The notes below the pieces were generated by a model. That model searched no databases. It saw nothing but the letters and a program-made list of their open reading frames with translations, and was not told where the DNA came from. Below, one piece after another: positions 1-64,000 of a stretch of 64,000 bases of DNA. The number at the start of each line of letters is the position of its first letter. Position 1 is the stretch's first letter. Made by a program: the position numbers and the translations under genes. Source of the DNA: Streptomyces peucetius (GTDB taxonomy: Bacteria; Actinomycetota; Actinomycetes; Streptomycetales; Streptomycetaceae); assembly GCF_025854275.1 (NCBI RefSeq), contig NZ_CP107567.1, forward strand, positions 6,572,001 to 6,636,000, given 5' to 3'.

Positions 1-312
1 CGGTCCCTGCGTCCGCTGGCCGAGGCGACCGCCGCGGCGGCAGCGACCGGCGACCGGTCGACCTACGCGGAGACGGACCGCGCCTTCCACCGCGCGGTCC
101 TCTCCCTCGCGGGCAACGAGCAGCTGCTGGCGGTGGCGGACGACCTCCACCGCCGCTCCCAGTGGCCGCTCACCAGCACCCCCGCCACCCGCCGGGCGGA
201 CCTGATCGCGGACGCGGCGGAGCACACGGCCCTGCTGGACGCCCTCGTCGCCGAGGACCTGGCAGTGGTCCAGTCGCTGGTGCGGGAGCATTTCGCGGGC
301 TCGGACACCTGA
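1..312 (+). CDS. C-terminal part of a FadR/GntR-family transcriptional regulator (truncated by window start)
   Basis: Frame 1 is open from the first base to a TGA at 310-312 and gives about 103 residues. They match the FCD ligand-binding domain of FadR-type GntR regulators: an acidic-aromatic DRAFHRAVLSLAGN stretch followed by a late EHTALLDALVAEDLAVV-QSLVREHF segment, where conserved Asp and His residues normally bind a metal ion or carboxylate effector. The N-terminal winged helix lies outside the window. Family members repress catabolic genes for organic acids or sugars; the effector here cannot be told. The next gene follows after 26 bp on the same strand, so co-transcription is possible. 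Confidence 0.8.
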   Translation, partial: RSLRPLAEATAAAAATGDRSTYAETDRAFHRAVLSLAGNEQLLAVADDLHRRSQWPLTSTPATRRADLIADAAEHTALLDALVAEDLAVVQSLVREHFAGSDT

Positions 313-338
313 CCATCGGACACTGACGGGACGACGAC

Positions 339-1529
339 GTGCACGGCACGGTATGGACGGTGGCGAACCAACTGGGTGTCGTGGCCGGCACCCCCGCCGG
401 GCTGCTGGCCGCGCTGCTGTCCGGTGCGCCGCGCACCGTACGGCTCGCGCCGGCCGGCCAGGATCCGGCGGAGATCGCCGAACTGGCCTCCCTGCTCCGG
501 GGTTTCGGCCATCTGCGGGTGGTCGTCGAGCCCCCCGCCGACGAGCCGGAGCACGGGCAGCCGCCGGACCTCGCCGACCCGGACGCGGTCTGCGCGGCCG
601 ATCCCCTCCTGGTCACCGCCGCGTACGAGGCCTCGCCCGACGCGCACGGCGGTCTGCGCGCCGCCTGGCTGCGGGCCGGCCAGTCACTGATCCGCGACCA
701 GGGCCCGGCCCGGCGCGCGCTGGTGCTGATGGCCTCCCTGCCGCCGGACGCCGAACCGCGGGTACGCGGGGCACTCGCCCGGCTGTCCGGGAGGACGCCG
801 TGGGCCCTGGAGTGGTCCCGGCCGTGCCAGGTCGCCGCGCTGACCGTCGCGGCGGGCGCACTCGTGGTCGCCGACCCGGCCGGCGGCGTACGCACCCTGG
901 ACGAGGAGGTCCCGCGCACGTCGACGCCCTTCCGTACCAGGGCGGTTGCCGCGCTGGACGAGGAGACCTGGCTGCTCCTCGACGAACGGGGCCGCCTCCA
1001 CCGGCACGGCGGCACCGAGACACCGCTGACGAAGGCCGTGGCCGCCACCCTGGAGAGCCATCCGGGCACCGCCCTCGCCGCCGCGGCGGACACCGTGCTG
1101 GTCGGCGACCGCATGGGCTCCGTGCACGCCTTCGGCCTCGACGGCCTGCACCAGGCGGCGCTGCACTCCGGCCGGGTGACCGCACTGTCGGCCGTCGCGG
1201 ACGGCGCCTGCCTCACCGTCCACAGCGGAGGCGGCGACGGCGCCGTGCACATCTGGTCGCCCGGGGCCGGCGGGCACCGCCCGCCCGTGACCGAGCGCCC
1301 GTACCCGGTCGTCGCCCTGCACGCCGGACGGACACCGGCAGGGCCGGCGCTCGCGGTCGCCTGGGCGGACGGTCTGGTGAGGCTGCACCTCCCCGGGGTG
1401 CGCCGGGCGCTGCCGTTCCGCCCGGGGCCGGCGGTCCGCGCCGTCGCCGTCACGCCGGACGGCACGCTCTGCGTCGGCACGGAGGACACGCTGGTCGGCC
1501 TGCGGCCCCGCCAGGGCGGCGGGCACTGA
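339..1529 (+). CDS. WD40/beta-propeller-like protein of unknown function
   Basis: A 396-residue protein starting with GTG at 339. Residues from about 165 onward form repeats of roughly 40 residues with short beta-strand patterns and Asp-Gly turns (VVADPAGGVRTL, LLLDERGRLHRHGG, VLVGDRMGSVHAFGLDG, GDGAVHIW, AVAWADGLVRLH), as expected for a WD40-like or PQQ-like propeller. The first 160 residues carry no motif I recognise. There is no signal peptide or membrane segment, so it is probably cytoplasmic. It could be a scaffold or a lost partner of a signalling protein. It may share a transcript with the GntR gene upstream, and a bidirectional terminator follows its stop codon. Confidence 0.6.
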   Translation: MHGTVWTVANQLGVVAGTPAGLLAALLSGAPRTVRLAPAGQDPAEIAELASLLRGFGHLRVVVEPPADEPEHGQPPDLADPDAVCAADPLLVTAAYEASPDAHGGLRAAWLRAGQSLIRDQGPARRALVLMASLPPDAEPRVRGALARLSGRTPWALEWSRPCQVAALTVAAGALVVADPAGGVRTLDEEVPRTSTPFRTRAVAALDEETWLLLDERGRLHRHGGTETPLTKAVAATLESHPGTALAAAADTVLVGDRMGSVHAFGLDGLHQAALHSGRVTALSAVADGACLTVHSGGGDGAVHIWSPGAGGHRPPVTERPYPVVALHAGRTPAGPALAVAWADGLVRLHLPGVRRALPFRPGPAVRAVAVTPDGTLCVGTEDTLVGLRPRQGGGH

Positions 1530-1562
1530 CCCGGCGGCTCCTCGCGCGGACATCACGGCACG

Positions 1563-1598
1563 GCTCCGCCCCGGCAGCAACGGCTGCCGGGGCGGAGC
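1563..1598. terminator. Bidirectional rho-independent-like terminator hairpin
   Basis: A perfect 15-bp inverted repeat (GCTCCGCCCCGGCAG and its reverse complement) with a 6-nt loop lies between two convergent genes that stop at 1529 and 1626. It has no T-run, which is usual for Streptomyces terminators. Confidence 0.8.
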
Positions 1599-1625
1599 GG
1601 GTTCGGTCCGGGTCGGCCGACGTCG

Positions 1626-3749
1626 TCAGCTGTTGTACGCGTCGAAGAAGCGGGTCGAGGCGTACACCCAGCTGGTGGCGGGCGCCGTCCAGCCGGCGCG
1701 GCCGCCGTTGAACATGGCGTCCGGCCGCGCGGTCCAGGTCCACATCTTCACGGCGCCGTCGGGCTGGTGGTACATGATGGCGAGGTCGTCCCTGCCGTCG
1801 CCGTCGTAGTCGCCGACGACCTGCTGCATGCGCTTGACGTCCAGGTTGCCCGGGGCGCTGCTCAGGGTCACCTTGGCGGAACCGAAACGGTCCTTGCCGC
1901 CGACGTTCTCGGACAGCATCGTGGACGTCCTGTCGCTGCCGTCCGCGTAGTCGTACCAGACCATGGCGTCGTCCCTGCCGTCGCCGTTGAAGTCGCCGGC
2001 GTGCGGCGTGGTGCGGTTCCAGTCGAGGGAGAGGCTCTCCCACCAAACGGCCGGGGCGTCGAAACCGCCGTTCGGGGCGCCCGTGAAGACGTACGTCTTC
2101 ACGGCGTTCGTGCCCTGGCCGTAGAAGACGGCGAGGTCGTCGCGGCCGTCGCCGTCGAAGTCACCGGTGGTGAACTTGGTGCGCTCCCGCAGCCAGGTGC
2201 CGCTGGGGGCGGACCAGGAGCTGAACGGCGCGTCGAAGGTGCCCTTTTCGGTCCCGGTGAACGTCCACAGCTTGGTGGTGCCGTCGGCGTAGGCGTACCA
2301 GACGGCGAGGTCGTCGCGGCCGTCGCCGTCGAAGTCACCGGCCTGCGGGGTCATGTAGCTCGTGTGGAAGCTGCCCGCCGGGGCGCTCCAGGCGACGGCG
2401 GGCGCCTCGAAGCCGCCGTCGGGCCTGCCGAGGGCGACCCAGATCTTGACGCTGGTGTCGCTGTACCCGTAGGTCGCAGCCATGTCGCCGCGGCCGTCGC
2501 CGTTGAAGTCGCCGGTCACGAACTTCATGCTCCTGGCCTCCCAGGCGCCGATGGCGGCCGCGAAGGACTTGAGCGGCTGGCTGATCGTGCCGTCGGCGGT
2601 GCCGAAGAAGGTGTACGTGGCGTCGCTGCCGGCGGAGAAGTCGTACCAGGCGCCCATGTCGCTGCGGCCGTCGCCGTTGTAGTCGTGGCGCACGACGGTG
2701 CCGGCGGCCCACCGGGACGCGCCCTGGGCGTCGTGGACGACGAGGTTGCCGCGGTCCTGGAGGACGAGACTGCCGCTGGGGGCGGTGGTCCCCGACTGCC
2801 ACAGCGTCGCCGTGTCGGCCGCGTTGCGGACCACGAGGTTGCCGTTGGTGTCGAAGAGGGCGGTGGAGCCCGCCTCCGCGGTGCCGCTGGACCACAGCGC
2901 CTTGCCCGCGTCGGAGGTGACCACGAGGTTGCCGTCGGCCTGCATGGTGAGCCTGGCCGCAGCGGACGAGAGCGAGTCGCCGGGGAGCAGCCGCTGTCCC
3001 GGTGCGAGCCGGGAGCCGAGCGCGATGCTGTCGGCGCGCGCCGCGACGGCCCCGTTGCGGGTCTCGCTCTCGCCGAAGCAACCGCCCTGCCAGGAACGGC
3101 TGCTGACACCGACGAGCTCCACCGTGCCGTTGACCTCGCGCAGCACGGGGCCGCCAGTGTCGCCCTTGCAGAGGGCGTCGTTCGCGGTCGCGCCGCTGAT
3201 GCCGAGTGTGGTGCCGGTGACCGAGTTCACCGCGAAGGAAGCGGTGTGGAGCCGGTCGGGCACCCACTCGGTCTTCGTGCGGCCGTAGCCGGCCACCTCG
3301 AGCGTGTCGCCGGGTGCGGCGGGGGCGTCCGCGACGGCGACGGGCGTGATTCCCGTGGCCGGCACGGCCAGCCTGGCCAGCACCAGATCCTTGCCCGCGC
3401 GCGGGACGAGGTCGACGACCTCGCTGACGTGGCCGCCGGTGGTGGTCAGGTCGGTGCGGCCGATGGTCGCGGTCGTCTTCAGCGCGGGCTTTCCGGGGGC
3501 GAGTTCGCCGGCGCCGCCGGTGAAGCAGCTGGCCGCGGTGACCACCCAGCCGGCCTCGATGAGCGCACCGGAGCAGGCTCGCCTCTGGTCGCCGTCCCCT
3601 ATCTCGAGCTTGGCGGTGAAGGCGTATGCGCCGTCCGCCGCCGGTTGGCCGACGACGGCCCCGGCCGGGTCCGTGGCGAGCGTACCGGTCAGGACGGTCA
3701 GGGCCGCCAGAGCGGCGGCCGACGCGATGCGTGGATGTCTTTCGGACAA
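1626..3749 (-). CDS. Secreted trypsin-fold pseudoprotease with B-lectin and FG-GAP/VCBS repeats
   Basis: I place the start at a TTG (3749) because GAGGAA sits 5 nt upstream; this gives 707 residues beginning with a signal peptide (Ala/Leu-rich segment to about residue 31). Residues 32-270 have the trypsin (S1) fold: GWVVTAASCF is the histidine motif, KDLVLARL the Asp strand and CKGDTGGPVL the serine loop. The catalytic His is Ser74 and the catalytic Ser is Thr, so only the Asp position is kept and peptidase activity is unlikely. A bulb-type mannose-lectin domain follows (ADGNLVV, NGNLVV and RGNLVV repeats). About six FG-GAP/VCBS repeats with DxNGDGRDD calcium loops then run to the C-terminus and probably form a propeller. 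A role in binding extracellular glycan or protein seems more likely than proteolysis. Confidence 0.8.
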   Translation of the reverse strand: MSERHPRIASAAALAALTVLTGTLATDPAGAVVGQPAADGAYAFTAKLEIGDGDQRRACSGALIEAGWVVTAASCFTGGAGELAPGKPALKTTATIGRTDLTTTGGHVSEVVDLVPRAGKDLVLARLAVPATGITPVAVADAPAAPGDTLEVAGYGRTKTEWVPDRLHTASFAVNSVTGTTLGISGATANDALCKGDTGGPVLREVNGTVELVGVSSRSWQGGCFGESETRNGAVAARADSIALGSRLAPGQRLLPGDSLSSAAARLTMQADGNLVVTSDAGKALWSSGTAEAGSTALFDTNGNLVVRNAADTATLWQSGTTAPSGSLVLQDRGNLVVHDAQGASRWAAGTVVRHDYNGDGRSDMGAWYDFSAGSDATYTFFGTADGTISQPLKSFAAAIGAWEARSMKFVTGDFNGDGRGDMAATYGYSDTSVKIWVALGRPDGGFEAPAVAWSAPAGSFHTSYMTPQAGDFDGDGRDDLAVWYAYADGTTKLWTFTGTEKGTFDAPFSSWSAPSGTWLRERTKFTTGDFDGDGRDDLAVFYGQGTNAVKTYVFTGAPNGGFDAPAVWWESLSLDWNRTTPHAGDFNGDGRDDAMVWYDYADGSDRTSTMLSENVGGKDRFGSAKVTLSSAPGNLDVKRMQQVVGDYDGDGRDDLAIMYHQPDGAVKMWTWTARPDAMFNGGRAGWTAPATSWVYASTRFFDAYNS

Positions 3750-4458
3750 GTGGATTCCTCGGGTTCGGGTTCGCGGTGCGGCGGAGGGATCCGGGCAGCG
3801 CGAGCCGTCAGCGGATTCCCGGAAGCCGGCAAGACATTCCTTCCGAATGGGAAAGCGGTGCCTCGGCAAGGGCTCCCGCGCGGAAGGATCTGGTGATCAC
3901 GACGTGAAGGAAAGTACCCCATGGAATTACCGGATCTGCTGTGACGGTGATCACGTCGCCGGGTGGTGGGACGGTCCTTTGTGGGCAGTGCGTCGAGTCG
4001 GTGGATTTGCGTGGCCGAGAATCAGTGTTCATTGACCTGAAACGATGTTGAGGGTTCGACGGTCGTCTGTCCTGGCGTCCTCCATGGCGGCGGATCCGGC
4101 TCTGACCTGCCACGGGGCTGCCTGACGGCATGTCAATCACTGTGGACGCCCTGTGAATGGATGTGGGTATCATGCGTCGGGGGTTGAGGGGGGACGGGCG
4201 GTCGAGCCGCCGGTCGGCAATGCAACGAAAGCGCTCTGTCGAACGCGCCTTTCGTCAATGGGTGTGCCCGCGTACGCGTTCGCGAGAACCGTTTCTTCTG
4301 ACGGGCCGGTTCCCTTTGTCGCGCTTCTCGATATCTCGAGCGGCGGTCGCACGGGATCGCCGCTGCCTAGCGATGTGCCCGGCAGTTCCTTGATGCCGGC
4401 CGGATGAAATGGGTCTTGCGTGCGGCGAAGATATACGGGAAAGGGAGCGGGACCGGCC
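3750..4458. other. Divergent intergenic region, about 0.7 kb, no gene supported
   Basis: This region separates the divergent pseudoprotease and ALF/toxin genes. Its base composition is visibly less GC-rich than the flanking genes, and the open frames inside it lack the expected third-position bias. Two copies of the palindrome GTGATCAC occur at 3893-3900 and 3947-3954, each followed by a CG-rich tail (ACGACG or ACGTCG). They lie on the pseudoprotease-proximal side and may be a paired operator. I could not assign convincing -35/-10 elements for either gene. Confidence 0.45.
3893..3954. promoter_or_regulatory. Paired GTGATCAC palindromes (candidate operator)
   Basis: Two identical 8-bp palindromes with similar flanks (GGTGATCACGACG and GGTGATCACGTCG) begin 54 bp apart, about five helical turns, upstream of the pseudoprotease start. 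The spacing fits cooperative binding by a dimeric regulator, but no known box is matched. Confidence 0.25.
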
Positions 4459-7400
4459 GTGGGCCGTTGGGCACGCGTGCTGGTGCTCACGCTGCTGCCT
4501 CTCTCGCTCGTGGTGGGACTTCTCGGTTCCGCACCGGCGACGGCGGAGGAAGCGCCGGACTGGGAGGAGATCAGCAGCCCCCTCCCGGCCACCGACCGGG
4601 GCCGCGTCGTCGAGCTGTGGAAAACCGGTGGGCCGGGTGTCAAGGCGGCGGCCGAGGCCGCCCTCATGGGCTCCGACGACGACATCCAGAAATTTCTGAA
4701 CACCGAGCTGCCGACCGCGCTGCTCCACGACCACCGTGTGAACACGGTGCGGATGTTCACCGTCGGCGGACGGGCGGTGCGCGAGGCCGCGCAGAGCGCC
4801 CTGGCCACCAACGATCCGGCCCAGCTGGAAGCGTTCCTGAGGGACGGCTGGCGCGCTCCCCTCGAACAGGACCAGCGGGTCAGGGTGGTACAGCTCATCA
4901 GCGCGGGCGGGCCGGGGGTGCAGCGGGCCGGAAAGGCCGCGCTGAACGGGTCCATCGACGATGTGCGCGCGTTCCTCGACGAGGGTCAGTTCACCGCCCG
5001 TGACAACGACGACCGGGTGCAGGTGGTGCAGATCCTCAGCACCGGTGGCCCGGCGACCAAGGAAGCCGCGAAGGTCGCGCTGAACGGTTCCGTCGAGGAC
5101 CTGCGGGAATTCCTCGAGGTGGGTCAGTACACGGCCCGGGCGCGGGACCAGGAGCAGGCGACGGTCGCGCAGCTCGCCGCCCAGGCCGAGGAGGCGGGGC
5201 GCCGGGCCGAGGCGGAGACCGAGGCGGCCAAGGAGGCCTCGGCAAGCGCGGTCGCGGCCTCGCAGCTCGCCAAGGAGGCCGCGCAGAAGGCCGCGCAGGA
5301 GACGGAAGCCGCCAAGGACGACGCGAAGGCGGCCGCCTCCGCGGCCGCCCGTGCCGCCGACGCCGCGAACGGAGCCGCCAAGGCCGCACAGCAGGCCATC
5401 GACGCGGCCCGCGCCGCCAACACCTCGGCCCGCATCGCCGCGAACGCCGCGTCCCAGGCGGCATCCGCCGCGGCGGGCGCCGCCCGGGCAGCCTCCGTCG
5501 CCCGTGGCGCGGCGGCCGACGCCGCCGTCGACGCGGCCGACGCGGGCGCCGCCCGAGCCGCCGCCGAGACCGCTCGCGGTGCGGCCAAGGGTGCCCGCAA
5601 GGCCGCGCAGGCGGCCGAGAAGGCCGGAGTCGCCGCGAAGGCGGCCAGCGCGGCAGCCCACTCCGCGTCCGCGGCCGGCGGCAACGCGCTCCTCGCCGCG
5701 AACGCCGCCTCCGCGGCGAGCGACTACGCCGATCAGGCCGGCGCGGGTTCCGCGACGGCCAGGGCGGCAGCGGCTCGGGCGCGTGCCCAGGCCGCGGAGG
5801 CCACCCGCGCGGCCAACGCGGCGGAGGTTCTCGCCGCCAGGGCCGCAACCGCCGCCTACCAGGCGAGGGACGCCGCCAACTCCGCCGCCCAGCACGCCGA
5901 GAACGCGGCCGACAAGGCCGAGGAGGCGGCCGACCACGCCGGTGACGCCGCCGTCGCCGCCAAGGAAGCCACCGCGCACGCCGCGGCGGCCAGGACCGCC
6001 GCCGACGTCGCCACCGCCGCGGTGCAGGAAGCCCGTAACACCTACGACCTGGCACGCGAGGTAGAGACGGCGGAGCTGGCCGCGCGGACATCCGCCGCGA
6101 TCGTCCAGGCCAGGGACCTGAAGGCGGAGGAGGCGGAACGGAAGGCGGCGTCCGCGCGCGCCGTGCAGGAGGCCCAGGACCTCGACGCCGAGGCCGTCCG
6201 CCTGGCCGGTGAGGCTGCCCGGCCGGACGCCGACCCCGACGAACTGGCCGCCAAGGGACGCCGTGTCGCCGTGCTGGCGATGAAGACCCGCGGGCCGTGG
6301 AGCCGTACCGCGGCAGAGGTGGCGCTCGCCGGTTCCGACGCGGACGTCGTGTCCTATCTGCGCGTCGGCTGGAAGGAAGCCGCCCAGCAGGACGACCGCG
6401 CCCGGGTCGAAAGCCTTGCGGTGGACGCCGATTCGGAAGCCGTCCGGACCGCCGCCGAGGCTGCACTCGAAGGGGATGCCGCGCGGATCAGCGCCTTCCT
6501 CGACAAGGGCCGGCACGAGGCCGCGGCCCAGGACTACCGAGTCAACGTCGTCCAGGTCATGGAGAACGGAGGGCCGGGCGTCAAGGCGGCCGGGCAGGAG
6601 GCGCTGAACGCCGGCTCGGCGGACAGCCTCCGCGAGTTCCTGCTCACCGGCCGCTACGAGGCACAGGAGGCCGACGAGCGCGTCCGGGCCGTACAGCTCG
6701 TGTCCTCGGGAACCCCCGAGGTCAAGGCCGCGGCGCGGGTCGCCCTCGAAGGCCCCGCCGAGCTCCTGCACGGATTCGTCGAGACGGGCCAGTACGCGGC
6801 CCTCCGCAAGGACCGGCTCTCCGCGACCCATGTCGCACGCGTCCAGCAGCTGATCGCAGAGGCGGCCTCCTCCGCGGCGAACGCACAGGCGAGCGCCTAC
6901 ACGGCCGCGAAGGTCGCCGCCGAGGCACGCAAGGCGGCGGAGGAAGCGCAGACAGCCGCCGCGCAGGCCGACGATTCCGCGAAGCAGGCGAAGACGTACG
7001 CGGACCAGGCGCGCGATTCGGCAGCGAAAGCCGAGCAGTCCGCGGCCCGGGCCGCCGAATCGGCCAGGACCGCGCGCGCCGCCGAAGCCCGGGCGCACAC
7101 CGCCGCCCGCGAGGCGGCGAGTTCGGCCGCGAGTGCGCAGGCAGCGGCGATCTGGGCGCGCGGCTCCGCAGACCAGGCATGGGCTGCGGCCACCGAGGCC
7201 GGCGCCTCCGCCCTCGCGGCCGGCAAGGACGCGGCGGCGGCGGCCAAGGCGGCGAACGACGCTTTCAGGATCGCGGTCAACAAGCAGCGCGCCGAGACGG
7301 CCGAGGCCCTCGCCCAGTACAAGGAGCAGCTGAAGCAGGAGCGGGAAACACTGTCAGGGGCGGTCCTGGACGGCCTGCTCGGTGCCGGTTCCCTCATCGA

Positions 7401-8169
7401 CCTGGACGACGTGTTCTCCAAGGAGGGCGCTCACTTCCTCCTGGACGTCGCCGGTCTGGTACCCGGCTTCGGGGAGATCGCCGACGGCGCCAACTGCGCC
7501 TGGTACGCCTGGGACGAGGAATGGGTGAACGCCGGCCTGTCCTGTGCGTCCATGGTGCCGATCCTCGGATACGGCGCGAGCGCGGTGAAGTTCGCCAAGT
7601 GGGGCAAGAAGCTGACCGGCTGGTTCGAGGACATCGCGGGGCGCATCCCGTGGGGCCGGGTCTGCAGCATCGCCTCGGCCTCGTCGTTCTCCGCCACCAC
7701 GGCGTCGGTCGCCAAAACCACGTCCGTGAGCGCCACCGGCACCCGGGCCGCCCCCACGGTGACGGCCGACGCGGCAGCGGCCTCCGGCCCGTCGTGCGGC
7801 ACTGCCGTCTTCAACTCCTCGCGGGCGGCGCTGAACCACTATCTGAAGCACGCCTTCGGCGTCATCCTCAACAAGAGGGGCAACTACACCGGGACCCAGC
7901 CGTGGAGCGGTGCGGACATGCCGGAATTCAACGGCCTCGGCGGCTTCGCCGCCTACCAGCGGGCCGCCGGCGAGTTCCTGGCCGGTGCCGCCCGGTCCGG
8001 TGACATCGTCACCGACAGCCGTATCTTCCGGATGGACCCGGAGAACGGATGGTTCGGCGTCAAGCGGCTGGACGGCAGCATCGTCGAGACCTTCTTCCGT
8101 CCTGACGGAGACCTGCGGGAGTACTTCCTCGAGCAGTTGAAGTACCCCGGGGCCAGGCTGCTGCCCTGA
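4459..8169 (+). CDS. ALF-repeat/alanine-rich coiled-coil protein with C-terminal polymorphic-toxin-like domain
   Basis: I choose the GTG at 4459, preceded by AAGGGAG, because it puts a signal peptide (LVLTLLPLSLVVGLLGSAPATA) at the N-terminus of a 1236-residue protein. Order: ALF short repeats (about 35-230; VVQLISAGGPGVQRAGKAAL type with FLDEGQ), a long Ala/Lys/Glu-rich coiled coil (about 235-590), a second ALF block (about 600-790), a second coiled coil (about 795-960), then a Gly-rich hydrophobic segment (about 985-1060; LVPGFGEIADGANCAW) resembling pre-toxin segments of polymorphic toxins. The last 120 residues carry HYLKH (His1127, His1131), Tyr/Ala helices and WFGVKRLDGSIVETFFRP, a layout seen in BECR-fold ribonuclease toxins. 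The filamentous stalk plus small C-terminal domain suggests contact delivery of a toxin. The toxin chemistry is inferred. The gene at 8310 is the likely immunity partner. Confidence 0.65.
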   Translation: MGRWARVLVLTLLPLSLVVGLLGSAPATAEEAPDWEEISSPLPATDRGRVVELWKTGGPGVKAAAEAALMGSDDDIQKFLNTELPTALLHDHRVNTVRMFTVGGRAVREAAQSALATNDPAQLEAFLRDGWRAPLEQDQRVRVVQLISAGGPGVQRAGKAALNGSIDDVRAFLDEGQFTARDNDDRVQVVQILSTGGPATKEAAKVALNGSVEDLREFLEVGQYTARARDQEQATVAQLAAQAEEAGRRAEAETEAAKEASASAVAASQLAKEAAQKAAQETEAAKDDAKAAASAAARAADAANGAAKAAQQAIDAARAANTSARIAANAASQAASAAAGAARAASVARGAAADAAVDAADAGAARAAAETARGAAKGARKAAQAAEKAGVAAKAASAAAHSASAAGGNALLAANAASAASDYADQAGAGSATARAAAARARAQAAEATRAANAAEVLAARAATAAYQARDAANSAAQHAENAADKAEEAADHAGDAAVAAKEATAHAAAARTAADVATAAVQEARNTYDLAREVETAELAARTSAAIVQARDLKAEEAERKAASARAVQEAQDLDAEAVRLAGEAARPDADPDELAAKGRRVAVLAMKTRGPWSRTAAEVALAGSDADVVSYLRVGWKEAAQQDDRARVESLAVDADSEAVRTAAEAALEGDAARISAFLDKGRHEAAAQDYRVNVVQVMENGGPGVKAAGQEALNAGSADSLREFLLTGRYEAQEADERVRAVQLVSSGTPEVKAAARVALEGPAELLHGFVETGQYAALRKDRLSATHVARVQQLIAEAASSAANAQASAYTAAKVAAEARKAAEEAQTAAAQADDSAKQAKTYADQARDSAAKAEQSAARAAESARTARAAEARAHTAAREAASSAASAQAAAIWARGSADQAWAAATEAGASALAAGKDAAAAAKAANDAFRIAVNKQRAETAEALAQYKEQLKQERETLSGAVLDGLLGAGSLIDLDDVFSKEGAHFLLDVAGLVPGFGEIADGANCAWYAWDEEWVNAGLSCASMVPILGYGASAVKFAKWGKKLTGWFEDIAGRIPWGRVCSIASASSFSATTASVAKTTSVSATGTRAAPTVTADAAAASGPSCGTAVFNSSRAALNHYLKHAFGVILNKRGNYTGTQPWSGADMPEFNGLGGFAAYQRAAGEFLAGAARSGDIVTDSRIFRMDPENGWFGVKRLDGSIVETFFRPDGDLREYFLEQLKYPGARLLP

Positions 8170-8244
8170 GGGCCGCAGGCGGGCCGCCGGCCGAGCGACC
8201 GGCGGTGGTCCGCGGACGGTGACCGGTACAAATTGACGCACCAC

Positions 8245-8280
8245 AAGGGGCGCGCCCGCCGCACGACGGGCGCGCCCCTT
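8245..8280 (+). terminator. Strong hairpin between toxin-like and immunity-like genes
   Basis: A perfect 14-bp inverted repeat (AAGGGGCGCGCCCG and its complement) encloses an 8-nt loop and ends in CTT. It sits 76 bp after the stop of the ALF/toxin gene and 30 bp before the next start. It probably terminates or attenuates the long transcript, or protects the 3' end, leaving the downstream gene partly dependent on its own promoter. Confidence 0.75.
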
Positions 8281-8309
8281 CCCGACCCCAACCCATCGGA
8301 CGGCACAGG

Positions 8310-8726
8310 ATGAGTCAGGCTTTCGTCGAGCGGTACGAGGAGATCCAGCGCAGCGCCGGGCGGACCCGGTCGGTGTCGCCGCAGCAGATGCTTGCGGCGT
8401 GGCGCGGCTTCGTCAGCTCCTGCGGCGAGGGATACGAGGAGTCCCTCGCGCAGTACTTCTACGACGTCCGCATCAGGGACGCCATCGAGCTGGCCCTGAC
8501 CGACCCCGGCCTTTCGGCGCTCGACGGTTACACACGCTTCCGAGCCGCCGTCCACGAGGTGGACGACCGGTTCAGGCTCGTCGCGACGCAGACCCTGCCG
8601 ATCCGGGACCCGGAGCGGTACCCGTGGTGGCACCGGCTCGTCCCCGGCCGGGCGGGCGAAGAACTCGCGCAACAGCTGCGGGAGGAGTTCGGCCTCCGTG
8701 TCGATGTCGTCCAGGACGGCGGCTGA
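8310..8726 (+). CDS. Small cytoplasmic protein, candidate immunity protein
   Basis: A 138-residue protein starting with ATG at 8310 behind a weak CACAGG ribosome site. It has no signal peptide or membrane segment, is rich in Glu, Asp and Arg, and looks mostly alpha-helical with a short beta-alpha C-terminus (EEFGLRVDVVQDGG). I recognise no family. Position is the main argument: it follows directly after a gene whose C-terminus looks like a toxin, with the size, solubility and orientation expected of an immunity protein. A strong hairpin separates the two, so it may be expressed independently. Confidence 0.5.
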   Translation: MSQAFVERYEEIQRSAGRTRSVSPQQMLAAWRGFVSSCGEGYEESLAQYFYDVRIRDAIELALTDPGLSALDGYTRFRAAVHEVDDRFRLVATQTLPIRDPERYPWWHRLVPGRAGEELAQQLREEFGLRVDVVQDGG

Positions 8727-8804
8727 CGGGGGAGCACCACCGCGTGCCGGCGGCGGTGGGGGCTGCACTAATCTGTGGCGCCGGTTGTCCAGTGAGGGGG
8801 AAGT

Positions 8805-9161
8805 ATGACCGCGGAGTTGCCCGAGTCGCCCATACCCGACGAGGAGTGGGCGAAGTTCCAGCTCGAGAGCGAGGGGCCGGCACGGCTGGCCGCGCCCAAG
8901 GAGCCGTCCGCCCGGGCGCGGATGGTCACGGAGCGACTGCGGCGTGCGGACGAGGAGGCCGCCAGGCAGCAGGGCAGGGTGCGGCGCCTCGCACGCCGGG
9001 GGAAGCCGGTGCAGGCGCAGCCCGACGGGTGGCGGGCCTGGCCCGACCGGCAGGCGCCGAAGCCGCGCGGCAGGGCCCGCGGATTCCTCTGGATCGGTGC
9101 GGCGGTCGTCCTGGTGCTGGTCGCCATGAACCCGGAGCGGTTCTTCGGCTGGCTGGCCTGA
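8805..9161 (+). CDS. Small tail-anchored membrane protein, unknown function
   Basis: A 118-residue protein with a good ribosome site (GAGGGGGAAG before the ATG). Residues 1-90 are charged and helical, with a basic stretch (RRLARRGKPVQAQPDGWRAW). A single hydrophobic segment near residues 93-110 (FLWIGAAVVLVLVAM) is followed by a short tail, so the N-terminal part should face the cytoplasm. The stop codon abuts the stop codon of the convergent phosphatase gene (TGATCA), so the two transcripts must overlap. No family was recognised. Confidence 0.6.
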   Translation: MTAELPESPIPDEEWAKFQLESEGPARLAAPKEPSARARMVTERLRRADEEAARQQGRVRRLARRGKPVQAQPDGWRAWPDRQAPKPRGRARGFLWIGAAVVLVLVAMNPERFFGWLA

Positions 9162-9680
9162 TCAGCTCTCGGGCGGCGGCTCCAGTCCCGACAGCAGTGA
9201 GGCGATGTCCAGCCCGGTCAGCAGATACTGCTCGAACGCCGCGTTGTGCAGCGCCCATGGGGAGCGCCGCAGTCTGACCCGGTCGATGGCACCCTCCGAA
9301 TCGTGGCCCAGTTCGATCAGGGTCTGGGCGGCGACGAGGCCGGCGCGGTTGTAGCCGGAGTAGCAGCGCACCAGGACCCGGCGCCGCGCCCGCACGGCGT
9401 CGGCGGCCGCCGACGCCACCCGGCGCACCCGGTCGATCTCGTCGGCGGTGAGCCAGTCGTCCGGAATGGGAACGACCTGGTGCTCCACACCCGCCGCGGG
9501 GCCGTGCCCCTCGCGTGTGTACAGGCTGATCACGAGGTCGAACTCGTCCGCCACCACCACGTTCCGGTGCCGGCCGCCCGCATCGGACCAGACATGGCCG
9601 CCCACCCACAGGCCCGTGGTGATCTCGTCCCACCGCGACCGCGGCTCGGGCACGTCGCCCTGTCTGCGGCGGGTCCTCAC
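9162..9680 (-). CDS. Dual-specificity/tyrosine phosphatase-like protein (CX5R)
   Basis: I take GTG at 9680 as the start because GTGA overlaps the upstream stop by 4 bp; this gives 172 residues. The P-loop VLVRCYSGYNRAGLV holds the CX5R signature (Cys106, Arg112). The usual His before Cys is Arg, which may raise the thiol pKa, and the residue after the Arg is Ala instead of Ser/Thr. Upstream, a TTGLWVGGHVW opening and an Asp-containing loop (PIPDDWLT, a possible general acid) fit small bacterial dual-specificity phosphatases. The protein is cytoplasmic, translationally coupled to the TPR-like gene and convergent with the small membrane protein gene. Confidence 0.7.
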   Translation of the reverse strand: MRTRRRQGDVPEPRSRWDEITTGLWVGGHVWSDAGGRHRNVVVADEFDLVISLYTREGHGPAAGVEHQVVPIPDDWLTADEIDRVRRVASAAADAVRARRRVLVRCYSGYNRAGLVAAQTLIELGHDSEGAIDRVRLRRSPWALHNAAFEQYLLTGLDIASLLSGLEPPPES

Positions 9681-10489
9681 TGGCCGGCGGGCTCGGGCTC
9701 GGCCATGGACCCCTGCGGCGGTACGAGGGGGGACAGTTGCGCTCCCAGCCACACCGGGACGCCGCCCAGCAGACGGAACAACCGGTACGCCTCCGCACGC
9801 AGACGGGTCGCCTCCGGTTCCGGTTCACAGTCCGCGAGACCGGCCAGGGCCGGTGCCGTACCGATCAGATAGCCCAGTTCCTCGCGGATGCGCAGGCATT
9901 CGGAGAAACCCTCCCGTGCCTTCGCCGACTCGCCGTCGCGCAGGGCGAGTCCGGCCAGCTGCTGCCAGGTGAACGACAGCAGCAGCGGGTCGTCCTGCGC
10001 CTGCGCGCCCGCGTGCGCCCGCTGGAAGGCGGCGAGCGCCGCCTGCGGGGAGTCCGCGATGTGCTCGGCGACCAGGCCGCGCCGGAAGTCCAGCAGCGGA
10101 CGCCTCGGCGACGAGGGGGCGAGCAGCGCCGTCGCCCTGCCGAGCGCGGACCGTGCCTCGTCGGCCCGGTCCCGTACCCCGAGGCGGGTCGCCGCGTAGG
10201 CCAGCCGGCCGCGCTCGCTCGCCGCGCCGCCGCGTTCCTCGTCGTCGCGGGCGACGGCCTCCGCGTTCCGCAGCGCGTCCTCCGCCTCCGCCCAGCCGTC
10301 GCAGGTGAACAGACAGCGCTCGACCAGCAGTCCCGCCCTCTCCAGCGCCGCCGCGGGCTCCGCGGCACGGGGCGCGAGAAGGGCCGCCGCATCGGTCCAA
10401 CAGCCGCGCGAACGCAGCCGCCATACCGCGGTCTGGAGTGGATCGTCACCTGCTGTGGTTCCGGAACCAGACATGGCGGTATGCGCCAC
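9677..10489 (-). CDS. TPR-like helical repeat protein
   Basis: A GTG at 10489 lies 4 nt after GGGGAGG and gives 270 residues; an ATG five codons later is less well placed. The whole protein is alpha-helical with Ala/Leu-rich helix pairs of about 34-40 residues (AEDALRNAEAVARDDEERGGAASERGR, ALAAFQRAHAGAQAQDD, AKAREGFSECLRIREELG), typical of tetratricopeptide arrays. Such proteins usually act as protein-protein adaptors. Its 4-bp stop/start overlap with the phosphatase gene suggests that the two products work together, perhaps with this protein presenting a substrate. Confidence 0.6.
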   Translation of the reverse strand: MAHTAMSGSGTTAGDDPLQTAVWRLRSRGCWTDAAALLAPRAAEPAAALERAGLLVERCLFTCDGWAEAEDALRNAEAVARDDEERGGAASERGRLAYAATRLGVRDRADEARSALGRATALLAPSSPRRPLLDFRRGLVAEHIADSPQAALAAFQRAHAGAQAQDDPLLLSFTWQQLAGLALRDGESAKAREGFSECLRIREELGYLIGTAPALAGLADCEPEPEATRLRAEAYRLFRLLGGVPVWLGAQLSPLVPPQGSMAEPEPAGQ

Positions 10490-10590
10490 TTGCCCTCCCC
10501 GAGCACGCCATTGAGCTGTTGGGTCAGACCGCATCTCAGCACGGATCGGCACGCCTGGCCAAGAGGTCAGGTGAATCAATTCACAATCTT

Positions 10591-11859
10591 TCAGCGGCCC
10601 ACCGGGTCGCCGTGGGCGCCGTCGCCGGGGCACACCAGGGCGAGATGACCCCCGTCGTTGAGCGGTGTGGGCACCTTCAGGGTCGTGACCGGCGCGGATC
10701 CGCCGGCTGCCGCGTCGGCGTCAACCAGATGGATCTCGCCATGACCCCCACGGGTGACCGCGACAAGGGGCGAGCCGGGTGACGCGGCGATCGCCCGGCG
10801 CTGCACCCCGTCCCACGGTGTGCCGCCGGGCCTGGGTGCCCCGTCCATCGCGGGCAGCGGCAGCCGGGCCGTGACGTGCGGGTCGCCCGTGCCGGTGCGC
10901 AGCAGGACCAGTTCGTCGCCGTCCGGGTGCACCCGGGCGAACGCGGTGTGGCGCGCGGCGAGGGCGAGGCGGAAGACCAGGCCGGGGCCGAGCGGGAGCC
11001 GCCCGGTGCGGCCCGAGTCGAGGTCGTGCCACCACGCGTCGTTGGTCCACTCCGGCCAGCGGGCGGGCTCCGCCGGCCCGCCGCGTACGCACGACCAAAG
11101 CGTCCGGCGCGCCGGGTCGAGACGCAGGTAGTAGCCCCGCCCGTCGCCGGCCCACGACAGTGGTTCCTCCGCGACCAGGAGGCCGCCGCCGTCGAGCCGG
11201 GCGCGCCGGACGCCCGAGCCGGTGGCCGCGAACAGCCGCCCGGTGAGCGGGTCGTGGGCGTCGCCGTGCCCGTCGTCGTCGGCGAGCGGCAGCTCGGCCG
11301 CGGGTTCCGCGGGCGGGCAGGCGGGCGCGGCGGTCATCAGGCCGGCATGCCGGTAGGCCGTGAGCGACCCCGGTTCGCGATGGCGCAGGACGACCAGCGC
11401 GTCGTCCGGTCCGTCGCCGCCGAGGACGGTGACGCCCGGCTCGCCGGTACGGGTGCGGACCCTGACCGAGCGCGGTCCGCCCGCTGCCTTGAGGTCCACG
11501 GCGGTCAACAGGTCGCTCCACGGTTCCCAGTTGCGGCCCAGCCCGGTGGTGACGGCCAGCAGCCGCCCCGCCGGATCGGCCGCCAGGTGCTCGGCCGGGA
11601 CGGCGACCGGCACCGCCGCCTCCACGAGGGGCCGGCCGGCGCCGGGGCCGTAGGGGTCGAGGACCACGAGCTCGCCCGCGAGGTCGTCGACGAAGGCGGT
11701 GCGGTCACCGGGCAGGGCGAGGAATCCGGCGTGCTCGGCGAGGTGGCGCCCCTCGACGCGGCCGGTCTCACGGCCGCCCGGCAGCTCCAACACGTGGACG
11801 ACACCCGCCACTTGGTCGGCGACGAGGAGGCGTGGCGGTGGGGCGGGGTGCTGGGGCAC
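10591..11859 (-). CDS. Beta-propeller protein divergent from the metal importer, probably co-regulated
   Basis: A 422-residue protein starting with GTG at 11859, 5 nt downstream of GGAGA. Repeats such as LLVADQVAGVVHVLELPGGRETGRV, ELVVLDPYGPGAG and AVTRGGHGEIHLVDAD indicate a seven-bladed propeller similar to quinoprotein or YVTN families. There is no signal peptide or lipobox. Its start lies 42 bp from the 15-bp Fur-family-like box at 11902, on the opposite side from the importer operon, so metal status may control both. Possible roles are a metal or metallophore-binding protein or an intracellular scaffold. The His and Asp residues in ADDDGHGDAHD, mid-protein, could bind metal, but this is inference. 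Confidence 0.55.
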   Translation of the reverse strand: MPQHPAPPPRLLVADQVAGVVHVLELPGGRETGRVEGRHLAEHAGFLALPGDRTAFVDDLAGELVVLDPYGPGAGRPLVEAAVPVAVPAEHLAADPAGRLLAVTTGLGRNWEPWSDLLTAVDLKAAGGPRSVRVRTRTGEPGVTVLGGDGPDDALVVLRHREPGSLTAYRHAGLMTAAPACPPAEPAAELPLADDDGHGDAHDPLTGRLFAATGSGVRRARLDGGGLLVAEEPLSWAGDGRGYYLRLDPARRTLWSCVRGGPAEPARWPEWTNDAWWHDLDSGRTGRLPLGPGLVFRLALAARHTAFARVHPDGDELVLLRTGTGDPHVTARLPLPAMDGAPRPGGTPWDGVQRRAIAASPGSPLVAVTRGGHGEIHLVDADAAAGGSAPVTTLKVPTPLNDGGHLALVCPGDGAHGDPVGR

Positions 11860-11901
11860 GGCGGTCTCCGGAAGGTGGGGGCGATGGGCAAGAAGGCTTG
11901 T

Positions 11902-11916
11902 TGGTAATGATTATCA
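11902..11916. promoter_or_regulatory. Fur-family (Zur-like) 7-1-7 operator between the propeller gene and importer operon
   Basis: TGGTAATGATTATCA is a 15-bp hyphenated palindrome with one mismatched pair. It agrees at 12 of 15 positions with the TGAAAATGATTTTCA-type sequence bound by actinobacterial Zur and related Fur proteins. A weak candidate promoter for the importer (TTGTTG at 11898 and AACAAT at 11922, 18-bp spacing) would place the box in the spacer. Which metal is sensed cannot be proven from sequence; a DtxR-type iron box would look different. Confidence 0.6.
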
Positions 11917-11960
11917 TGTAGAACAATCAGGTCGGAGTCCTGGGCAGGGCCCCGGCCGGA

Positions 11961-12014
11961 ACCAGCCGAACCAGCCGAACCAGCCGAACCAGCCGAACCA
12001 GCCGAACCAGCCGA
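11961..12014 (+). repeat. Six perfect tandem copies of a 9-bp unit in the importer 5' leader
   Basis: The unit ACCAGCCGA is repeated six times without error and followed by a partial ACCGAA. It ends 15 nt before the start codon of the binding-protein gene and just upstream of its ribosome site (AAAGAG). Such arrays change copy number by slippage, which here would alter leader length without touching the reading frame. Confidence 0.9.
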
Positions 12015-12029
12015 ACCGAAAGAGATGCG

Positions 12030-13010
12030 ATGTCGCGCAGAGCGCTGAGGACCGTCCGCCGCTGGGCGGCCGCCGCCGTCATGGGAACCCTGCTGGCCGG
12101 ATGCGGCACACCCGCGGACGACCCGGAGGACAAACCGGCCGCCGCCGGACCGAAGGTCGACGTACGGGTCGAACCCATCACCGCCGCACGGAAGATCACC
12201 GACGCCGCGGGCGTCACCGTGGAGACTGCCGCACCGCCCCGGAGGGTCGTCTGCCTGGTCGCCCTCTGCGACGACATGCTCGCCGAACTCGGCATGACAC
12301 CCGTCGCCACCAACTCGGGACTGCTCGCCCACCCCGGCTTCCTCGGCAAGGAGAAGGCCGCGAAGATCCCCGTCGTACCCGGCGGGTTCCTCAGCCCCGA
12401 GGCGGAGGCGATCCTCTCGCACGAGCCGGACCTCGTCATCGGCCTCGAGGACACCCACGGCAAGCTCGCTCCCGCACTGAAGGGCGCCACCGTCTTCTGG
12501 CCGGTGCAGCCCGAGAAGTGGCAGGACAGCGTAGGTTATCTGCGCGACCTCGCCGCGCTCACCGGCCGTACACAGCAGGGCGAGAAGGCGGAACGGGGCT
12601 TCCGGCAGAAGCTCGCGGACGCCGAGACCCGACCGAGCGACCTCACCTCCCTGATCATCTTCGGCAGCGACGAGAACTTCGGCGTCGCCACCCCCGGCAA
12701 CGACGTCGCCGCCGGCCTCCTGCCGAAGCTCTCCCGCTACCCCTGGAAGAGCCGCGGCGTCGAAGGCACGTACAGCATGGAGGAGATCCTGGCGCGCGAC
12801 GTCGACGTGCTCTTCGTGGAGACCCTGTCCTTCGGCGGACCCTCGGACGGCAAACTGTCCGACAAGCTCGCCGAGAACCCCCTCTGGTCGCAGATCCCCG
12901 CCGTGAAGAACGGCAAGGTGTACGAGGTCGACTCCGAGGTGTGGGCCAAGGGACGCGGCACCCGGTCCCTGTCCCTCGTTCTCGACGAGGCCACGGCCAA
13001 GCTCAAGTGA
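12030..13010 (+). CDS. FecB/BtuF-type substrate-binding lipoprotein for a metal chelate
   Basis: A 326-residue protein starting with ATG at 12030, 5 nt after AAAGAG. A lipoprotein signal with twin-Arg-like residues and the lipobox LLAGC (Cys25) anchors it on the outer face of the membrane. The rest has the class III binding-protein layout: RRVVCLVALCDDMLAELGMTPVATNS, HEPDLVIGLED, and a long linker helix before IIFGSDENFGVATPG and DVDVLFVET. Class III proteins bind siderophores, haem, cobalamin or metal complexes. The first gene of an importer operon coupled by GTGA/ATGA overlaps to two permeases; a Fur-family-like box lies about 115 bp upstream. Confidence 0.8.
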   Translation: MSRRALRTVRRWAAAAVMGTLLAGCGTPADDPEDKPAAAGPKVDVRVEPITAARKITDAAGVTVETAAPPRRVVCLVALCDDMLAELGMTPVATNSGLLAHPGFLGKEKAAKIPVVPGGFLSPEAEAILSHEPDLVIGLEDTHGKLAPALKGATVFWPVQPEKWQDSVGYLRDLAALTGRTQQGEKAERGFRQKLADAETRPSDLTSLIIFGSDENFGVATPGNDVAAGLLPKLSRYPWKSRGVEGTYSMEEILARDVDVLFVETLSFGGPSDGKLSDKLAENPLWSQIPAVKNGKVYEVDSEVWAKGRGTRSLSLVLDEATAKLK

Positions 13011-13999
13011 CCCGCCGGCAAACGGGGGTGAACCGCCGACTCGCCGCCGCAGGCGGGCTGCTGGGCGCGGTGGCGCTGTGCGCCCTGTGCTTCGGCACAC
13101 CGTACGTACCGCCGCTCGGACTTCCCGCCGCCGTCGGCGGCGACGGACTCGCCGGCCTCGTCGTCACCGAACTGCGGCTGCCCCGGCTCGTCCTGGCGCT
13201 GGTCGCGGGCGCCTGCCTGGGCGCTGCCGGACTGGTGCTCCAGGAGGCGCTGCGCAATCCGCTCGCCGTCCCCGAGATGCTCGGCGTCTCCTCCGGCGCC
13301 GCGCTCGGCGTCGCGGCGCCACTCGTCCTCGCCGTGTCCGTACCGCTCGCCGTGCAGCCGCTGCTCGCCCTCGGCGGAGCCGCCGCCGGCGGCCTGCTGA
13401 CCCTGCTCGCCGCCGGGTTCGGGCGCAGCCCGACCGCCGTGCTGCTCACCGGCGCCGCGGTCGCCGCCGCACTGCAGGCGGCCCTCCTCGTCCTCATGGT
13501 GCTCGCCGACCAGCTCGACCTTCAGCTCATCTACCGCTATCTGCTGGGCAGTCTGTCCGCCCGCACCTGGCAGGACCTCTCCGGGCTCTGGCCGTGGCTC
13601 GCGGCCGCCCTTCCCGCGCTGGTGCTGTGCGCGCCGGTGCTGTCCGTGCTGCGGCTCGGCGACGACGACGCTCAGGCCCTCGGCGTCCGGGTGCGCCGCG
13701 CGCGGCTCGCCGCGCTCGCGATCTCCGTCGTCCTCATCGCGCCGGTCGTCGCGGTGTGCGGGCCGGTCGCCTGGGTCGGCTTCCTCGCACCCCACCTCGC
13801 CCGGCGGCTGAGCCCGCGGGCCGACGCGGTGCGATGGCTGCCGTGGTCGGCGGTGTGGGGTGCCCTGGTCGTGGCCTGCGCGGACCTCCCCGCCCGGCTC
13901 GCGCTGGCGCCCGTCGAGACACCGGTGGGCGCCTGGACGGCGCTGCTCGGCGTACCGGCGGGGGTCGCCCTCATGAGAAGAAGGGCGGCAGCGGCATGA
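13007..13999 (+). CDS. FecCD-family ABC importer permease (first subunit)
   Basis: The GTG at 13007 overlaps the preceding stop (GTGA) and gives 330 residues with 8-10 hydrophobic segments. Diagnostic FecCD motifs are present: LRLPRLVLALVAGACLGAAGLVLQEALRNPLAVPEMLGVSSGA near the N-terminus and GPVAWVGFLAPHLARRL near residue 265, the loop that contacts the ATPase. It forms a heterodimeric channel with the next gene product and imports the chelate delivered by the lipoprotein. It differs clearly in sequence from its neighbour, so the pair is not a recent duplication. Confidence 0.85.
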   Translation: MTRRQTGVNRRLAAAGGLLGAVALCALCFGTPYVPPLGLPAAVGGDGLAGLVVTELRLPRLVLALVAGACLGAAGLVLQEALRNPLAVPEMLGVSSGAALGVAAPLVLAVSVPLAVQPLLALGGAAAGGLLTLLAAGFGRSPTAVLLTGAAVAAALQAALLVLMVLADQLDLQLIYRYLLGSLSARTWQDLSGLWPWLAAALPALVLCAPVLSVLRLGDDDAQALGVRVRRARLAALAISVVLIAPVVAVCGPVAWVGFLAPHLARRLSPRADAVRWLPWSAVWGALVVACADLPARLALAPVETPVGAWTALLGVPAGVALMRRRAAAA

Positions 14000-15033
14000 G
14001 AGCCGTCATGACCCTCCCCGTACGGCGGTGGGCGCTTCCCCTGACCGCGCTGCTCGTCGTCGCCGTCGGCTGCGCCGACCTGGTGGCCGGGCGGGCACTG
14101 GGCACGGCCGACGTGTGGCAGGTCCTCGGCGGCGCCGGTGACCCGGCCGCGCGCCACATCGTGCTCCAGCTCCGGCTGCCCAGGGCACTGGTCGCACTCG
14201 TCGCCGGCGCGAGCCTCGGACTCGCGGGCATGGTCCTGCAGTCCGCCCTGCGCAACCCGCTCGCCGGACCCGAGGTCACCGGCGTCACCCCGGGCGCGGT
14301 GCTCGGCGCCGTGGCCGCCACCGGTCTCGGGATCGCGGGATGGCGGTCGCCGACGGCCGTGGTCGTCGCGGCGTGCGTCGGCGGGTTCGCGGGGGCGGGG
14401 CTGCTGTGGCTGCTGACCGGCCGCGAGAAACACGATCCCGCGCAGACGGCCGTGCACGGGGTGCTCGTGTCGGCGGTCCTGTCCGGGCTCACGGCGATGG
14501 TGCTGCTCGTCGCGCCCGGCGAACTCGGCAGCGTGGTGCAGTGGCTGGTCGGCTCCACGGAGGGGCGGGTGTGGCAGCACTGGGTGCTGCTGTGGCCCTG
14601 GGCGGCGGTGTGGGCCGTGGCGGCGTACGCGCTGGCCGCGCCGCTCACGCTGCTGCGCTGCGGTGACGAACAGGCCGCCGCGGCCGGTCTCGGCACCGGC
14701 CGCGCCCGCGTCGCCGCGCTCGTCTGCGCCGTCGCCCTGACGGCCGGGGCGGTCTCGGCGGTCGGCGCGCTGGGCTTCGTCGGACTGCTCGTCCCCCACC
14801 TCGCGTTCGCCGTCTTCGGCGCGGACCTCCGCCGCGCCCTGCCCGGCGCGGCGCTCCTCGGCGCGGCGGTCGTGACGGGCGCCGACGCGGGCGCGCAGTG
14901 GCTTTCGCGGGCGCTGGCCGGTGCGCTGGACATGGACCGGCTGTCCGTCCCGACGGGCGCGCTGACGACGTGCGTCGGAGCGGCGCTGCTGCTCGGGGTG
15001 GCGCGGCGCGCGGGGGCGGGGGCGGGGGAGTGA
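13996..15033 (+). CDS. FecCD-family ABC importer permease (second subunit)
   Basis: A 345-residue polytopic membrane protein whose ATG overlaps the previous stop (ATGA). The FecCD signature LQLRLPRALVALVAGASLGLAGMVLQSALRNPLAGPEVTGVTPGA and the coupling loop GALGFVGLLVPHLAFAVFG are both intact. It pairs with the product of 13007-13999. Its cognate ATPase gene is not adjacent: a 650-bp repeat-rich region intervenes before 15681, so the ATPase may be transcribed by read-through or separately. Confidence 0.85.
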   Translation: MRAVMTLPVRRWALPLTALLVVAVGCADLVAGRALGTADVWQVLGGAGDPAARHIVLQLRLPRALVALVAGASLGLAGMVLQSALRNPLAGPEVTGVTPGAVLGAVAATGLGIAGWRSPTAVVVAACVGGFAGAGLLWLLTGREKHDPAQTAVHGVLVSAVLSGLTAMVLLVAPGELGSVVQWLVGSTEGRVWQHWVLLWPWAAVWAVAAYALAAPLTLLRCGDEQAAAAGLGTGRARVAALVCAVALTAGAVSAVGALGFVGLLVPHLAFAVFGADLRRALPGAALLGAAVVTGADAGAQWLSRALAGALDMDRLSVPTGALTTCVGAALLLGVARRAGAGAGE

Positions 15034-15680
15034 CGGTGGGGTGGGCGGGTGCGGGCGGGGTCCGCTGCGCGGGGCCTGTCCCCCCTCCCCGCCCCTTCCC
15101 GAAACCGGGGCTCCGCACCGGGGCTCTGCCCCCGGGACCCACCGGGGATCCGCCCCCGGGTTCCGCACCCGGGCTCCGCCCCCAGGCCCCACCGGGGAGC
15201 CGCACCGGGGCTCCGCCCCCAGGCCCCACCGGGGAGCCGCACCGGGGCTCCGCCCCGGGCCCCACTGGGGATCCGCCCCCGGGCTTTGCCCCGGGCCCCA
15301 CTGGGGATCCGCCCCCGGGCTTTGCCCCGGGCCCCACTGGGGATCCGCCCGGGCCCCCGGTACCGCGCTTCGCGCGGTGGCCTCAAACGCCGGCCGGGCT
15401 TGGTATGCCGCGCAGCGGCACACCAGCCCCGGCGGGCGGGACCGGCATGTTCCAGCCTCGCCGGCGTTTGAGACGCGGGGTTCGGGGCGGAGCCCCGACG
15501 GGACCGGCAAGTACCAGCCCTGCCGGCGTTTGAGGCGCGGGGGGCCGGGGGCGGAGCCTCCGGTTACGGGAAGGGGCGGGGTGGGGGACAGGCCCGCCGC
15601 AGGCGGTCACCGGCCCGCGACGCCGGGCCCGACACGTACGCAATCGGCGGCCCCTGGGCCGCCCCGTCGAGAGGACGCGC
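15034..15680. repeat. GC-rich intergenic repeat element A with inverted ends and 36-bp tandem repeats
   Basis: No credible gene lies here. The element is bounded by complementary arms CCCCGCCCCTTCCCG (15087-15101) and its reverse complement (15567-15581), each extended by G/C runs. Inside are degenerate CCGGGGCTCCGCCCC units, three near-identical 36-bp tandem copies starting at 15261, 15297 and 15333, and opposed copies of the CTCAAACGCCGG motif (15382 region; reverse form near 15465 and 15525) common between Streptomyces genes. A related element occurs at 25291-26109. It separates the second permease gene from the ATPase gene and may terminate or attenuate transcription. Confidence 0.8.
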
Positions 15681-16544
15681 ATGACTACAGCCACCACCCC
15701 GAGCGCCGCCGGCGCCGCCGCCGAGAACGCCGCGCGGGCCGGGACGTTGCGGGCGGAAGGAGTTCGGTTCGGGTACGGCGGGCGGGAGGTGCTCGCGGGG
15801 GTCGATCTCGACGTCGGCGCGGGCGAGTGCGTCGCGCTCGTCGGGCTCAACGGCTGCGGCAAGAGCACCCTGTTGCGGCTCTGCGCCGGGCTGCTGAGGC
15901 CCGCCGCGGGCCGGGTGAGCCTCGGCGGGGACGATCTCGCCCGGCTCTCCCGCAGGTCCACGGCCCGCCGCGTCGCCCTGCTGCACCAGTCGGCCCCGGC
16001 CGTCCCCGGCATGACGGTGCGGCAGCTGGTGCGCCAGGGGCGCTACGCGGCGCGCGGCCCGCTCGGCATGCTGCGGGACGGTGACGACGCCGTCTGTTCG
16101 CGGGCCATGGCCGACGTGGGCGTCGCCCCGTGGGCCGACCGTCCTGTCGACTCCCTCTCCGGCGGCGAGCGGCAGCGCGTGCGGCTCGCCATGGCCCTCG
16201 CGCAGGACACCCGCGTACTGCTGCTCGACGAGCCGACGACCTATCTCGACCTGCGCCACCAGCTCGAGGTCATGCAGACGGTGGTCCGGCTCCGTGAGGA
16301 GCGCGGCCTGACCGTGGTCATGGTGCTGCACGACCTCGGGCACGCGGCCCGGTTCGCCGACCGGATCGTGGCGCTGCGCGCGGGCAGGGTGGCCGCCGAC
16401 GGGCCGCCCGCCGAGGTGGTCACGCCTGTTCTGCTCGCCGAAGTCCTTGGTGTGGCAGGGCGGGTGGGGCTCGATCCGGAGGGCGGGTGGCCGGTGTGTT
16501 ACCCGGATCACCCTCTGCCGGTCACCGAACCTCTTGCGAAATGA
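15681..16544 (+). CDS. FecE/BtuD-type ABC importer ATPase
   Basis: A 287-residue protein beginning with ATG at 15681 after GAGAGGACGCGC. Walker A (GLNGCGKST, residues 55-63), Q-loop (LLHQSAP), signature LSGGERQR, Walker B (VLLLDEPTTYLD) and switch His (VLHDLGHAARF) are complete, and the spacing is that of siderophore and B12 importer ATPases. It should power the FecCD pair encoded upstream. Its last codons overlap the Fur-family-like box at 16542 that controls the RiPP promoter, which ties the importer and the peptide operon together physically. Confidence 0.85.
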   Translation: MTTATTPSAAGAAAENAARAGTLRAEGVRFGYGGREVLAGVDLDVGAGECVALVGLNGCGKSTLLRLCAGLLRPAAGRVSLGGDDLARLSRRSTARRVALLHQSAPAVPGMTVRQLVRQGRYAARGPLGMLRDGDDAVCSRAMADVGVAPWADRPVDSLSGGERQRVRLAMALAQDTRVLLLDEPTTYLDLRHQLEVMQTVVRLREERGLTVVMVLHDLGHAARFADRIVALRAGRVAADGPPAEVVTPVLLAEVLGVAGRVGLDPEGGWPVCYPDHPLPVTEPLAK

Positions 16545-16563
16545 AAATCATATTCATTAGTGT
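16534..16563 (+). promoter_or_regulatory. Promoter of the RiPP operon
   Basis: TTGCGA (16534-16539) and TAGTGT (16558-16563) are separated by exactly 18 bp, a good match to the Streptomyces housekeeping consensus TTGACR/TAnnnT. The predicted transcription start near 16569-16570 falls at the foot of a 5' hairpin. The -35 lies inside the end of the ATPase gene, and the operator at 16542-16556 fills the spacer. Confidence 0.65.
16542..16556. promoter_or_regulatory. Fur-family (Zur-like) operator inside the RiPP promoter
   Basis: TGAAAATCATATTCA is a 7-1-7 palindrome with one mismatched pair. Ignoring the central base it matches the TGAAAATGATTTTCA-type Zur box at 13 of 14 positions. Lying between -35 and -10, it would block RNA polymerase when the metal-loaded repressor binds, so the operon should be on under metal starvation. 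AT-rich sequence of this kind stands out in such GC-rich DNA. Confidence 0.7.
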
Positions 16564-16568
16564 TCGGT

Positions 16569-16593
16569 GTGCCGCCGGCCGGTCCGGCGGCAC
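16569..16593 (+). other. 5' leader hairpin of the RiPP transcript
   Basis: GTGCCGCCGG pairs perfectly with CCGGCGGCAC around a 5-nt loop, right at the predicted 5' end of the mRNA and 34 nt before the precursor start codon. A 5'-terminal stem can stabilise mRNA. It is too far from the ribosome site to hide it. Confidence 0.55.
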
Positions 16594-16627
16594 AGTCCGC
16601 AACACCCGACGAATGGAGAGCCAACTC

Positions 16628-16765
16628 ATGGAGCAGTACAAGGTGTTCAGTCCGATCGCCGAGCAGGGCCAGCTCGCCCACCTGTCCGCCACCCACTCCA
16701 ACGCGCTCGTCGAGAACCCCTTCGACGACAACGCCGCCGCCGTCGAGACCGACAGCGACAAGTAA
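16628..16765 (+). CDS. RiPP precursor peptide, 45 residues
   Basis: ATG at 16628 with GGAGAG 7 nt upstream. The peptide starts MEQYKVFSPIAEQGQ and continues through LAHLSATHSNALVENP to an acidic tail ending in ETDSDK. It has no cysteine, two His (18 and 23), five Ser (8, 20, 24 and 43 plus none in the leader start) or fewer depending on cleavage, two Thr (22 and 41) and one Asn-Pro-Phe-Asp-Asp patch. The Ser/Thr/His cluster at 18-24 is the best candidate core for YcaO-made oxazolines or other backbone changes. It sits immediately before the E1-like, peptidase, YcaO and dehydrogenase genes, and an attenuator-like hairpin follows it, as expected for a precursor needed in excess. Confidence 0.75.
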   Translation: MEQYKVFSPIAEQGQLAHLSATHSNALVENPFDDNAAAVETDSDK

Positions 16766-16774
16766 GCCCCCGCC

Positions 16775-16807
16775 GGGCCCGTCCGGAACGCCGTTCCGGA
16801 CGGGTCC
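16775..16807 (+). terminator. Attenuator-like hairpin after the precursor gene
   Basis: CCCGTCCGGAACG (16778-16790) and CGTTCCGGACGGG (16792-16804) form a 13-bp perfect stem, extendable to about 16 bp. It begins 9 nt after the precursor stop and ends about 40 nt before the next start. It probably causes partial termination or stabilises the short precursor mRNA, giving more peptide than enzyme. Confidence 0.7.
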
Positions 16808-16845
16808 GGCCCGCAGCGCAGACCCCGAACCCCTCAGGAGAACCC

Positions 16846-17634
16846 GTGGCCACCGTGCGACTCGCCCCCGGCGTCGCCCTTGTCACCGTCCCCGGCCACG
16901 GCCTCGCCGTCCGGACCCCGGACGGCGCGTTCCTCCGCGTCGACACCGGCGCGGCGGACCAGGACGCGCTCGTGGCCCAGCTGACCCGTGGCTGCGGCGA
17001 CGACACGGAACTCGCCCGCCTGACCGCCGCCTTCGCCGACGCGGGTTTCCTGGCCCGGACGGACGACATCCGCGCGCCCCTCAACGGACGCACCGTCGTC
17101 CTCCTCGGCGACCCGGTCCTCACCGAGCCGCTCGCCCGCTTCGTCCGTGCCGAGGGCGGCGAGGTGCGCCATGCCGGGCCCGACGACCTAGGGGGCACCG
17201 GTCCGTCGACGGCCGTGGTCTGGTGCCTGGACTCGCCCGTCCCGAACGGCCTGTGGGACGAGGCCGACCGACTGCCTGCCCGGGGCACCTGCTGGCTGCG
17301 CTGCCACCGCGAGGGCGCCACGGTCTGGACCGAGCCGTTCGCTGCCGCGACAGGCGACGTCACCTCCGCGGACGTACGGCTCCGGCGGCTCGCCGCGACC
17401 CCGGCCCACCGCGAACTCGCCGCCTACTGGGCGGGTTCACGCACCGACGACACGGGCCCCGCCCACAACGCCGCCTCGGCCGCCCTGACGGCCTCCCTGA
17501 TCACCGCCGATCTCATCGCCTGGGCGGCGGGACGGCCCGGGGGCCGCAGACTGCGCCGTGTCGACGTGCGCGACCTCACGGTCACCGAGCACCCCGTGCT
17601 GCCGGTGCCGGCCGTCGCACCGCTCGACCGATGA
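16846..17634 (+). CDS. E1-like leader-peptide-binding protein (TOMM cyclodehydratase partner)
   Basis: GTG at 16846 with AGGAG 5 nt upstream; 262 residues. The N-terminal 90 residues (VRLAPGVALVTVPGHGLAVRTPDGAFLRVDTG, then a helix ending in FADAGFLAR) look like the small winged-helix RiPP-recognition element. The remainder is a ThiF/E1-like fold without a recognisable ATP site or zinc cysteines, ending with DVRDLTVTEHPVLPVPAV, typical of the ocin/TOMM ThiF-like group. Such proteins capture the leader and deliver it to the YcaO enzyme, which here is a separate polypeptide at 19121. Its stop overlaps the next start (ATGA). Confidence 0.75.
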   Translation: MATVRLAPGVALVTVPGHGLAVRTPDGAFLRVDTGAADQDALVAQLTRGCGDDTELARLTAAFADAGFLARTDDIRAPLNGRTVVLLGDPVLTEPLARFVRAEGGEVRHAGPDDLGGTGPSTAVVWCLDSPVPNGLWDEADRLPARGTCWLRCHREGATVWTEPFAAATGDVTSADVRLRRLAATPAHRELAAYWAGSRTDDTGPAHNAASAALTASLITADLIAWAAGRPGGRRLRRVDVRDLTVTEHPVLPVPAVAPLDR

Positions 17635-19124
17635 GGGCCGCGACCGTCCCCGTACCGGGCGCCCGGCTGGCAACCGCCGTGCAACTGCCGGACGGTGACG
17701 GCCCGTTCCCGGCCGTCGTGATCCGTACCCCGTACGGACAGGTCGGCCACCGCGACGAGGCCCGCGCCTGGGCGGCCCGCGGCTTCGCCGCGGTCGTCCA
17801 GGACGTACGCGGCCGGCACGGGTCCACCGGTGACTGGCACCCCTACCGGCACGAGGAGGCCGACAGCGCCGCGACGCTCCGCTGGGTCCGCGGCCACCGC
17901 TGGTCCGACGGGCGCGTCGTCGCCGCCGGGGCGTCGTACGCCGCGCACTGCGCACTCGCGGCCACGGCGGCCGTCGAGTCGGCGGACCGGCCCGACGCGG
18001 TGATCGCCGCGGTGCCCGCCCTCGGCCTCGCCGAAACGGCCCGCGAGGCCGGCGGCGTCGAACGGCTCGCGGCCCGCGCGGGCTGGTGGGCCGCGCACGG
18101 CGACCGGCCCGACTCCGACGCCACCGCCCTCGACAAGGCCCTCGCCCGCGACCCCCGGCTCCTCGAACATCTCCCCCTGACCACCTTCCCCGAGCGCCTC
18201 GGCCGCGCCCTGCCGTCCTGGCCGGCGCTCTGGGACGCGTCCCGCCGGCCCCGTCCAAGGCCCCGTGCGCCCCTCCCGCTCCTCGCGGTCGGCGGCACTC
18301 GCGACCCGTTCGCCGACGACACCCTGCGGCTCTGGGCGGAGTGGGCGGGCCCCGCCCGGCTGCTGCTCGGCCCGTGGGGGCACGGCCTGACCTCCGAACC
18401 GGCCCCCGAGGCCCGCCCGGGACACCGGATCCGGCTCGGCGAGCTGTACGTGACCTGGGCACGGGCCGCCCTCACCGGCGCTCTTGGCCGCGAACGCCGC
18501 GGTGCGGTCGCGCTCGGCGACAGCGAGCACTGGTACCCGGCCGCGCCGGACACGGGAGAGCGGACCACCTGGCCGTTCGGCGTACCGAGCGGCCTGCGGC
18601 TCCTGCGGGGCGGCACGTTCGTCGCCGATCCCCAAAGCCCCGTACGGTCCGACGACTTGAACGTGCCGACCGGTGAGGCGCCCGACCGCGCCCTGCTCGT
18701 CACGCCGCCCCTGCCCCGGCCCCTCGACCTGCTCGGGACGGCGGAGGCCCGGCTGTGCGCCACCGCGGACACCCCCACCGCCGACTGGGCGGTACGCGTC
18801 GTCGCCCTCGATCCGGCCGGCCGCGCGGCGCCGCTCGCCACCGGCGTCGTCCGCAGGTCCGGCCCGCCCGGCGCACCGGCCGCGTTCCGCGTGCCGCTCG
18901 GCCCGGTCGCGCGCCGGCTGCCCGCCGGGACCCGGCTGCGGGTGGAGGTGGCCGGGCACCACTTCCCGGCCCACGCCCGCAATCCGCACACCGGTGAGGA
19001 CCCGGTCCGCGCCACCCGCCTCATCGCCTCCCGGCGGACCGTACGCACGGCCGGCAGCGGCCTTCTGCTGCCCGTCGTACGCGGCAGCCGGCCCGTCGAT
19101 CCCGTACAGGAGACCCGCAGTTGA
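17631..19124 (+). CDS. CocE/NonD (S15) family hydrolase, candidate leader or tailoring peptidase
   Basis: A 497-residue alpha/beta hydrolase, ATG overlapping the previous stop. The family signature is clear: RTPYGQVGHRDEARAWAARGFAAVVQDVRGRHGSTGDW at the N-terminus, nucleophile elbow GASYAAH (Ser102), GGTRDPF (Asp225) and GPWGHG (His251). The C-terminal jelly-roll domain (about 340-490) is also present. S15 enzymes cut after Xaa-Pro or hydrolyse esters and amides. The precursor carries Ser-Pro at 8-9 and Asn-Pro at 30-31, so trimming at proline is conceivable. An amide or ester tailoring step is the alternative. Full overlap coupling to both neighbours supports a role in maturation. Confidence 0.75.
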   Translation: MRAATVPVPGARLATAVQLPDGDGPFPAVVIRTPYGQVGHRDEARAWAARGFAAVVQDVRGRHGSTGDWHPYRHEEADSAATLRWVRGHRWSDGRVVAAGASYAAHCALAATAAVESADRPDAVIAAVPALGLAETAREAGGVERLAARAGWWAAHGDRPDSDATALDKALARDPRLLEHLPLTTFPERLGRALPSWPALWDASRRPRPRPRAPLPLLAVGGTRDPFADDTLRLWAEWAGPARLLLGPWGHGLTSEPAPEARPGHRIRLGELYVTWARAALTGALGRERRGAVALGDSEHWYPAAPDTGERTTWPFGVPSGLRLLRGGTFVADPQSPVRSDDLNVPTGEAPDRALLVTPPLPRPLDLLGTAEARLCATADTPTADWAVRVVALDPAGRAAPLATGVVRRSGPPGAPAAFRVPLGPVARRLPAGTRLRVEVAGHHFPAHARNPHTGEDPVRATRLIASRRTVRTAGSGLLLPVVRGSRPVDPVQETRS

Positions 19125-20488
19125 CCACTACCCTCACCCTCGACAGCCTGGTGGACCCCGTCTGCGGGCTGATACGCGGCGTCGAGCCCGTGCCGCACCC
19201 GGCGGGTGCGCCGCCCCGCTACACCGCCATGACCGCGGACGTCGGTGACGCACGCCGCTTCGGGGCGTGGCCGGCCGACCGGGTGTCCCTCGGCACGACC
19301 TTCGGCGATCCGGAGGGCGCGCGGATCGCCGCCGTCGCCGAGGCCGTCGAACGCTACTGCGGCAACCGGCTGCCCCCGCCGGGACACCCCGGCGCACCGC
19401 GCAGGGCAACCGCCGCCGAACTCGTGGCGGAGGGCGGCACCGTGTACGGGCCGGGCGAGCTGCCCGCCTACGCCGACTGGCAGTACGCACGTCCCGGGTT
19501 CGAGTACCGCCGTCTCACCGCGGACACTCCGGCGCTGTGGGCCCGCGGGCAGGAGAACGGCGAGGAGTGCTGGGCGCCCGTCGCGCTCACCCACCTCAAC
19601 TGGCGTCAGGGCGACCTGCGGTCCCTGCCCCGTACGCACCATCTCAACTACGCCGGGATCGCCACCGGCCAGGGCTTCGACGACGCCGTGGAGCGAGGGC
19701 TGCTGGAAGTCGTCGAACGCGACGCGCTCGAACTGTGGTGGCATCTCGACGGCCCCGCCCGCGGCATAGACCCCGCCTCCGTCCCCGGTCTCACCCGCGA
19801 CCTCGACGGCTGTGACCTCGAGGTCTCCATCGTGGAGATGCCCTCCGAGTTCGCGCCGTGCATGGCGGCCCTCGTGCACGACCCGGCACGCGGCATCCAC
19901 GCCGCCGGTTTCGCCTGCCGTTACGACCCGGCGGAGGCCGCCCGCAAGGCCGTCCTGGAGGCGGTGCACACCTGGGTCTTCACCCAGGGCGCCACCGACG
20001 CCGACGGCTGGGTCTTCCGCGCGATCGACGCCGGGATGCTGGCACGCGGCCTCTACCTCGACCACCGGGCCGACCGCCGCTACCTCGACGACTGCGGCAC
20101 CGACTTCCGTGCCGTACGCGACCTGGGCGCGCACGTCCAGGTATGGCTCGACCCGCGGATGGCGCCGCTGGCCGGCCGCTTCACCCGTCCGGCGCTCGGC
20201 GTGGTCCCGGTCGACGAGGTGGCGGCGGGCAGCAGGGCCGTGCTCGACGAACGCCTGGCGGCGGGCGGGCACCGGGTCATCACCCTCGATCTGACCACGG
20301 AGGACGTCGCGGAGACGCCGCTGCGGGTGGCGCGTGTGCTCGTCTCCGGGCTCGTCCCCAACGCGCCGGCCGCGTTCGCCTACCTCGGCTGCCCGCGCTT
20401 CGGGCACGCGGCGCGGGCACGCGGCTGGCGCACCGAAGTCCCGCAGTCCGCGAGCGACTTCACGCTCGCACCGCCCCCGCACATGTGA
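19121..20488 (+). CDS. YcaO-domain RiPP-modifying enzyme (cyclodehydratase subunit)
   Basis: A 455-residue protein whose TTG start overlaps the previous stop (TTGA). YcaO ATP/Mg sites are visible: ExxER with Glu74, Glu77 and Arg78 (AEAVERYCG), and GLLEVVERDALELWW with Glu196, Glu199, Arg200 and Asp201, followed by ARKAVLEAVHTW. It activates backbone amides with ATP so that Ser, Thr, Cys or another nucleophile can attack, giving azolines, thioamides or amidines. The C-terminus ends LAPPPHM, a proline-rich tail like the PxPxP end of azoline-forming members. No thioamide helper (TfuA) is present. With no Cys in the precursor, oxazolines or an amidine are the likely products. Confidence 0.85.
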   Translation: MTTTLTLDSLVDPVCGLIRGVEPVPHPAGAPPRYTAMTADVGDARRFGAWPADRVSLGTTFGDPEGARIAAVAEAVERYCGNRLPPPGHPGAPRRATAAELVAEGGTVYGPGELPAYADWQYARPGFEYRRLTADTPALWARGQENGEECWAPVALTHLNWRQGDLRSLPRTHHLNYAGIATGQGFDDAVERGLLEVVERDALELWWHLDGPARGIDPASVPGLTRDLDGCDLEVSIVEMPSEFAPCMAALVHDPARGIHAAGFACRYDPAEAARKAVLEAVHTWVFTQGATDADGWVFRAIDAGMLARGLYLDHRADRRYLDDCGTDFRAVRDLGAHVQVWLDPRMAPLAGRFTRPALGVVPVDEVAAGSRAVLDERLAAGGHRVITLDLTTEDVAETPLRVARVLVSGLVPNAPAAFAYLGCPRFGHAARARGWRTEVPQSASDFTLAPPPHM

Positions 20489-20495
20489 GGCACCG

Positions 20496-21845
20496 ATGGA
20501 GTCGTCCGTCACCCGAGCGCTGACCCTGGCCCGTTCCGCGCAGGCCCCCGGCCCGGACTTCCCGGCCGGTCCGGCGAGCGTGCCCCTGCCGGGGGAGGCG
20601 CTGCCCGTCCCGGCCCGGCTCGACCGGATGCTGCGGCTGTCCCTCGCGGGCCGCAGGCTGCGGCCCGTCCCGTCGGCCGGCGCACTCCACCCCGTCGACA
20701 CGTACCTGCTCGTCGGGGCGGGCTGCGGGCTGCCGCCGGGCGTCCACGTCTACGACCCGGCGCGCCACCGCCTGCACCGGTGCGGCCCCGCCCCGTGCCC
20801 GGCGCCGCCGGGTGCCGTCGCCGTCCTGGGCGTCACCGCCCGCCGCACCGTGTCGCACTACGGCCACCGTGCCTGGCCCCTGGTGCTCCTGGACGTGGGC
20901 CACGCGGCGGCCGCGCTCGCCCTGGCCGGGGCGCACGCGGTGTGCCTGGACGCCGACGGCGGGCTGCTGTCGGGCGCGAGCGGCGCACCGGTGGCCCTGG
21001 CCGCCGTCCGGCTGACGGCCGACGCGGCGCCGGACGGCCTCGTCCGCTGGGCGGCCCGTGCGACCGGAGGGCGGATCCCGGCCCCGGAGGGGCCCGAGGT
21101 CCTGCGCACGGCCGTGGCGGTCCTCGCCGAACTCGCCGCCGCCGGCGGGAAGTCCGGCACCTGGCGCGCTGCCACGGGCCCCCTCCTGCCGGACTCCGTG
21201 CTGCTGTCGCGGCGCAGCGCGCCCCCCGGGTTCCACGACCTGCCGCCCCACGAGGCGCTGGCGCGTGTCCTGGCGGCGGCGCGGGCCGCCTCCCCGGACG
21301 GCCTCGGCTGGACCCTCGCGGTGAGCGGCCCCCGCCCCGGCCTCCTGACGGCCCCCACACCCGCGCCGCCTGCCGAGTCCACCGTGCCCGGTTCCGCCGC
21401 CGCGCCGGCGCACCGCACCGCCCCGGCCGACGGCTCCCTGCCACCGCTGCGCCGCCTCGGGTCGAGTCCGGCCGATCCGTTCGGGACCGCGCCGGCCGCC
21501 GGGACCGTGCCACCGCTGCGCCGCCTCGCGTCGGGCGACGTGCTGCCGACCCTCGCCCACTGGGCCGCCGGACAGGGCTGGATCGCCGGAGCCGGAGCCG
21601 TGCTCCTCGCCCACGGCTGCCCCTCCGGCGCCACGGCGGCCCAGGTGCGGCACTGCCACCTCGCCGCCGGACACGGCGTCGCCCACGCCCAGGCTGCGGC
21701 GACCGCCCTCGGCATCCACTCCCGGCCCGTCGGCTCCTGGCAGGGCGCCGACCTCGGGGCCGCGCTCGGCGGACCGGCCGGGCGCGACTGGGTCGTGCAC
21801 GGCCTGGCCCTGGGCCGTACGACACAAGGAGACGAACCGTCATGA
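20496..21845 (+). CDS. SagB-type FMN-dependent dehydrogenase (azoline oxidase-like)
   Basis: A 449-residue protein starting with ATG at 20496, 7 nt after the YcaO stop. The nitroreductase-fold signature of SagB proteins, RRLRPVPSAGALHPVDTYLLV (near residues 50-70), and a second FMN-site segment (VSHYGHRAWPLVLLDVGHAAAALALAGA) are present. A Pro/Ala-rich linker of about 60 residues follows, with two near-identical LPPLRRL / VPPLRRL repeats. The last 130 residues (TLAHWAAGQGWIAGAGAVLLAHG) look like a degenerate second nitroreductase half. SagB enzymes oxidise azolines to azoles with FMN. I do not see the usual catalytic Lys-Tyr pair, so activity is uncertain. Confidence 0.7.
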   Translation: MESSVTRALTLARSAQAPGPDFPAGPASVPLPGEALPVPARLDRMLRLSLAGRRLRPVPSAGALHPVDTYLLVGAGCGLPPGVHVYDPARHRLHRCGPAPCPAPPGAVAVLGVTARRTVSHYGHRAWPLVLLDVGHAAAALALAGAHAVCLDADGGLLSGASGAPVALAAVRLTADAAPDGLVRWAARATGGRIPAPEGPEVLRTAVAVLAELAAAGGKSGTWRAATGPLLPDSVLLSRRSAPPGFHDLPPHEALARVLAAARAASPDGLGWTLAVSGPRPGLLTAPTPAPPAESTVPGSAAAPAHRTAPADGSLPPLRRLGSSPADPFGTAPAAGTVPPLRRLASGDVLPTLAHWAAGQGWIAGAGAVLLAHGCPSGATAAQVRHCHLAAGHGVAHAQAAATALGIHSRPVGSWQGADLGAALGGPAGRDWVVHGLALGRTTQGDEPS

Positions 21846-23584
21846 TGCTCCACCCGGAGCTGCTGCGCGCCGCGCGCACCGCGCGCCGCCCCCTGCTCAC
21901 GGCCACCGCGCTCCTCGCGGCCGTCGCGGCGACCCACCTCGCCCAGGCCGTGCTGCTCGCCCTCGTCCTGGCCCGGATCGCCCGCGGCGACACCGGCGGA
22001 GCGCCGTTGCCGCTGCTGCTCGGCGCGGTCCTCACGGCCGTGCTCGTACGCGCCGTCCTCGGCCGCCTCCAGCGGCGTGTCGCGGTGAGCGCCGGAGCCG
22101 CCGTGCGGACCGGTCTGCGCGACCGGCTGCTCGAACGCCTCGGCCGCACGGGCCCCCCGCAGCACGCGGAGGCCCGCGCCGGCGCCGTACGCGCCACCCT
22201 CGTCGACGGTGTCGAGGGGGTCGACGCGTACATCTCCCGCTATCTGCCGCAGCTGCTGATCACCTGCGCCGTGCCGCCACTGCTGCTGATCGCGGTGGCG
22301 GCCGTCGAACCGTGGACCGTCCTCGCCCTCGGACCCGCCCTCGTCGTCGCGCTGTTCGCGCCGCGCTGGTGGGACAAGCTGCTGGAACGCCGGGGACAGC
22401 AGCACTGGGGCGCCTACGAGGCCCTGTCCGCGGACTACCTCGAGGCGCTGCAGGGCATGCCCGCCCTGCGCGCCGCCGGTGCGGTGGGCCGTACCAGGGC
22501 GCGCCTGGAGGAGCGGTCGCGGGCGCTGCACCGGGCGACGGTCGCCAAACTCCGCGTCTCGCTCGTCGACACCGGGATCACCGACCTCGCCGTGCAGGGC
22601 GGCACGGTCGCCGCCGCACTCGTCGCCTGCGCGTCCGCCGCGTCGGGGCACGCGACGCCCACGGCCACCTACCTGGTCCTGATGCTCGCCTCCGAATGCT
22701 TCCGGCCGGTACGGGACCTGTCCAGGGAGTGGCACTCGGGATACCTCGGGGTGTCGGCCGCGGACGGGATCGCCGAGCTGCGCACCGCGGAGGGGGGCGT
22801 CCCCGACACCGGGCGGACCGTCGCCGCCTGGCACGCGGCTCCCGAAGTCCGCTTCGAGGACGTGCACTTCACGCATCCCGGCGGTCGCGGTCCCGCCCTG
22901 GGCGGCGTGAGCTTCACCGCACGCCCCGGCCGGGTGACGGCGGTCGTCGGCCCGTCCGGGGCCGGCAAGTCCACACTGCTCGGCCTGCTGCTGCGGCGCG
23001 CGGACCCGGACGAGGGCCGGGTACTCGTCAACGGCGTCGACACCACCGCGTACACGCTCCCGTCCCTGCGGCGGGGGATCGCGGTCGTCTCGCAGGAGAC
23101 GTACCTCTTCCACGCGACCGTCGCCGAGAACCTGCGCCTGGGCGCCCCCGGCGCGAGTGACACGGCGCTGCACGACGCGGCCCGCACCGCCGGCATCCAC
23201 GACGAGATCGTCGGGCTGCCCGACGGCTACGACACCCTGGTCGGCGAGCGCGGTGCGACGCTCTCCGGCGGACAGCGCCAACGGCTGGCCCTGGCGCGGG
23301 CGTTGCTCGCCGACGCGCCGGTCCTCGTGCTCGACGAGGCGACCAGCGCGGTCGACGAGCATCGCGAGGCCCGCATCGTCGAAGAGCTGCTGCGGGCCGC
23401 CCGGGGCCGTACATGCCTGGTCGTCGCGCACCGGCTCGACTCCGTACGCGAGGCCGACACCATCGTCGTCCTCGACGGCGGACGGGTGGACGCCGTCGGC
23501 GGCCACGCCGGCCTGCTCGCGGGCGACGGCGTGTACGCGCGCCTCGTCGCGGCCGGACACACCGACACGGAAAGGGCCGCATGA
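21842..23584 (+). CDS. ABC half-transporter (membrane domain + ATPase), CydD-like, first of a pair
   Basis: A 580-residue protein, ATG overlapping the SagB stop. The N-terminal 320 residues hold six hydrophobic segments of the type I exporter fold. The ATPase half has Walker A GPSGAGKST, Q-loop SQETYLF, signature LSGGQRQR, Walker B VLVLDEATSAVD and switch VVAHRL, all canonical. It pairs with the next gene (ATGA overlap) as a heterodimer, as in CydDC-type systems. Within this operon the best role is export of the mature peptide. No peptidase domain is fused, so leader removal must happen elsewhere. Confidence 0.8.
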   Translation: MMLHPELLRAARTARRPLLTATALLAAVAATHLAQAVLLALVLARIARGDTGGAPLPLLLGAVLTAVLVRAVLGRLQRRVAVSAGAAVRTGLRDRLLERLGRTGPPQHAEARAGAVRATLVDGVEGVDAYISRYLPQLLITCAVPPLLLIAVAAVEPWTVLALGPALVVALFAPRWWDKLLERRGQQHWGAYEALSADYLEALQGMPALRAAGAVGRTRARLEERSRALHRATVAKLRVSLVDTGITDLAVQGGTVAAALVACASAASGHATPTATYLVLMLASECFRPVRDLSREWHSGYLGVSAADGIAELRTAEGGVPDTGRTVAAWHAAPEVRFEDVHFTHPGGRGPALGGVSFTARPGRVTAVVGPSGAGKSTLLGLLLRRADPDEGRVLVNGVDTTAYTLPSLRRGIAVVSQETYLFHATVAENLRLGAPGASDTALHDAARTAGIHDEIVGLPDGYDTLVGERGATLSGGQRQRLALARALLADAPVLVLDEATSAVDEHREARIVEELLRAARGRTCLVVAHRLDSVREADTIVVLDGGRVDAVGGHAGLLAGDGVYARLVAAGHTDTERAA

Positions 23585-25290
23585 ACCCCGAACGAGGCGC
23601 CCTGCGCGCCCTGCTGCCCGTGCTCGCGGCGCACCGCGCCATGACCCTGCGCACCTTCTGCGCCGCGCTCGCCGGCCAGGCGTCGCTCGTCGCACTGGTC
23701 ACCCTCACCGCCCACACCGTCGGCACGGCCGTCGTCGAGCGGCGGGCCCCGGGCGCCGGCACGGTCGCCGCCCTCCTCGCGCTCGTCGCGGTCCGTGCCC
23801 TCGCGACCTGGCGGGAGATGGACCTCTCGCACGACCTCGCCTACCGGGTCCTCGCGGAACTGCGCATCCGCGTCTTCGACGGCCTCGCCCGCAGCGCGCC
23901 CGCGCGCATCGCGGGACGGCGCAGCGGGGACCTGGCGTCGGCGGCGCTCGGGGACGTGGAGGCGCTGGAGTTCTTCTACGCCCACGCCGTGGCGCAGCTC
24001 GCCGCCTCCGGCGTGGTGTTCGGGGGCGGAACGGTCGCCCTCGGGCTGCTTGACCCCTGGCTGCTGCTCGCCGTGCTGCCCGTCGCGGCCCTGCTCACGC
24101 TCGCCCCGGTGCTGGAGTCACGCGGCCGGGCGGCCCGCGGAGCCCGCACCCGTGCGGCGGCCGCCGACCTGTCGGCGGAGACCGTCGAGACGGTCGACGG
24201 ACTGCGGGAACTGCTGACGTTCGGCGCGCTCGACGCCCGGCGCGAACGGCTCCGTGCCCACGGCAGGCGGCTCGGCGACGCCCAGCGTGCCGAGCAGGCA
24301 TGGGAGGCCGACGCCTCGGCCGTGCGTGACCTCCTCGTCGTCGTGGCCGTCCTCGGAGTCGTCCTCGCCGCGGCGCACACGTTCGCCGGCGCGTGGGCTC
24401 CCGCCGCGATGGCGCTCGCCCTCGGCGTGCTCGCGCCCGTCGCAGACTCGGCCGCCGCACTCGGCCAGGCGGGCGGGCTGCGGGCGGCGGCGGCGCGGGT
24501 GGGCGCGGCCGTACGGGCCCCGGCGGGTGCCCCCGAGCCCGCCGCGCCCCGGGGCCTGCCCACGGGACCGCTCGGTCTGCGGCTGCGGGACGTCCGCTTC
24601 GACTACGGCGGCCGCGCCGTGCTCGACGGGGTGGACCTGACGGTCCGGCCCGGCGAGACGCTCGCCCTCGTCGGCGTCTCCGGCGCGGGCAAATCGACGT
24701 GCGCGCACCTGGTGGCCCGGTTCTGGGACCCGGCGTCGGGCACGGTCGAACTCGTCCCGGAAACCGGCCCGCCGGTCGACCTGCGCGACTTGGCCGAGGC
24801 CGACCTGCGGGCCGCGGTGGCCGTCGTCGGCCAGGACGCGCCGCTGTTCCACGGCACCCTGGCCGACAACCTCCGCCTCGCCTCGCCGACGGCGACAGCG
24901 ACGGACGACGAACTGGCCGCCGTCGCCCGCCGCACGGGCGTCGACCGCATCGCCGACGGCTACGACACCCTGGTCGGCGAGCGCGGCACCACCCTCTCGG
25001 GCGGCCAGCGCGCCCGCATCGCCCTGGCCCGCGCGCTGCTGACCCGCCCGCGGGTCCTCGTCCTGGACGAGACGACGGCGAACCTCGACACCGAGGGCGA
25101 CGCCGCGGTCTCCGCGGCGCTCAGGGACGGCTCCCCGTCCCGTACGACCCTGCTGATCGCCCACCGCCCGTCGACGATCCGCCGCGCGGACCGGATCGCG
25201 GTGCTGGAGTCGGGGCGGGTGGTGCAGACGGGCACGTGGGATCAACTGACGGAGCAAGGGGGCGCGTTCGCCCGCGTCCTGACGCGCTGA
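23581..25290 (+). CDS. ABC half-transporter (membrane domain + ATPase), CydC-like, second of a pair
   Basis: A 569-residue partner of the preceding gene, overlapping it by 4 bp. Six hydrophobic segments lie in residues 15-290. The ATPase domain has Walker A GVSGAGKST, signature LSGGQRAR, Walker B VLVLDETTANLD and switch IAHRPSTI. The Walker B Glu is intact (DET) and no site is obviously dead, although the signature ends RAR instead of RQR. Last gene of the RiPP operon; transcription runs into repeat element B. Confidence 0.8.
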   Translation: MNPERGALRALLPVLAAHRAMTLRTFCAALAGQASLVALVTLTAHTVGTAVVERRAPGAGTVAALLALVAVRALATWREMDLSHDLAYRVLAELRIRVFDGLARSAPARIAGRRSGDLASAALGDVEALEFFYAHAVAQLAASGVVFGGGTVALGLLDPWLLLAVLPVAALLTLAPVLESRGRAARGARTRAAAADLSAETVETVDGLRELLTFGALDARRERLRAHGRRLGDAQRAEQAWEADASAVRDLLVVVAVLGVVLAAAHTFAGAWAPAAMALALGVLAPVADSAAALGQAGGLRAAAARVGAAVRAPAGAPEPAAPRGLPTGPLGLRLRDVRFDYGGRAVLDGVDLTVRPGETLALVGVSGAGKSTCAHLVARFWDPASGTVELVPETGPPVDLRDLAEADLRAAVAVVGQDAPLFHGTLADNLRLASPTATATDDELAAVARRTGVDRIADGYDTLVGERGTTLSGGQRARIALARALLTRPRVLVLDETTANLDTEGDAAVSAALRDGSPSRTTLLIAHRPSTIRRADRIAVLESGRVVQTGTWDQLTEQGGAFARVLTR

Positions 25291-26109
25291 GTGGGCGGGG
25301 CGGATCCGCTGCACGGAGCTGTCCCCTCCCCGCCCCTTCCCAAAACCGGGGGCTCCGCCCCCGGACCCCCGAACGGGGCTCTGCCCCGCGCCCGTACCGG
25401 GGCAGGCCCGGGGCCCCGGGCGGGGCTCTGCCCTCGGCCCCGTGGGGCCTACGCCCCGAGCGCCGGTAGAGGGCTGCCCCCGGGCCCCCGTGGGGGGCTC
25501 CGCCCTGGCCTCTATAGGGCTCTGCCCCAGCCTTGGACGGGGCTCTGCCTCGGCCCCCGAACGGGGCTCTGCCTCGGCCCCGAACGGGGTTCTGCCCCCG
25601 GCCATCGAACGGGGTTCTGCCCCGGCCCCGGTGGAGGGATTTGCGCCCAAGGCCCCCGAAGGGGGCTCCGCCCCCGGACCCCGTATCGGGGCAAGCCCCT
25701 GGCCCCGGACGGGCTCCGCCCTCGGGGCCTGGACGGGGTTCTGCCCCGTGCCCCGGGCAGGGTTCTGACCCGGCCATCGGACGGGGTTCCCCCGGCTCGG
25801 ACGGGGCTCCGCCCCAGGCCCCGTACCAGGGCGAGCCCCGGGCCCCGGTACTGCGCTTCGCGCGGTGGCCTCAAGCTCCCCCGGCCGGGCTGGATATGCC
25901 GCTGCGCGGCGCACCAGCCCGCCGGCGGGAGCGGGATCCACCCTCGCCGGCGTTTGAGGCGCGGGGGTGCGGGGGCGGAGCCCCCGGAATGCCGCGCGGA
26001 GCGCGGTGCCGGGGCCGGGGCGCAGCCCCGACCACCGCCCGAAGGGCGGACCGGGGGCCGGGGCTCGCCCCGGTTTCGGGAAGGGGCGGGGTGGGGAAAC
26101 GCACCGCCG
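25291..26109. repeat. GC-rich intergenic repeat element B, related to element A
   Basis: This lies between convergent genes and contains no credible coding sequence. Complementary arms CCCCGCCCCTTCCC (25328-25341) and GGGAAGGGGCGGGG (26078-26091) bound many degenerate 20-30 bp units of the GGGGCTCTGCCCC type. The core shares a segment with element A: GCGCTTCGCGCGGTGGCC (from 25853; 15365 in A), then an inverted repeat ending in CGCCGGCGTTTGAGGCGCGG. The same orientation as element A makes the two direct repeats about 10 kb apart. It probably also terminates both convergent operons. Confidence 0.8.
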
Positions 26110-27798
26110 TCAGCTCATGCGCAGCGCCAGGAAGAAGTCCAGCTTGTCCTCCAGGCGCGACAGGTCCCGGCCCGTCAGCTGTTCGATGCGGCCCACCCGG
26201 TACCGCAGCGTGTTCACGTGCAGATGCAGCCGGCTCGCGCACCTCGTCCAGGACCCGTCGCTGTCGAGGAACGCCTCCAGCGTGGGGATGAGTTCCGCCC
26301 GGTGGCGGCGGTCGTAGTCGCGCAGCGGGTCCAGCAGTCGCGCGGTGAAGGCGCGGCGCACGTCGTCCGGGACGAACGGCAGCAGCAGCACGTGCGACGC
26401 CAGTTCGTGGTGACCGGCGGCGCAGACGCGGCCCGGGCGGGCGGCGGCGACCCGGCGGGCGTGCCGGGCCTCCTCCAGCGCGCCGCGCAGGCCTTCCGCG
26501 GAGTGCACGGCCGCGCTGACGCCGAGTGTGAGGCGGCCGTCGTCGGCGAGGCCCGCGGCCAGCGGGGCGCGTACGGACTCCAGGAGCGCGTCGGCGTGCA
26601 GACCGGCGTCCGACGGAGGCGGGTCGTCGTCCAGGCCGCCGAGGCTCACCGCCGGCAGCGGCACCAGTGCGATCGCCTCGCCGCCGCTGTGGGCGACGGC
26701 GATCCGGTCCGTGGAGTCCGGCCCGGCCGCCGACGGGTCGACGAGGATCTCCTCGAGCAGGGACTGGGTGACCTGCCCGGTCTCGACGGCCGGGTCGTCG
26801 CCCCATTCGACCCGGGCGACGACGACCTGCCAGTGCGGCGCGCTGCCCAGCCCCGGCAGCAGCACCGGCGCGGCGACCCGCAGCCGCGCCGCGATCTCCG
26901 CGGGGGCCGCGCCGGTCTGGACGAGTTCCAGGACCTCCTGGGCGAGCCGCCGCCGTACCGTACGGGCCGCCTCGCGACGGTCCCGTTCGACGGCGATCAG
27001 CTGGGTGACGCCCTGCAGCAGGTCCAGCCGCGGGGCCGGCCAGTCCGCGGCGTCCGCCTCCACGGCAAGCAGCCAGTCGGACAGCACGCCCTCCCGCACA
27101 TCCCGTACGGCGGGCGCGGCGGGCCCCCGTCCGGTGTTACGGATCGGGAAGAGTGAGTACGTCACGCCTCGTGCGACGGCCCGGTGCGGGGCCCGCCGGC
27201 CGTGGCGCACGGCGGCCAGGTGTTCACCGGCGAGCGCCGCGCCGACCTCGGCCGGCAGTCCCTCGCCGGCGCCCGCGATCTGCCGCCCGGTGGGGGACAG
27301 CACCCAGGCGCGGAGGTCGAGGTCGGAGCCGAGCAGGTCCAGGACGGCGTCCGGTCCGCCGCCCGTGGGGCCGGACGTCATCAGCCGCCTGTGTCTGTCG
27401 ACGACGGCCGCGAGGTCACCCGCCCGTTCCCCGGAGACCTGCCGTACGACGTACTCGGTGATCGTCGCGAACGCAACGGACTCGTTCACAGCAAACAGTG
27501 GGAGCCGGTGGCGCAAACAGGCCTGGACCAGATCGTCGGGGACGTTTCCGAGCTCCGCCTCGCCGGCCGCGAGCCCGGCGACCTGGGCGCCCGAGAGGAT
27601 GCGGACGAACGGTTCGGAGTCCTCCGCGGTGCGCCGCCAGGCGAGCCCGGTGAGCACCAGTTCGCCGCCGGAGAGGTACCGACTGGGGTCGCGGAGGTCC
27701 GTGGTCATCACGCCCCGTACCCCGCGGTCGAGCTCGTCCTCGCCGCCGAGCAGCCGCAGCCCCAGCGCGTCGTTGTCCAGCAGTGCGCGCAGCCGCAT
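26110..27798 (-). CDS. PucR-family regulator, probable controller of purine catabolism
   Basis: I choose ATG at 27798 because MRLRALLDNDALGLRLLGGE is where PucR-family proteins normally begin; an upstream ATG at 27855 would add 19 atypical residues. The 562-residue product has an N-terminal PucR ligand domain (to about 125), a central linker/GGDEF-like CdaR region and a C-terminal PucR helix-turn-helix (LEAFLDSDGSWTRCASRLHLHVNTLRYRVGRIEQLTG). It is divergent from the xanthine dehydrogenase operon, and members sense purine breakdown intermediates, so control of that operon is the natural inference. Confidence 0.8.
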   Translation of the reverse strand: MRLRALLDNDALGLRLLGGEDELDRGVRGVMTTDLRDPSRYLSGGELVLTGLAWRRTAEDSEPFVRILSGAQVAGLAAGEAELGNVPDDLVQACLRHRLPLFAVNESVAFATITEYVVRQVSGERAGDLAAVVDRHRRLMTSGPTGGGPDAVLDLLGSDLDLRAWVLSPTGRQIAGAGEGLPAEVGAALAGEHLAAVRHGRRAPHRAVARGVTYSLFPIRNTGRGPAAPAVRDVREGVLSDWLLAVEADAADWPAPRLDLLQGVTQLIAVERDRREAARTVRRRLAQEVLELVQTGAAPAEIAARLRVAAPVLLPGLGSAPHWQVVVARVEWGDDPAVETGQVTQSLLEEILVDPSAAGPDSTDRIAVAHSGGEAIALVPLPAVSLGGLDDDPPPSDAGLHADALLESVRAPLAAGLADDGRLTLGVSAAVHSAEGLRGALEEARHARRVAAARPGRVCAAGHHELASHVLLLPFVPDDVRRAFTARLLDPLRDYDRRHRAELIPTLEAFLDSDGSWTRCASRLHLHVNTLRYRVGRIEQLTGRDLSRLEDKLDFFLALRMS

Positions 27799-27993
27799 GT
27801 CGTCGCCGCCGATCTGTCTCGTTGTTGCCGGTACTGGCCGAAGACCCGTGGCCATGGTTTCCAGGGGGAAACGGTGAGGTTGCTGATCTCCGCCTTTCGT
27901 TCGAATCTACAAGACGAGGGAGGCGACCAGCCAACTCCTTCGGTGTTTCGGTGACTGCACCGGCCGGATCGCGGCTTGTGTACTGGACCACAT

Positions 27994-28014
27994 CGCATGA
28001 ACAGCGCATGAACA
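27994..28014. promoter_or_regulatory. Direct repeat CGCATGAACA in the pucR-xdh divergent region
   Basis: Two identical 10-bp copies start 11 bp apart, so they face the same side of the helix, 68 bp before the first xanthine dehydrogenase gene. PucR-type or other dimeric regulators could bind here. No known consensus is matched. The 283-bp region shows no other clear element. Confidence 0.35.
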
Positions 28015-28081
28015 AGTCGAGGGCCGGTCGTCCAGGGCCCGTGGCGACGAACGGCCCCGATTGAGAAGAAGAGAGCCACCC

Positions 28082-28972
28082 ATGGACTTCCTTCGCCCCG
28101 CCAGCTGGGAAGAGGCGCTCGCCGCCAAGGCCGAGTACCCCACCGCTGTCCCCATAGCGGGTGGCACCGACGTCATGGTCGAGATCAACTTCGACCACCG
28201 TCGGCCGGAGTACCTCCTGGACCTGAACCGCATCGGTGAGCTCACCGAGTGGGAGGTGGCCGGCGAGAGCGTCCGGCTGGGTGCCTCCGTCTCCTACACC
28301 GCGATCATGCAGAACCTGCGCGCGGAACTGCCCGGTCTCGCGCTCGCCTCGCACACCGTCGCCTCCCCGCAGATCCGCAACCGCGGCGGTGTCGGCGGCA
28401 ACCTCGGCACCGCGTCCCCGGCCGGCGACGCCCACCCGGCGCTGCTCGCCGCGGGCGCCGAGGTCGAGGTGGAGTCGGTGCGCGGCTCGCGCATGATCCC
28501 CATCGACGCGTTCTACACGGGCGTCAAGCGCAACGCGCTCGCCGCCGACGAGCTCATCCGGGCGGTGCACATCAAGAAGGCCGACGGGCCGCAGCAGTAC
28601 TCCAAGGTGGGTACCCGCAATGCCATGGTCATCGCGGTATGCGCCTTCGGTCTCGCCCTGCACCCCAAGACCCGCACCGTGCGCACCGGTATCGGGTCCG
28701 CCGCGCCCACCCCGGTGCGGGCGAAGGCCGCGGAGGACTTCCTGAACGCCGCGCTGGAGGAAGGCGGATTCTGGGAGAGCGGGAAGATCATCACCCCGTC
28801 GGTCGCCAAGCAGTTCGCGCAGCTCGCCTCGGGCGCCTGCAACCCGATCGACGACGTGCGCGGCACGGCGAAGTACCGCCGCCACGCGGTCGGCATCATG
28901 GCCCGCCGCACGCTCGGCTGGACGTGGGAGCAGTACCGCGGCACCGCCCGCACGCTTGAAGGAGCTGCATGA
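28082..28972 (+). CDS. Xanthine dehydrogenase FAD-binding subunit
   Basis: A 296-residue protein, ATG at 28082 after AAGAGAG. The CoxM/XdhB fold is recognisable by VPIAGGTDVMVEINFDHRRPEYLLDLNRIGEL (FAD pyrophosphate loop), LASHTVASPQIRNRGGVGGNLGTASPAGDAHPALLAAGAEV (second FAD motif) and the C-terminal helical domain. It passes electrons from the iron-sulfur subunit to NAD or another acceptor. First gene of a tightly coupled FAD, 2Fe-2S and Mo operon; its stop overlaps the next start. Confidence 0.85.
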   Translation: MDFLRPASWEEALAAKAEYPTAVPIAGGTDVMVEINFDHRRPEYLLDLNRIGELTEWEVAGESVRLGASVSYTAIMQNLRAELPGLALASHTVASPQIRNRGGVGGNLGTASPAGDAHPALLAAGAEVEVESVRGSRMIPIDAFYTGVKRNALAADELIRAVHIKKADGPQQYSKVGTRNAMVIAVCAFGLALHPKTRTVRTGIGSAAPTPVRAKAAEDFLNAALEEGGFWESGKIITPSVAKQFAQLASGACNPIDDVRGTAKYRRHAVGIMARRTLGWTWEQYRGTARTLEGAA

Positions 28973-29562
28973 CCATGCGCGTCGATTTCACCGTCAACGG
29001 ACGCCGCCAGGAAGCGGACGACGTCTGGGAGGGCGAGAGCCTGCTGTACGTCCTGCGGGAGCGCCTCGGTCTGCCCGGCTCGAAGAACGCCTGTGAGCAG
29101 GGCGAGTGCGGTTCCTGCACGGTCAGGCTCGACGGCGTCCCCGTCTGTTCCTGTCTGGTCGCCGCCGGCCAGGTCGAGGGCCGCGAGGTCGTCACCGTCG
29201 AGGGACTGGCGGACTTCGCCAAGCAGCGTGAGTCCTGCGTGAGCAGTGGCGCCTGCGGCACCAGCCTCCAGGACGCGCAGAGCTGGAGCGCCCGGGGCAC
29301 CGACTCGCAGACCGGCGAGGGCACCGAGCTCTCCCCGATCCAGCAGGCCTTCATCGACGCGGGCGCCGTGCAGTGCGGTTTCTGCACCCCCGGCCTGCTG
29401 GTCGCCGCCGACGAGATGCTGGAGCACAATCCGTCGCCCTCGGACGAGGACATCCGCGAGGCCCTGTCCGGCAACCTCTGCCGCTGCACGGGTTACGAGA
29501 AGATCCTCGACGCCGTCCGCCTCGCGGCCGCCCGTCAGGAACGCAAGGAAGAGGCGGTCTGA
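28969..29562 (+). CDS. Xanthine dehydrogenase [2Fe-2S] subunit
   Basis: A 197-residue protein overlapping the previous stop (ATGA). Plant-type cluster: CEQGECGSCTVRLDGVPVCSC. Helical cluster domain: QCGFCTPG and LCRCTGYEKI. Between the two lies an unusual 30-35 residue insertion with two extra cysteines (RESCVSSGACGTSLQDAQSW), which makes it longer than the usual 160-residue CoxS-type subunit. The insertion recurs in actinobacterial purine-type enzymes as far as I recall. It carries electrons from molybdenum to FAD. Confidence 0.85.
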   Translation: MTMRVDFTVNGRRQEADDVWEGESLLYVLRERLGLPGSKNACEQGECGSCTVRLDGVPVCSCLVAAGQVEGREVVTVEGLADFAKQRESCVSSGACGTSLQDAQSWSARGTDSQTGEGTELSPIQQAFIDAGAVQCGFCTPGLLVAADEMLEHNPSPSDEDIREALSGNLCRCTGYEKILDAVRLAAARQERKEEAV

Positions 29563-29564
29563 CC

Positions 29565-31940
29565 ATGGCGACCACCGGCACACCCGCGAACCTCACCCAG
29601 AAGACCCGGGGCGGCATCGGCGAGTCCACGCTCCGTCCGGACGGCACTCTCAAGGTCACCGGCGAGTTCGCCTACTCCTCGGACATGTGGCACGAGGACA
29701 TGCTCTGGGGCCAGATCCTGCGCTCCACGGTCGCGCACGCCGAGATCGTCTCCATCGACACCTCACAGGCGCTCGCCCAGGCCGGCGTCCACGCGGTCCT
29801 CACCTACGACGACCTGCCGACCGAGATGAAGAACTACGGCCTGGAGATCCAGGACACCCCGGTCCTCGCCAACGGCGTCGTACGCCACCACGGCGAGCCC
29901 GTGGCCATTGTCGCCGCCGACCACCCGGAGACCGCGCGCCGCGCCGCCGCCAAGATCAAGGTCGAGTACAAGGAGCTGCCCGTCGTCACCGACGAGGCCT
30001 CCGCGACCGCGCCGGACGCGCCGCTGCTGCACCCCGGCCGCGACGACCACCACGCCGGCCATGTGCCGCACCCGAACATCGTGCACCGCCAGCCGATCGT
30101 GCGCGGCGACGCCGACGAGGCCGCGAAGCGCGCCGACGTCATCGTCTCCGGCGAGTACACCTTCGGCATGCAGGACCAGGCGTTCCTCGGCCCGGAGTCC
30201 GGCCTCGCCGTGCCCGCCGAGGACGGCGGTGTCGATCTGTACGTCGCCACCCAGTGGCTGCACTCGGACCTGCGCCAGATCGCGCCCGTTCTCGGCCTGC
30301 CCGAGGACAAGGTGAGGATGACGCTCTCCGGTGTCGGCGGCGCGTTCGGCGGCCGCGAGGACCTGTCGATGCAGATCCACGCCTGCCTGCTGGCGCTGCG
30401 CACCGGCAAGCCCGTCAAGATCGTCTACAACCGGTTCGAGTCCTTCTTCGGCCACGTCCACCGCCACCCGGCGAAGCTCTGGTACGAGCACGGCGCCACC
30501 CGCGACGGCAGGATCACGCACATGAAGTGCCGGATCGTGCTGGACGGCGGCGCCTACGCCTCCGCGTCCCCGGCCGTCGTCGGCAACGCCTCCTCCCTCT
30601 CCGTCGGCCCGTACGTCATCGACGACGTCGACATCGAGGCCATCGCCCTCTACACCAACAACCCGCCCTGCGGCGCCATGCGCGGCTTCGGCGCGGTCCA
30701 GGCGTGCTTCGCCTACGAGGCGCAGATGGACAAGCTGGCCAAGGCCCTCGACATGGACCCCGTCGAGCTCCGGCAGCTGAACGCGATGGAGCACGGCACG
30801 CTGCTGCCGACCGGCCAGCCGGTCGACTCGCCGGCCCCGGTGGCCGAGCTGCTGCGCCAGGTCAAGGCCCGCCCGCTGCCGCCCGAGCGTCAGTGGGAGT
30901 CCACCGAGGGGGCCGACGTCCGCGCCCTGCCCGGCGGCCTGTCCAACACCACGCACGGCGAAGGCGTCGTACGCGGTGTGGGCTACGCGGTCGGCATCAA
31001 GAACGTCGGCTTCTCCGAGGGCTTCGACGACTACTCCACCGCCAAGGTGCGCATGGAGGTCGTCGCGGGAGAGCCCGTCGCCACCGTGCACACCGCGATG
31101 GCGGAGGTCGGCCAGGGCGGTGTCACCGTCCACGCGCAGATCGCCCGCACCGAGCTGGGCGTCACCCAGGTCACCATCAGCCCGGCCGACACCCGCGTCG
31201 GCTCCGCCGGCTCCACGTCCGCCTCCCGGCAGACGTACGTCACCGGCGGCGCGGTGAAGAACTCCTGCGAGCTGGTCCGCGAGAAGGTCCTGGAGATCGG
31301 CCGCCGGAAGTTCGGTACGTACCACCCGGCGTGGGCCACCGCCGAGCTGCTGCTCGAGGGCGGCAAGGTCGTCACCGACGGCGGCGAGATCCTGGCCGAC
31401 CTGGTGGACGTGCTGGAGGGCGAGGCCGTCGAGATCGAGGCCGAGTGGCGCCACCGCCCGACGGAGGCGTTCGACCTCCGTACGGGACAGGGCAACGGCC
31501 ACGTCCAGTACTCGTTCGCCGCGCACCGCGCGGTCGTCGAGGTGGACACCGAGCTGGGTCTCGTGAAGGTCATCGAGCTTGCCTGCGCCCAGGACGTCGG
31601 CAAGGCCCTCAACCCGCTGTCCGTCATCGGCCAGATCCAGGGTGGCACCACCCAGGGCCTGGGCGTGGCGGTCATGGAGGAGATCATCGTCGACCCGAAG
31701 ACCGCGAAGGTCAGGAACCCGTCCTTCACGGACTACCTGATCCCCACCATCCTCGACACGCCGGCCATCCCGGTCGACGTGCTCGAACTCGCCGACGACC
31801 ACGCGCCCTACGGGCTGCGCGGCGTCGGCGAGGCCCCGACCCTGTCGTCCACCCCGGCCGTCCTCGCGGCGATCCGGAACGCGACGGGTCTGGAGCTCGA
31901 CAGGACGCCGGTGCGCCCCGAGCACCTCACCGGCACCTGA
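29565..31940 (+). CDS. Xanthine dehydrogenase molybdopterin-binding subunit
   Basis: A 791-residue protein, ATG at 29565, three bases after the previous gene. Motifs of the xanthine oxidase family: LSGVGGAFGGREDLSMQ (Moco binding), PPCGAMRGFGAVQACFAYE, AEVGQGGVTVHAQIA, GSAGSTSASRQTYVTGGAV and the catalytic loop LRGVGEAPTLSSTPAV with the base Glu756. It hydroxylates hypoxanthine and xanthine to urate in the cytoplasm. Purine specificity is inferred from the PucR, purine permease and XdhC neighbours, since CO and nicotinate enzymes share the fold. Confidence 0.85.
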   Translation: MATTGTPANLTQKTRGGIGESTLRPDGTLKVTGEFAYSSDMWHEDMLWGQILRSTVAHAEIVSIDTSQALAQAGVHAVLTYDDLPTEMKNYGLEIQDTPVLANGVVRHHGEPVAIVAADHPETARRAAAKIKVEYKELPVVTDEASATAPDAPLLHPGRDDHHAGHVPHPNIVHRQPIVRGDADEAAKRADVIVSGEYTFGMQDQAFLGPESGLAVPAEDGGVDLYVATQWLHSDLRQIAPVLGLPEDKVRMTLSGVGGAFGGREDLSMQIHACLLALRTGKPVKIVYNRFESFFGHVHRHPAKLWYEHGATRDGRITHMKCRIVLDGGAYASASPAVVGNASSLSVGPYVIDDVDIEAIALYTNNPPCGAMRGFGAVQACFAYEAQMDKLAKALDMDPVELRQLNAMEHGTLLPTGQPVDSPAPVAELLRQVKARPLPPERQWESTEGADVRALPGGLSNTTHGEGVVRGVGYAVGIKNVGFSEGFDDYSTAKVRMEVVAGEPVATVHTAMAEVGQGGVTVHAQIARTELGVTQVTISPADTRVGSAGSTSASRQTYVTGGAVKNSCELVREKVLEIGRRKFGTYHPAWATAELLLEGGKVVTDGGEILADLVDVLEGEAVEIEAEWRHRPTEAFDLRTGQGNGHVQYSFAAHRAVVEVDTELGLVKVIELACAQDVGKALNPLSVIGQIQGGTTQGLGVAVMEEIIVDPKTAKVRNPSFTDYLIPTILDTPAIPVDVLELADDHAPYGLRGVGEAPTLSSTPAVLAAIRNATGLELDRTPVRPEHLTGT

Positions 31941-32200
31941 CCCTTCCCCCCACTTCTCCGAGCGGTGTGCGCCATGCCTCCAAAGGAATCTCACGGTTCC
32001 CCGCCTGCCCGCACCGCCCGGAGAGAGCACCACCCGGCAGTACCCAGTACCACCGGGCACAACCCAGCAACACCAGCACCAGCACCACTCAGCGCAAGTC
32101 TCGGGCCGTCCCCCGGGTCGTGCAGCCAAGCAGCATCCCAAATCCCGCCGTCACCACATCCCCCGGCGGGTGTCCCTGTGAACCTTGGGAAGTAGGCACC
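31941..32200. other. Intergenic region before the purine permease, no gene seen
   Basis: A 260-bp stretch rich in CAGCACC/CCAGTACC short repeats and ending with GGGAAGTAGG, the likely ribosome site of the permease gene. I see no convincing terminator or promoter. Confidence 0.4.
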
Positions 32201-33682
32201 ATGACCCAGCAGTCCACTGAGCCGAGGACCACGGCGGAGTACGCCGGCGCGGGTACGCGCCAGCCCGCCGGCCGGTCCTGGCTCGACCGGTATTTCCACA
32301 TAACCAAGAGAGGCTCGACCGTCGGGCGGGAGGTGCGGGGCGGCATCACCACCTTCATGGCGATGGCGTACATCATCCTGCTCAACCCGGTGATCCTGTC
32401 GGTGCCCGACGCGGCCGGGAACAGGCTCGACGGTGATCAGCTGACCACCGCGACGGCGTTCGCCGCCGCCGCGACCACCATCGTGATGGGCCTCATCGGT
32501 AATGTGCCGCTCGCCCTGGCCGCGGGACTGAGCGTCTCCGCCGTCATGGCATTCCAGGTCGCGCCCGAGATGACCTGGGAAAACGCGATGGGCATGTGCG
32601 TCATCTACGGCGCCGTGATCGTCCTGCTCGTCGTCACCGGTCTCCGTGAACTGATCATGAACGCGATCCCGCTGGCGCTGAAGCACGCCATCACCATGGG
32701 GATCGGCCTGTTCGTCTGTCTCATCGGTCTGGTCCAGGCCGGATTCGTGACCTCCATGCCGGGCGAGGGCGGCATCGCCGGCGCCAAGCCCATCCAGCTC
32801 GGCACCAGCGACATGCTGACCGGCTGGCCGGTGCTCTGCTTCGCCGTCACCGTGCTCCTGATCTTCCTGCTCCAGGTCCGCAAGGTCCCTGGCGCGATCC
32901 TGATCGGCATCGTGGGCGGCACGGCCTTCGCCGCGCTCGTCCACCAGTTCGCCGGCCTCGACAAGGCGGCCTGGGGCGGCCTGAACGCGCCCGAGATCAC
33001 CGGCTCCATCGTCTCCAGCCCGGACTTCGGACTCTTCGGCGCCGTCTCCTTCGACGGGATCGGCAGCGTCGGCGGCATCACCGTCGGAGTCATCGTCTTC
33101 ACCCTGGTGCTGGCCGGCTTCTTCGACGCCATGGGCACCATCATCGGCATCGGACAGCAGGCGAACCTGGCCGACGACAAGGGCAAGATGCCCGGCCTCA
33201 ATCGCGCCCTCGCCATCGACGGCGCGGGCGGTGTGATGGGCGGTGTGGCCGGCGCCTCCGGCCAGACCGTGTTCGTCGAGTCGACCGCCGGCGTCGGCGA
33301 CGGCGCGCGTACCGGTCTCGCCTCGGTCGTCACCGGCCTCGCGTTCACGCTGTGCCTGTTCTTCACCCCGCTCGCCCAGGTCATCCCGACCCAGGTCGCG
33401 GCCGCCGCGCTCGTCGTCATCGGTTCGATGATGATGACCAACGCCAAGCACATCGACTGGAACGACTCGGCGACCGCCGTCCCGGTGTTCCTGACCACGG
33501 TGCTGATGCCGTTCACGTACTCCATCACCGCCGGCATCGCGGCCGGAGTCATCTCCCACGTGCTGATCAAGGCAGGCCAGGGCAAGGTGCGCGAGGTCGG
33601 CTGGCTGATGTGGGTCCTGTCCGTCGTCTTCCTCGCGTACTTCGCGCTGCACCCGATCGAGGGCTGGCTCGGAGTCAAGTAG
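32201..33682 (+). CDS. AzgA-like (NCS2) purine permease
   Basis: A 493-residue protein, ATG at 32201. About 12 hydrophobic segments and AzgA/PbuG-type motifs: REVRGGITTFMAMAYIILLNPVILS, the substrate-site helix FFDAMGTIIGIGQQANL, GASGQTVFVESTAGVGDGARTGLASVVTG, and the terminal GWLMWVLSVVFLAYFALHPIEGWLG. Such proton symporters take up hypoxanthine, guanine or adenine. Placed between xanthine dehydrogenase and its maturation factor, it should supply that pathway with substrate. Confidence 0.85.
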   Translation: MTQQSTEPRTTAEYAGAGTRQPAGRSWLDRYFHITKRGSTVGREVRGGITTFMAMAYIILLNPVILSVPDAAGNRLDGDQLTTATAFAAAATTIVMGLIGNVPLALAAGLSVSAVMAFQVAPEMTWENAMGMCVIYGAVIVLLVVTGLRELIMNAIPLALKHAITMGIGLFVCLIGLVQAGFVTSMPGEGGIAGAKPIQLGTSDMLTGWPVLCFAVTVLLIFLLQVRKVPGAILIGIVGGTAFAALVHQFAGLDKAAWGGLNAPEITGSIVSSPDFGLFGAVSFDGIGSVGGITVGVIVFTLVLAGFFDAMGTIIGIGQQANLADDKGKMPGLNRALAIDGAGGVMGGVAGASGQTVFVESTAGVGDGARTGLASVVTGLAFTLCLFFTPLAQVIPTQVAAAALVVIGSMMMTNAKHIDWNDSATAVPVFLTTVLMPFTYSITAGIAAGVISHVLIKAGQGKVREVGWLMWVLSVVFLAYFALHPIEGWLGVK

Positions 33683-33715
33683 CCCGCCACCGCACGACAC
33701 CCGAAGGAGACCGAC

Positions 33716-34867
33716 ATGCTGGACATCGCCGAAGAGCTGAACCGGTGGGTCGAGCAGGGCCGCAGCTTCGCCGTCGCCACCGTCGTGGCCGTCGGCGGCA
33801 GCGCTCCGCGGCAGCCGGGCGCCGCCCTCGCCGTCGACAGCGACGGCACGGCGATCGGCTCGGTCTCCGGAGGGTGCGTGGAGGGCGCCGTCTACGAGCT
33901 GTGCCGGCAGGCACTCGAGGACCGCGCCAGTGCCCTGGAGAGCTTCGGCTACAGCGACGAGGACGCCTTCGCCGTGGGTCTGACCTGCGGCGGCGTCATC
34001 GACATCCTCGTCACCCCCGTGCACGCCGACGCCCCCGCCAGGGAGGTGTTCGCCGCCGCGCTGGCCACCGCGGCCCGTGGGGAGGCGGCGGCGGTCGCGC
34101 GGATCACCGACGGGCCCGCCGACCTCGCGGGCCGCGCCCTGCTGGTACGGCCGGGCGGCACGTACGAGGGCACCCTCGGCGGCCATCCGGAACTGGACCG
34201 AACGGCGGCCTCCGAGGCCGCGGCCATGCTCGACGCCGGACGCACCGGGACCGTCGTCATCGGCGAGGACGGCTCCCGCTGCGGCCGGCCGCTGACACTG
34301 CTCGTCGAGTCGAGCGTTCCCGCACCGCGCATGATCGTCTTCGGTGCGATCGACTTCGCCGCCGCGCTGGTACGTGTCGGCAAGTTCCTCGGCTACCACG
34401 TCACCGTCTGCGACGCGCGGCCCGTCTTCGCGACCGCGAGCCGCTTCCCGGACGCGGACGAGATCGTCGTCGAATGGCCGCACCGCTATCTGGAGTCGAC
34501 CGGGGTCGACGGCCGTACGGTGCTCTGCGTACTGACCCACGACGCCAAGTTCGACGTGCCGCTGCTGGAACTGGCGCTGAAGCTGCCTGTCGCCTACGTG
34601 GGCGCGATGGGCTCCCGCCGCACCCACGAGGACCGCAACAGACGGCTGCGCGAGGTCGGCGTCACCGAACTCGAACTGGCCCGGCTGCGCTCGCCGATCG
34701 GTCTGGACCTCGGCGCCCGTACGCCGGAGGAGACGGCCCTGGCCATCGGCGCGGAGATCGTCGCCAACCGCCGCGGCGGCAGCGGAGTCTCCCTGACCGG
34801 CGCGCACACCCCGATCCACCACGACGGGCGGGACACCCCGGGGGGCCGCATCGGCTCGGTGGCCTAA
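33716..34867 (+). CDS. xdhC: XdhC/CoxI-family molybdenum cofactor maturation factor
   Basis: A 383-residue protein with a strong site (GAAGGAGACCGAC before the ATG). XdhC N-domain: SFAVATVVAVGGSAPRQPGAALAVDSDGTAIGSVSGGCVEGAVYE and GLTCGGVIDILVTP. The C-terminal Rossmann domain follows: APRMIVFGAIDFAAALVRVGKFLGYHVTVCDAR, VLCVLTHDAKFDVPLL and AYVGAMGSRRTHEDR. XdhC binds the molybdenum cofactor, promotes its sulfuration and inserts it into xanthine dehydrogenase. The neighbouring enzyme genes make the partner obvious. Confidence 0.9.
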   Translation: MLDIAEELNRWVEQGRSFAVATVVAVGGSAPRQPGAALAVDSDGTAIGSVSGGCVEGAVYELCRQALEDRASALESFGYSDEDAFAVGLTCGGVIDILVTPVHADAPAREVFAAALATAARGEAAAVARITDGPADLAGRALLVRPGGTYEGTLGGHPELDRTAASEAAAMLDAGRTGTVVIGEDGSRCGRPLTLLVESSVPAPRMIVFGAIDFAAALVRVGKFLGYHVTVCDARPVFATASRFPDADEIVVEWPHRYLESTGVDGRTVLCVLTHDAKFDVPLLELALKLPVAYVGAMGSRRTHEDRNRRLREVGVTELELARLRSPIGLDLGARTPEETALAIGAEIVANRRGGSGVSLTGAHTPIHHDGRDTPGGRIGSVA

Positions 34868-34925
34868 GACCTCTGTGGCATCGTCCGGCCGTGCCGCATC
34901 TGCCATGGAGGAACGGCTGAGCATG

Positions 34926-34955
34926 CTGTACCTGCGAACCGAAGCGTTCTAGAGT
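34926..34955 (+). promoter_or_regulatory. Candidate leaderless promoter of the molybdate sensor gene
   Basis: TAGAGT at 34950-34955 fits the -10 consensus, with a weak CTGTAC 18 bp upstream. The start point would fall at or next to the ATG at 34963, giving a leaderless mRNA. No ribosome site precedes that ATG. Confidence 0.45.
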
Positions 34956-34962
34956 GGCGCAT

Positions 34963-35364
34963 ATGCAGTCCTACACCATCGGTCAGGCGGCGCGTCTGCT
35001 CGGCGTCAGCGCCGACACCGCGCGGCGCTGGGCCGACGCCGGCCGGATCGCGACCCATCGCGACGACAGCGGCCGGCGTCTCGTCGACGGCCGGGATCTG
35101 GCCGCGTTCTCCGTCGAGGTCGCCCAGGGCCAGGGCGGCGCCGGCGAGGAGGACGTCTCGTACACCTCGGCGCGCAACGCGTTCCCGGGCATCGTCACCG
35201 CCGTCAAGCTCGGCGACGTCGCGGCGCAGGTGGAGCTCCAGGCCGGACCGCACCGGCTCGTCTCGCTGCTGACCCGCGAGGCCGTCGAGGAACTGGGCCT
35301 GGAGGTCGGGATGCAGGCCACCGCCCGGGTGAAGTCGACCAATGTGCACATCGACCGCGTCTGA
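34963..35364 (+). CDS. HTH plus Mop/TOBE molybdate-binding regulator
   Basis: A 133-residue protein. I prefer the ATG at 34963 to an upstream GTG because a -10 element lies 7 nt before it. Residues 1-50 form a MerR/excisionase-like helix-turn-helix (YTIGQAARLLGVSADTARRWADAGRI). Residues 65-133 form a Mop/TOBE domain (SARNAFPGIVTAVKLGDVAAQVELQAGPHRLVSLLTREAVEELGLEVGMQATARVKSTNVHI), which binds oxyanions of molybdenum. It probably represses or senses molybdate for the transporter genes that start 14 bp later. Confidence 0.8.
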   Translation: MQSYTIGQAARLLGVSADTARRWADAGRIATHRDDSGRRLVDGRDLAAFSVEVAQGQGGAGEEDVSYTSARNAFPGIVTAVKLGDVAAQVELQAGPHRLVSLLTREAVEELGLEVGMQATARVKSTNVHIDRV

Positions 35365-35377
35365 GAGGTGACGGCCC

Positions 35378-36163
35378 GTGTTCCCCACCCGTACCGGGCA
35401 CCGCCGCGCCGCAGCCGCGATCCTGGCCGCCGCGCTGCTCGCACCGCTCGCCGCCTGCGGCGGCAGCGACGACACGGACGCCACCGACGGCGCGGACGCC
35501 ACCCGGCTGACCGTGCTCGCGGCGTCCTCGCTCACCGACGTCTTCAGGACCGCCGGGGCCGCCTACGAGAAGTCGCACCCCGGCACAGAGGTCACGTTCT
35601 CCTTCGCGGGCTCCCAGGAGCTCGCCGCCCAGGTCCGGCAGGGTGCCCCCGCCGACGCGCTCGTCACCGCCGACACCCGGACCATGGAGAGCCTCGCCGG
35701 GGACACCGGCGAGGCGGTCGTCATCGCCAGGAACCGGCTGGTGATCGCCACCGAGAAGGGCAACCCGCACCGGATCCGTTCGCTCACGGACCTCGCCGAC
35801 GGCAAGCTCAAGGTGGTCCTCGCCGCACCCCAGGTGCCCGTCGGCCGCTACAGCAGGCAGATCCTCGACGCCCGGCACGTCCAGGTGCGGCCGGTCTCCG
35901 AGGAACCGAACGTGCGGGCCGTGCTCAGCAAGGTGGAACTGGGCGAGGCGGACGCCGGACTCGTCTACCGCACCGACGCCGCCACCGCAGCCGGCCGGAC
36001 CGACGCCGTCGACATCCCCGACGAGCAGAACGCGGTCGCCTCGTACCCGGCCGCACCCCTGAACGCCTCACACCACACCGACGCCGCCGAGGCATTCGTC
36101 ACGTGGCTCAGCGGCCCCGAGGCGCAGAAGATCCTGCGGGACGCCGGCTTCCAGCAGCCGTAG
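35378..36163 (+). CDS. modA: Molybdate-binding lipoprotein ModA
   Basis: A 261-residue protein starting with GTG at 35378 behind AGAGGTG. The signal ends in a lipobox (LAAC near residue 27). ModA motifs: [86 protein letters not shown] and [22 protein letters not shown]. The Ser-Ser pair in the first motif normally hydrogen-bonds the oxyanion. It captures molybdate for the fused permease-ATPase encoded downstream. Confidence 0.9.
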
Positions 36164-36281
36164 CTCCCGCGACCGAGCAGTCGGAGCCCCGCGGCCCAGC
36201 ATCCAAGCCCCGACGGCACAGCAGCCGAACGTCCTCGGGCCCGGCAGCCGCAGCCCCGGCCCAGCAGCACAGGAACGCACC

Positions 36282-38258
36282 ATGAAGCGTCTGCGCGCCA
36301 GCACCCGACCCGCCCGGACCCCCCGGTCCCCACGGACCGCGGCCGTCTCCGGCCCCCGTACGCCCGCCGTGCTCGCGGTGCCCGCGCTGCTCGCCGTCGC
36401 CTTCCTGCTGCTGCCCCTGGCCGGCATCCTCGGCCGTACCGCGTGGACGGACATCGGCACCCATCTGACCAGCCCCGGCGTCACCGAGGCGCTGCAGCTG
36501 TCGCTGGTGGTCTCCTTCTGGGCGCTCGGGCTCTCCCTGCTGCTCGGCGTGCCCCTCGCCTGGGTGCTGGCCCGCGCCGACTTCCCCGGCAAGACCCTCG
36601 TGCGCTCGCTCGTCCTGCTGCCGATGGTGCTGCCGCCGACCGTCGGAGGCGTGGCGCTCCTGCTCGGCTTCGGCCGGCGGGGGCTGCTCGGGCCCTGGCT
36701 GGAGGACACCTTCGGCATCACGCTGCCGTTCCAAACTTCCGGCGCCGTCGTCGCCGCGACATTCGTCGCCATGCCGTTCCTGGTCATCAGCCTGGAGGGC
36801 GCCCTCGCCGGTCTGCGCCCCGGGTACGAGGAGACGGCGGCCTCGCTCGGGGCCTCGCCGGTACGGGTCTTCCTGACCGTCACCCTGCCGATGGTCGCGC
36901 CCGGGCTGGTGGCCGGAGCGGCACTCACCTGGGCCCGCGCGCTCGGCGAGTTCGGCGCGACCATCACCTTCGCCGGCAATCTGCCGGGCACGACACAGAC
37001 GCTGCCTCTGCAGGTGTATCTGCTGCTCCAGGAGGAGCCGGAGGCGGCGACGTCCCTGTCGCTCCTGCTGCTCGCCGTCGCCATGGCGGTGCTGGTCGCC
37101 CTGCGCGGCCGCTGGACGGGCGGCGCGCCGGTGCCGCGCCGGGCGGCTCCCGTGGCCGAGGAACCGGTCCCGCCCGCCCCGACCCGTACAGTCCCCGGGG
37201 CCGGAGCGCCGGCCACGGGCGGACGCTGGGCGCTGCACGCCGAGGTCACCGGCTTCGACGAGCTCACCCTCGACGCCGCACCGGGGACCACCATCGCGGT
37301 CGTCGGCCCCAACGGCGCCGGAAAGACGACCCTGCTGCGCGCGCTTCTCGGACTCACCCCGCGCGCCGGCGCAGCCCTGACACTCGGCGGCACCGACGTG
37401 TCCGCCCTGCCGCCGCACCGCCGCGGCATCGCCTGGGTCCCCCAGGACGGCGCGCTCTTCCCGCACCTGAGCGCGCTCGGCAACACCGCGTACGGGCCGC
37501 GCGCCCATGGCGTCGGCCGTGCCGAGGCCCGGCGCGGCGCCCAGCAGTGGCTCGACCGGCTGGGAGTCGGCCACCTCGCCGCCCGCAGGCCCGCCCAGCT
37601 CTCCGGCGGCCAGGCCCAGCGCGTCGCACTCGCCCGCGCCCTGGCCGCCGGGCCACGGCTGCTGCTCCTCGACGAACCGCTCGCCGCCCTCGACCAGACC
37701 ACCCGGGCGCAGGTGCGCCACACCCTGCGCGGCCATCTCGACGGGTTCGGCGGCGTGTGCCTGATCGTCACCCACGACCCGGTCGAGGCCGTGTCGCTGG
37801 CCGACCGGGTACTCGTCCTCGACGACGGCCGCGCCGTCCAGGACGCTCCGCCCGCGGAGGTCACCCGCCATCCGCGTTCGCCGTGGGTCGCGCGGATGCT
37901 CGGCCGCAACGCCTGGCCGGGCACGGCGGCGGCCGGCGGCGTCGAACTGGCCGGGGGCGGACGGCTGGTCGTCGCCGACCCGCTGACACCGGGCGCGGAG
38001 GTCCTCGCGATCATCGCCCCGGAGGCCGTCGCCGTACACCGGGAACGCCCCGGCGGCAGCCCCCGCAACGTCTGGCCGGGCACCGTAAGCGAGATCACGG
38101 TCGTCGGCAGCCGGCTGCGAGTCCTGGTGACCTCCACCGACGCGCCGGACCTGGTCGCGGAGATCACCCCGCAGGCCGCCGCGGAACTTGGCCTCGCCGA
38201 AGGCGTCGACGTCTGGACCGGGGTCAAGGCCACCGAGGTCACCGTCGTCGGTCTGTAG
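36282..38258 (+). CDS. Fused molybdate ABC transporter permease-ATPase (ModB-ModC)
   Basis: A 658-residue protein, ATG at 36282 after AGGAA. Residues 30-285 are ModB: six hydrophobic segments with the EETAASLGASPVRVFLTVTLPMVAPGLVAGAALTWARALGEFGATITFAGN coupling loop. A Pro-rich linker (about 285-320) leads into a ModC ATPase: Walker A GPNGAGKTT, signature LSGGQAQR, Walker B LLLLDEPLAALD, switch VTHDPVEA. A TOBE domain (about 590-655) completes it. In most bacteria ModB and ModC are separate. Fusion fixes their 1:1 ratio and is known in actinobacteria. It supplies molybdenum to the adjacent xanthine dehydrogenase. Confidence 0.9.
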   Translation: MKRLRASTRPARTPRSPRTAAVSGPRTPAVLAVPALLAVAFLLLPLAGILGRTAWTDIGTHLTSPGVTEALQLSLVVSFWALGLSLLLGVPLAWVLARADFPGKTLVRSLVLLPMVLPPTVGGVALLLGFGRRGLLGPWLEDTFGITLPFQTSGAVVAATFVAMPFLVISLEGALAGLRPGYEETAASLGASPVRVFLTVTLPMVAPGLVAGAALTWARALGEFGATITFAGNLPGTTQTLPLQVYLLLQEEPEAATSLSLLLLAVAMAVLVALRGRWTGGAPVPRRAAPVAEEPVPPAPTRTVPGAGAPATGGRWALHAEVTGFDELTLDAAPGTTIAVVGPNGAGKTTLLRALLGLTPRAGAALTLGGTDVSALPPHRRGIAWVPQDGALFPHLSALGNTAYGPRAHGVGRAEARRGAQQWLDRLGVGHLAARRPAQLSGGQAQRVALARALAAGPRLLLLDEPLAALDQTTRAQVRHTLRGHLDGFGGVCLIVTHDPVEAVSLADRVLVLDDGRAVQDAPPAEVTRHPRSPWVARMLGRNAWPGTAAAGGVELAGGGRLVVADPLTPGAEVLAIIAPEAVAVHRERPGGSPRNVWPGTVSEITVVGSRLRVLVTSTDAPDLVAEITPQAAAELGLAEGVDVWTGVKATEVTVVGL

Positions 38259-38338
38259 CACCACGGGACGACAGTCACACCGTGTGCCTGCTGTGACGTT
38301 TCCATGAGCGATGACGCAGATTGTAGGGAGGCATGAGC

Positions 38339-39004
38339 ATGGCACGGATCCCGTGCCGGCGGCGTGAAGAGGACCGGGTGGGCAAGGAGCGGGGCAGCCG
38401 GCGTACGGAGACGTACGACAAGGAGCTCGGCGATGCGGTGACGAGCGCGCAACAGGGCGACGAGGCCGCCTTCTCCGCGGCCTACCGACTCGTCCACCCT
38501 CCGCTCCTCGGCTATCTGCGTGGACTCGTGGGCGACGACGCGGAGGACGTAGCCTCCGACGCCTGGCTGGAAATAGCCCGTGACCTCGGCCGCTTCCGGG
38601 GTGACGGCGCCGGCTTCAGGGCCTGGACCGCGAGCATCGCGCGCAACCGGGCCATCGATCATCTGCGCCGGATCAGGAGCCGTCCGCGCGGCACGCTCCT
38701 CGAGAGCGAGCTCGCCGCACTGCCCTCCCGTCAGGACACCGCCGCCGAGGCCTTCGAGACCGTCTCCACCCGGCAGGCGCTGGACCTGATCGCGCGACTG
38801 CCCCGCCGGCAGGCCGAGGCGGTGCTCCTGCAAACCGTCATCGGCCTCGACGGGCCGGCCGCCGCCCGGGTGCTGGGCACTCGGCCGGGAGCGGTGCGCT
38901 CCGCCACCCACCGCGGACTCAAGCGGCTGGAGAGGTACCTGTCGTCGCTTACGTCCGGCGGTGTGACAGATTCAAACTCCCCTTCGCTGGGAGATTCGAG
39001 ATGA
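38339..39004 (+). CDS. ECF-family RNA polymerase sigma factor
   Basis: I prefer the second of two in-frame ATGs (38339) because GGGAG then lies 8 nt upstream; the first (38333) leaves only 2 nt. Region 2: AAYRLVHPPLLGYLRGLVGDDAEDVASDAWLEIARDLGRFRGDGAGFRAWTASIARNRAIDHLRR. Region 4: ALDLIARLPRRQAEAVLLQTVIGLDGPAAARVLGTRPGAVRSATHRGLKRLERYL. The last codons overlap the next gene (ATGA), which encodes a one-segment membrane protein likely to be its regulator. An inverted GTCACA/TGTGAC repeat (38274-38296) precedes the gene. Confidence 0.85.
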   Translation: MARIPCRRREEDRVGKERGSRRTETYDKELGDAVTSAQQGDEAAFSAAYRLVHPPLLGYLRGLVGDDAEDVASDAWLEIARDLGRFRGDGAGFRAWTASIARNRAIDHLRRIRSRPRGTLLESELAALPSRQDTAAEAFETVSTRQALDLIARLPRRQAEAVLLQTVIGLDGPAAARVLGTRPGAVRSATHRGLKRLERYLSSLTSGGVTDSNSPSLGDSR

Positions 39005-39783
39005 CCGAAAACCGATCGGGAGGTGCCGTGGGACCCGGTACCGACCCGCAGCAGCAGCCGCAGCCACCCACGCTGGACGAGGTGCTCGCCGCCGCCGCGC
39101 GTCCCGAGCCCGTTGCTGCCCAGGCCGCCGAGAACGCCCTGGCCGCCTTCCGCGAGGCCCGGGACGAGGGGGCCCTGGGCCTGCCCACCCGGCCGGACGA
39201 CGACTGGCGTCCCGCCGAGCCCGGGACGCGAATCCCGTGGATCAAGGCCGGGCTCGGCACCTTCGTCGCGGGCATCATGCTCGGCGGCGTGGCCGTGGCG
39301 ACGGGCACGCTGCCCGCCCCGTTCGGGGATCCGTCCGACGGGCGGCCGAGTCCGGCCTCCAGTGCCTCCACCTCCCCGTCGGGCATTCCGGCGGCGACGG
39401 CGAGCGCGGTCGCCCCGCGGGTCACCAGGTCCGCCGGCCGGCCTGCCGCGACGCCCGGCGCCGTGCGCCACCCGTCCACCGCCGAGGACCGGGCGGCCCA
39501 TTGCCGCGCGTACGAGGCGGCCGAGGCGAACGGGCGGGCCGGGAACGGCAAGGCGCTGGACAGCGCCGTGCGCGAGCGTCTCGAAGCGGCGGCGGGAGGT
39601 CCGGACGGCGTCGAGGCGTACTGCGCGGGGCTGTCGCAGGACGGACGGTCCGACGCCTCGGAACACCGGGCCACGTCCGACCCGGGCAGGAACACGGCGG
39701 CCGCCGTGGCGCCGACCACAGGTGTCGCCAGGGGCGGCCAGGACAAGGGACGCGTCCCGAAGCAGAAACCGGCGCGGCAGTGA
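39001..39783 (+). CDS. Single-pass membrane protein, probable anti-sigma or sigma-coupled factor
   Basis: A 260-residue protein whose ATG overlaps the sigma factor stop. Residues 1-75 are hydrophilic and helical (LDEVLAAAARPEPVAAQAAENALAAFREARDEG). One membrane segment follows near 83-103 (AGLGTFVAGIMLGGVAVATG). The rest is an external Ser/Thr/Pro/Ala-rich stalk with two cysteines about 45 residues apart. The arrangement (cytoplasmic N-part, one membrane span, outer domain) is that of anti-sigma factors. No zinc HxxxCxxC motif is present, so this is inferred from coupling. Confidence 0.55.
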   Translation: MTENRSGGAVGPGTDPQQQPQPPTLDEVLAAAARPEPVAAQAAENALAAFREARDEGALGLPTRPDDDWRPAEPGTRIPWIKAGLGTFVAGIMLGGVAVATGTLPAPFGDPSDGRPSPASSASTSPSGIPAATASAVAPRVTRSAGRPAATPGAVRHPSTAEDRAAHCRAYEAAEANGRAGNGKALDSAVRERLEAAAGGPDGVEAYCAGLSQDGRSDASEHRATSDPGRNTAAAVAPTTGVARGGQDKGRVPKQKPARQ

Positions 39784-39984
39784 ACGGCGGCCGACGGCGC
39801 CGGCGGTAGCGGCGGCACCAGCGGCAGTCAGTGCCGACAGGCGCGACAGACGCTTCACCGCACCCGAAGGTTGTACGGCATTCGAAAATTTTTCTGTGAC
39901 AACAGCCACCTGCGCCATCCGTGATGCCGTGGCCTCCGCTTCCGCTGGGAAGGGCGAGTCCATCGTTGTGGAGAGGCGGGCGCC

Positions 39985-40440
39985 GTGGAAGAGCGCGCAG
40001 CAGAACTGCCGGACGCCAAGGGTATGCAGAGCTACGCCGCCGGGTTCGTCACCGAGATGAGCGAGCGCAGCAGACTGCCGCTCGACTACACCGTGGCAAG
40101 CCTGAGGCTGGTCGATCTCGTCGTCGACGGACTCAGACGCAACAGACCGGTCCGCGCGGGCGTCGACCGGGTCCTCCGCGGCCTCGGCGCCTACACCGGC
40201 GAGGTGATGGTCAGACGCGCCGGGGCGAGGTGGGTGGACCTCGACGACGGGCAGCGCGAGATGTTCGGGCAGACCGTCGGGGTCCGGATGCCCGACGGGC
40301 GGGTGTGGAATCCGCTCGGCAAGGTCGTCAAGCGGTTCGAGGACGGTCCCGGAGAGTCGGTCGAGCGCTTCTACCTGCTGCTGCACGGCCGGCAGCCGCC
40401 GAGGGCGCGCGGCGGGGCGATACAGCGCGCGGCCTGCTGA
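39985..40440 (+). CDS. Conserved-looking small cytoplasmic protein, unknown function
   Basis: A 151-residue protein starting with GTG at 39985, 8 nt after GAGAGG. It has an N-terminal helix (MEERAAELPDAKGMQSYAAGFVTEMSERS), a central helical region (LRLVDLVVDGLRR, VDRVLRGLGAYTGEVMVRRAGARWVDLD) and a C-terminal beta-rich stretch (VGVRMPDGRVWNPLGKVVKRFEDG). The end resembles DUF3806-type proteins, but I am not sure. It lies 200 bp after the sigma/membrane pair and 110 bp before the aminotransferase gene. No mechanism can be proposed. Confidence 0.55.
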   Translation: MEERAAELPDAKGMQSYAAGFVTEMSERSRLPLDYTVASLRLVDLVVDGLRRNRPVRAGVDRVLRGLGAYTGEVMVRRAGARWVDLDDGQREMFGQTVGVRMPDGRVWNPLGKVVKRFEDGPGESVERFYLLLHGRQPPRARGGAIQRAAC

Positions 40441-40550
40441 CCGGCCGCCGGCCCCCGGACGACCGCTTGAACAACGGGCGGACGGCGTCCGTACCTGTGG
40501 GCGGCCCGTGTGGATCCGCACGGGCCGCCAGCACGCAGGGGAGGCACGTC

Positions 40551-42047
40551 TTGGCCGGCAGCGGTGTCAGCAACGGCAGCAACGGGGGCAGCGGGAGCAA
40601 CGTCACCGCTCTGTTTCGCGCGTCCACCGCGCACAGCCCCTCGTACTTCACGCTGGACCGGGCGGGCGGCGGAGCGGCCGGTGAGATCGTGGACTTCTGC
40701 ATCCCGTGCAATCCGTACTTCCCCACCCCCACCATGTTCGACCGCCTCGCCGGCAGCCTCAGGGAGATCCTGACCTACTACCCGAGCGGCGCGGACACGA
40801 TCACCGCCGAACTGTGCCGGCTGCTCGGCCTCAATCCGCAGACCGTGGCGATGGGCAACGGCTCCACGGAACTGATCACATGGATCGACCATCTGCTCGT
40901 ACGGGAGTCGCTGGCCGTCCCCGTCCCCACCTTCGGCCGCTGGACCGACCAGCCGACGGAGACCGGGAAACGGGTCGACATGCTGCTGCTGCCCGAAGCG
41001 CGCGGCTTCGCCCTCGACCCGGCCTCCTTCGTCCAGTTCGTACGGACGAGAGGCTCGCGCGTCGCGGTCGTCTGCAACCCGAACAACCCCGACGGCGGCC
41101 TGCTCCCCAAACAGCAGGTCCTCTCGCTCCTCGATCAGCTCCAGGACCTCGACCTGGTCGTCGTCGACGAGTCCTTCCTCGAGTTCGCCGACGCCGGGCA
41201 GGAGACCAGCGTCGCGGCCGAGGCAGTGCTGCGCACCAACGTGATCGTGCTGCGCAGCCTCGGCAAGAACTTCGGTCTCCACGGGGTGCGTTTCGGCTAT
41301 CTCGTCTCCAACCCGGGCCTGGCCGGCGAGGTACGGGCCGCGCTGCCGAAGTGGAACCTCAACTCCTTCGCGGAGACAGTGGTGTTCATGCTGAAGGAGT
41401 ACCGCCAGGAGTACGCGGAGAGCCTGTCGCGGGTGTGCGGCGACCGCCAGGCCATGATCTGGCGGCTCTCCCAGCTCCCCGGCCTCACCGTCTACCCGTC
41501 ACAGGGGAACTTCGTGTACGTGCGCCTCCCGGAAGGGGCCGACGGCGCGGTCCTGCGCGACCGGCTGCTTGCCGAGCACGGCGTCCTGGTGCGCGAGTGC
41601 GGCAACAAGATCGGCAGCTCGAGCCGGTTCGTACGGCTCGTGGTCCGCCCGGAACAGGACGTGGAGCGGCTGCTCACGGCGATGGAACAGGTGCTGTACG
41701 GCGGCCTGGCCCGGTCCGCGCGGGCCCCCGCACCCGCGCCGGAGCCGCCGCAGCCGATGCTGGCGCAGATACCGGCCCAGCCCCAACAGCCCCGTGCGCA
41801 GCCGCTGCCGCAGGCCCAGGCCCGGCAGCCGGCCCCGGCGCCCATGCTTGCGCAGGCCCCGTCGCAGCCACTGCCGCAGCAGAACCCTCCGCTCGCCCTG
41901 GCCCACGAGCCCACCGCCCGGCAGCCGCTCGCCGCCCGCGGCCTCGCACCCGCCCAAGCCGCCCGCCCCGGTGCCACGGCCGGGGCACCGGCCGCCGGCT
42001 ACACCTCGGGCACGGCGGCGGTGGACCGTCTGATCGCGCAGGCGTAG
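40551..42047 (+). CDS. HisC-like PLP aminotransferase with Pro/Gln-rich C-terminal tail
   Basis: TTG at 40551 lies 6 nt after GGGGAGG; 498 residues. A Gly/Ser/Asn-rich start precedes a class I/II aminotransferase: FCIPCNPYFPT, LTYYPSGADTITAELCRLLGLNPQTVAMGNGSTELI, VVCNPNNPDGGLL, LVVVDESFLEFAD and the PLP lysine in SLGKNFGLHGVRFGYL (Lys239), then SSRFVRLVVRPEQD. Residues 390-498 form a low-complexity Ala/Pro/Gln tail, absent from ordinary HisC. There are no his genes nearby, so a role in histidinol-phosphate synthesis is doubtful. A nucleotidyl- or amino-acid-type side pathway is an alternative. Confidence 0.75.
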   Translation: MAGSGVSNGSNGGSGSNVTALFRASTAHSPSYFTLDRAGGGAAGEIVDFCIPCNPYFPTPTMFDRLAGSLREILTYYPSGADTITAELCRLLGLNPQTVAMGNGSTELITWIDHLLVRESLAVPVPTFGRWTDQPTETGKRVDMLLLPEARGFALDPASFVQFVRTRGSRVAVVCNPNNPDGGLLPKQQVLSLLDQLQDLDLVVVDESFLEFADAGQETSVAAEAVLRTNVIVLRSLGKNFGLHGVRFGYLVSNPGLAGEVRAALPKWNLNSFAETVVFMLKEYRQEYAESLSRVCGDRQAMIWRLSQLPGLTVYPSQGNFVYVRLPEGADGAVLRDRLLAEHGVLVRECGNKIGSSSRFVRLVVRPEQDVERLLTAMEQVLYGGLARSARAPAPAPEPPQPMLAQIPAQPQQPRAQPLPQAQARQPAPAPMLAQAPSQPLPQQNPPLALAHEPTARQPLAARGLAPAQAARPGATAGAPAAGYTSGTAAVDRLIAQA

Positions 42048-42097
42048 GGCCCGGTCGACCTCCGGCCCGGCCCGGTCGGCCGGGCCCGGACGCGTCC

Positions 42098-45000
42098 TCA
42101 ACGCACGGACGGTGACTGCCCGTCGGCCGGCCCACGGCCCATGTCGAAGTGGACCGGTCCGGATGCGGACGGGTCGATGAGAACGGCGCCGTCCGGCATG
42201 CTGCCGCCGAACCGGCCGTCGGACACGGGCCTGGTGAGCAACACCACACGGGTGCGCAAGTGCTGCAACAGGCGGTGGTCGAGCCAGGCAGTGTCCGAGG
42301 AGTCGGCGAACAGCAGCAGATGGATCCCCAGCCGTCCGCCGGACTGCGCCACCCGTGTCACCGCGGTGCGCAGCTCCGGTGACAACAGCAGGACCCGGTG
42401 CGCCTCCTCGACAGCCACGATCAGACGCGACAGGGCGGGCAGATACGGATTTCTACGGCTCGCCGTCTCGAAGGCGCCGATGTCACGCTCCGTCGTGGTC
42501 GTCCCGAGCACCCTGCGACGGTTCACGATCTCGGCGTTGAGTTTCTCCGCCAGGGACAGCGGCCGCACCGGATCAGCGGACAGCCCGAGGAAGGCCGTGC
42601 CGGCCGATCGCCCGGCGTACCGCCCGAGACGGCTGGCGCCCTTGGAGTCGGCCACGACGAGTTCCACACCGTCCCGGCCTCGAGTCAGTTGCTCCACCAC
42701 ACGGTGCAGCAGGTCTTGGCGTAGGCGGGCCGGACGGCCCTGGCACAGCAGATGCGGACCCTGGCCACCACGTTCCGCGCTCTCCAGATCGAGCCGCACC
42801 GGCGTCGCGTCGTCATCGAGCCCGAGGGTTACCGCCAACCGGTGCTTCCCGGGCTCCCGCTCGTGGGCCAGTGCGTTGAACGCACGCAGCAGTTCCTGGG
42901 CGGTCGGTCTGCGTTCCGGGTCGTGTGACAGACAGGCGCGCAGACTCTCGGCGATCTCGGCGCCCAGCGGCAACTCGAACGCGTCCGGTGCGCCGGCGAC
43001 CTCGTCCGTCGCGACGCCGGCCGCCGCTTCGACAAGGATCCGGCCGAGCGCGTAGATGTCCGCCGCCTGTGTCGGCTCGGCGTCGGCGCCCGGCAGCTCC
43101 GGGGCACGGTAGCGGGCGTTCTGCCGGTGGCTTGCGCGGTGCCGGGCGACCGTGCCGTTGATCGACGCGGTCATCCAGCCGGCGATCTGCACCTCGCGGC
43201 CGGCGATCAGCACACTGTGGGAGGTCAGCGAACCGTGCACCAGCCCCTTGCGGTGCGCCCGGGCCAGGCCGTTCGCGAACTGCCGGGCAACCATCAACAG
43301 CCCGGCCTCGTACAGGGGTCCGTGCCGCTCCACGAAGGAACGCAGATCCGGTGCCGGGTCCGTTCTGCCTTCCAGAGCGCACTCCACCGCAAGCCACGGA
43401 TGCTCGCAGCCGGTGTCCCACGCCAGCAGCCGGGGGGCGTACAAGCCGTCCATCCGCTTCAGTGCGGCGACCTCCGTGGCCACCAGGTCGAGGGCGTGCG
43501 GGACCTCCGGCCTGCGGATGACGAGGACGCGGCCCTCCCCGTCGTGGGCAAGGAACAAACCGACCCGCGACCAGCCGGCCGTGTTTTCGGCGAACACTTC
43601 GTACGGCAGGGCGCCCGAGCCGTCGAACCGCGGATCGGACACGAAAAGGCGAGACCATCCGGTGCTGTCCTCGTCCAGCTCGAAGCCCGGCGGCAGCTCC
43701 CGCAGAGCCGCGGTTTCCTGCTTCGAGGGCGTCGGCTCCGCAGTGTCGGGCAGCGAGAGCCCCAGCCGGCGCATTACGGTCTCGTCCACCCAGCCGAACG
43801 GTCGGCGGCTGCCTGCCGGCAGCCGCTCAGAGCCGTGCGGGTGCGGTATCCACGCCGGGAAACCGCCCGCGGTACTGGCCAGTTCGGTGAGCCTTGTCGT
43901 CACCGCACGTGAGGTGCGGAGCAGTTCGGACGGTGGAACGACGGACAGCAGGATCCGCCGCGTCTCCTCCGTGAAGTCGAAGGTCCGCTGGTGAGGCAGG
44001 TCGCCGGGGCCCTCGACACCGTGCATCAGCCCGCCGAGGAAGACCTCGGCCAGGTGGGAGGTGTCGGCGGCCGGGCTCACGGCCTGCTGCACCAGCCGCA
44101 TCACCGGCACGGGAAGTGGCGCCACGGCCGCCAGATGCGCCGCGAGACGGTACGCGTCCGGGGAGGCGGCATCGCGGAACCGCAGTACGGCCTCGGCTGT
44201 GACGTCGCTGCCGCCCCCGTGGACGGCCGGCTGCCGGCCGTCCACGGCGGGACCCGTGCCCGGCCGCGTGAGCAGAGGGAGCACAGCGGTGCTGCCGGCC
44301 GAGCCGACCAGCTGTGCCCAGACGCCCAGCGAGCTCGGGTCGGTAGTGAGGACCGGCACGGGCACGCCGTCGAAGGGAGCCAGCTCCGGCGGCAGTACCG
44401 GGTCCTCGACGAGCCAGGACCGGTTGGCCGCGCCCCGGCGGCGGGTCGTGACCTGCCACGGCTCAGCGCCGATGCCGGAGCCTGCCCGCAGCCTCGGCGG
44501 CAGGACGTGCACCAGCGCCGTCGGGCCGGTCGCGGCCGCACGGAGCAGGGCGGCGTGCATCCTGCCGTCGCGCCACGCCGGGCCCACACCATCGCTCACG
44601 ACCAGCAGCAGCGTGCTGCCCGAGGGATCGAGCACCGTCGACATCGGCAGCGTGGCCGCGCGGGCGCAGAACGGACGACGGCTCAGCCGGGGGCCGTCCG
44701 GGCTGCGGCTGTCGAGGCCATGGATCCGCACGTGGCGGAAGGCTCCGCAGCGTTCCATCAGCGCCTTGATCTCGCCCGCGAGCCGCTGCCACAGCAGCAT
44801 CGAGACGCCGTCGTCGACGAGCACGGTCAGGTCGAGCCAACGGGTGCGGGCAGGACGCAGCACCGCCTCCGGCAGGCCCGTCTCGGCCATCGCCGTGACT
44901 GTCGCGTCGACGTCGAGTTCCGCCCGCAGCGTGTCGGGACGCCAGTGCCTGAGCGGTCGCAAAGCCCGTCCGAGGCGCAACTCGGCGTCGCCCAGCGCTT

Positions 45001-45367
45001 TCATCCCCGGGGCGCGGACGGCTGTGGCGGCCCGGTCGGATGGGGCGGGCTGCTGGTCCGCGGCCGCCGGAGCGGCATGCAGACCGCTCCGGGCAGCGGG
45101 CCGGTACGGGACCCCGGGTGCTGCCTCCGCGGGCGCCACCTCCTGCTGCGCGCCGCCCGGCAGGTCCTCGGCGTCCGCGGGCGAAGCACCGGCGTCCAGC
45201 CGCTCGGACGCGGACACGACGGGCGCGGCGGCGGCAGCGGCCGCGCGCGCCAGCGCGGTGGCCGCTGCCGGAGGCAGGCGGGCCGCCAGCCACAGGGCAT
45301 CGAGCAGCTCCTCGGCGGCGAGTTCCTCGCCGTCGCCCGACAGGACGTTGCGGACCCGTTCCAGCAC
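42098..45367 (-). CDS. SAV_2336-type vWA-like/pseudokinase/FtsK-like protein of a conflict system
   Basis: A 1089-residue protein, GTG at 45367, 6 bp after the MoxR gene stop. After an Ala/Pro-rich 120 residues comes a vWA-like domain (WLDLTVLVDDGVSMLLWQRLAGEI, LLLVVSDGVGPAWRDGRMHAALLRAAATGPT). A protein kinase fold spans about 600-850, but the catalytic loop reads LVHGSLTSHSVL where HxDxxxxN is expected, and no DFG is visible (QIAGWMTAS). It is therefore a pseudokinase. The last 210 residues resemble the FtsK/EccC ATPase fold (LPALSRLIVAVEEAHRVLLL, GGRLGIHLLLFADSSD) but lack a GKT Walker A (RPARLRQD). It is probably the large scaffold or sensor of the vWA-MoxR-VMAP operon. Confidence 0.7.
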   Translation of the reverse strand: MLERVRNVLSGDGEELAAEELLDALWLAARLPPAAATALARAAAAAAAPVVSASERLDAGASPADAEDLPGGAQQEVAPAEAAPGVPYRPAARSGLHAAPAAADQQPAPSDRAATAVRAPGMKALGDAELRLGRALRPLRHWRPDTLRAELDVDATVTAMAETGLPEAVLRPARTRWLDLTVLVDDGVSMLLWQRLAGEIKALMERCGAFRHVRIHGLDSRSPDGPRLSRRPFCARAATLPMSTVLDPSGSTLLLVVSDGVGPAWRDGRMHAALLRAAATGPTALVHVLPPRLRAGSGIGAEPWQVTTRRRGAANRSWLVEDPVLPPELAPFDGVPVPVLTTDPSSLGVWAQLVGSAGSTAVLPLLTRPGTGPAVDGRQPAVHGGGSDVTAEAVLRFRDAASPDAYRLAAHLAAVAPLPVPVMRLVQQAVSPAADTSHLAEVFLGGLMHGVEGPGDLPHQRTFDFTEETRRILLSVVPPSELLRTSRAVTTRLTELASTAGGFPAWIPHPHGSERLPAGSRRPFGWVDETVMRRLGLSLPDTAEPTPSKQETAALRELPPGFELDEDSTGWSRLFVSDPRFDGSGALPYEVFAENTAGWSRVGLFLAHDGEGRVLVIRRPEVPHALDLVATEVAALKRMDGLYAPRLLAWDTGCEHPWLAVECALEGRTDPAPDLRSFVERHGPLYEAGLLMVARQFANGLARAHRKGLVHGSLTSHSVLIAGREVQIAGWMTASINGTVARHRASHRQNARYRAPELPGADAEPTQAADIYALGRILVEAAAGVATDEVAGAPDAFELPLGAEIAESLRACLSHDPERRPTAQELLRAFNALAHEREPGKHRLAVTLGLDDDATPVRLDLESAERGGQGPHLLCQGRPARLRQDLLHRVVEQLTRGRDGVELVVADSKGASRLGRYAGRSAGTAFLGLSADPVRPLSLAEKLNAEIVNRRRVLGTTTTERDIGAFETASRRNPYLPALSRLIVAVEEAHRVLLLSPELRTAVTRVAQSGGRLGIHLLLFADSSDTAWLDHRLLQHLRTRVVLLTRPVSDGRFGGSMPDGAVLIDPSASGPVHFDMGRGPADGQSPSVR

Positions 45368-45373
45368 GGCCGG

Positions 45374-46402
45374 CTACACCGTCCTGCCGAGCCGGTGCAG
45401 CACCGCGTCGAGCAGACCCTCGGCATCGAGATCCACACCGCCCCGGCGCAGGAAGACGGCGTTGAGCAGTTGGTCGGTGGCGAGCTCACCCCTGGCCCTG
45501 CGGGCGAGGAACGCCCGCATCAGCTCGTCCATGCCCTCCATGTCCGTGTCCACGCCGGTCCCGTCGGGGTCCAGATGCGCCGAGATGATGGCGCGCAGCC
45601 GGTCCTCGTCCGGTTCCGGCAGGTCCAGCCGTACGCACCGGCGGAGGAAGGCAGGCGGGAAGTCGCGCTCCCCGTTGCTGGTGATCACGACGACGGGGAA
45701 CTCGGAGCAGCGCACCCGGCCGCGGACGACGTCCGTCCACGCCTCGGGGTCGGCGGTCATCACCCGTACCGTGGCCTGGTCCTCTGGGAGCCGTGCCAGC
45801 TCCGGGATCTCGAACTCGCCCTCCTCGAAGACGTTGAGGAGGTCGTTGGGCAGGTCGACGTCGCCCTTGTCCAGCTCGTCCACGAGCAGCACCCGAGGGG
45901 TGGCGGACGGCACGAGCGCCGTACCGAGCGGACCGAGGCGTACGTAGGATCCGATCCCCGGCTCCCCGCCCGGCGTGCCGTCACCGTCCTGCGGGTCGCG
46001 GCGCATGTTGGTCTCCCGCAGCCGGCCGATGGCGTCGTAGCGGTAGAGCGCTTCCCGGAGCGTGGTACGGCTGTTGACCGGCCAGTGCAGGACGCGGCCC
46101 AGGGACAACTCATGGGCGACGGCGTGTGCCAGGGACGACTTGCCTGTCCCGGGGTGCCCGGTCACCAGCAGCGGTCTGCGCAGCAGCAGCGCCGCGTTGA
46201 CGACGTCGGCCTCGGAGGTGCCGATCAGGTACGGCCGCTCGCGGCCGGTGCCGTTATCGCCTGCGCCGTCGAACCGGCGCCACGGTGGGGCCGACGGAAA
46301 GGTGATGCTGCGGGACCGGCCGTCGCCCCTGAACAGCCGCCAGTCGCCGTCCCCCGCGTCGTCACTCGCGCCGTGCTGCCCCTGGGGGCCGTGGGCCGTC
46401 AT
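45374..46402 (-). CDS. MoxR-family AAA+ ATPase of the vWA-MoxR-VMAP system
   Basis: ATG at 46402 with GGAG 5 nt upstream gives 342 residues. Walker A GHPGTGKSS (82-90), Walker B RVLLVDELDKGD, pre-sensor insertions (FEEGEFEIPEL), sensor 1 VVVITSNGERDFPPAFLRRC and a C-terminal lid are all intact, so it should hydrolyse ATP. MoxR proteins act as chaperones that load or remodel vWA partners, and here that partner is the next gene. It is the only clearly active NTPase of the operon. Confidence 0.85.
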   Translation of the reverse strand: MTAHGPQGQHGASDDAGDGDWRLFRGDGRSRSITFPSAPPWRRFDGAGDNGTGRERPYLIGTSEADVVNAALLLRRPLLVTGHPGTGKSSLAHAVAHELSLGRVLHWPVNSRTTLREALYRYDAIGRLRETNMRRDPQDGDGTPGGEPGIGSYVRLGPLGTALVPSATPRVLLVDELDKGDVDLPNDLLNVFEEGEFEIPELARLPEDQATVRVMTADPEAWTDVVRGRVRCSEFPVVVITSNGERDFPPAFLRRCVRLDLPEPDEDRLRAIISAHLDPDGTGVDTDMEGMDELMRAFLARRARGELATDQLLNAVFLRRGGVDLDAEGLLDAVLHRLGRTV

Positions 46403-46454
46403 CAGGTCTCCGCTCCTTGTCCGTTCGTGCGTCGTCGCCGGTGGACCGACCAGG

Positions 46455-48662
46455 TCATGAGGGGTCCGCCAGCTCCAGCGGGCCGGGCAGCGCCAGTTCG
46501 CCGTCGTCCCACACCAGCGCCGGCCTGGCGGCGGAGGACTGCTCCGACCCGTAGACGGCGGCCCTGAACTCCTGGAGCCGCTGCGGCAGTTTGTGCAGCG
46601 GACCGGTGGGATCGATGTCGTCCATTCGGCCCGCGTCCTCGTGGGACTCGGCCGCCCGGTCCCAGAGCACGACCGGGACACCCATGGCCAGACAGACGGA
46701 GAGCAGGGGATCCCGCTGCTTCGGCGGTCCGTGCAGCACGACCCGGGCCGTATTGCGGTCGGTGGTCTTCAGCAGCCCGTACAGCTGCTTGATCGTGACG
46801 GAGGGCCGGTCGACGACCAGAGCGCCCGGATCTCCGGCCGCCCAGCGTCTGCGCATCTCGCTCTGCCCGTCGGGCGAACGGCGGACAATCTCGGGACAGC
46901 GCAGGGCCACCTGGTACCTGGCGCCCAGCGGCAGGCTGAGCTCCTCGAGGTCGGGGAAGATGTCACCGAACTCGCTGCCCGTGTCCCAACTGTCCACGGG
47001 TACCTGGAGACTGTCGCGTCCGACGACCACGTCCACCTGAGCCGGATCGTCGCCCGCGCCGCTCCCGCAGCCGTCCGCCGTCTCACGTATCAGGCGCCCG
47101 ATACCGTCCGGGGACAGGGGACCGTTCCGCGTGGTCACGGGAGTCTGCGTACCGTCCTTGCGGACCAGCCGGATCTCGCAGTGGTAGTGCCCCGGGGAGT
47201 CCGGCCCGGCCTCCGACAGCCGGGTGACGATCCGCGCGACCGGTGACGGGCGGTGCAAGGCCCAGGCCGCCGCGTCGGCACGGCGCTCGGCCAGTGCCGC
47301 GTGGGGGATCCCCAGCCGTTCGGCGACCCGGTCGCACCAGTGGCGCAGAGCGGTGCGGCTCTCGTCGCCCGCCGCGGCGGCCACGAACGCCGCAAGTCTC
47401 AGCAGAGCCGGGACTGGGGAGCACTCCGTGTTCCCGACGGGGCCGTCGGGGTAGTCCTCCAGGCTCAGCACCACACCGTCCAGCTCCGCCGCCGTCAGCC
47501 GGGGGGCACCGGCCAGCGGACCGGGAAGGGCCATGAACCGCAGCGCCTCGCGGGCGGCGCGGGGAAGCAGGGCCGGATCGGCCTCGGTGACCGTACGGAG
47601 CCCCGTGAGCAGCTGCCGGTGCTCGTTGACCGACAGCAGCCGGACGTTCTCCTCCATGCGGCCGAGTGCCAGCAGGTGGTCCAGCGCCCGCCGGCCGGCG
47701 CGGTGGTCGCGAACCGTGGGGGCGAGCGACTCGGACAGCGTGGCCAGTGCCCGGTCCTCCGTCAGCAGCAGCCTCGCCAGCTCGTCGAGCGTGGGAGCGG
47801 AGGATCCGTCGTCGGCCGGGTGCTCGCAGCCGATACCGGACGCGAGCACCCGGCAGTGGTCCGCGCGCCTGACCGGGTCGTCCAGCAGTGCGCGCAGCGC
47901 GGGCACCAGCAACTGCACTGCTCCGAACGACTCCGGGGGCACGCACCGGTCCATGTCGTCCGGTGCGGCGACCGCGCACTCGCTGAGGACATCGGCGGCG
48001 TCCGCCCGCGCCAGTTCCTTCCGCACGGTCTGCCACGGCACCGCCCAGCCGCGGCGGACCGTGTCCTGGGACCCCAACGCGCCCTTGGCAGGCAGCACCT
48101 GGGCGACGACGAGCCCGGTGACCGTGGAGTCGGACGGCACCCACAGCGGGCCTCCGCTGTATCCCGGCCCGATGGCGGCCCCGGACAGCTTGCCGTCCAG
48201 ATAGCAGCAGCCGTCGTCCTCGGGGCCGACCACGATGTCCGCGTAGGTGATGGATTCGCCGCCGCCGTGCCAGGCCCGCAGTCCCTGCCCCTCCGTCATG
48301 TCCCGCCACACCACTGGCCTGGTCCAGTCGGGAGCGGGCTCGTCCAGTTCCAGCACGGCCAGGTCGCCGTCCCACACGACCCCGGAGGCCCGCCGCTGCG
48401 GAGGCAGCCAGACCGACAGCCGGGCGGTACCGCGACCTGTCGTCCCGGAGCCGTGGAACGCGATGTCCAGCGCACGCTCCGCCTCCGGCTGCTCGGTGCT
48501 CAACAGGTCCCGCCCGAGTGCGTCGTTGACGACATGGGCGCAGGTCAGCACGCGGGTAGGGGAGAGGAGGGCGGCGGCACCGGAGGCCTTGGCGCCGTCC
48601 TCGCGCAGCAGCGCGGTACGCGAGCCGGGCGATGCACGGCGACGGAACCAGCCCATTCTCAC
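46455..48662 (-). CDS. Trypsin-like protease fused to VMAP domains (effector/initiator of conflict system)
   Basis: A 735-residue protein whose GTG overlaps the previous stop (GTGA). The N-terminal trypsin-like domain has an intact triad: His43 (VLTCAHVV), Asp100 (DGDLAVLEL) and Ser169 (GPGYSGGPLW). There is no signal peptide, so the protease is cytoplasmic. Residues about 230-460 form a helical VMAP-M-type middle region. Residues 480-735 (GHYHCEIRLVRKDG, VDVVVGRDSLQVPVDSWDTG, CLAMGVPVVLWDRA) fit the VMAP-C domain of vWA-MoxR-associated conflict proteins. Cleavage of host or own proteins on infection would be the effector action by analogy. Confidence 0.75.
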   Translation of the reverse strand: MRMGWFRRRASPGSRTALLREDGAKASGAAALLSPTRVLTCAHVVNDALGRDLLSTEQPEAERALDIAFHGSGTTGRGTARLSVWLPPQRRASGVVWDGDLAVLELDEPAPDWTRPVVWRDMTEGQGLRAWHGGGESITYADIVVGPEDDGCCYLDGKLSGAAIGPGYSGGPLWVPSDSTVTGLVVAQVLPAKGALGSQDTVRRGWAVPWQTVRKELARADAADVLSECAVAAPDDMDRCVPPESFGAVQLLVPALRALLDDPVRRADHCRVLASGIGCEHPADDGSSAPTLDELARLLLTEDRALATLSESLAPTVRDHRAGRRALDHLLALGRMEENVRLLSVNEHRQLLTGLRTVTEADPALLPRAAREALRFMALPGPLAGAPRLTAAELDGVVLSLEDYPDGPVGNTECSPVPALLRLAAFVAAAAGDESRTALRHWCDRVAERLGIPHAALAERRADAAAWALHRPSPVARIVTRLSEAGPDSPGHYHCEIRLVRKDGTQTPVTTRNGPLSPDGIGRLIRETADGCGSGAGDDPAQVDVVVGRDSLQVPVDSWDTGSEFGDIFPDLEELSLPLGARYQVALRCPEIVRRSPDGQSEMRRRWAAGDPGALVVDRPSVTIKQLYGLLKTTDRNTARVVLHGPPKQRDPLLSVCLAMGVPVVLWDRAAESHEDAGRMDDIDPTGPLHKLPQRLQEFRAAVYGSEQSSAARPALVWDDGELALPGPLELADPS

Positions 48663-49057
48663 CCCTGGCCAGAGTCGGCGGTGCCGTGCTGCCAGGTCGC
48701 GCTCACCGTCATGGTCGCCTTGCCGTTCGCGCCGACGATGCCCAGCTTGAGGTCCTGGCCGATCTGGAGGCCGAATTCGACCTTGAGTTCCTGCGGCGGG
48801 TTGTCGGTACCGGCGACGGCGCCGTGCACCTCCTCCAGGAGCGGTCCGAGCGGGCGCAGCGTGCTTCGCAGGGCATCCGTCGCGAGCTCGGCGGCCCGCC
48901 GGCCGCGTCCCACCGGAGTGGCGGTGCCGAATCCGTCGGGAAGGTCCGGTGCCTCCGGCGCTCCGTCGGGGACGGGGGCCGCTGCCGGTTCCCCGGCGTC
49001 GGCCAGCTCCACGCGTAACGCGGCGCCGGCCAGGTCGAGTTCAAGATATTCGGGCAT
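48659..49057 (-). CDS. CU044_2847-type trypsin-co-occurring protein
   Basis: A 132-residue protein, ATG at 49057, first gene of the conflict operon. It opens with a short beta hairpin (EYLELDLAGAALRVELAD), followed by a helix (RAAELATDALRSTLRPLGPLLEEVHGAV) and a beta-rich end (ELKVEFGLQIGQDLKLGIVGANGKATMTVSATW). This layout is that of the small trypsin-co-occurring domain (TRYPCO1). Such proteins regularly sit next to cytoplasmic trypsin-VMAP genes and probably control or recruit the protease. Its stop is shared with the next start. Confidence 0.75.
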   Translation of the reverse strand: MPEYLELDLAGAALRVELADAGEPAAAPVPDGAPEAPDLPDGFGTATPVGRGRRAAELATDALRSTLRPLGPLLEEVHGAVAGTDNPPQELKVEFGLQIGQDLKLGIVGANGKATMTVSATWQHGTADSGQG

Positions 49058-49145
49058 GACGGCATTCTGCCTGACCGGGCGCCTTCGCCGGGCCGGATGC
49101 CGGCAGTCGCGCTACGGGCTGGAACGTTCAGTCACCGTGCCAGGC

Positions 49146-50114
49146 TCACCGGTCCGGATGCTCGCCCGGGCCCTCCGCGTGGCCGGCGAGGGGGGTCGGC
49201 GACAGGGAGGCGTTCTCCTCGCCCGGCTCCAGCAGCGTGTCCGCCGCGCCGACGATCAGCGGGTCCGGCCGTCCGACGGCTCCGGTGTCCTTGCTGGTGT
49301 AGTCCACGTGCCACAGCAGACTGCGCATCGCCTCGAGGCGGCCACGGCGCTTGTCGTTGCTCTTGACCACCGTCCACGGGGCGTGCTCGGTGTCGGTGGC
49401 GCGGAACATGTCCACCTTGGCGGCGGTGTACTCGTCCCACAGGTCCAGCGACGCCACGTCCGTGGGGGACAGTTTCCACTGGCGCACCGGGTCGACCTGG
49501 CGGATCGCGAAACGGGTGCGCTGCTCGGCGCGGGAGACCGAGAACCAGAACTTGACCAGGATGATCCCGTCCTCGACCAGCATCCGCTCGAACTGCGGGC
49601 ACTGGTGCAGGAACAGGTCGTACTGCGCCTTGCTGCAGAACCCCATGACCCGCTCCACACCGGCCCGGTTGTACCAGGAGCGGTCGAAGAACACGATCTC
49701 GCCCGCGGACGGCAGATGGGCCACATAGCGCTGGAAGTACCACTGCGTCGCCTCGCGTTCCGTCGGTTTCTCCAGGGCCACCACGCGCGCGCCGCGAGGA
49801 TTCAGCCGCTCCGTGAACCGCTGGATCGTGCCGCCCTTGCCCGCGGCGTCGCGTCCCTCACAGATCACGATGAGCCGCCCGCCGGAGTCCTTGACCCAGC
49901 GCTGCAGCTTCAGCATCTCGATCTGCAGCACACGCTTCTGCCGCTCGTACTCGGACCTCGGAATCTTCCGGTCGTACGGGTAGTTCTGCCGCCAGGTCTT
50001 GATCGGGCGGCCGTCCTCGTCGAGGAGCACCGGGCGCTCCGGCTGGCTCGCGTCCACGGTCATGCCGTCGAGCAGCTCCTGCCCGTTCCCGTCGCGCTCC
50101 GTCGCATCGCCCAT
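49146..50114 (-). CDS. ppk2: Polyphosphate kinase 2
   Basis: A 322-residue protein; the ATG at 50114 is chosen over a GTG three codons upstream. PPK2 motifs: IVICEGRDAAGKGGTIQRFTERLNPRGARVVALEKPTERE (Walker A, residues 87-94), HLPSAGEIVFFDRSWYNRAGVERVMGFC (Walker B/lid) and SDPVRQWKLSP-like RQVDPVRQWKLSPTDVASLDLWDEY. It transfers phosphate between polyphosphate and nucleoside diphosphates. A single-domain class I enzyme. It lies 88 bp upstream of the conflict operon on the same strand; whether they share a transcript is unclear. Confidence 0.9.
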   Translation of the reverse strand: MGDATERDGNGQELLDGMTVDASQPERPVLLDEDGRPIKTWRQNYPYDRKIPRSEYERQKRVLQIEMLKLQRWVKDSGGRLIVICEGRDAAGKGGTIQRFTERLNPRGARVVALEKPTEREATQWYFQRYVAHLPSAGEIVFFDRSWYNRAGVERVMGFCSKAQYDLFLHQCPQFERMLVEDGIILVKFWFSVSRAEQRTRFAIRQVDPVRQWKLSPTDVASLDLWDEYTAAKVDMFRATDTEHAPWTVVKSNDKRRGRLEAMRSLLWHVDYTSKDTGAVGRPDPLIVGAADTLLEPGEENASLSPTPLAGHAEGPGEHPDR

Positions 50115-50184
50115 CGCTGACACCTGCCCGGTACGGCTGCCGATCACGTATCCCTCATGATCCCACCAGGCGTCGCCCGACGTC

Positions 50185-50203
50185 GCGGACAGTACCTGTC
50201 CGC
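50185..50203. promoter_or_regulatory. Perfect 19-bp palindrome between ppk2 and the winged-helix gene
   Basis: GCGGACAG and CTGTCCGC flank a 3-bp centre (TAC). It lies 71 bp from the ppk2 start and 23 bp from the divergent ATG, just upstream of a TAGCGT -10. It is well placed to act as an operator; no family was matched. Confidence 0.5.
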
Positions 50204-50212
50204 AAGGGTGGG

Positions 50213-50218
50213 TAGCGT
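50213..50218 (+). promoter_or_regulatory. -10 element of a leaderless promoter (TAGCGT)
   Basis: TAGCGT lies 7 nt before the ATG at 50226, which has no ribosome site. The identical hexamer, at the same spacing and with a similar GGTAGCGTT context, precedes the gene at 60687. I see no convincing -35. Confidence 0.5.
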
Positions 50219-50225
50219 TCCGGGC

Positions 50226-51356
50226 ATGGCCTCGAAGACCGCGACGTACCCCGTTCTCGACAACCGCGCACTGAACCGTGCGACTCTCGCGCGCCAGCTC
50301 CTGCTGCGGCGCGTGCCGCGCACGGAGCTGACCGTCGCGGCCGCGGTCGCGCACCTGGTCGGGCTGCAGGCACAGAACGTGAAGCCGCCCTACTACGCGC
50401 TCGCCGCGCGCCTGGCGGACTTCGGCCCCGAGGAACTCTCCGCGCTGATGGAGTCCCGGGCGGTCGGGCGCCTCGTGACGATGCGGTCCACGATCCACAC
50501 CCACACCGCCGACGACTGCATGCGCCTGCGGCCGCTCGTGCAGGCCGCGCGGGACCGTGAGCTGGACCGGTTCCGGAGCGGGCTGGCCGGCGTGGACCTC
50601 CGGCGGCTGGCCGCCGTCGCACGGGAGCTCGTCGAGGACGAGCCGCGGACCATGAAGGAACTGCGCGAGGCACTCGTCGTCCACTGGCCGGACGCCGGCC
50701 CGTTCGCCCTGTCCGTGGCCGCCCGGTGCTCGCTGCCGCTGGTGCAGGTCACGCCGCGGGGCGTGTGGGGGAGGAGCGGCCAGGTCCGGCTGACCACCGC
50801 GCAGCGATGGTTCGGCCGCCCGTCCGAGCCCGCCCACGAGGCCGGTGACACCGTGCTGCGCTACCTCGCCGCCTTCGGCCCCGCCTCGGTCAAGGACTTC
50901 CAGACCTGGTCCGGGCTGACGCGGACGCGCGACGTCTTCGAACGGCTGCGGCCGCGACTGGCCGTGTTCCAGGACGAGCGAGGCGCCGAGCTCTTCGACC
51001 TCCCGGACGCACCCCGGCCCGGCGCGGATGTCCCGGTGCCGGCGCGTCTGCTGCCCGAGTACGACAACCTGCTGCTGTCCCACGCGGACCGGAGCCGGGT
51101 GGTGTCCGCCGAGCACAAGGCGCTCCTCTGGAAGGGCAATCAGGCGTACTGCACTTTCCTCCTGGATGGTTTCCTCGCCGGGATCTGGCGCCTTGAGGAG
51201 ACCGGGACGACGGCGACGCTGACGCTGCAGCCCTTCGGCTCGCCGACGCGGGCGCAGCGGGAGGAACTGGCGGAGGAGGCGGGGCGGACGCTCGCCCGGA
51301 TGCGGCCGGAGCTCGCGCCCGCGGTCCGCTTCGGGGCGGTGCGGGACGGGGGTTAG
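50226..51356 (+). CDS. Winged-helix DNA-binding domain protein (HTH_42 family)
   Basis: A 376-residue protein. The family signature is present: LLLRRVPRTELTVAAAVAHLVGLQAQNVKPPYYALAARLADF, SRAVGRLVTMRSTIHTHTADDCMRLRPLV and LPEYDNLLLSHADRSRVV, with a C-terminal TLQPFGSPTRAQREELAEEAGRTL. This group includes the AlkX/YcaQ-type DNA glycosylases that unhook interstrand crosslinks, and in Streptomyces some are self-resistance enzymes. The catalytic Gln-x-Gln motif of YcaQ appears as LQAQN (near residue 44). A DNA repair role is likely but unproven. Confidence 0.75.
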   Translation: MASKTATYPVLDNRALNRATLARQLLLRRVPRTELTVAAAVAHLVGLQAQNVKPPYYALAARLADFGPEELSALMESRAVGRLVTMRSTIHTHTADDCMRLRPLVQAARDRELDRFRSGLAGVDLRRLAAVARELVEDEPRTMKELREALVVHWPDAGPFALSVAARCSLPLVQVTPRGVWGRSGQVRLTTAQRWFGRPSEPAHEAGDTVLRYLAAFGPASVKDFQTWSGLTRTRDVFERLRPRLAVFQDERGAELFDLPDAPRPGADVPVPARLLPEYDNLLLSHADRSRVVSAEHKALLWKGNQAYCTFLLDGFLAGIWRLEETGTTATLTLQPFGSPTRAQREELAEEAGRTLARMRPELAPAVRFGAVRDGG

Positions 51357-51384
51357 GCCGCGGGTGGGCCGCTGCGCGGGACCG

Positions 51385-52215
51385 TCACGGCAGCAGGCCC
51401 GCGCGTCGCACCGCGACCACCGCCTCCAGCCGCGTCCGTGCCCCCAGCTTCCGCATCGCCGACCGCAGATACGCCTTCACCGTCTCCGGCCGCAACCCCA
51501 ACCGCCCCGCAGCCGCCGCGTTCGTCGCGCCCGAGGCGACGCACCCCAGGACGTCCAGCTCCCGCGGCGTCAGGGACACCTCCGCCTCCGGCCCGTCGGC
51601 GCGTGCGGTCGCCAGCCGCCCGCACACCGTCAGCAGTTCCTCGCGCAGCGCCCGGTCGGCGATCCGGGGCGCCAGGGCGCGGAGTTCGCCGTGGACCTCC
51701 CGTACGGTCTCCCACGCCCCCGGGGCCGGGGCCGCGGCGGTCGGCCTGGCGCAGGCCAGCAGTCGCTCCGCCTCGTCCCGTACGGCCAGCGCCTGTTCCA
51801 CGTCCCGGGCCGCCGACACCGCCGCGTCCAGGACCCGGTCGCCCAGCACGAGAGGCCGGCGCAGCGCGCCGTACAGCAGGCCGCGCACCTTGCGCCGTAC
51901 GACGACGGGCACCGCGACCACGGACCGGAGCCCCGCCGCCGCCACCGCCGCGTCGTACTCGTGGCTGATGTGGCGGGCCGACGGGTAGTCCGTCACCGAG
52001 CAGGGCCGTGACAGCGCCATCGTCTTTCCGCCGAGGCCGTTGCCCGACCGGATGGCGAGGCCGCGCAGCGACCCGGTCGCCGCTCCCGTCAGCTCCGCGA
52101 TGCGCAGCTGTGCCCCGTCGCGCAGCAGCCCGCCGAACGCGACGGGCAGCCCGGTCGTCCGCCGCAGCCGCAGCAGCGCCGCCCGCATCTCGGCCGCTTC
52201 GTCGGGTCCGTTCAC
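51385..52215 (-). CDS. GAF-domain LuxR-type transcriptional regulator
   Basis: GTG at 52215 has AGGAGGAAC 7 nt upstream; 276 residues. Residues 10-150 form a GAF-like sensor (LPVAFGGLLRDGAQLRIAELTG, VVAVPVVVRRKVRGLLYGALRRPLVLGDRVLDAA). A helical linker leads to a LuxR helix-turn-helix (EVSLTPRELDVLGCVASGATNAAAAGRLGLRPETVKAYLRSAMRKLGARTRLEAVVAVRRAGLL). Such regulators sense small aromatic or lipid ligands. The acyl-CoA synthetase genes at 53134 and 54807 are possible targets by proximity only. Confidence 0.75.
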   Translation of the reverse strand: MNGPDEAAEMRAALLRLRRTTGLPVAFGGLLRDGAQLRIAELTGAATGSLRGLAIRSGNGLGGKTMALSRPCSVTDYPSARHISHEYDAAVAAAGLRSVVAVPVVVRRKVRGLLYGALRRPLVLGDRVLDAAVSAARDVEQALAVRDEAERLLACARPTAAAPAPGAWETVREVHGELRALAPRIADRALREELLTVCGRLATARADGPEAEVSLTPRELDVLGCVASGATNAAAAGRLGLRPETVKAYLRSAMRKLGARTRLEAVVAVRRAGLLP

Positions 52216-52328
52216 GCGTCGTTCCTCCTGTCGGCACCGGTGTGCGACCGATTACACGACGGCGGCGCCGCCCCGGGCAACAGTCCGGCGCCATGCACGT
52301 CGGGCGGTACGTCCCGGTCGGCGCGCGG

Positions 52329-52937
52329 TCAGGCCTGGCTCTCCATGACGAGCCGAGTGGACCTCGAGAGCGCGGCCCTCACGGCGCCGCCCCGGGTCAG
52401 CGGGGCACGGTCCACGCCGGCGAAGAGCACGGCGAGCGCGATGTCGGCGGCGACGGCCCGGCCGGCGACGTGGACCTGCACCTTCTTGCCGCTGCCGATG
52501 CCGGAGAGCTTGACGGTGACGGTGACGCCCGGGTCCTCGCTGTCGGCCTGCCTGCTGAGGACGAACTGCTTCCGGTTGCGTGCCCGCAGCCGGTAGGGGT
52601 CGCCGCCGTAGGTCAGTCGCAGGGCGCGGCCCCGCAGCGTCAGGCCGAAGCGGTTGCGCCGCATGTGCACCGTCGCGTCCCCCAGCCGGAGCGTGGAGCG
52701 GTTCAGCGTGGGCAGGTCGGCCGCTTCGGTGTGGATGCCGCGCGTCTCGTACGTCGCCGTGGGGATCAGGGTGCCCCGGACCTCGGAGACGAGGCTTTCC
52801 GGCTGCCTTCGCGGCAACGGGCAGGTGAGCGTGATCTCGCCGAACGCGTCGGACGTCCCCCGGTAGCCGGACCGCCTGTCGTGGCCCTCGCCCTCCCTCC
52901 GGAAGCGCAGGATGATCGGCCCAGTGGCGGCGTGCAT
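52329..52937 (-). CDS. Hypothetical beta-rich cytoplasmic protein
   Basis: A 202-residue protein, ATG at 52937 after AAGGGAACGC. Basic, with many alternating hydrophobic and charged stretches that suggest a beta sandwich (ITLTCPLPRRQPESLVSEVRGTLIP, STLRLGDATVHMRRNRFGLTLRGRALRLTYGG, VTVTVKLSGIGSGKKVQVHVAGRAVAADIALAVLFAG). No signal peptide, membrane segment or known motif. It lies 114 bp upstream of the GAF-LuxR gene on the same strand. Confidence 0.5.
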   Translation of the reverse strand: MHAATGPIILRFRREGEGHDRRSGYRGTSDAFGEITLTCPLPRRQPESLVSEVRGTLIPTATYETRGIHTEAADLPTLNRSTLRLGDATVHMRRNRFGLTLRGRALRLTYGGDPYRLRARNRKQFVLSRQADSEDPGVTVTVKLSGIGSGKKVQVHVAGRAVAADIALAVLFAGVDRAPLTRGGAVRAALSRSTRLVMESQA

Positions 52938-53133
52938 GCGTTCCCTTCGGTCGAACAGGAGCTCGGGGTGGCGTACGGGGCAGGTCGCGGAGCCCCGGCA
53001 GGGCCCGTCCGCAACTCCTCGTCGTGCGCCGTCACCTTAAGGCCGGGCCGCTGAGGGCACCCCGAACGGGGGTAGTGAGAACGAGGCACCGACTGCACGA
53101 TGTGGACCACCGGTCCCGCAACGAGGAGGACAC

Positions 53134-54810
53134 ATGACGTCTGGCAGCGCCACGGAGAGGTTCCGGGCGGCCCGGGACTTCCTGCTGCAGCACCGGGAGG
53201 ACTACTCACGCGCGTACGAGGGCTTCGAGTGGCCCCGGTTCGAGCACTTCAACTGGGCGCTCGACTGGTTCGATGTCATCGCGGACGGCAACGACCGGCC
53301 CGCGCTGCAGATCGTCGAGGAGGACGGGACCGGCACCCGGGTCTCGTTCGCCGAGATGTCCGCGCGGTCGAACCGGGCGGCGAACTGGCTGCGCGGGCAG
53401 GGCGTGCGCGCCGGGGACCGGATCCTCGTCATGCTCGGCAACCAGGTCGAGCTGTGGGAGACCGCGCTCGCCGCGATGAAGCTGCGCGCCGTGATGATCC
53501 CGGCGACCCCGCTGCTGGGGCCGGCCGATCTGCGCGACAGGATCGAGCGCGGCCGGGTACGGCACGTCGTGGTGCGCCCCGAGGACACCGGGAAGTTCGA
53601 CGAGGTCCCCGGCGACTACACGCGCGTCGTGGTCGGCGGCGCGAGCGCCGGCTGGCTGTCGTACGGCGAGGCGGACGCGAGCCCGGCCGGCTTCGAGCCC
53701 GACGGCCCGACCCGCGCCGACGAGACGCTGATGCTGTACTTCACCTCCGGCACGACCGCGCGGCCCAAGCTCGTCGAGCACACGCATGTGTCGTACCCGG
53801 TCGGCCATCTCGCGACCATGTACTGGATCGGGCTCCGGCCCGGCGACGTGCATCTGAACATCTCGTCGCCCGGCTGGGCCAAGCACGCCTGGTCGAACCT
53901 CTTCGCACCGTGGAACGCGGAGGGGACGGTCTTCATCCACAACTACACCCGCTTCGACGCGAGCCGGCTGATGGCCGAGATGGACCGTGAGGGGATCACC
54001 AGCTTCTGTGCCCCGCCGACGGTCTGGCGGATGCTGATCCAGGCCGACCTGAGCCGGCTCCAGCGGCCCCCGCGGGAGGTCGTCGCCGCCGGTGAGCCGC
54101 TCAACCCCGAGGTCATCGAGACCGTGCGCCGCGAGTGGGGCGTGACCATCAGGGACGGCTTCGGCCAGACGGAGACGGCGGTACAGGTCTCCAACAGCCC
54201 CGGCCAGCTGCTCAAGGCCGGCTCCATGGGCCGCCCCAGCCCCGGCTACCGCGTCGAGCTGCTCGACCCGGTCACCGGCGAACCGGGAGCGGCCGAGGGG
54301 GAGATCGCGCTGGACCTGTCGGCCCGTCCCGTCGGCCTGATGACCGGCTACCACGGGGACGAGGAGCGCACCGCGGAGGCGATGGCGGGCGGTTTCTACC
54401 GCACCGGCGACATCGGTGCCCGCGACGAGGACGGCTACATCACCTATGTGGGCCGCAGCGACGACGTCTTCAAGGCCAGCGACTACAAGATCAGTCCGTT
54501 CGAGCTGGAGAGCGCGCTGCTGGAGCACGAGGCGGTCGCGGAGGCCGCGGTCGTCCCGGCGCCGGACCCGCTGCGGCTGGCCGTGCCGAAGGCGTACGTC
54601 GTCCTCGCGGAGGGCTGGGAACCGGGCCCGGACACGGCGAAGCTCCTGTTCGAGCACGCGCGCGCCGTCCTCGCCCCGTACAAGCGCATCCGCCGGCTGG
54701 AGTTCGCCGAGCTGCCGAAGACGGTGTCGGGGAAGATCCGCCGGATCGAGCTGCGGGAGCGTACGGCCGAGGGCTCGGCCGACGAGTACACGGAGGACGA
54801 CCTGCGATGA
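53134..54810 (+). CDS. Acyl-CoA synthetase of the medium-chain (MACS) type
   Basis: A 558-residue AMP-binding enzyme, ATG after GAGGAGGACAC. The P-loop reads YFTSGTTARPK, with Ala where most have Gly. Further motifs are GFGQTETAV (A5), FYRTGDIGARDEDGYITYVGRSDDVFKASDYKISPFELESALLEH (A7-A8) and the C-terminal Lys in LPKTVSGKIRR (A10). The NWALDWFDV opening is typical of MACS enzymes, which activate medium-chain or aromatic acids to CoA esters via an acyl-adenylate. Its stop overlaps the next start (ATGA), so the two ligases are made together. Confidence 0.85.
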   Translation: MTSGSATERFRAARDFLLQHREDYSRAYEGFEWPRFEHFNWALDWFDVIADGNDRPALQIVEEDGTGTRVSFAEMSARSNRAANWLRGQGVRAGDRILVMLGNQVELWETALAAMKLRAVMIPATPLLGPADLRDRIERGRVRHVVVRPEDTGKFDEVPGDYTRVVVGGASAGWLSYGEADASPAGFEPDGPTRADETLMLYFTSGTTARPKLVEHTHVSYPVGHLATMYWIGLRPGDVHLNISSPGWAKHAWSNLFAPWNAEGTVFIHNYTRFDASRLMAEMDREGITSFCAPPTVWRMLIQADLSRLQRPPREVVAAGEPLNPEVIETVRREWGVTIRDGFGQTETAVQVSNSPGQLLKAGSMGRPSPGYRVELLDPVTGEPGAAEGEIALDLSARPVGLMTGYHGDEERTAEAMAGGFYRTGDIGARDEDGYITYVGRSDDVFKASDYKISPFELESALLEHEAVAEAAVVPAPDPLRLAVPKAYVVLAEGWEPGPDTAKLLFEHARAVLAPYKRIRRLEFAELPKTVSGKIRRIELRERTAEGSADEYTEDDLR

Positions 54811-56453
54811 CTGCTCCGACACCTGCTACGTCTGCGACTCCCGCGACGCCGCTCTCGTACGCGCACGGCACCAGCGCCACGGAGCTGCTCGGCGACACCG
54901 TCGGCCGCAGCCTCGACCGGGCGATCGCCGCCTGGCCGGACCGCGAGGCGCTGGTGGACGTGGCGGCGGGGGCCCGCTGGACCTACGCCGAGTTCGGTTC
55001 CGCCGTCGACCGGCTGGCGCGCGGTTTCCTCGGCCTGGGGGTCGCCAAGGGCGACCGCGTCGGCATCTGGGCGGTCAACTGCGCGGAGTGGGTGCTGACC
55101 CAGTACGCCACCGCCCGGATCGGCGCGATCATGGTGAACATCAACCCGGCGTACCGGGCCCACGAGCTGGAGTACGTACTGAACCAGGCCGGGATCTCGG
55201 TTCTCGTCGCCTCGCAGACCCACAAGACCAGTGATTACCGGGCGATGGTCGATGCGGTGCACGCCAAGTGCCCGCGGCTGCGGTCCGTGCACTACATCGG
55301 CGACGGTTCCTGGGACGTGCTGCTGGATGCGGCAGCGACGGTGACCGAAGAGCAACTGCACGCACTCGAAGCGGAGTTGTCCTGCGACGACCCCGTCAAC
55401 ATCCAGTACACCTCGGGCACCACCGGCTTCCCGAAGGGGGCCGTCCTCTCGCACCACAACATCCTCAACAACGGCTACTTCGTGGGCGAGATGATCGCCT
55501 ACAGCGAGCAGGACCGGGTGTGCATCCCGGTGCCCTTCTACCACTGCTTCGGCATGGTCATGGGCAATCTCGCCGCAACCTCGCACGGCGCCTGCATGGT
55601 GATCCCGGCGCCCTCCTTCGACCCGGCCGCGACCCTGCGGGCCGTGCAGGAGGAGCGCTGCACCTCGCTGTACGGCGTGCCGACCATGTTCATCGCCGAG
55701 CTCAATCTGCCCGGCTTCGCGTCCTACGACCTCTCCACCCTGCGCACCGGCATCATGGCGGGCTCGCCGTGCCCGGTGGAGGTGATGAAACGGGTCGTCG
55801 CCGAGATGAACATGGCGGAGGTCTCCATCTGCTACGGCATGACCGAGACCTCACCGGTCTCCACCCAGACCCGGCGCGACGACGACCTGGAGCGCCGCAC
55901 CGGCACGGTCGGCCGCGTCATGCCGCACATCGAGGTCAAGGTCGTCGACCCGGTGACGGGCGTGACCCTGCCGCGCGGCGAGGCGGGCGAGCTGTGCACC
56001 CGCGGGTACAGCGTGATGCTCGGCTACTGGGACGAGCCGGAGAAGACGGCGGAGGCGATCGACGCCGGCCGCTGGATGCACACCGGCGACCTGGCGGTGA
56101 TGCGCGAGGACGGCTACGTCCAGATCGTCGGCCGCATCAAGGACATGATCATCAGGGGCGGGGAGAACGTCTACCCGCGCGAGATCGAGGAGTTCCTCTA
56201 CGCCCACCCCAAGATCGCTGACGTGCAGGTGGTGGGCGTGCCGGACGAACGGTACGGCGAGGAGATCCTCGCCTGCGTGATCCCGCGCGACCCGGACGAC
56301 ACCCCGACGCTGGAGCAGATCACGGAGTTCTGCCGGGAGCGGCTCGCGCACTACAAGATCCCGCGCCGGCTGGAGATTTTGACGGACTTCCCGATGACGG
56401 TGAGCGGCAAGGTCCGCAAGGTGGAACTGCGCCGGCGGTACGGGGTGGAGTGA
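54807..56453 (+). CDS. Fatty-acid/acyl-CoA ligase (FadD-like AMP-binding protein)
   Basis: A 548-residue AMP-binding enzyme translationally coupled to the gene before. Core motifs: IQYTSGTTGFPKGAVLSHHNILNNG (P-loop), YGMTETSPVS, WMHTGDLAVMREDGYVQIVGRIKDMIIRGGENVYPREIEEFLY and FPMTVSGKVRKVELRR. This is the acyl-CoA synthetase subgroup with a VPFYHCFGMVMGN loop, often called fatty-acyl-CoA synthetase or AMP-binding protein in actinobacteria. Two distinct ligases in one operon suggest use of two acid substrates or chain lengths. Confidence 0.85.
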   Translation: MTAPTPATSATPATPLSYAHGTSATELLGDTVGRSLDRAIAAWPDREALVDVAAGARWTYAEFGSAVDRLARGFLGLGVAKGDRVGIWAVNCAEWVLTQYATARIGAIMVNINPAYRAHELEYVLNQAGISVLVASQTHKTSDYRAMVDAVHAKCPRLRSVHYIGDGSWDVLLDAAATVTEEQLHALEAELSCDDPVNIQYTSGTTGFPKGAVLSHHNILNNGYFVGEMIAYSEQDRVCIPVPFYHCFGMVMGNLAATSHGACMVIPAPSFDPAATLRAVQEERCTSLYGVPTMFIAELNLPGFASYDLSTLRTGIMAGSPCPVEVMKRVVAEMNMAEVSICYGMTETSPVSTQTRRDDDLERRTGTVGRVMPHIEVKVVDPVTGVTLPRGEAGELCTRGYSVMLGYWDEPEKTAEAIDAGRWMHTGDLAVMREDGYVQIVGRIKDMIIRGGENVYPREIEEFLYAHPKIADVQVVGVPDERYGEEILACVIPRDPDDTPTLEQITEFCRERLAHYKIPRRLEILTDFPMTVSGKVRKVELRRRYGVE

Positions 56454-56528
56454 CGGGCGGGCGAGCCGGGTCCCGTGCGCCCCGGCCCGGAACCGCGGCC
56501 GTGCCCCGCCGGCCCGTCCGGTCGTCCG

Positions 56529-57305
56529 CTAGTTGTCCGCGCCGCCCAGGCTGCCGAAGGTGCCGCCGGAGGCGCGTTCGTCCGGTGGGAAGCCGCGGTC
56601 CTTCCGGCCGTGCCGGAGCAGGCCGCTGCCCCGGGCGAAGTGGGGCAGGTGCAGGGCGAGGGCCGGGTCGCCGTGCAGGGCGACGGACATCGCGACGCCC
56701 GGGGCGACGGTTCCGTGGCGCTCCAGCGGATGGGCCTCGCGCAGCGTGGCGAGCAGGTGCCGGCCCGCCCGGGTCCGGCGCGGTACGAACCACAGGGCCG
56801 TCGCGGCGGCGACCGGGACCGCGCAGGCCGCGAGCTGCGGGGCGGTCACCGAGGTCGCCGCGCAGCCCGCCGCGAGCGTCACCGGTACCGCGTACAGCAG
56901 GGCGCGCGCGGTGTGCCAGCGGACATGGGAGCGCAGCAGGCCCGACTGCGCGCAGCGGTCGCGCAGTGCGGCCAGCGCCCGGCGGACCCGGGGCACGGTG
57001 ATCAGCGTCCGCGGCGCGAGAGGGCGGCGCAGCGAGGTGTGGACGGCGAGCTGGAGGGGCTCGCGGATCGCGGTGGCCCAGCCGTCGTTCCGTACCGTCC
57101 CCGGCCGGCCGTCGGTGACGACGCCGCGCTGCTGGAGGGCGACGAGGGCGACCGTCACTGCGGCTTCGGGGCCGCCACGCAGCAGGGCGACGGTCTGCGC
57201 GTCCGGGGTGTCGTCGGGGACCGGCCCCCTGGCCCGCAGCAGCAGGCCGGCGGCGACGAGCCAGACTCCGCAGGCCCCGATGAACCACCACATGTCGAGG
57301 GGCAT
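56529..57305 (-). CDS. TIGR04222-like membrane protein
   Basis: ATG at 57305 is preferred because GGAGG lies 8 nt upstream; 258 residues. The first hydrophobic segment (WWFIGACGVWLVAAGLLL) is followed by a soluble region (TVALLRGGPEAAVTVALVALQQRGVVTDG), two more membrane segments (ALLYAVPVTLAAGCAA, LAACAVPVAAATALWF) and a Gly-rich tail. This is the layout of the TIGR04222 family seen in actinobacteria; its function is unknown. It stands alone between convergent and divergent neighbours. Confidence 0.65.
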   Translation of the reverse strand: MPLDMWWFIGACGVWLVAAGLLLRARGPVPDDTPDAQTVALLRGGPEAAVTVALVALQQRGVVTDGRPGTVRNDGWATAIREPLQLAVHTSLRRPLAPRTLITVPRVRRALAALRDRCAQSGLLRSHVRWHTARALLYAVPVTLAAGCAATSVTAPQLAACAVPVAAATALWFVPRRTRAGRHLLATLREAHPLERHGTVAPGVAMSVALHGDPALALHLPHFARGSGLLRHGRKDRGFPPDERASGGTFGSLGGADN

Positions 57306-57473
57306 CACGCCCACCTCCCCCGAGCCGTTCGTACGGCTGTGTCGGGATTGTTCCCATCCGTACCGTGGTCCGAAGCCTGAAGAGGCAGGTTCTGAGCTTC
57401 ATTTGAGCCGTGACGCGAGGCGAGGGCACGCTCGCGGTGCGAGGGGGCGCCCGCGGTGCGAGCGGTGCCGCGG

Positions 57474-58205
57474 CTACGCGCCGGCCGCGATCAGGTCGTC
57501 CGCGGCGGCGTTGACCGGCTGCGGGCAGCCCGTGAGGTCCATGACGAACAGCGGGACGCCTAGCTGGTCCGCGCGGGCGCGGGCGTCGTCCGCGTAGCCC
57601 GCGAGGGAGAAGAAGACGCTCACCGCCGAGGTGGACAGGCCGTTCAGCCACAGGCATTCGACGGCGCGCAGTGTGGACGGCCGCGTGGTGGGGTCGACCT
57701 GGGCGACCACCCCGGGGCCCCGCAGGTCGATGCCGGACACCGGCCGCACCCCCGGCTGGAGCACGTCGCGGAAGCCGAGCCACTTCAGGTAGAGCGCGGC
57801 GGCGGTGACCGCGTCGCGCGCGGTGCGGATCGTCACCGGCCGGAAGGTGGGGCGGGAGGTGACGACGGTGCTCGGCAGCGGCAGGTGCGAGGGGGTTCGG
57901 ACGGGGCCCCGGCTCTCACCCGGCACGGGGAGGGCCGGCGCGCTGACGGGGCGGACCGGGATGCGCAGCACCGTGCCGCACGGGCAGCCCAGCTCGGGCT
58001 GCGGCCACTGGTCCTGCCGTTCGCACTCGGGGCAGCGGACGGTGACCCAGTCGTCCGTCCAGGTGCGGTGCGTGATCGGCTCGGGCCGGGCGGCGCGCAG
58101 CAGGGGCGGCGCGAGCGGGGCGCCGCACGCGCACGGGTAGACGGGCGCCGCGTAGAGATGGTCGCGGCGGCAGACCGGGCAGCGCACCGACATGCTCTCG
58201 GTCAT
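57474..58205 (-). CDS. Double zinc-ribbon protein with Mrr-like (degenerate) nuclease fold
   Basis: ATG at 58205, 5 nt after AGAGAG, giving 243 residues. Two zinc ribbons: Cys9-x2-Cys12 with Cys25-x-Cys27, and Cys58-x2-Cys61 with Cys74-x-Cys76. A Pro-rich linker follows, then residues 130-243: AALYLKWLGFRDV, GIDLRGPGVVAQVDP, SVFFSLAGYADDARARADQLGVPLFVMDLTG. This matches the Mrr-type restriction endonuclease fold. In active enzymes the core is D...QxK; here Asp160 and Gln169 are kept but Lys is Asp171. It may be a non-cleaving nucleic-acid binder or a nuclease with a shifted site. Confidence 0.65.
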   Translation of the reverse strand: MTESMSVRCPVCRRDHLYAAPVYPCACGAPLAPPLLRAARPEPITHRTWTDDWVTVRCPECERQDQWPQPELGCPCGTVLRIPVRPVSAPALPVPGESRGPVRTPSHLPLPSTVVTSRPTFRPVTIRTARDAVTAAALYLKWLGFRDVLQPGVRPVSGIDLRGPGVVAQVDPTTRPSTLRAVECLWLNGLSTSAVSVFFSLAGYADDARARADQLGVPLFVMDLTGCPQPVNAAADDLIAAGA

Positions 58206-58446
58206 CGCGGCTCTCTTTCCCCTCCTCGGATGCCTCCATCGTCCATCACGCGTGCGGACTTGGCGAGGCACTTCGGCCACTCCGTCGTCGTCGACGTCTC
58301 TTGACGTGCATCCGGCCGCGTCCTACATTGCTTCCGTATAGCAAAACTGAACTTCCATAATACGGAATAGATGCTCTCAGGTGGCGCGACAGAGCCCGTT
58401 CCGACCCGTTCCGACCAGATCCGACAGGCCGAAGCAGGAGCACCCC
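58206..58446. other. Divergent regulatory region between the zinc-ribbon gene and gcl
   Basis: A 241-bp region containing the operator-like repeats at 58332-58367 and, just before the gcl start, the ribosome site GCAGGAG. The AT-rich stretch 58322-58372 stands out from the surrounding GC-rich sequence and is the likely promoter of gcl. I cannot fix a -35/-10 pair with confidence. Confidence 0.5.
58332..58367. promoter_or_regulatory. Inverted repeat upstream of gcl (IclR/AllR-like operator)
   Basis: TTCCGTAT (58332-58339) and ATACGGAA (58360-58367) are perfect inverted copies, and an inner TTCC (58353) pairs with the same GGAA to give the 15-bp TTCCATAATACGGAA. TTCC/GGAA half sites are typical of IclR-family regulators, and AllR-type members govern glyoxylate and allantoin genes in Streptomyces. 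The assignment is by analogy. Confidence 0.5.
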
Positions 58447-60234
<1,788 letters not shown>

Positions 60235-60254
60235 CCTCCGCCGCCCCGACAGGG

Positions 60255-60278
60255 CCCGGTCCGCACGTGCGGACCGGG
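60255..60278 (+). terminator. Terminator of gcl
   Basis: A 24-bp perfect palindrome with arms CCCGGTCCGCAC and GTGCGGACCGGG, followed by TTCT, starts 21 bp after the gcl stop. The central bases must open to form the loop. Confidence 0.8.
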
Positions 60279-60376
60279 TTCTGCCGCGTTGCCGGTGCCC
60301 CGGCCGCGCGCAAGGGGCGTCGTGGCGGTCACACGCCGCCGATCCGGCCGGCGGCGCATGCGCGCGAGTTCGCGGT

Positions 60377-60559
60377 TCTGCCCTGCAGGCCGCGCTGCGT
60401 GCGGCGGACGAGGCGGTGCCGCTCTTCGTCCACGATCCGGGCATCCGCGCCGCGGGGTTCGAAGCGCCCAGCCGGCGCGCGTTGCCGGCCGATTGCCTCA
60501 CCGGCCTCGACGCCTCGCTGTGTGAGCACGGCGGCAGGCTCGTGGCCCGGTCGGGCCGG
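60377..60559 (+). pseudogene. Remnant of a DNA photolyase N-terminus
   Basis: An in-frame stretch reads SALQAALRAADEAVPLFVHD, then PGIRAAGFEAPSRRALPADC and LTGLDASLCEHGGRLVARSG. This is the beginning of the antenna-binding Rossmann domain of deoxyribodipyrimidine photolyases (usual form: PALAAALRAADEVVPLFV, AAGFxxPNR, LDAxLRxRGGRLVVRxG). The first 20 or so residues (DLRVHDH region) are missing, similarity stops near 60559 and nothing of the catalytic C-terminal domain follows. It is a decayed or deleted gene. A GTG at 60416 could start a short product, but no function is expected. Confidence 0.7.
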
Positions 60560-60673
60560 TGGCCGAGCGGTGGCCGCACTCGCCGACGGCCTCGCGCGCT
60601 TCAGACATGCCCGGGGCCGGGAGCGACGTCGCGCGGGCTCCGGGGACGCACCGCCCCGCCGGCGCACAGCCGG

Positions 60674-60679
60674 TAGCGT
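60674..60679 (+). promoter_or_regulatory. -10 element of a leaderless promoter (TAGCGT)
   Basis: TAGCGT is placed 7 nt before the ATG at 60687 and no ribosome site is present, so a leaderless message is likely. The context GGTAGCGTTGGGCGG resembles GGTAGCGTTCCGGGC before the gene at 50226. Confidence 0.5.
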
Positions 60680-60686
60680 TGGGCGG

Positions 60687-61265
60687 ATGGAGACGCTGGA
60701 CGGACTGCCGCTGCTCGCCTTCGCCGGACTGCCGGAACTCGAGGCGTGGCTGGAGGAGAACCACGGGACGGCGCCCGGCCTGTGGGTCGAACTAGCGAAG
60801 AAGGGATCGGGGATCCCCTCGCCCAGCGCCGGGGACGTCAACGACGCGGCGCTCTGCTTCGGTTGGATCACCGGCCTGCGGCGCTCGCGCGACGACGTCC
60901 GCTACCTGCAGAAGATCACCCCGCGGCGGCCGCGGAGCACCTGGTCGCAGGTGAACGTCAAACGGGTCGCGGAGCTGACGGCCGCGGGCCGTATGCGCGA
61001 GCCGGGACTCGCGGAGGTGGCCGCGGCCGAGGCGGACGGCCGCTGGGAGGCCGCGTACGCGTCGCAGCGCGACGCGGAGGTGCCGCCGGACCTGGCCGCC
61101 GCCCTCCAGGCGGACCCGAGGGCCCGGGAGACGTTCGAGAGCCTCGGCCGGTCGGACCGGTACCAGGTCGTCCTCGGCCTGCTGAAGGCGCGTACGGACC
61201 GCACCCGCAGGGCCCGTCTGGAGCGGACGGTCGCAGCACTGGCCTCCGGCGGGACGGTGCGCTGA
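60687..61265 (+). CDS. YdeI/OmpD-associated family protein
   Basis: A 192-residue cytoplasmic protein, ATG at 60687. Family features: LEAWLEENHGTAPGLWVELAKKGSG, DVNDAALCFGWITGLRRSRDDVRYLQKITPRRPRSTWSQVNVKRVAELTAAGRMREPGLAEVAAAEADGRWEAAY, and a helical end (RYQVVLGLLKARTDRTRRARLERTVAALA). The family is loosely linked to bacteriocin protection and stress, but the biochemical role is unknown. Monocistronic, with a leaderless promoter and a strong terminator 20 bp after the stop. Confidence 0.8.
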   Translation: METLDGLPLLAFAGLPELEAWLEENHGTAPGLWVELAKKGSGIPSPSAGDVNDAALCFGWITGLRRSRDDVRYLQKITPRRPRSTWSQVNVKRVAELTAAGRMREPGLAEVAAAEADGRWEAAYASQRDAEVPPDLAAALQADPRARETFESLGRSDRYQVVLGLLKARTDRTRRARLERTVAALASGGTVR

Positions 61266-61284
61266 GGAACGGGAGCGCGAACGC

Positions 61285-61326
61285 GGACCAGGGCCCGGCC
61301 TCTGTGCGAAGGCCGGACCCTGGTCC
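61285..61326 (+). terminator. Terminator of the YdeI-like gene
   Basis: GGACCAGGGCCCGGCC and GGCCGGACCCTGGTCC pair with one mismatch around a 10-nt loop and are followed by TTGA. It starts 20 bp after the stop codon. Confidence 0.8.
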
Positions 61327-61415
61327 TTGAGCGCATGGTCCGGGACCGTACCGGATCATGCGCTCCGTCTGTGCGGTTGATGCCGCCCGACGGTGCGAGG
61401 CTGGCGCGACAGGAC

Positions 61416-61535
61416 GTTCGCGCCGCCGGGCGGGGCTTTGGTGGGGTCGTCGGACGGAGTCCGGCGCAGCCGCCCGATGCCGCGGGGCTCGCGAGGGCCG
61501 CGTTGTGGATCGGTCGTTCGCGCCGCCGGGCGGGG
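61416..61535. repeat. 20-bp direct repeat at 100-bp spacing
   Basis: GTTCGCGCCGCCGGGCGGGG occurs at 61416-61435 and 61516-61535. The copies contain the palindromic core CCGCCGGGCGG-like bases. They may be remnants of a duplicated intergenic segment. Confidence 0.6.
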
Positions 61536-61722
61536 TCCTGGGGGAGGTGGGGGAGAAGCTGGGACCGCGGTGGGGCGATTGGCCCGACGGAGCGTGTTCT
61601 TCAGGTCAGAACGCGTCCGGGAAGCCTTCACCACCGCACTGGCATCGCACGACCACCGCGGTCCTCGCTTCAGCCCGTCCGGCGGACCACCCCTCATCCG
61701 GGTCCGCGTCGCGGGCTCACGC

Positions 61723-61749
61723 CCGGGGGTGACCTCCCGTCACCCCCGG
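61723..61749 (-). terminator. Terminator of the catalase gene
   Basis: An 11-bp perfect stem (CCGGGGGTGAC and its complement) with a 5-nt loop sits 14 bp beyond the catalase stop on the minus strand. Confidence 0.8.
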
Positions 61750-61763
61750 ACGCAGTCTCGCTG

Positions 61764-63221
61764 TCAGTCCTCGCGCAGTGCGCGGACCGCCTCCTCCACG
61801 CGCTTGCCGTAGTCGGCGTCGGCGGCGTGGAAGTGGGCCAGGTTCTTCTCGATCACGTCGTCGCGGGTGACCTGCGACAGGCCGCCGGCGATGTTGGCGA
61901 CCAGACGCGCCTTCTCCTCCTCCGACATCAGCCGGTAGAGCTCACCGGCCTGGAAGAAGTCGTCGTCCTTGACGTGCGCGGGGGCGGCGTGGGTGCCGGT
62001 CCAGCCATGGACGGCCAGCGGGGCGGACAGCGCCGCGTCCGTCTGGGCCGGCCCCGCGTAGGAGTTGGGCTCGTAGTTCTTGTCGTGGCGTGAGCCGTAG
62101 CGGGTGGCCATCAGGCCGTCACGGCCGTAGTTGTCAGCGGACGTCGCCTTGGGCGCGTTCACCGGCAGCTGGGTGTGGTTCACGCCCAGGCGGTAGCGGT
62201 GGGCGTCGGCGTACGCGAACAGCCGGCCCTGGAGCATCTTGTCCGGCGAAGGGCCGATGCCGGGGACGAAGTTGTTCGGCGAGAACGCGGCCTGCTCGAC
62301 CTCGGCGAAGACGTTGTCCGGGTTGCGGTCGAGGACCAGGCGGCCCACCCGCTGCAGCGGGTAGTCGGCGTGCGGCCACACCTTGGTCAGGTCGAACGGG
62401 TTGAAGCGGTAGTCGGCCGCCTCCGCCGCCGGCATGACCTGCACGTACAGGGTCCAGGACGGGTTCACGCCGCGCTCGATGGCCTGGAGCAGGTCCGTCT
62501 GGTGGGAGTTGGCGTCCTGGCCGACGAGCTCCGCGGCCTGCTCGGAGGAGAGCGAGCGCACGCCCTGGTTGGTCTTGAAGTGGTACTTCACGAAGAAGGC
62601 CTCGCCCGCTTCGTTGGTCCACTGGTAGGTGTGGGAGCCGTAGCCGTTCATGTGGCGGTACGAGGCGGGGATGCCGCGGTCGCCCATCAGCCAGGTGATC
62701 TGGTGTGTCGCCTCGGGGGCGTGCGCCCAGAAGTCCCACACGTTGTCCGGCTCCTGACGGCCCGTGAACGGGTCGCGCTTCTGGGAGTGGATGAAGTCGG
62801 GGAACTTGATCGGGTCCTTGATGAAGAACACCGGGGTGTTGTTGCCGACGAGGTCGTAGTTGCCCTCTTCGGTGTAGAACTTCAGCGCGAAGCCGCGCGG
62901 GTCGCGCACCGCGTCCGCACCGCCGAGCGAGTCGGCGACGGTGGAGAAGCGGATGAACGTCTCGGTGCGCTTGCCGACCTCGGAGAGGAAGGCGGCCTTC
63001 GTGAAGCCGGTGACGTCGTCGGTCACCTCGAAGTACCCGTACGCGCCGGAGCCGCGGGCGTGCACCACGCGCTCCGGGATGCGCTCACGGTTGAAGCGCG
63101 CGAGCTTCTCCAGCAGGTGCTGGTCCTGCAGGAGGATGGGGCCACCGACGCCGGCGGTGGCGGAGTTCTGGTTGTCGGCGACGGGGGCGCCGGACTCGGT
63201 CGTAAGCACGCGCTTCGACAT
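61764..63221 (-). CDS. katA: Monofunctional haem catalase (clade 3 type)
   Basis: ATG at 63221, 4-5 nt after GGAAGGT, giving 485 residues, the usual length of small-subunit catalases. The active-site His54 ([20 protein letters not shown]), Asn127 ([17 protein letters not shown]) and the haem-ligand Tyr337 ([14 protein letters not shown]) are all present. It converts hydrogen peroxide to water and oxygen in the cytoplasm. Peroxide from the oxidases of purine breakdown is a natural load here. A good promoter and an overlapping palindrome lie upstream, suggesting peroxide or metal-dependent control (CatR/OxyR class). Confidence 0.93.
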
Positions 63222-63263
63222 CGTGACCTTCCGTACGGGAGCTGCACTGGGGACGGTTCGAGG

Positions 63264-63293
63264 AGCGTAAATACGAGCCGAACGAAACGTCAA
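63264..63293 (-). promoter_or_regulatory. Catalase promoter
   Basis: On the minus strand TTGACG (63293-63288) and TACGCT (63269-63264) are separated by exactly 18 bp. The start point would be near 63257, giving a leader of about 35 nt. This is one of the best housekeeping-type promoters in the window. Confidence 0.7.
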
Positions 63294-63303
63294 CAGTTTG
63301 TTG
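63291..63303. promoter_or_regulatory. Palindrome overlapping the catalase -35
   Basis: CAACA and TGTTG flank a 3-bp centre (GTT). It overlaps the -35 hexamer by 3 bp and extends upstream, a position suited to a repressor such as a Fur-family CatR. The match to a known CatR box is not exact. Confidence 0.45.
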
Positions 63304-63600
63304 AAAGTGAGGTGTGGTGTTCCGGCCGACGCCGGCGCCTGGGCGCGACAGGACAGGTGTCAGCGCCGACGCCGGCCGGAAGCCTGCGGGTCAGTGATCA
63401 GCCCGGGCAGGGCCCTGGACGATTGCCGTCCGGTGCGGGCTGATCACGGGGTGGGCGGCCTTGCGGGGCCGTGGTGAGACCCGGGCAGGGGCTTCGGGGC
63501 CGCTGCCCGGTGGGTGGCTGATGCACGGGGCGGGCCGTCACCCGGGGGCGGTCACCACGACGGGGCCGCCACCGGGTGCCGGCCGGTCGGGGCGGAGGCG
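63304..63600. other. Intergenic region between catalase and glxR, inverted repeats only
   Basis: About 300 bp with several inverted repeats, of which 63394-63447 is the strongest, and short direct repeats of GGCCCGGGCAGG type. No coding sequence is supported. Confidence 0.5.
63394..63447 (-). terminator. Inverted repeat downstream of glxR, probable terminator
   Basis: GTGATCAGCCCG and CGGGCTGATCAC are perfect 12-bp inverted copies separated by 30 nt, which can itself fold. It lies 150 bp beyond the stop of the tartronate semialdehyde reductase gene and before the catalase promoter, so it may also insulate the latter. Confidence 0.5.
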
Positions 63601-64000
63601 TCAGGCCTGCGAGCCCGAGAGGCGCTCGACGGAGCGCAGCAGGGCGGAGTGGTCCAGTCCGCCGTCGCCCTGGGCGCGCAGGGAGGCGACCAGCTGGGCG
63701 ACGACCGTGCCCACGGGCAGCGCCGCACCGACGTTGCGGGCGGCGTCCGTGACGATGCCCATGTCCTTGTGGTGCAGGTCGATGCGGAAGCCGGGCTTGA
63801 AGTCCCGGTTCAGGAAGTTGTCCTTCTTGCGGGTCAGCACGGTCGAGCCGGCCAGACCGCCGCCCAGGACGTCCAGCGCGGCCTGCAGGTTCACCCCGGA
63901 CTTCTCCAGGAAGACCACGGCCTCGGCGCACGCCTGGATGTTCACGGCGACGATCAGCTGGTTGGCGGCCTTCACCGTCTGGCCGGAGCCGTGCGGGCCG
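63601..64000 (-). CDS. glxR: Tartronate semialdehyde reductase, C-terminal part (runs past window end)
   Basis: An open frame from the window edge to the stop at 63601 encodes 132 residues. GSGQTVKAANQLIVAVNIQACAEAVVF carries the catalytic Lys of the beta-hydroxyacid dehydrogenase family. AALDVLGGGLAGSTVLTRKKDNFLNRDFKPGFRIDLHHKDMGIVTDAARNVGAALP is characteristic of 2-hydroxy-3-oxopropionate reductases. The NAD(P)-binding N-terminus lies outside. It reduces the product of glyoxylate carboligase (58447-60234) to glycerate, which completes the glycerate route from glyoxylate. Confidence 0.88.
   Translation of the reverse strand, partial: GPHGSGQTVKAANQLIVAVNIQACAEAVVFLEKSGVNLQAALDVLGGGLAGSTVLTRKKDNFLNRDFKPGFRIDLHHKDMGIVTDAARNVGAALPVGTVVAQLVASLRAQGDGGLDHSALLRSVERLSGSQA

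Follow-up and report, generated by a model that had tools for sequence, protein, structure and literature searches.

Predicted Zur boxes at a streptamidine-type RiPP cluster of Streptomyces peucetius suggest a role in zinc acquisition

Introduction

What purpose is served by a ribosomally made peptide whose synthesis genes are accompanied by an exporter and an importer? The question is raised by a stretch of 64,000 nucleotides from Streptomyces peucetius (NZ_CP107567.1, positions 6,572,001 to 6,636,000; hereafter the window), in which importer, YcaO RiPP operon and exporter occur together at positions 11860-25290. The original prediction for this locus was a ribosomal metallophore system regulated by a Fur-family protein, and its best guess for the metal was zinc. 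Clusters of the streptamidine type, to which the locus is assigned below, are widespread, occurring in more than 230 species; in the available text of Russell et al. 2021 (PMC8442711), metal import is proposed from the fecBCDE-like genes and is not borne out.

Results

A streptamidine-family cluster

Domain and family matches confirmed the importer, the RiPP operon and the exporter of the original prediction, and both boxes lie where it had placed them (Table 1). The precursor, the streptamidine family and the divergent amiX, which shares box 1, had all gone unnamed in it.

Table 1. Features of the ami locus, with positions in the window
Feature	Position	Strand or location	Assignment
amiX	10591-11859	minus	AztD-like beta-propeller protein (predicted); divergent from importer operon
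Zur box 1 (putative) TGGTAATGATTATCA	11902-11916	between amiX and amiF1	common to both genes
amiF1	12030-13010	+	siderophore-type substrate-binding lipoprotein; Peripla_BP_2
amiF2	13007-13999	+	FecCD permease; PF01032, 236.9 bits
amiF3	13996-15033	+	FecCD permease; PF01032, 229.1 bits
amiF4	15681-16544	+	FecE-like ATPase; ABC_tran; top NCBIfam match FecE, below its cut-off
likely amiA promoter	16534-16563	+	TTGCGA 16534-16539, 18-base spacer with box, TAGTGT 16558-16563; from sequence and alignment of 71 regions
Zur box 2 (putative) TGAAAATCATATTCA	16542-16556	upstream of amiA	the amiF4 stop codon forms its first three bases
amiA	16628-16765	+	streptamidine-family precursor, HLSATH core; NF040714, 69.8 bits against a cut-off of 40
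amiB	16846-17634	+	E1-like partner protein, from position; sub-threshold TIGR03882 match (22.2 bits, cut-off 36.9); no Pfam match
amiC	17631-19124	+	S15/CocE-type hydrolase; PF02129, TIGR00976
amiD	19121-20488	+	YcaO enzyme; PF02624
amiE	20496-21845	+	SagB-like dehydrogenase; sub-threshold TIGR03605 match (57.5 bits, cut-off 78.4); no Pfam match
amiT1	21842-23584	+	ABC exporter half; ABC_membrane and ABC_tran
amiT2	23581-25290	+	ABC exporter half; ABC_membrane and ABC_tran (ORF given from 23575 in the domain search)

Judged by its sequence, the locus is a streptamidine (ami) RiPP cluster, a kind already known. The precursor AmiA exceeds the NF040714 cut-off and is surrounded by amiB, amiC, amiD, amiE, amiF1-F4 and amiT1/T2, of which amiB and amiE match general families below cut-off only. 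Because the precursor falls within NF040714, a new RiPP class was rejected. The view that YcaO-based metallophores are hardly described found no support in that form, since metal import had already been proposed for streptamidine (Russell et al. 2021, PMC8442711).

As presented in the available text of that article, the ami cluster of Streptomyces albidoflavus J1074 has the same precursor family and HLSATH core as here and the same gene order, with importer, precursor, E1-like protein, hydrolase, YcaO enzyme, dehydrogenase and two exporter halves, and amiX upstream (PMC8442711). Both boxes are also present at the S. albidoflavus locus (L214). Genetics in that species found AmiB, AmiC, AmiD and AmiE to be needed for processing, and an N-terminal amidine ring was demonstrated in the product. 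The same text reports that LC-MS detected no binding of streptamidine to any of seven metal ions, among them zinc, that an amiD mutant had no phenotype under metal starvation, that the compound lacked antibacterial and antifungal activity and that deletion of amiF1-F4 abolished the product (PMC8442711). Zur is not mentioned in this text; zinc as the predicted regulating metal and AmiX as a putative AztD-like protein are new relative to it.

Zur-like boxes in the window and the genome

The boxes TGGTAATGATTATCA and TGAAAATCATATTCA are the sole matches to TGAWAATNATTWTCA at up to 3 mismatches in the 64 kb window, for which 0.03 matches would be expected by chance and two occurred in 0 of 100 shuffles. 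Against the S. coelicolor Zur ChIP motif, box 1 has one mismatch and box 2 has none. Like boxes stand elsewhere in the same genome at znuA, at a zinc-free L31/COG0523 operon and at another COG0523 gene (genes named from their translations). Predicted box 2 sits between the TTGCGA and TAGTGT elements of the likely amiA promoter and overlaps the end of amiF4.

Conservation was scored in a first set comprising 43 Streptomyces amiA promoters and 14 from outside the genus; L120, in which no precursor aligned, was left out of the counts, and the amiF1 tally also excludes L081 and L086 (contig end; gene missing). A strict box stands upstream of amiA in 39 of 43 Streptomyces loci (absent in L098, L101, L103 and L104) and upstream of amiF1 in 38 of 41 (absent in L064, L067 and L087), each at a chance of about 0.0005 per window scanned. 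A control with the reversed motif gave 0/57 and 0/43. The background was 0.0005-0.0015 per 181-base window. The named set held 80 loci, of which 7 (amiA) and 13 (amiF1) were dropped because the gene or its upstream sequence was missing; here the strict box was found at amiA in 67/73 and at amiF1 in 65/67 (background 0.0007), and each locus that lacks it at amiA (L212, L228, L230, L246, L247 and L255) or amiF1 (L189 and L240) has weaker sites, with 2-3 mismatches, close by. When AmiD sequences were clustered at 90% identity, 40 of 52 clusters included one or more loci with a strict box, and the amiA box is also kept where gene order differs and amiF4 is not upstream. The looser motif TGRNAAYNNTTNYCA, allowing one mismatch, was missed at 10 of 43 Streptomyces amiA promoters; outside Streptomyces the strict box occurs at 6 of 14 amiA promoters and the looser box at 13, the only miss being the L118 copy, which lies close to the end of its contig and has a partial amiX.

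Among 18 more distant YcaO loci (L151-L168), a strict box lies near the biosynthetic genes in three (L151, L159 and L161), a weaker palindrome, as we read it, in eight (L152, L156, L157, L158, L160, L162, L165 and L168), L164 has an atypical palindrome and the remaining six (L153-L155, L163, L166 and L167) have no assignable box. A few strict-motif matches in these loci are located far from the cluster. In another family, f17, a lineage variant of the box stands not only at ami clusters but also at znuA and at genes for zinc-free ribosomal proteins. The match to the Zur ChIP motif, the retention of the boxes in most ami clusters and the recurrence of such boxes at zinc genes elsewhere in the genomes concerned support the Fur-family control and the likely metal of the original prediction, and on these predicted sites the cluster is very probably a member of the Zur regulon.

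Importer

Among 128 loci that span 17 kb or more, 125 have a FecCD importer, even where a different one replaces the usual type, and in four Streptomyces loci whose importer has been substituted a Zur-like box stands at the replacement. The refuting case named in the original prediction, related operons that lack importer and boxes, was for the most part not encountered; in part of the distant clusters the boxes are weaker or were not found. AmiF1 has YfiY as its nearest solved chain (E 4.8e-19) and resembles siderophore proteins more closely than zinc proteins. Genes for export and dedicated FecCD re-uptake sit with those for synthesis.

AmiX

Homologues of AmiX occur in 54 of 57 loci, the window included. 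The predicted structure (pLDDT 90.5) has AztD as its best fold match, and the model suggests an AztD-like fold with 13-16% identity to AztD in the aligned part. Four histidines (H43, H91, H160 and H198) are invariant in 52 of 52 AmiX sequences, a sequence-level observation to be set beside the AztD criterion of three zinc-binding pore histidines. In 5 of 42 Streptomyces loci aztD lies beside amiX, which is there adjoined by an azt-type operon. Sequence comparison gave no family match in Pfam or in NCBIfam (to E 0.01), the AztD family model included; profile comparison with AztD gave E 0.05 and a probability of 1%, and of two sequence searches against the PDB one returned a single match at E 0.15 and the other none. 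While AztD, the chaperone of the AztABCD transporter, is described as exported in the available text of its report (PMC6689063), AmiX has no signal peptide and seems to be cytosolic.

Discussion

We consider it distinctly probable that the ami cluster belongs to the Zur regulon and is, most likely, a zinc-scavenging system; that its product serves zinc acquisition is, as a claim by itself, probable. We infer that this product is a metallophore. When zinc is ample, Zn-Zur would occupy the box between the -35 and -10 elements of amiA and the box shared by amiX and amiF1, repressing both promoter regions. When zinc is short, AmiA would be made, processed by AmiB, AmiC, AmiD and AmiE, and exported by AmiT1/T2. 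Outside the cell, Zn(II) may be bound, perhaps via histidines, by the product itself or by a larger or oxidised variant, the published tests of the isolated form having been negative. AmiF1 would then recapture the zinc complex for import through AmiF2-F4, and AmiX, as a seemingly cytosolic AztD-like propeller, may take over the zinc.

Parts of such a system have counterparts elsewhere. Methanobactin, too, is a peptide of ribosomal origin that binds a metal and has a dedicated import route; its metal is copper, it is made by MbnB/MbnC rather than a YcaO enzyme and it is regulated otherwise. Coelibactin of S. coelicolor is a Zur-repressed putative zincophore whose synthesis genes lie under Zur and carry a 7-1-7 box that fits this motif, according to the available text (PMC5472717); unlike ami, it is described as a product of non-ribosomal synthesis (PMC3430247), with neither precursor peptide nor YcaO enzyme.

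Several points count against zinc acquisition: the published absence of zinc binding and of a starvation phenotype in the amiD mutant, the kinship of AmiF1 with siderophore proteins, and the weaker or missing matches in part of the distant clusters. The published deletion of amiF1-F4 counts against it too, because a mere failure to take up zinc would be expected to induce the product rather than abolish it. The deletion result is also what an uptake feedback loop predicts, as would be expected if Zur governed a peptide that is not a zinc carrier at all, released on zinc starvation as a signal, for example, or against competitors, and retaken by the importer for sensing or immunity. The reported lack of metal binding and of a starvation phenotype agrees with such a role, while the reported lack of antibacterial or antifungal activity speaks against it (PMC8442711, available text), as do the siderophore-related type of the importer and the promoter region shared with an AztD-like protein; we judge it unlikely, though it deserves real consideration. 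As the likely amiA promoter overlaps the end of amiF4, promoter loss, not a need for import, could be the cause of the deletion result.

An answer to iron, nickel, copper or the like through another Fur-family regulator seems improbable. The genome encodes five Fur-family proteins, 7-1-7 boxes are common to the Fur family and the importer is annotated FecBCD-like, an iron type. Against this, the motif is that from Zur ChIP, zinc genes of this genome and of family f17 carry this type of box, and none of the four other FecCD loci of the genome has one within 10 kb. An iron box was rejected, the window having no site within 6 mismatches of a DmdR consensus. We give very little credence to the boxes being chance or inherited sequence without function. 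Streptomyces loci are interrelated, so conservation alone is not independent evidence, and coding constraint from the amiF4 end could help to keep the amiA box. That box is nevertheless kept at changed gene orders without amiF4 upstream, and chance was rejected on the window shuffles, the low background and the conservation across AmiD clusters.

Zinc acquisition, the reading we prefer, may extend to the family. Streptamidine-family peptides could be YcaO-built ribosomal zinc metallophores, Zur-controlled across much of the family, taken up through two or more distinct FecBCD-type importers and relieved of their zinc by a cytosolic AztD-like propeller; published streptamidine would then be the true ligand in an incomplete or degraded state. 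We hold this fuller proposal tentatively, at a little short of an even chance. Searches of open-access papers found no description of such a class.

The putative Zur boxes name zinc as the metal and its shortage as the inducing condition, and they supply genes fit to serve as controls, which makes the question of function directly testable, and the apparent overlap of the amiA promoter with amiF4 calls for caution over the published amiF1-F4 deletion. If the proposal is true, streptamidine-type clusters would represent a class of ribosomal zincophores, and an AztD-like protein would enter metallophore handling.

Gene content of the cluster

Importer, YcaO-containing RiPP operon and exporter do lie in one block, as the original prediction had it (table below), on the single 8.05 Mb contig of this genome. 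By its score the precursor belongs to the streptamidine family (NCBIfam NF040714: 69.8 bits, with a cut-off of 40), and streptamidine's HLSATH core is part of its sequence. Gene set and gene order are those given for the ami cluster in the text of Russell et al. 2021 (PMC8442711). Since the precursor falls in this family and the gene order is the published one, the cluster is already known, as the ami cluster. Repeated units like CCGGGGCTCCGCCCC occur in two long, GC-rich spacers: one at 15034-15680, separating the importer's second permease gene from its ATPase gene, the other at about 25291-26100. Downstream, a PucR-type regulator and a xanthine-dehydrogenase-like operon read from the sequence (26110-27855 and 28061-31940) show no sign of connection to the ami cluster.

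Features of the ami cluster and its surroundings in the window
Feature	Position	Strand	Description
amiX product	10591-11859	-	422 residues; divergent from importer
Box 1	11902-11916		amiX/amiF1 intergenic
Gene block	12030-25290	+	importer, precursor, biosynthesis, exporter genes
Importer genes	within 12030-25290	+	siderophore-type binding lipoprotein, two FecCD permeases, FecE-like ATPase
Precursor	within 12030-25290	+	45 residues
Biosynthetic genes	within 12030-25290	+	E1-like protein, S15-type hydrolase, YcaO enzyme, SagB-like dehydrogenase
Exporter	within 12030-25290	+	two ABC exporter halves
Box 2	16542-16556		before amiA

Zur-type boxes at ami promoters

The two proposed 7-1-7 Fur-family-like boxes are the sole sites within three mismatches of TGAWAATNATTWTCA in the 64 kb, where 0.03 are expected. 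Scanning with an actinobacterial Zur motif, as had been suggested, bears them out: the S. coelicolor motif from ChIP-chip, tGaNNatSatNNtCa (PMC5472717), is matched exactly by box 2 and with one mismatch by box 1. Of 295 genomes sampled from the genus, 39 have an NF040714 match, as do 19 of 394 sampled from the class; 57 stretches around such matches were compared (precursor aligned in 56), a strict box being the ChIP motif with at most one mismatch, 20-200 bases upstream of the gene. Among Streptomyces loci, the window included, a strict box precedes amiA in 39 of 43 and amiF1 in 38 of 41, with 2 further matches in 731 kb (0.0005 per equal-sized window). The reversed motif gave 0/57 at amiA and 0/43 at amiF1. 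The best 80 of the named loci gave 67/73 and 65/67 respectively (background 0.0007). The two sets share 20 identical amiA upstream regions; pooled, 93 of 110 distinct regions carry the strict box, as does at least one member in 40 of 52 AmiD clusters (90% identity). Both boxes are present in S. albidoflavus NRRL B-1271, of the same species as the characterised strain. For the 14 loci of other families, 6 have the strict and 13 a looser motif at amiA (background 0.0015). On the question whether orthologous clusters always keep the boxes, most Streptomyces loci have them, and among the 18 distant YcaO loci they are fewer and weaker.

The same box marks zinc genes. Ten sites in the window's own genome lie within one mismatch of TGRNAATNATTNYCA (reversed control, none), two of them the ami boxes. 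Judged from translations, four more mark znuA (accompanied, about 2-3 kb further on, by a weak FecCD match that is znuB-like and by a Fur-family gene), a zinc-free L31/COG0523 operon, another COG0523 gene and a gene for an SBP_bac_5-type binding protein. Translations gave no clear candidate gene for the remaining four, and the genome's four other FecCD loci are all more than 10 kb away from any such site. In f17, a family outside Streptomyces, clusters L106, L107, L109 and L111 carry the variant TGANAACCGTTNTCA upstream of amiA. It occurs 13 times in six f17 genomes (reversed control, 0): 6 times at ami clusters, twice at zinc-free ribosomal protein genes and once at each of four further genes, read from translations like the others as znuA, a FecCD gene, an NRPS gene and one for an SBP_bac_5 protein; the thirteenth site (L175) is unassigned. 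This distribution looks like that expected of a Zur regulon.

The boxed SBP_bac_5-type gene is found in both lineages (L003, own genome, site 7556264; L170); it may belong to one more importer under Zur control, whose substrate might be a different metallophore. The boxed NRPS gene start (L177, G640:C26:20286), whose genome carries an ami cluster too, possibly belongs to a zincophore cluster. In L287 and L288, translations of the DNA upstream of the azt-type operon and ami suggest ArsR-type regulators, together with a heavy-metal P-type ATPase in L287 and a boxed ZnuA-like protein in L288; by these predicted products both loci are islands of metal genes.

Importer linkage and variation among loci

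Among 128 loci of 17 kb or more, some genomes being counted twice, 125 have FecCD homologues. As to whether orthologous clusters always keep the importer, nearly all do: of the three misses, L086 and L116 break off in FecE-like genes, and the third, L167, belongs to the distant YcaO loci (17 of the 18 such loci have FecCD homologues, and many carry two YcaO enzymes). By BLAST, 12 of 14 non-Streptomyces loci (L106-L111, L113-L118) have no AmiF1 relative, and 10 of these have FecCD genes of 30-38% identity within the fetched stretch. The named Streptomyces loci L219, L220, L221 and L223 lack amiF1-F4, with amiX directly divergent from amiA in L219 and L223, and all four have a FecCD and FecE set (35-42% identity) 7-9 kb past the amiD start, headed by a Zur-like box with one mismatch to TGRNAAYNNTTNYCA. 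As judged by homology, the importer type changes and its association with the ami cluster persists.

Precursors also vary. Genome G371 has three copies with ami genes (L116, L117, L118), one near a contig end with a partial amiX, and two tandem leader-core-follower units occur in L107, L108, L110, L115, L157, L158, L160 and L165. In motif-A precursors the SNALVENPF segment after the core is more conserved than the leader. L120 (G662) has a sub-threshold precursor match with an internal stop, and importer- and exporter-like genes, but a YcaO gene was not detected in its vicinity; it may represent the remains of a cluster in decay. L246, labelled Microtetraspora glauca, holds an ami cluster at Streptomyces-level identity (AmiD 76%); the label may be a misnomer.

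A probable role in zinc acquisition

Metal import was already the function proposed by Russell et al. 2021 (PMC8442711), in whose main text a word search does not find the term Zur. The main counter-evidence to a zinc role is the negative data in that paper's text, which describes no metal binding by the product in CAS (iron) or in LC-MS with seven ions including zinc, and no starvation phenotype of an amiD mutant; no antimicrobial activity is reported there either. The amidine ring was shown by NMR, and the gene requirements have likewise been shown by others: deletion of amiB, amiC, amiD, amiE or amiF1-F4 removed all pathway compounds, exporter-gene deletion merely lowered production, and amiX deletion did not abolish it (PMC8442711). 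AmiE is essential, yet streptamidine has no visible oxidation, for which the authors' possible reasons include loss of an oxidised peptide portion (PMC8442711); this leaves room for a true ligand other than published streptamidine.

The importer requirement may have another source. Measured from the amiF4 stop codon, the amiA box of 63 named loci begins either right at it (11 loci) or 16-22 bases earlier (52 loci). As a candidate promoter, box 2 of the window would be flanked by TTGCGA and TAGTGT, which an 18-base spacer separates. Across 71 aligned regions a TA...T element 3' of the box is kept in many and the -35 region is variable. With this layout, deletion of amiF1-F4 may remove the amiA promoter.

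The conserved boxes make it very probable that the ami cluster belongs to the Zur regulon. Zur would repress the ami genes; the peptide product would bind zinc, re-uptake would follow, and unloading would be the last step. The predicted model of AmiX has an AztD-like fold. That the ami product serves zinc acquisition is, on balance, the likelier reading.
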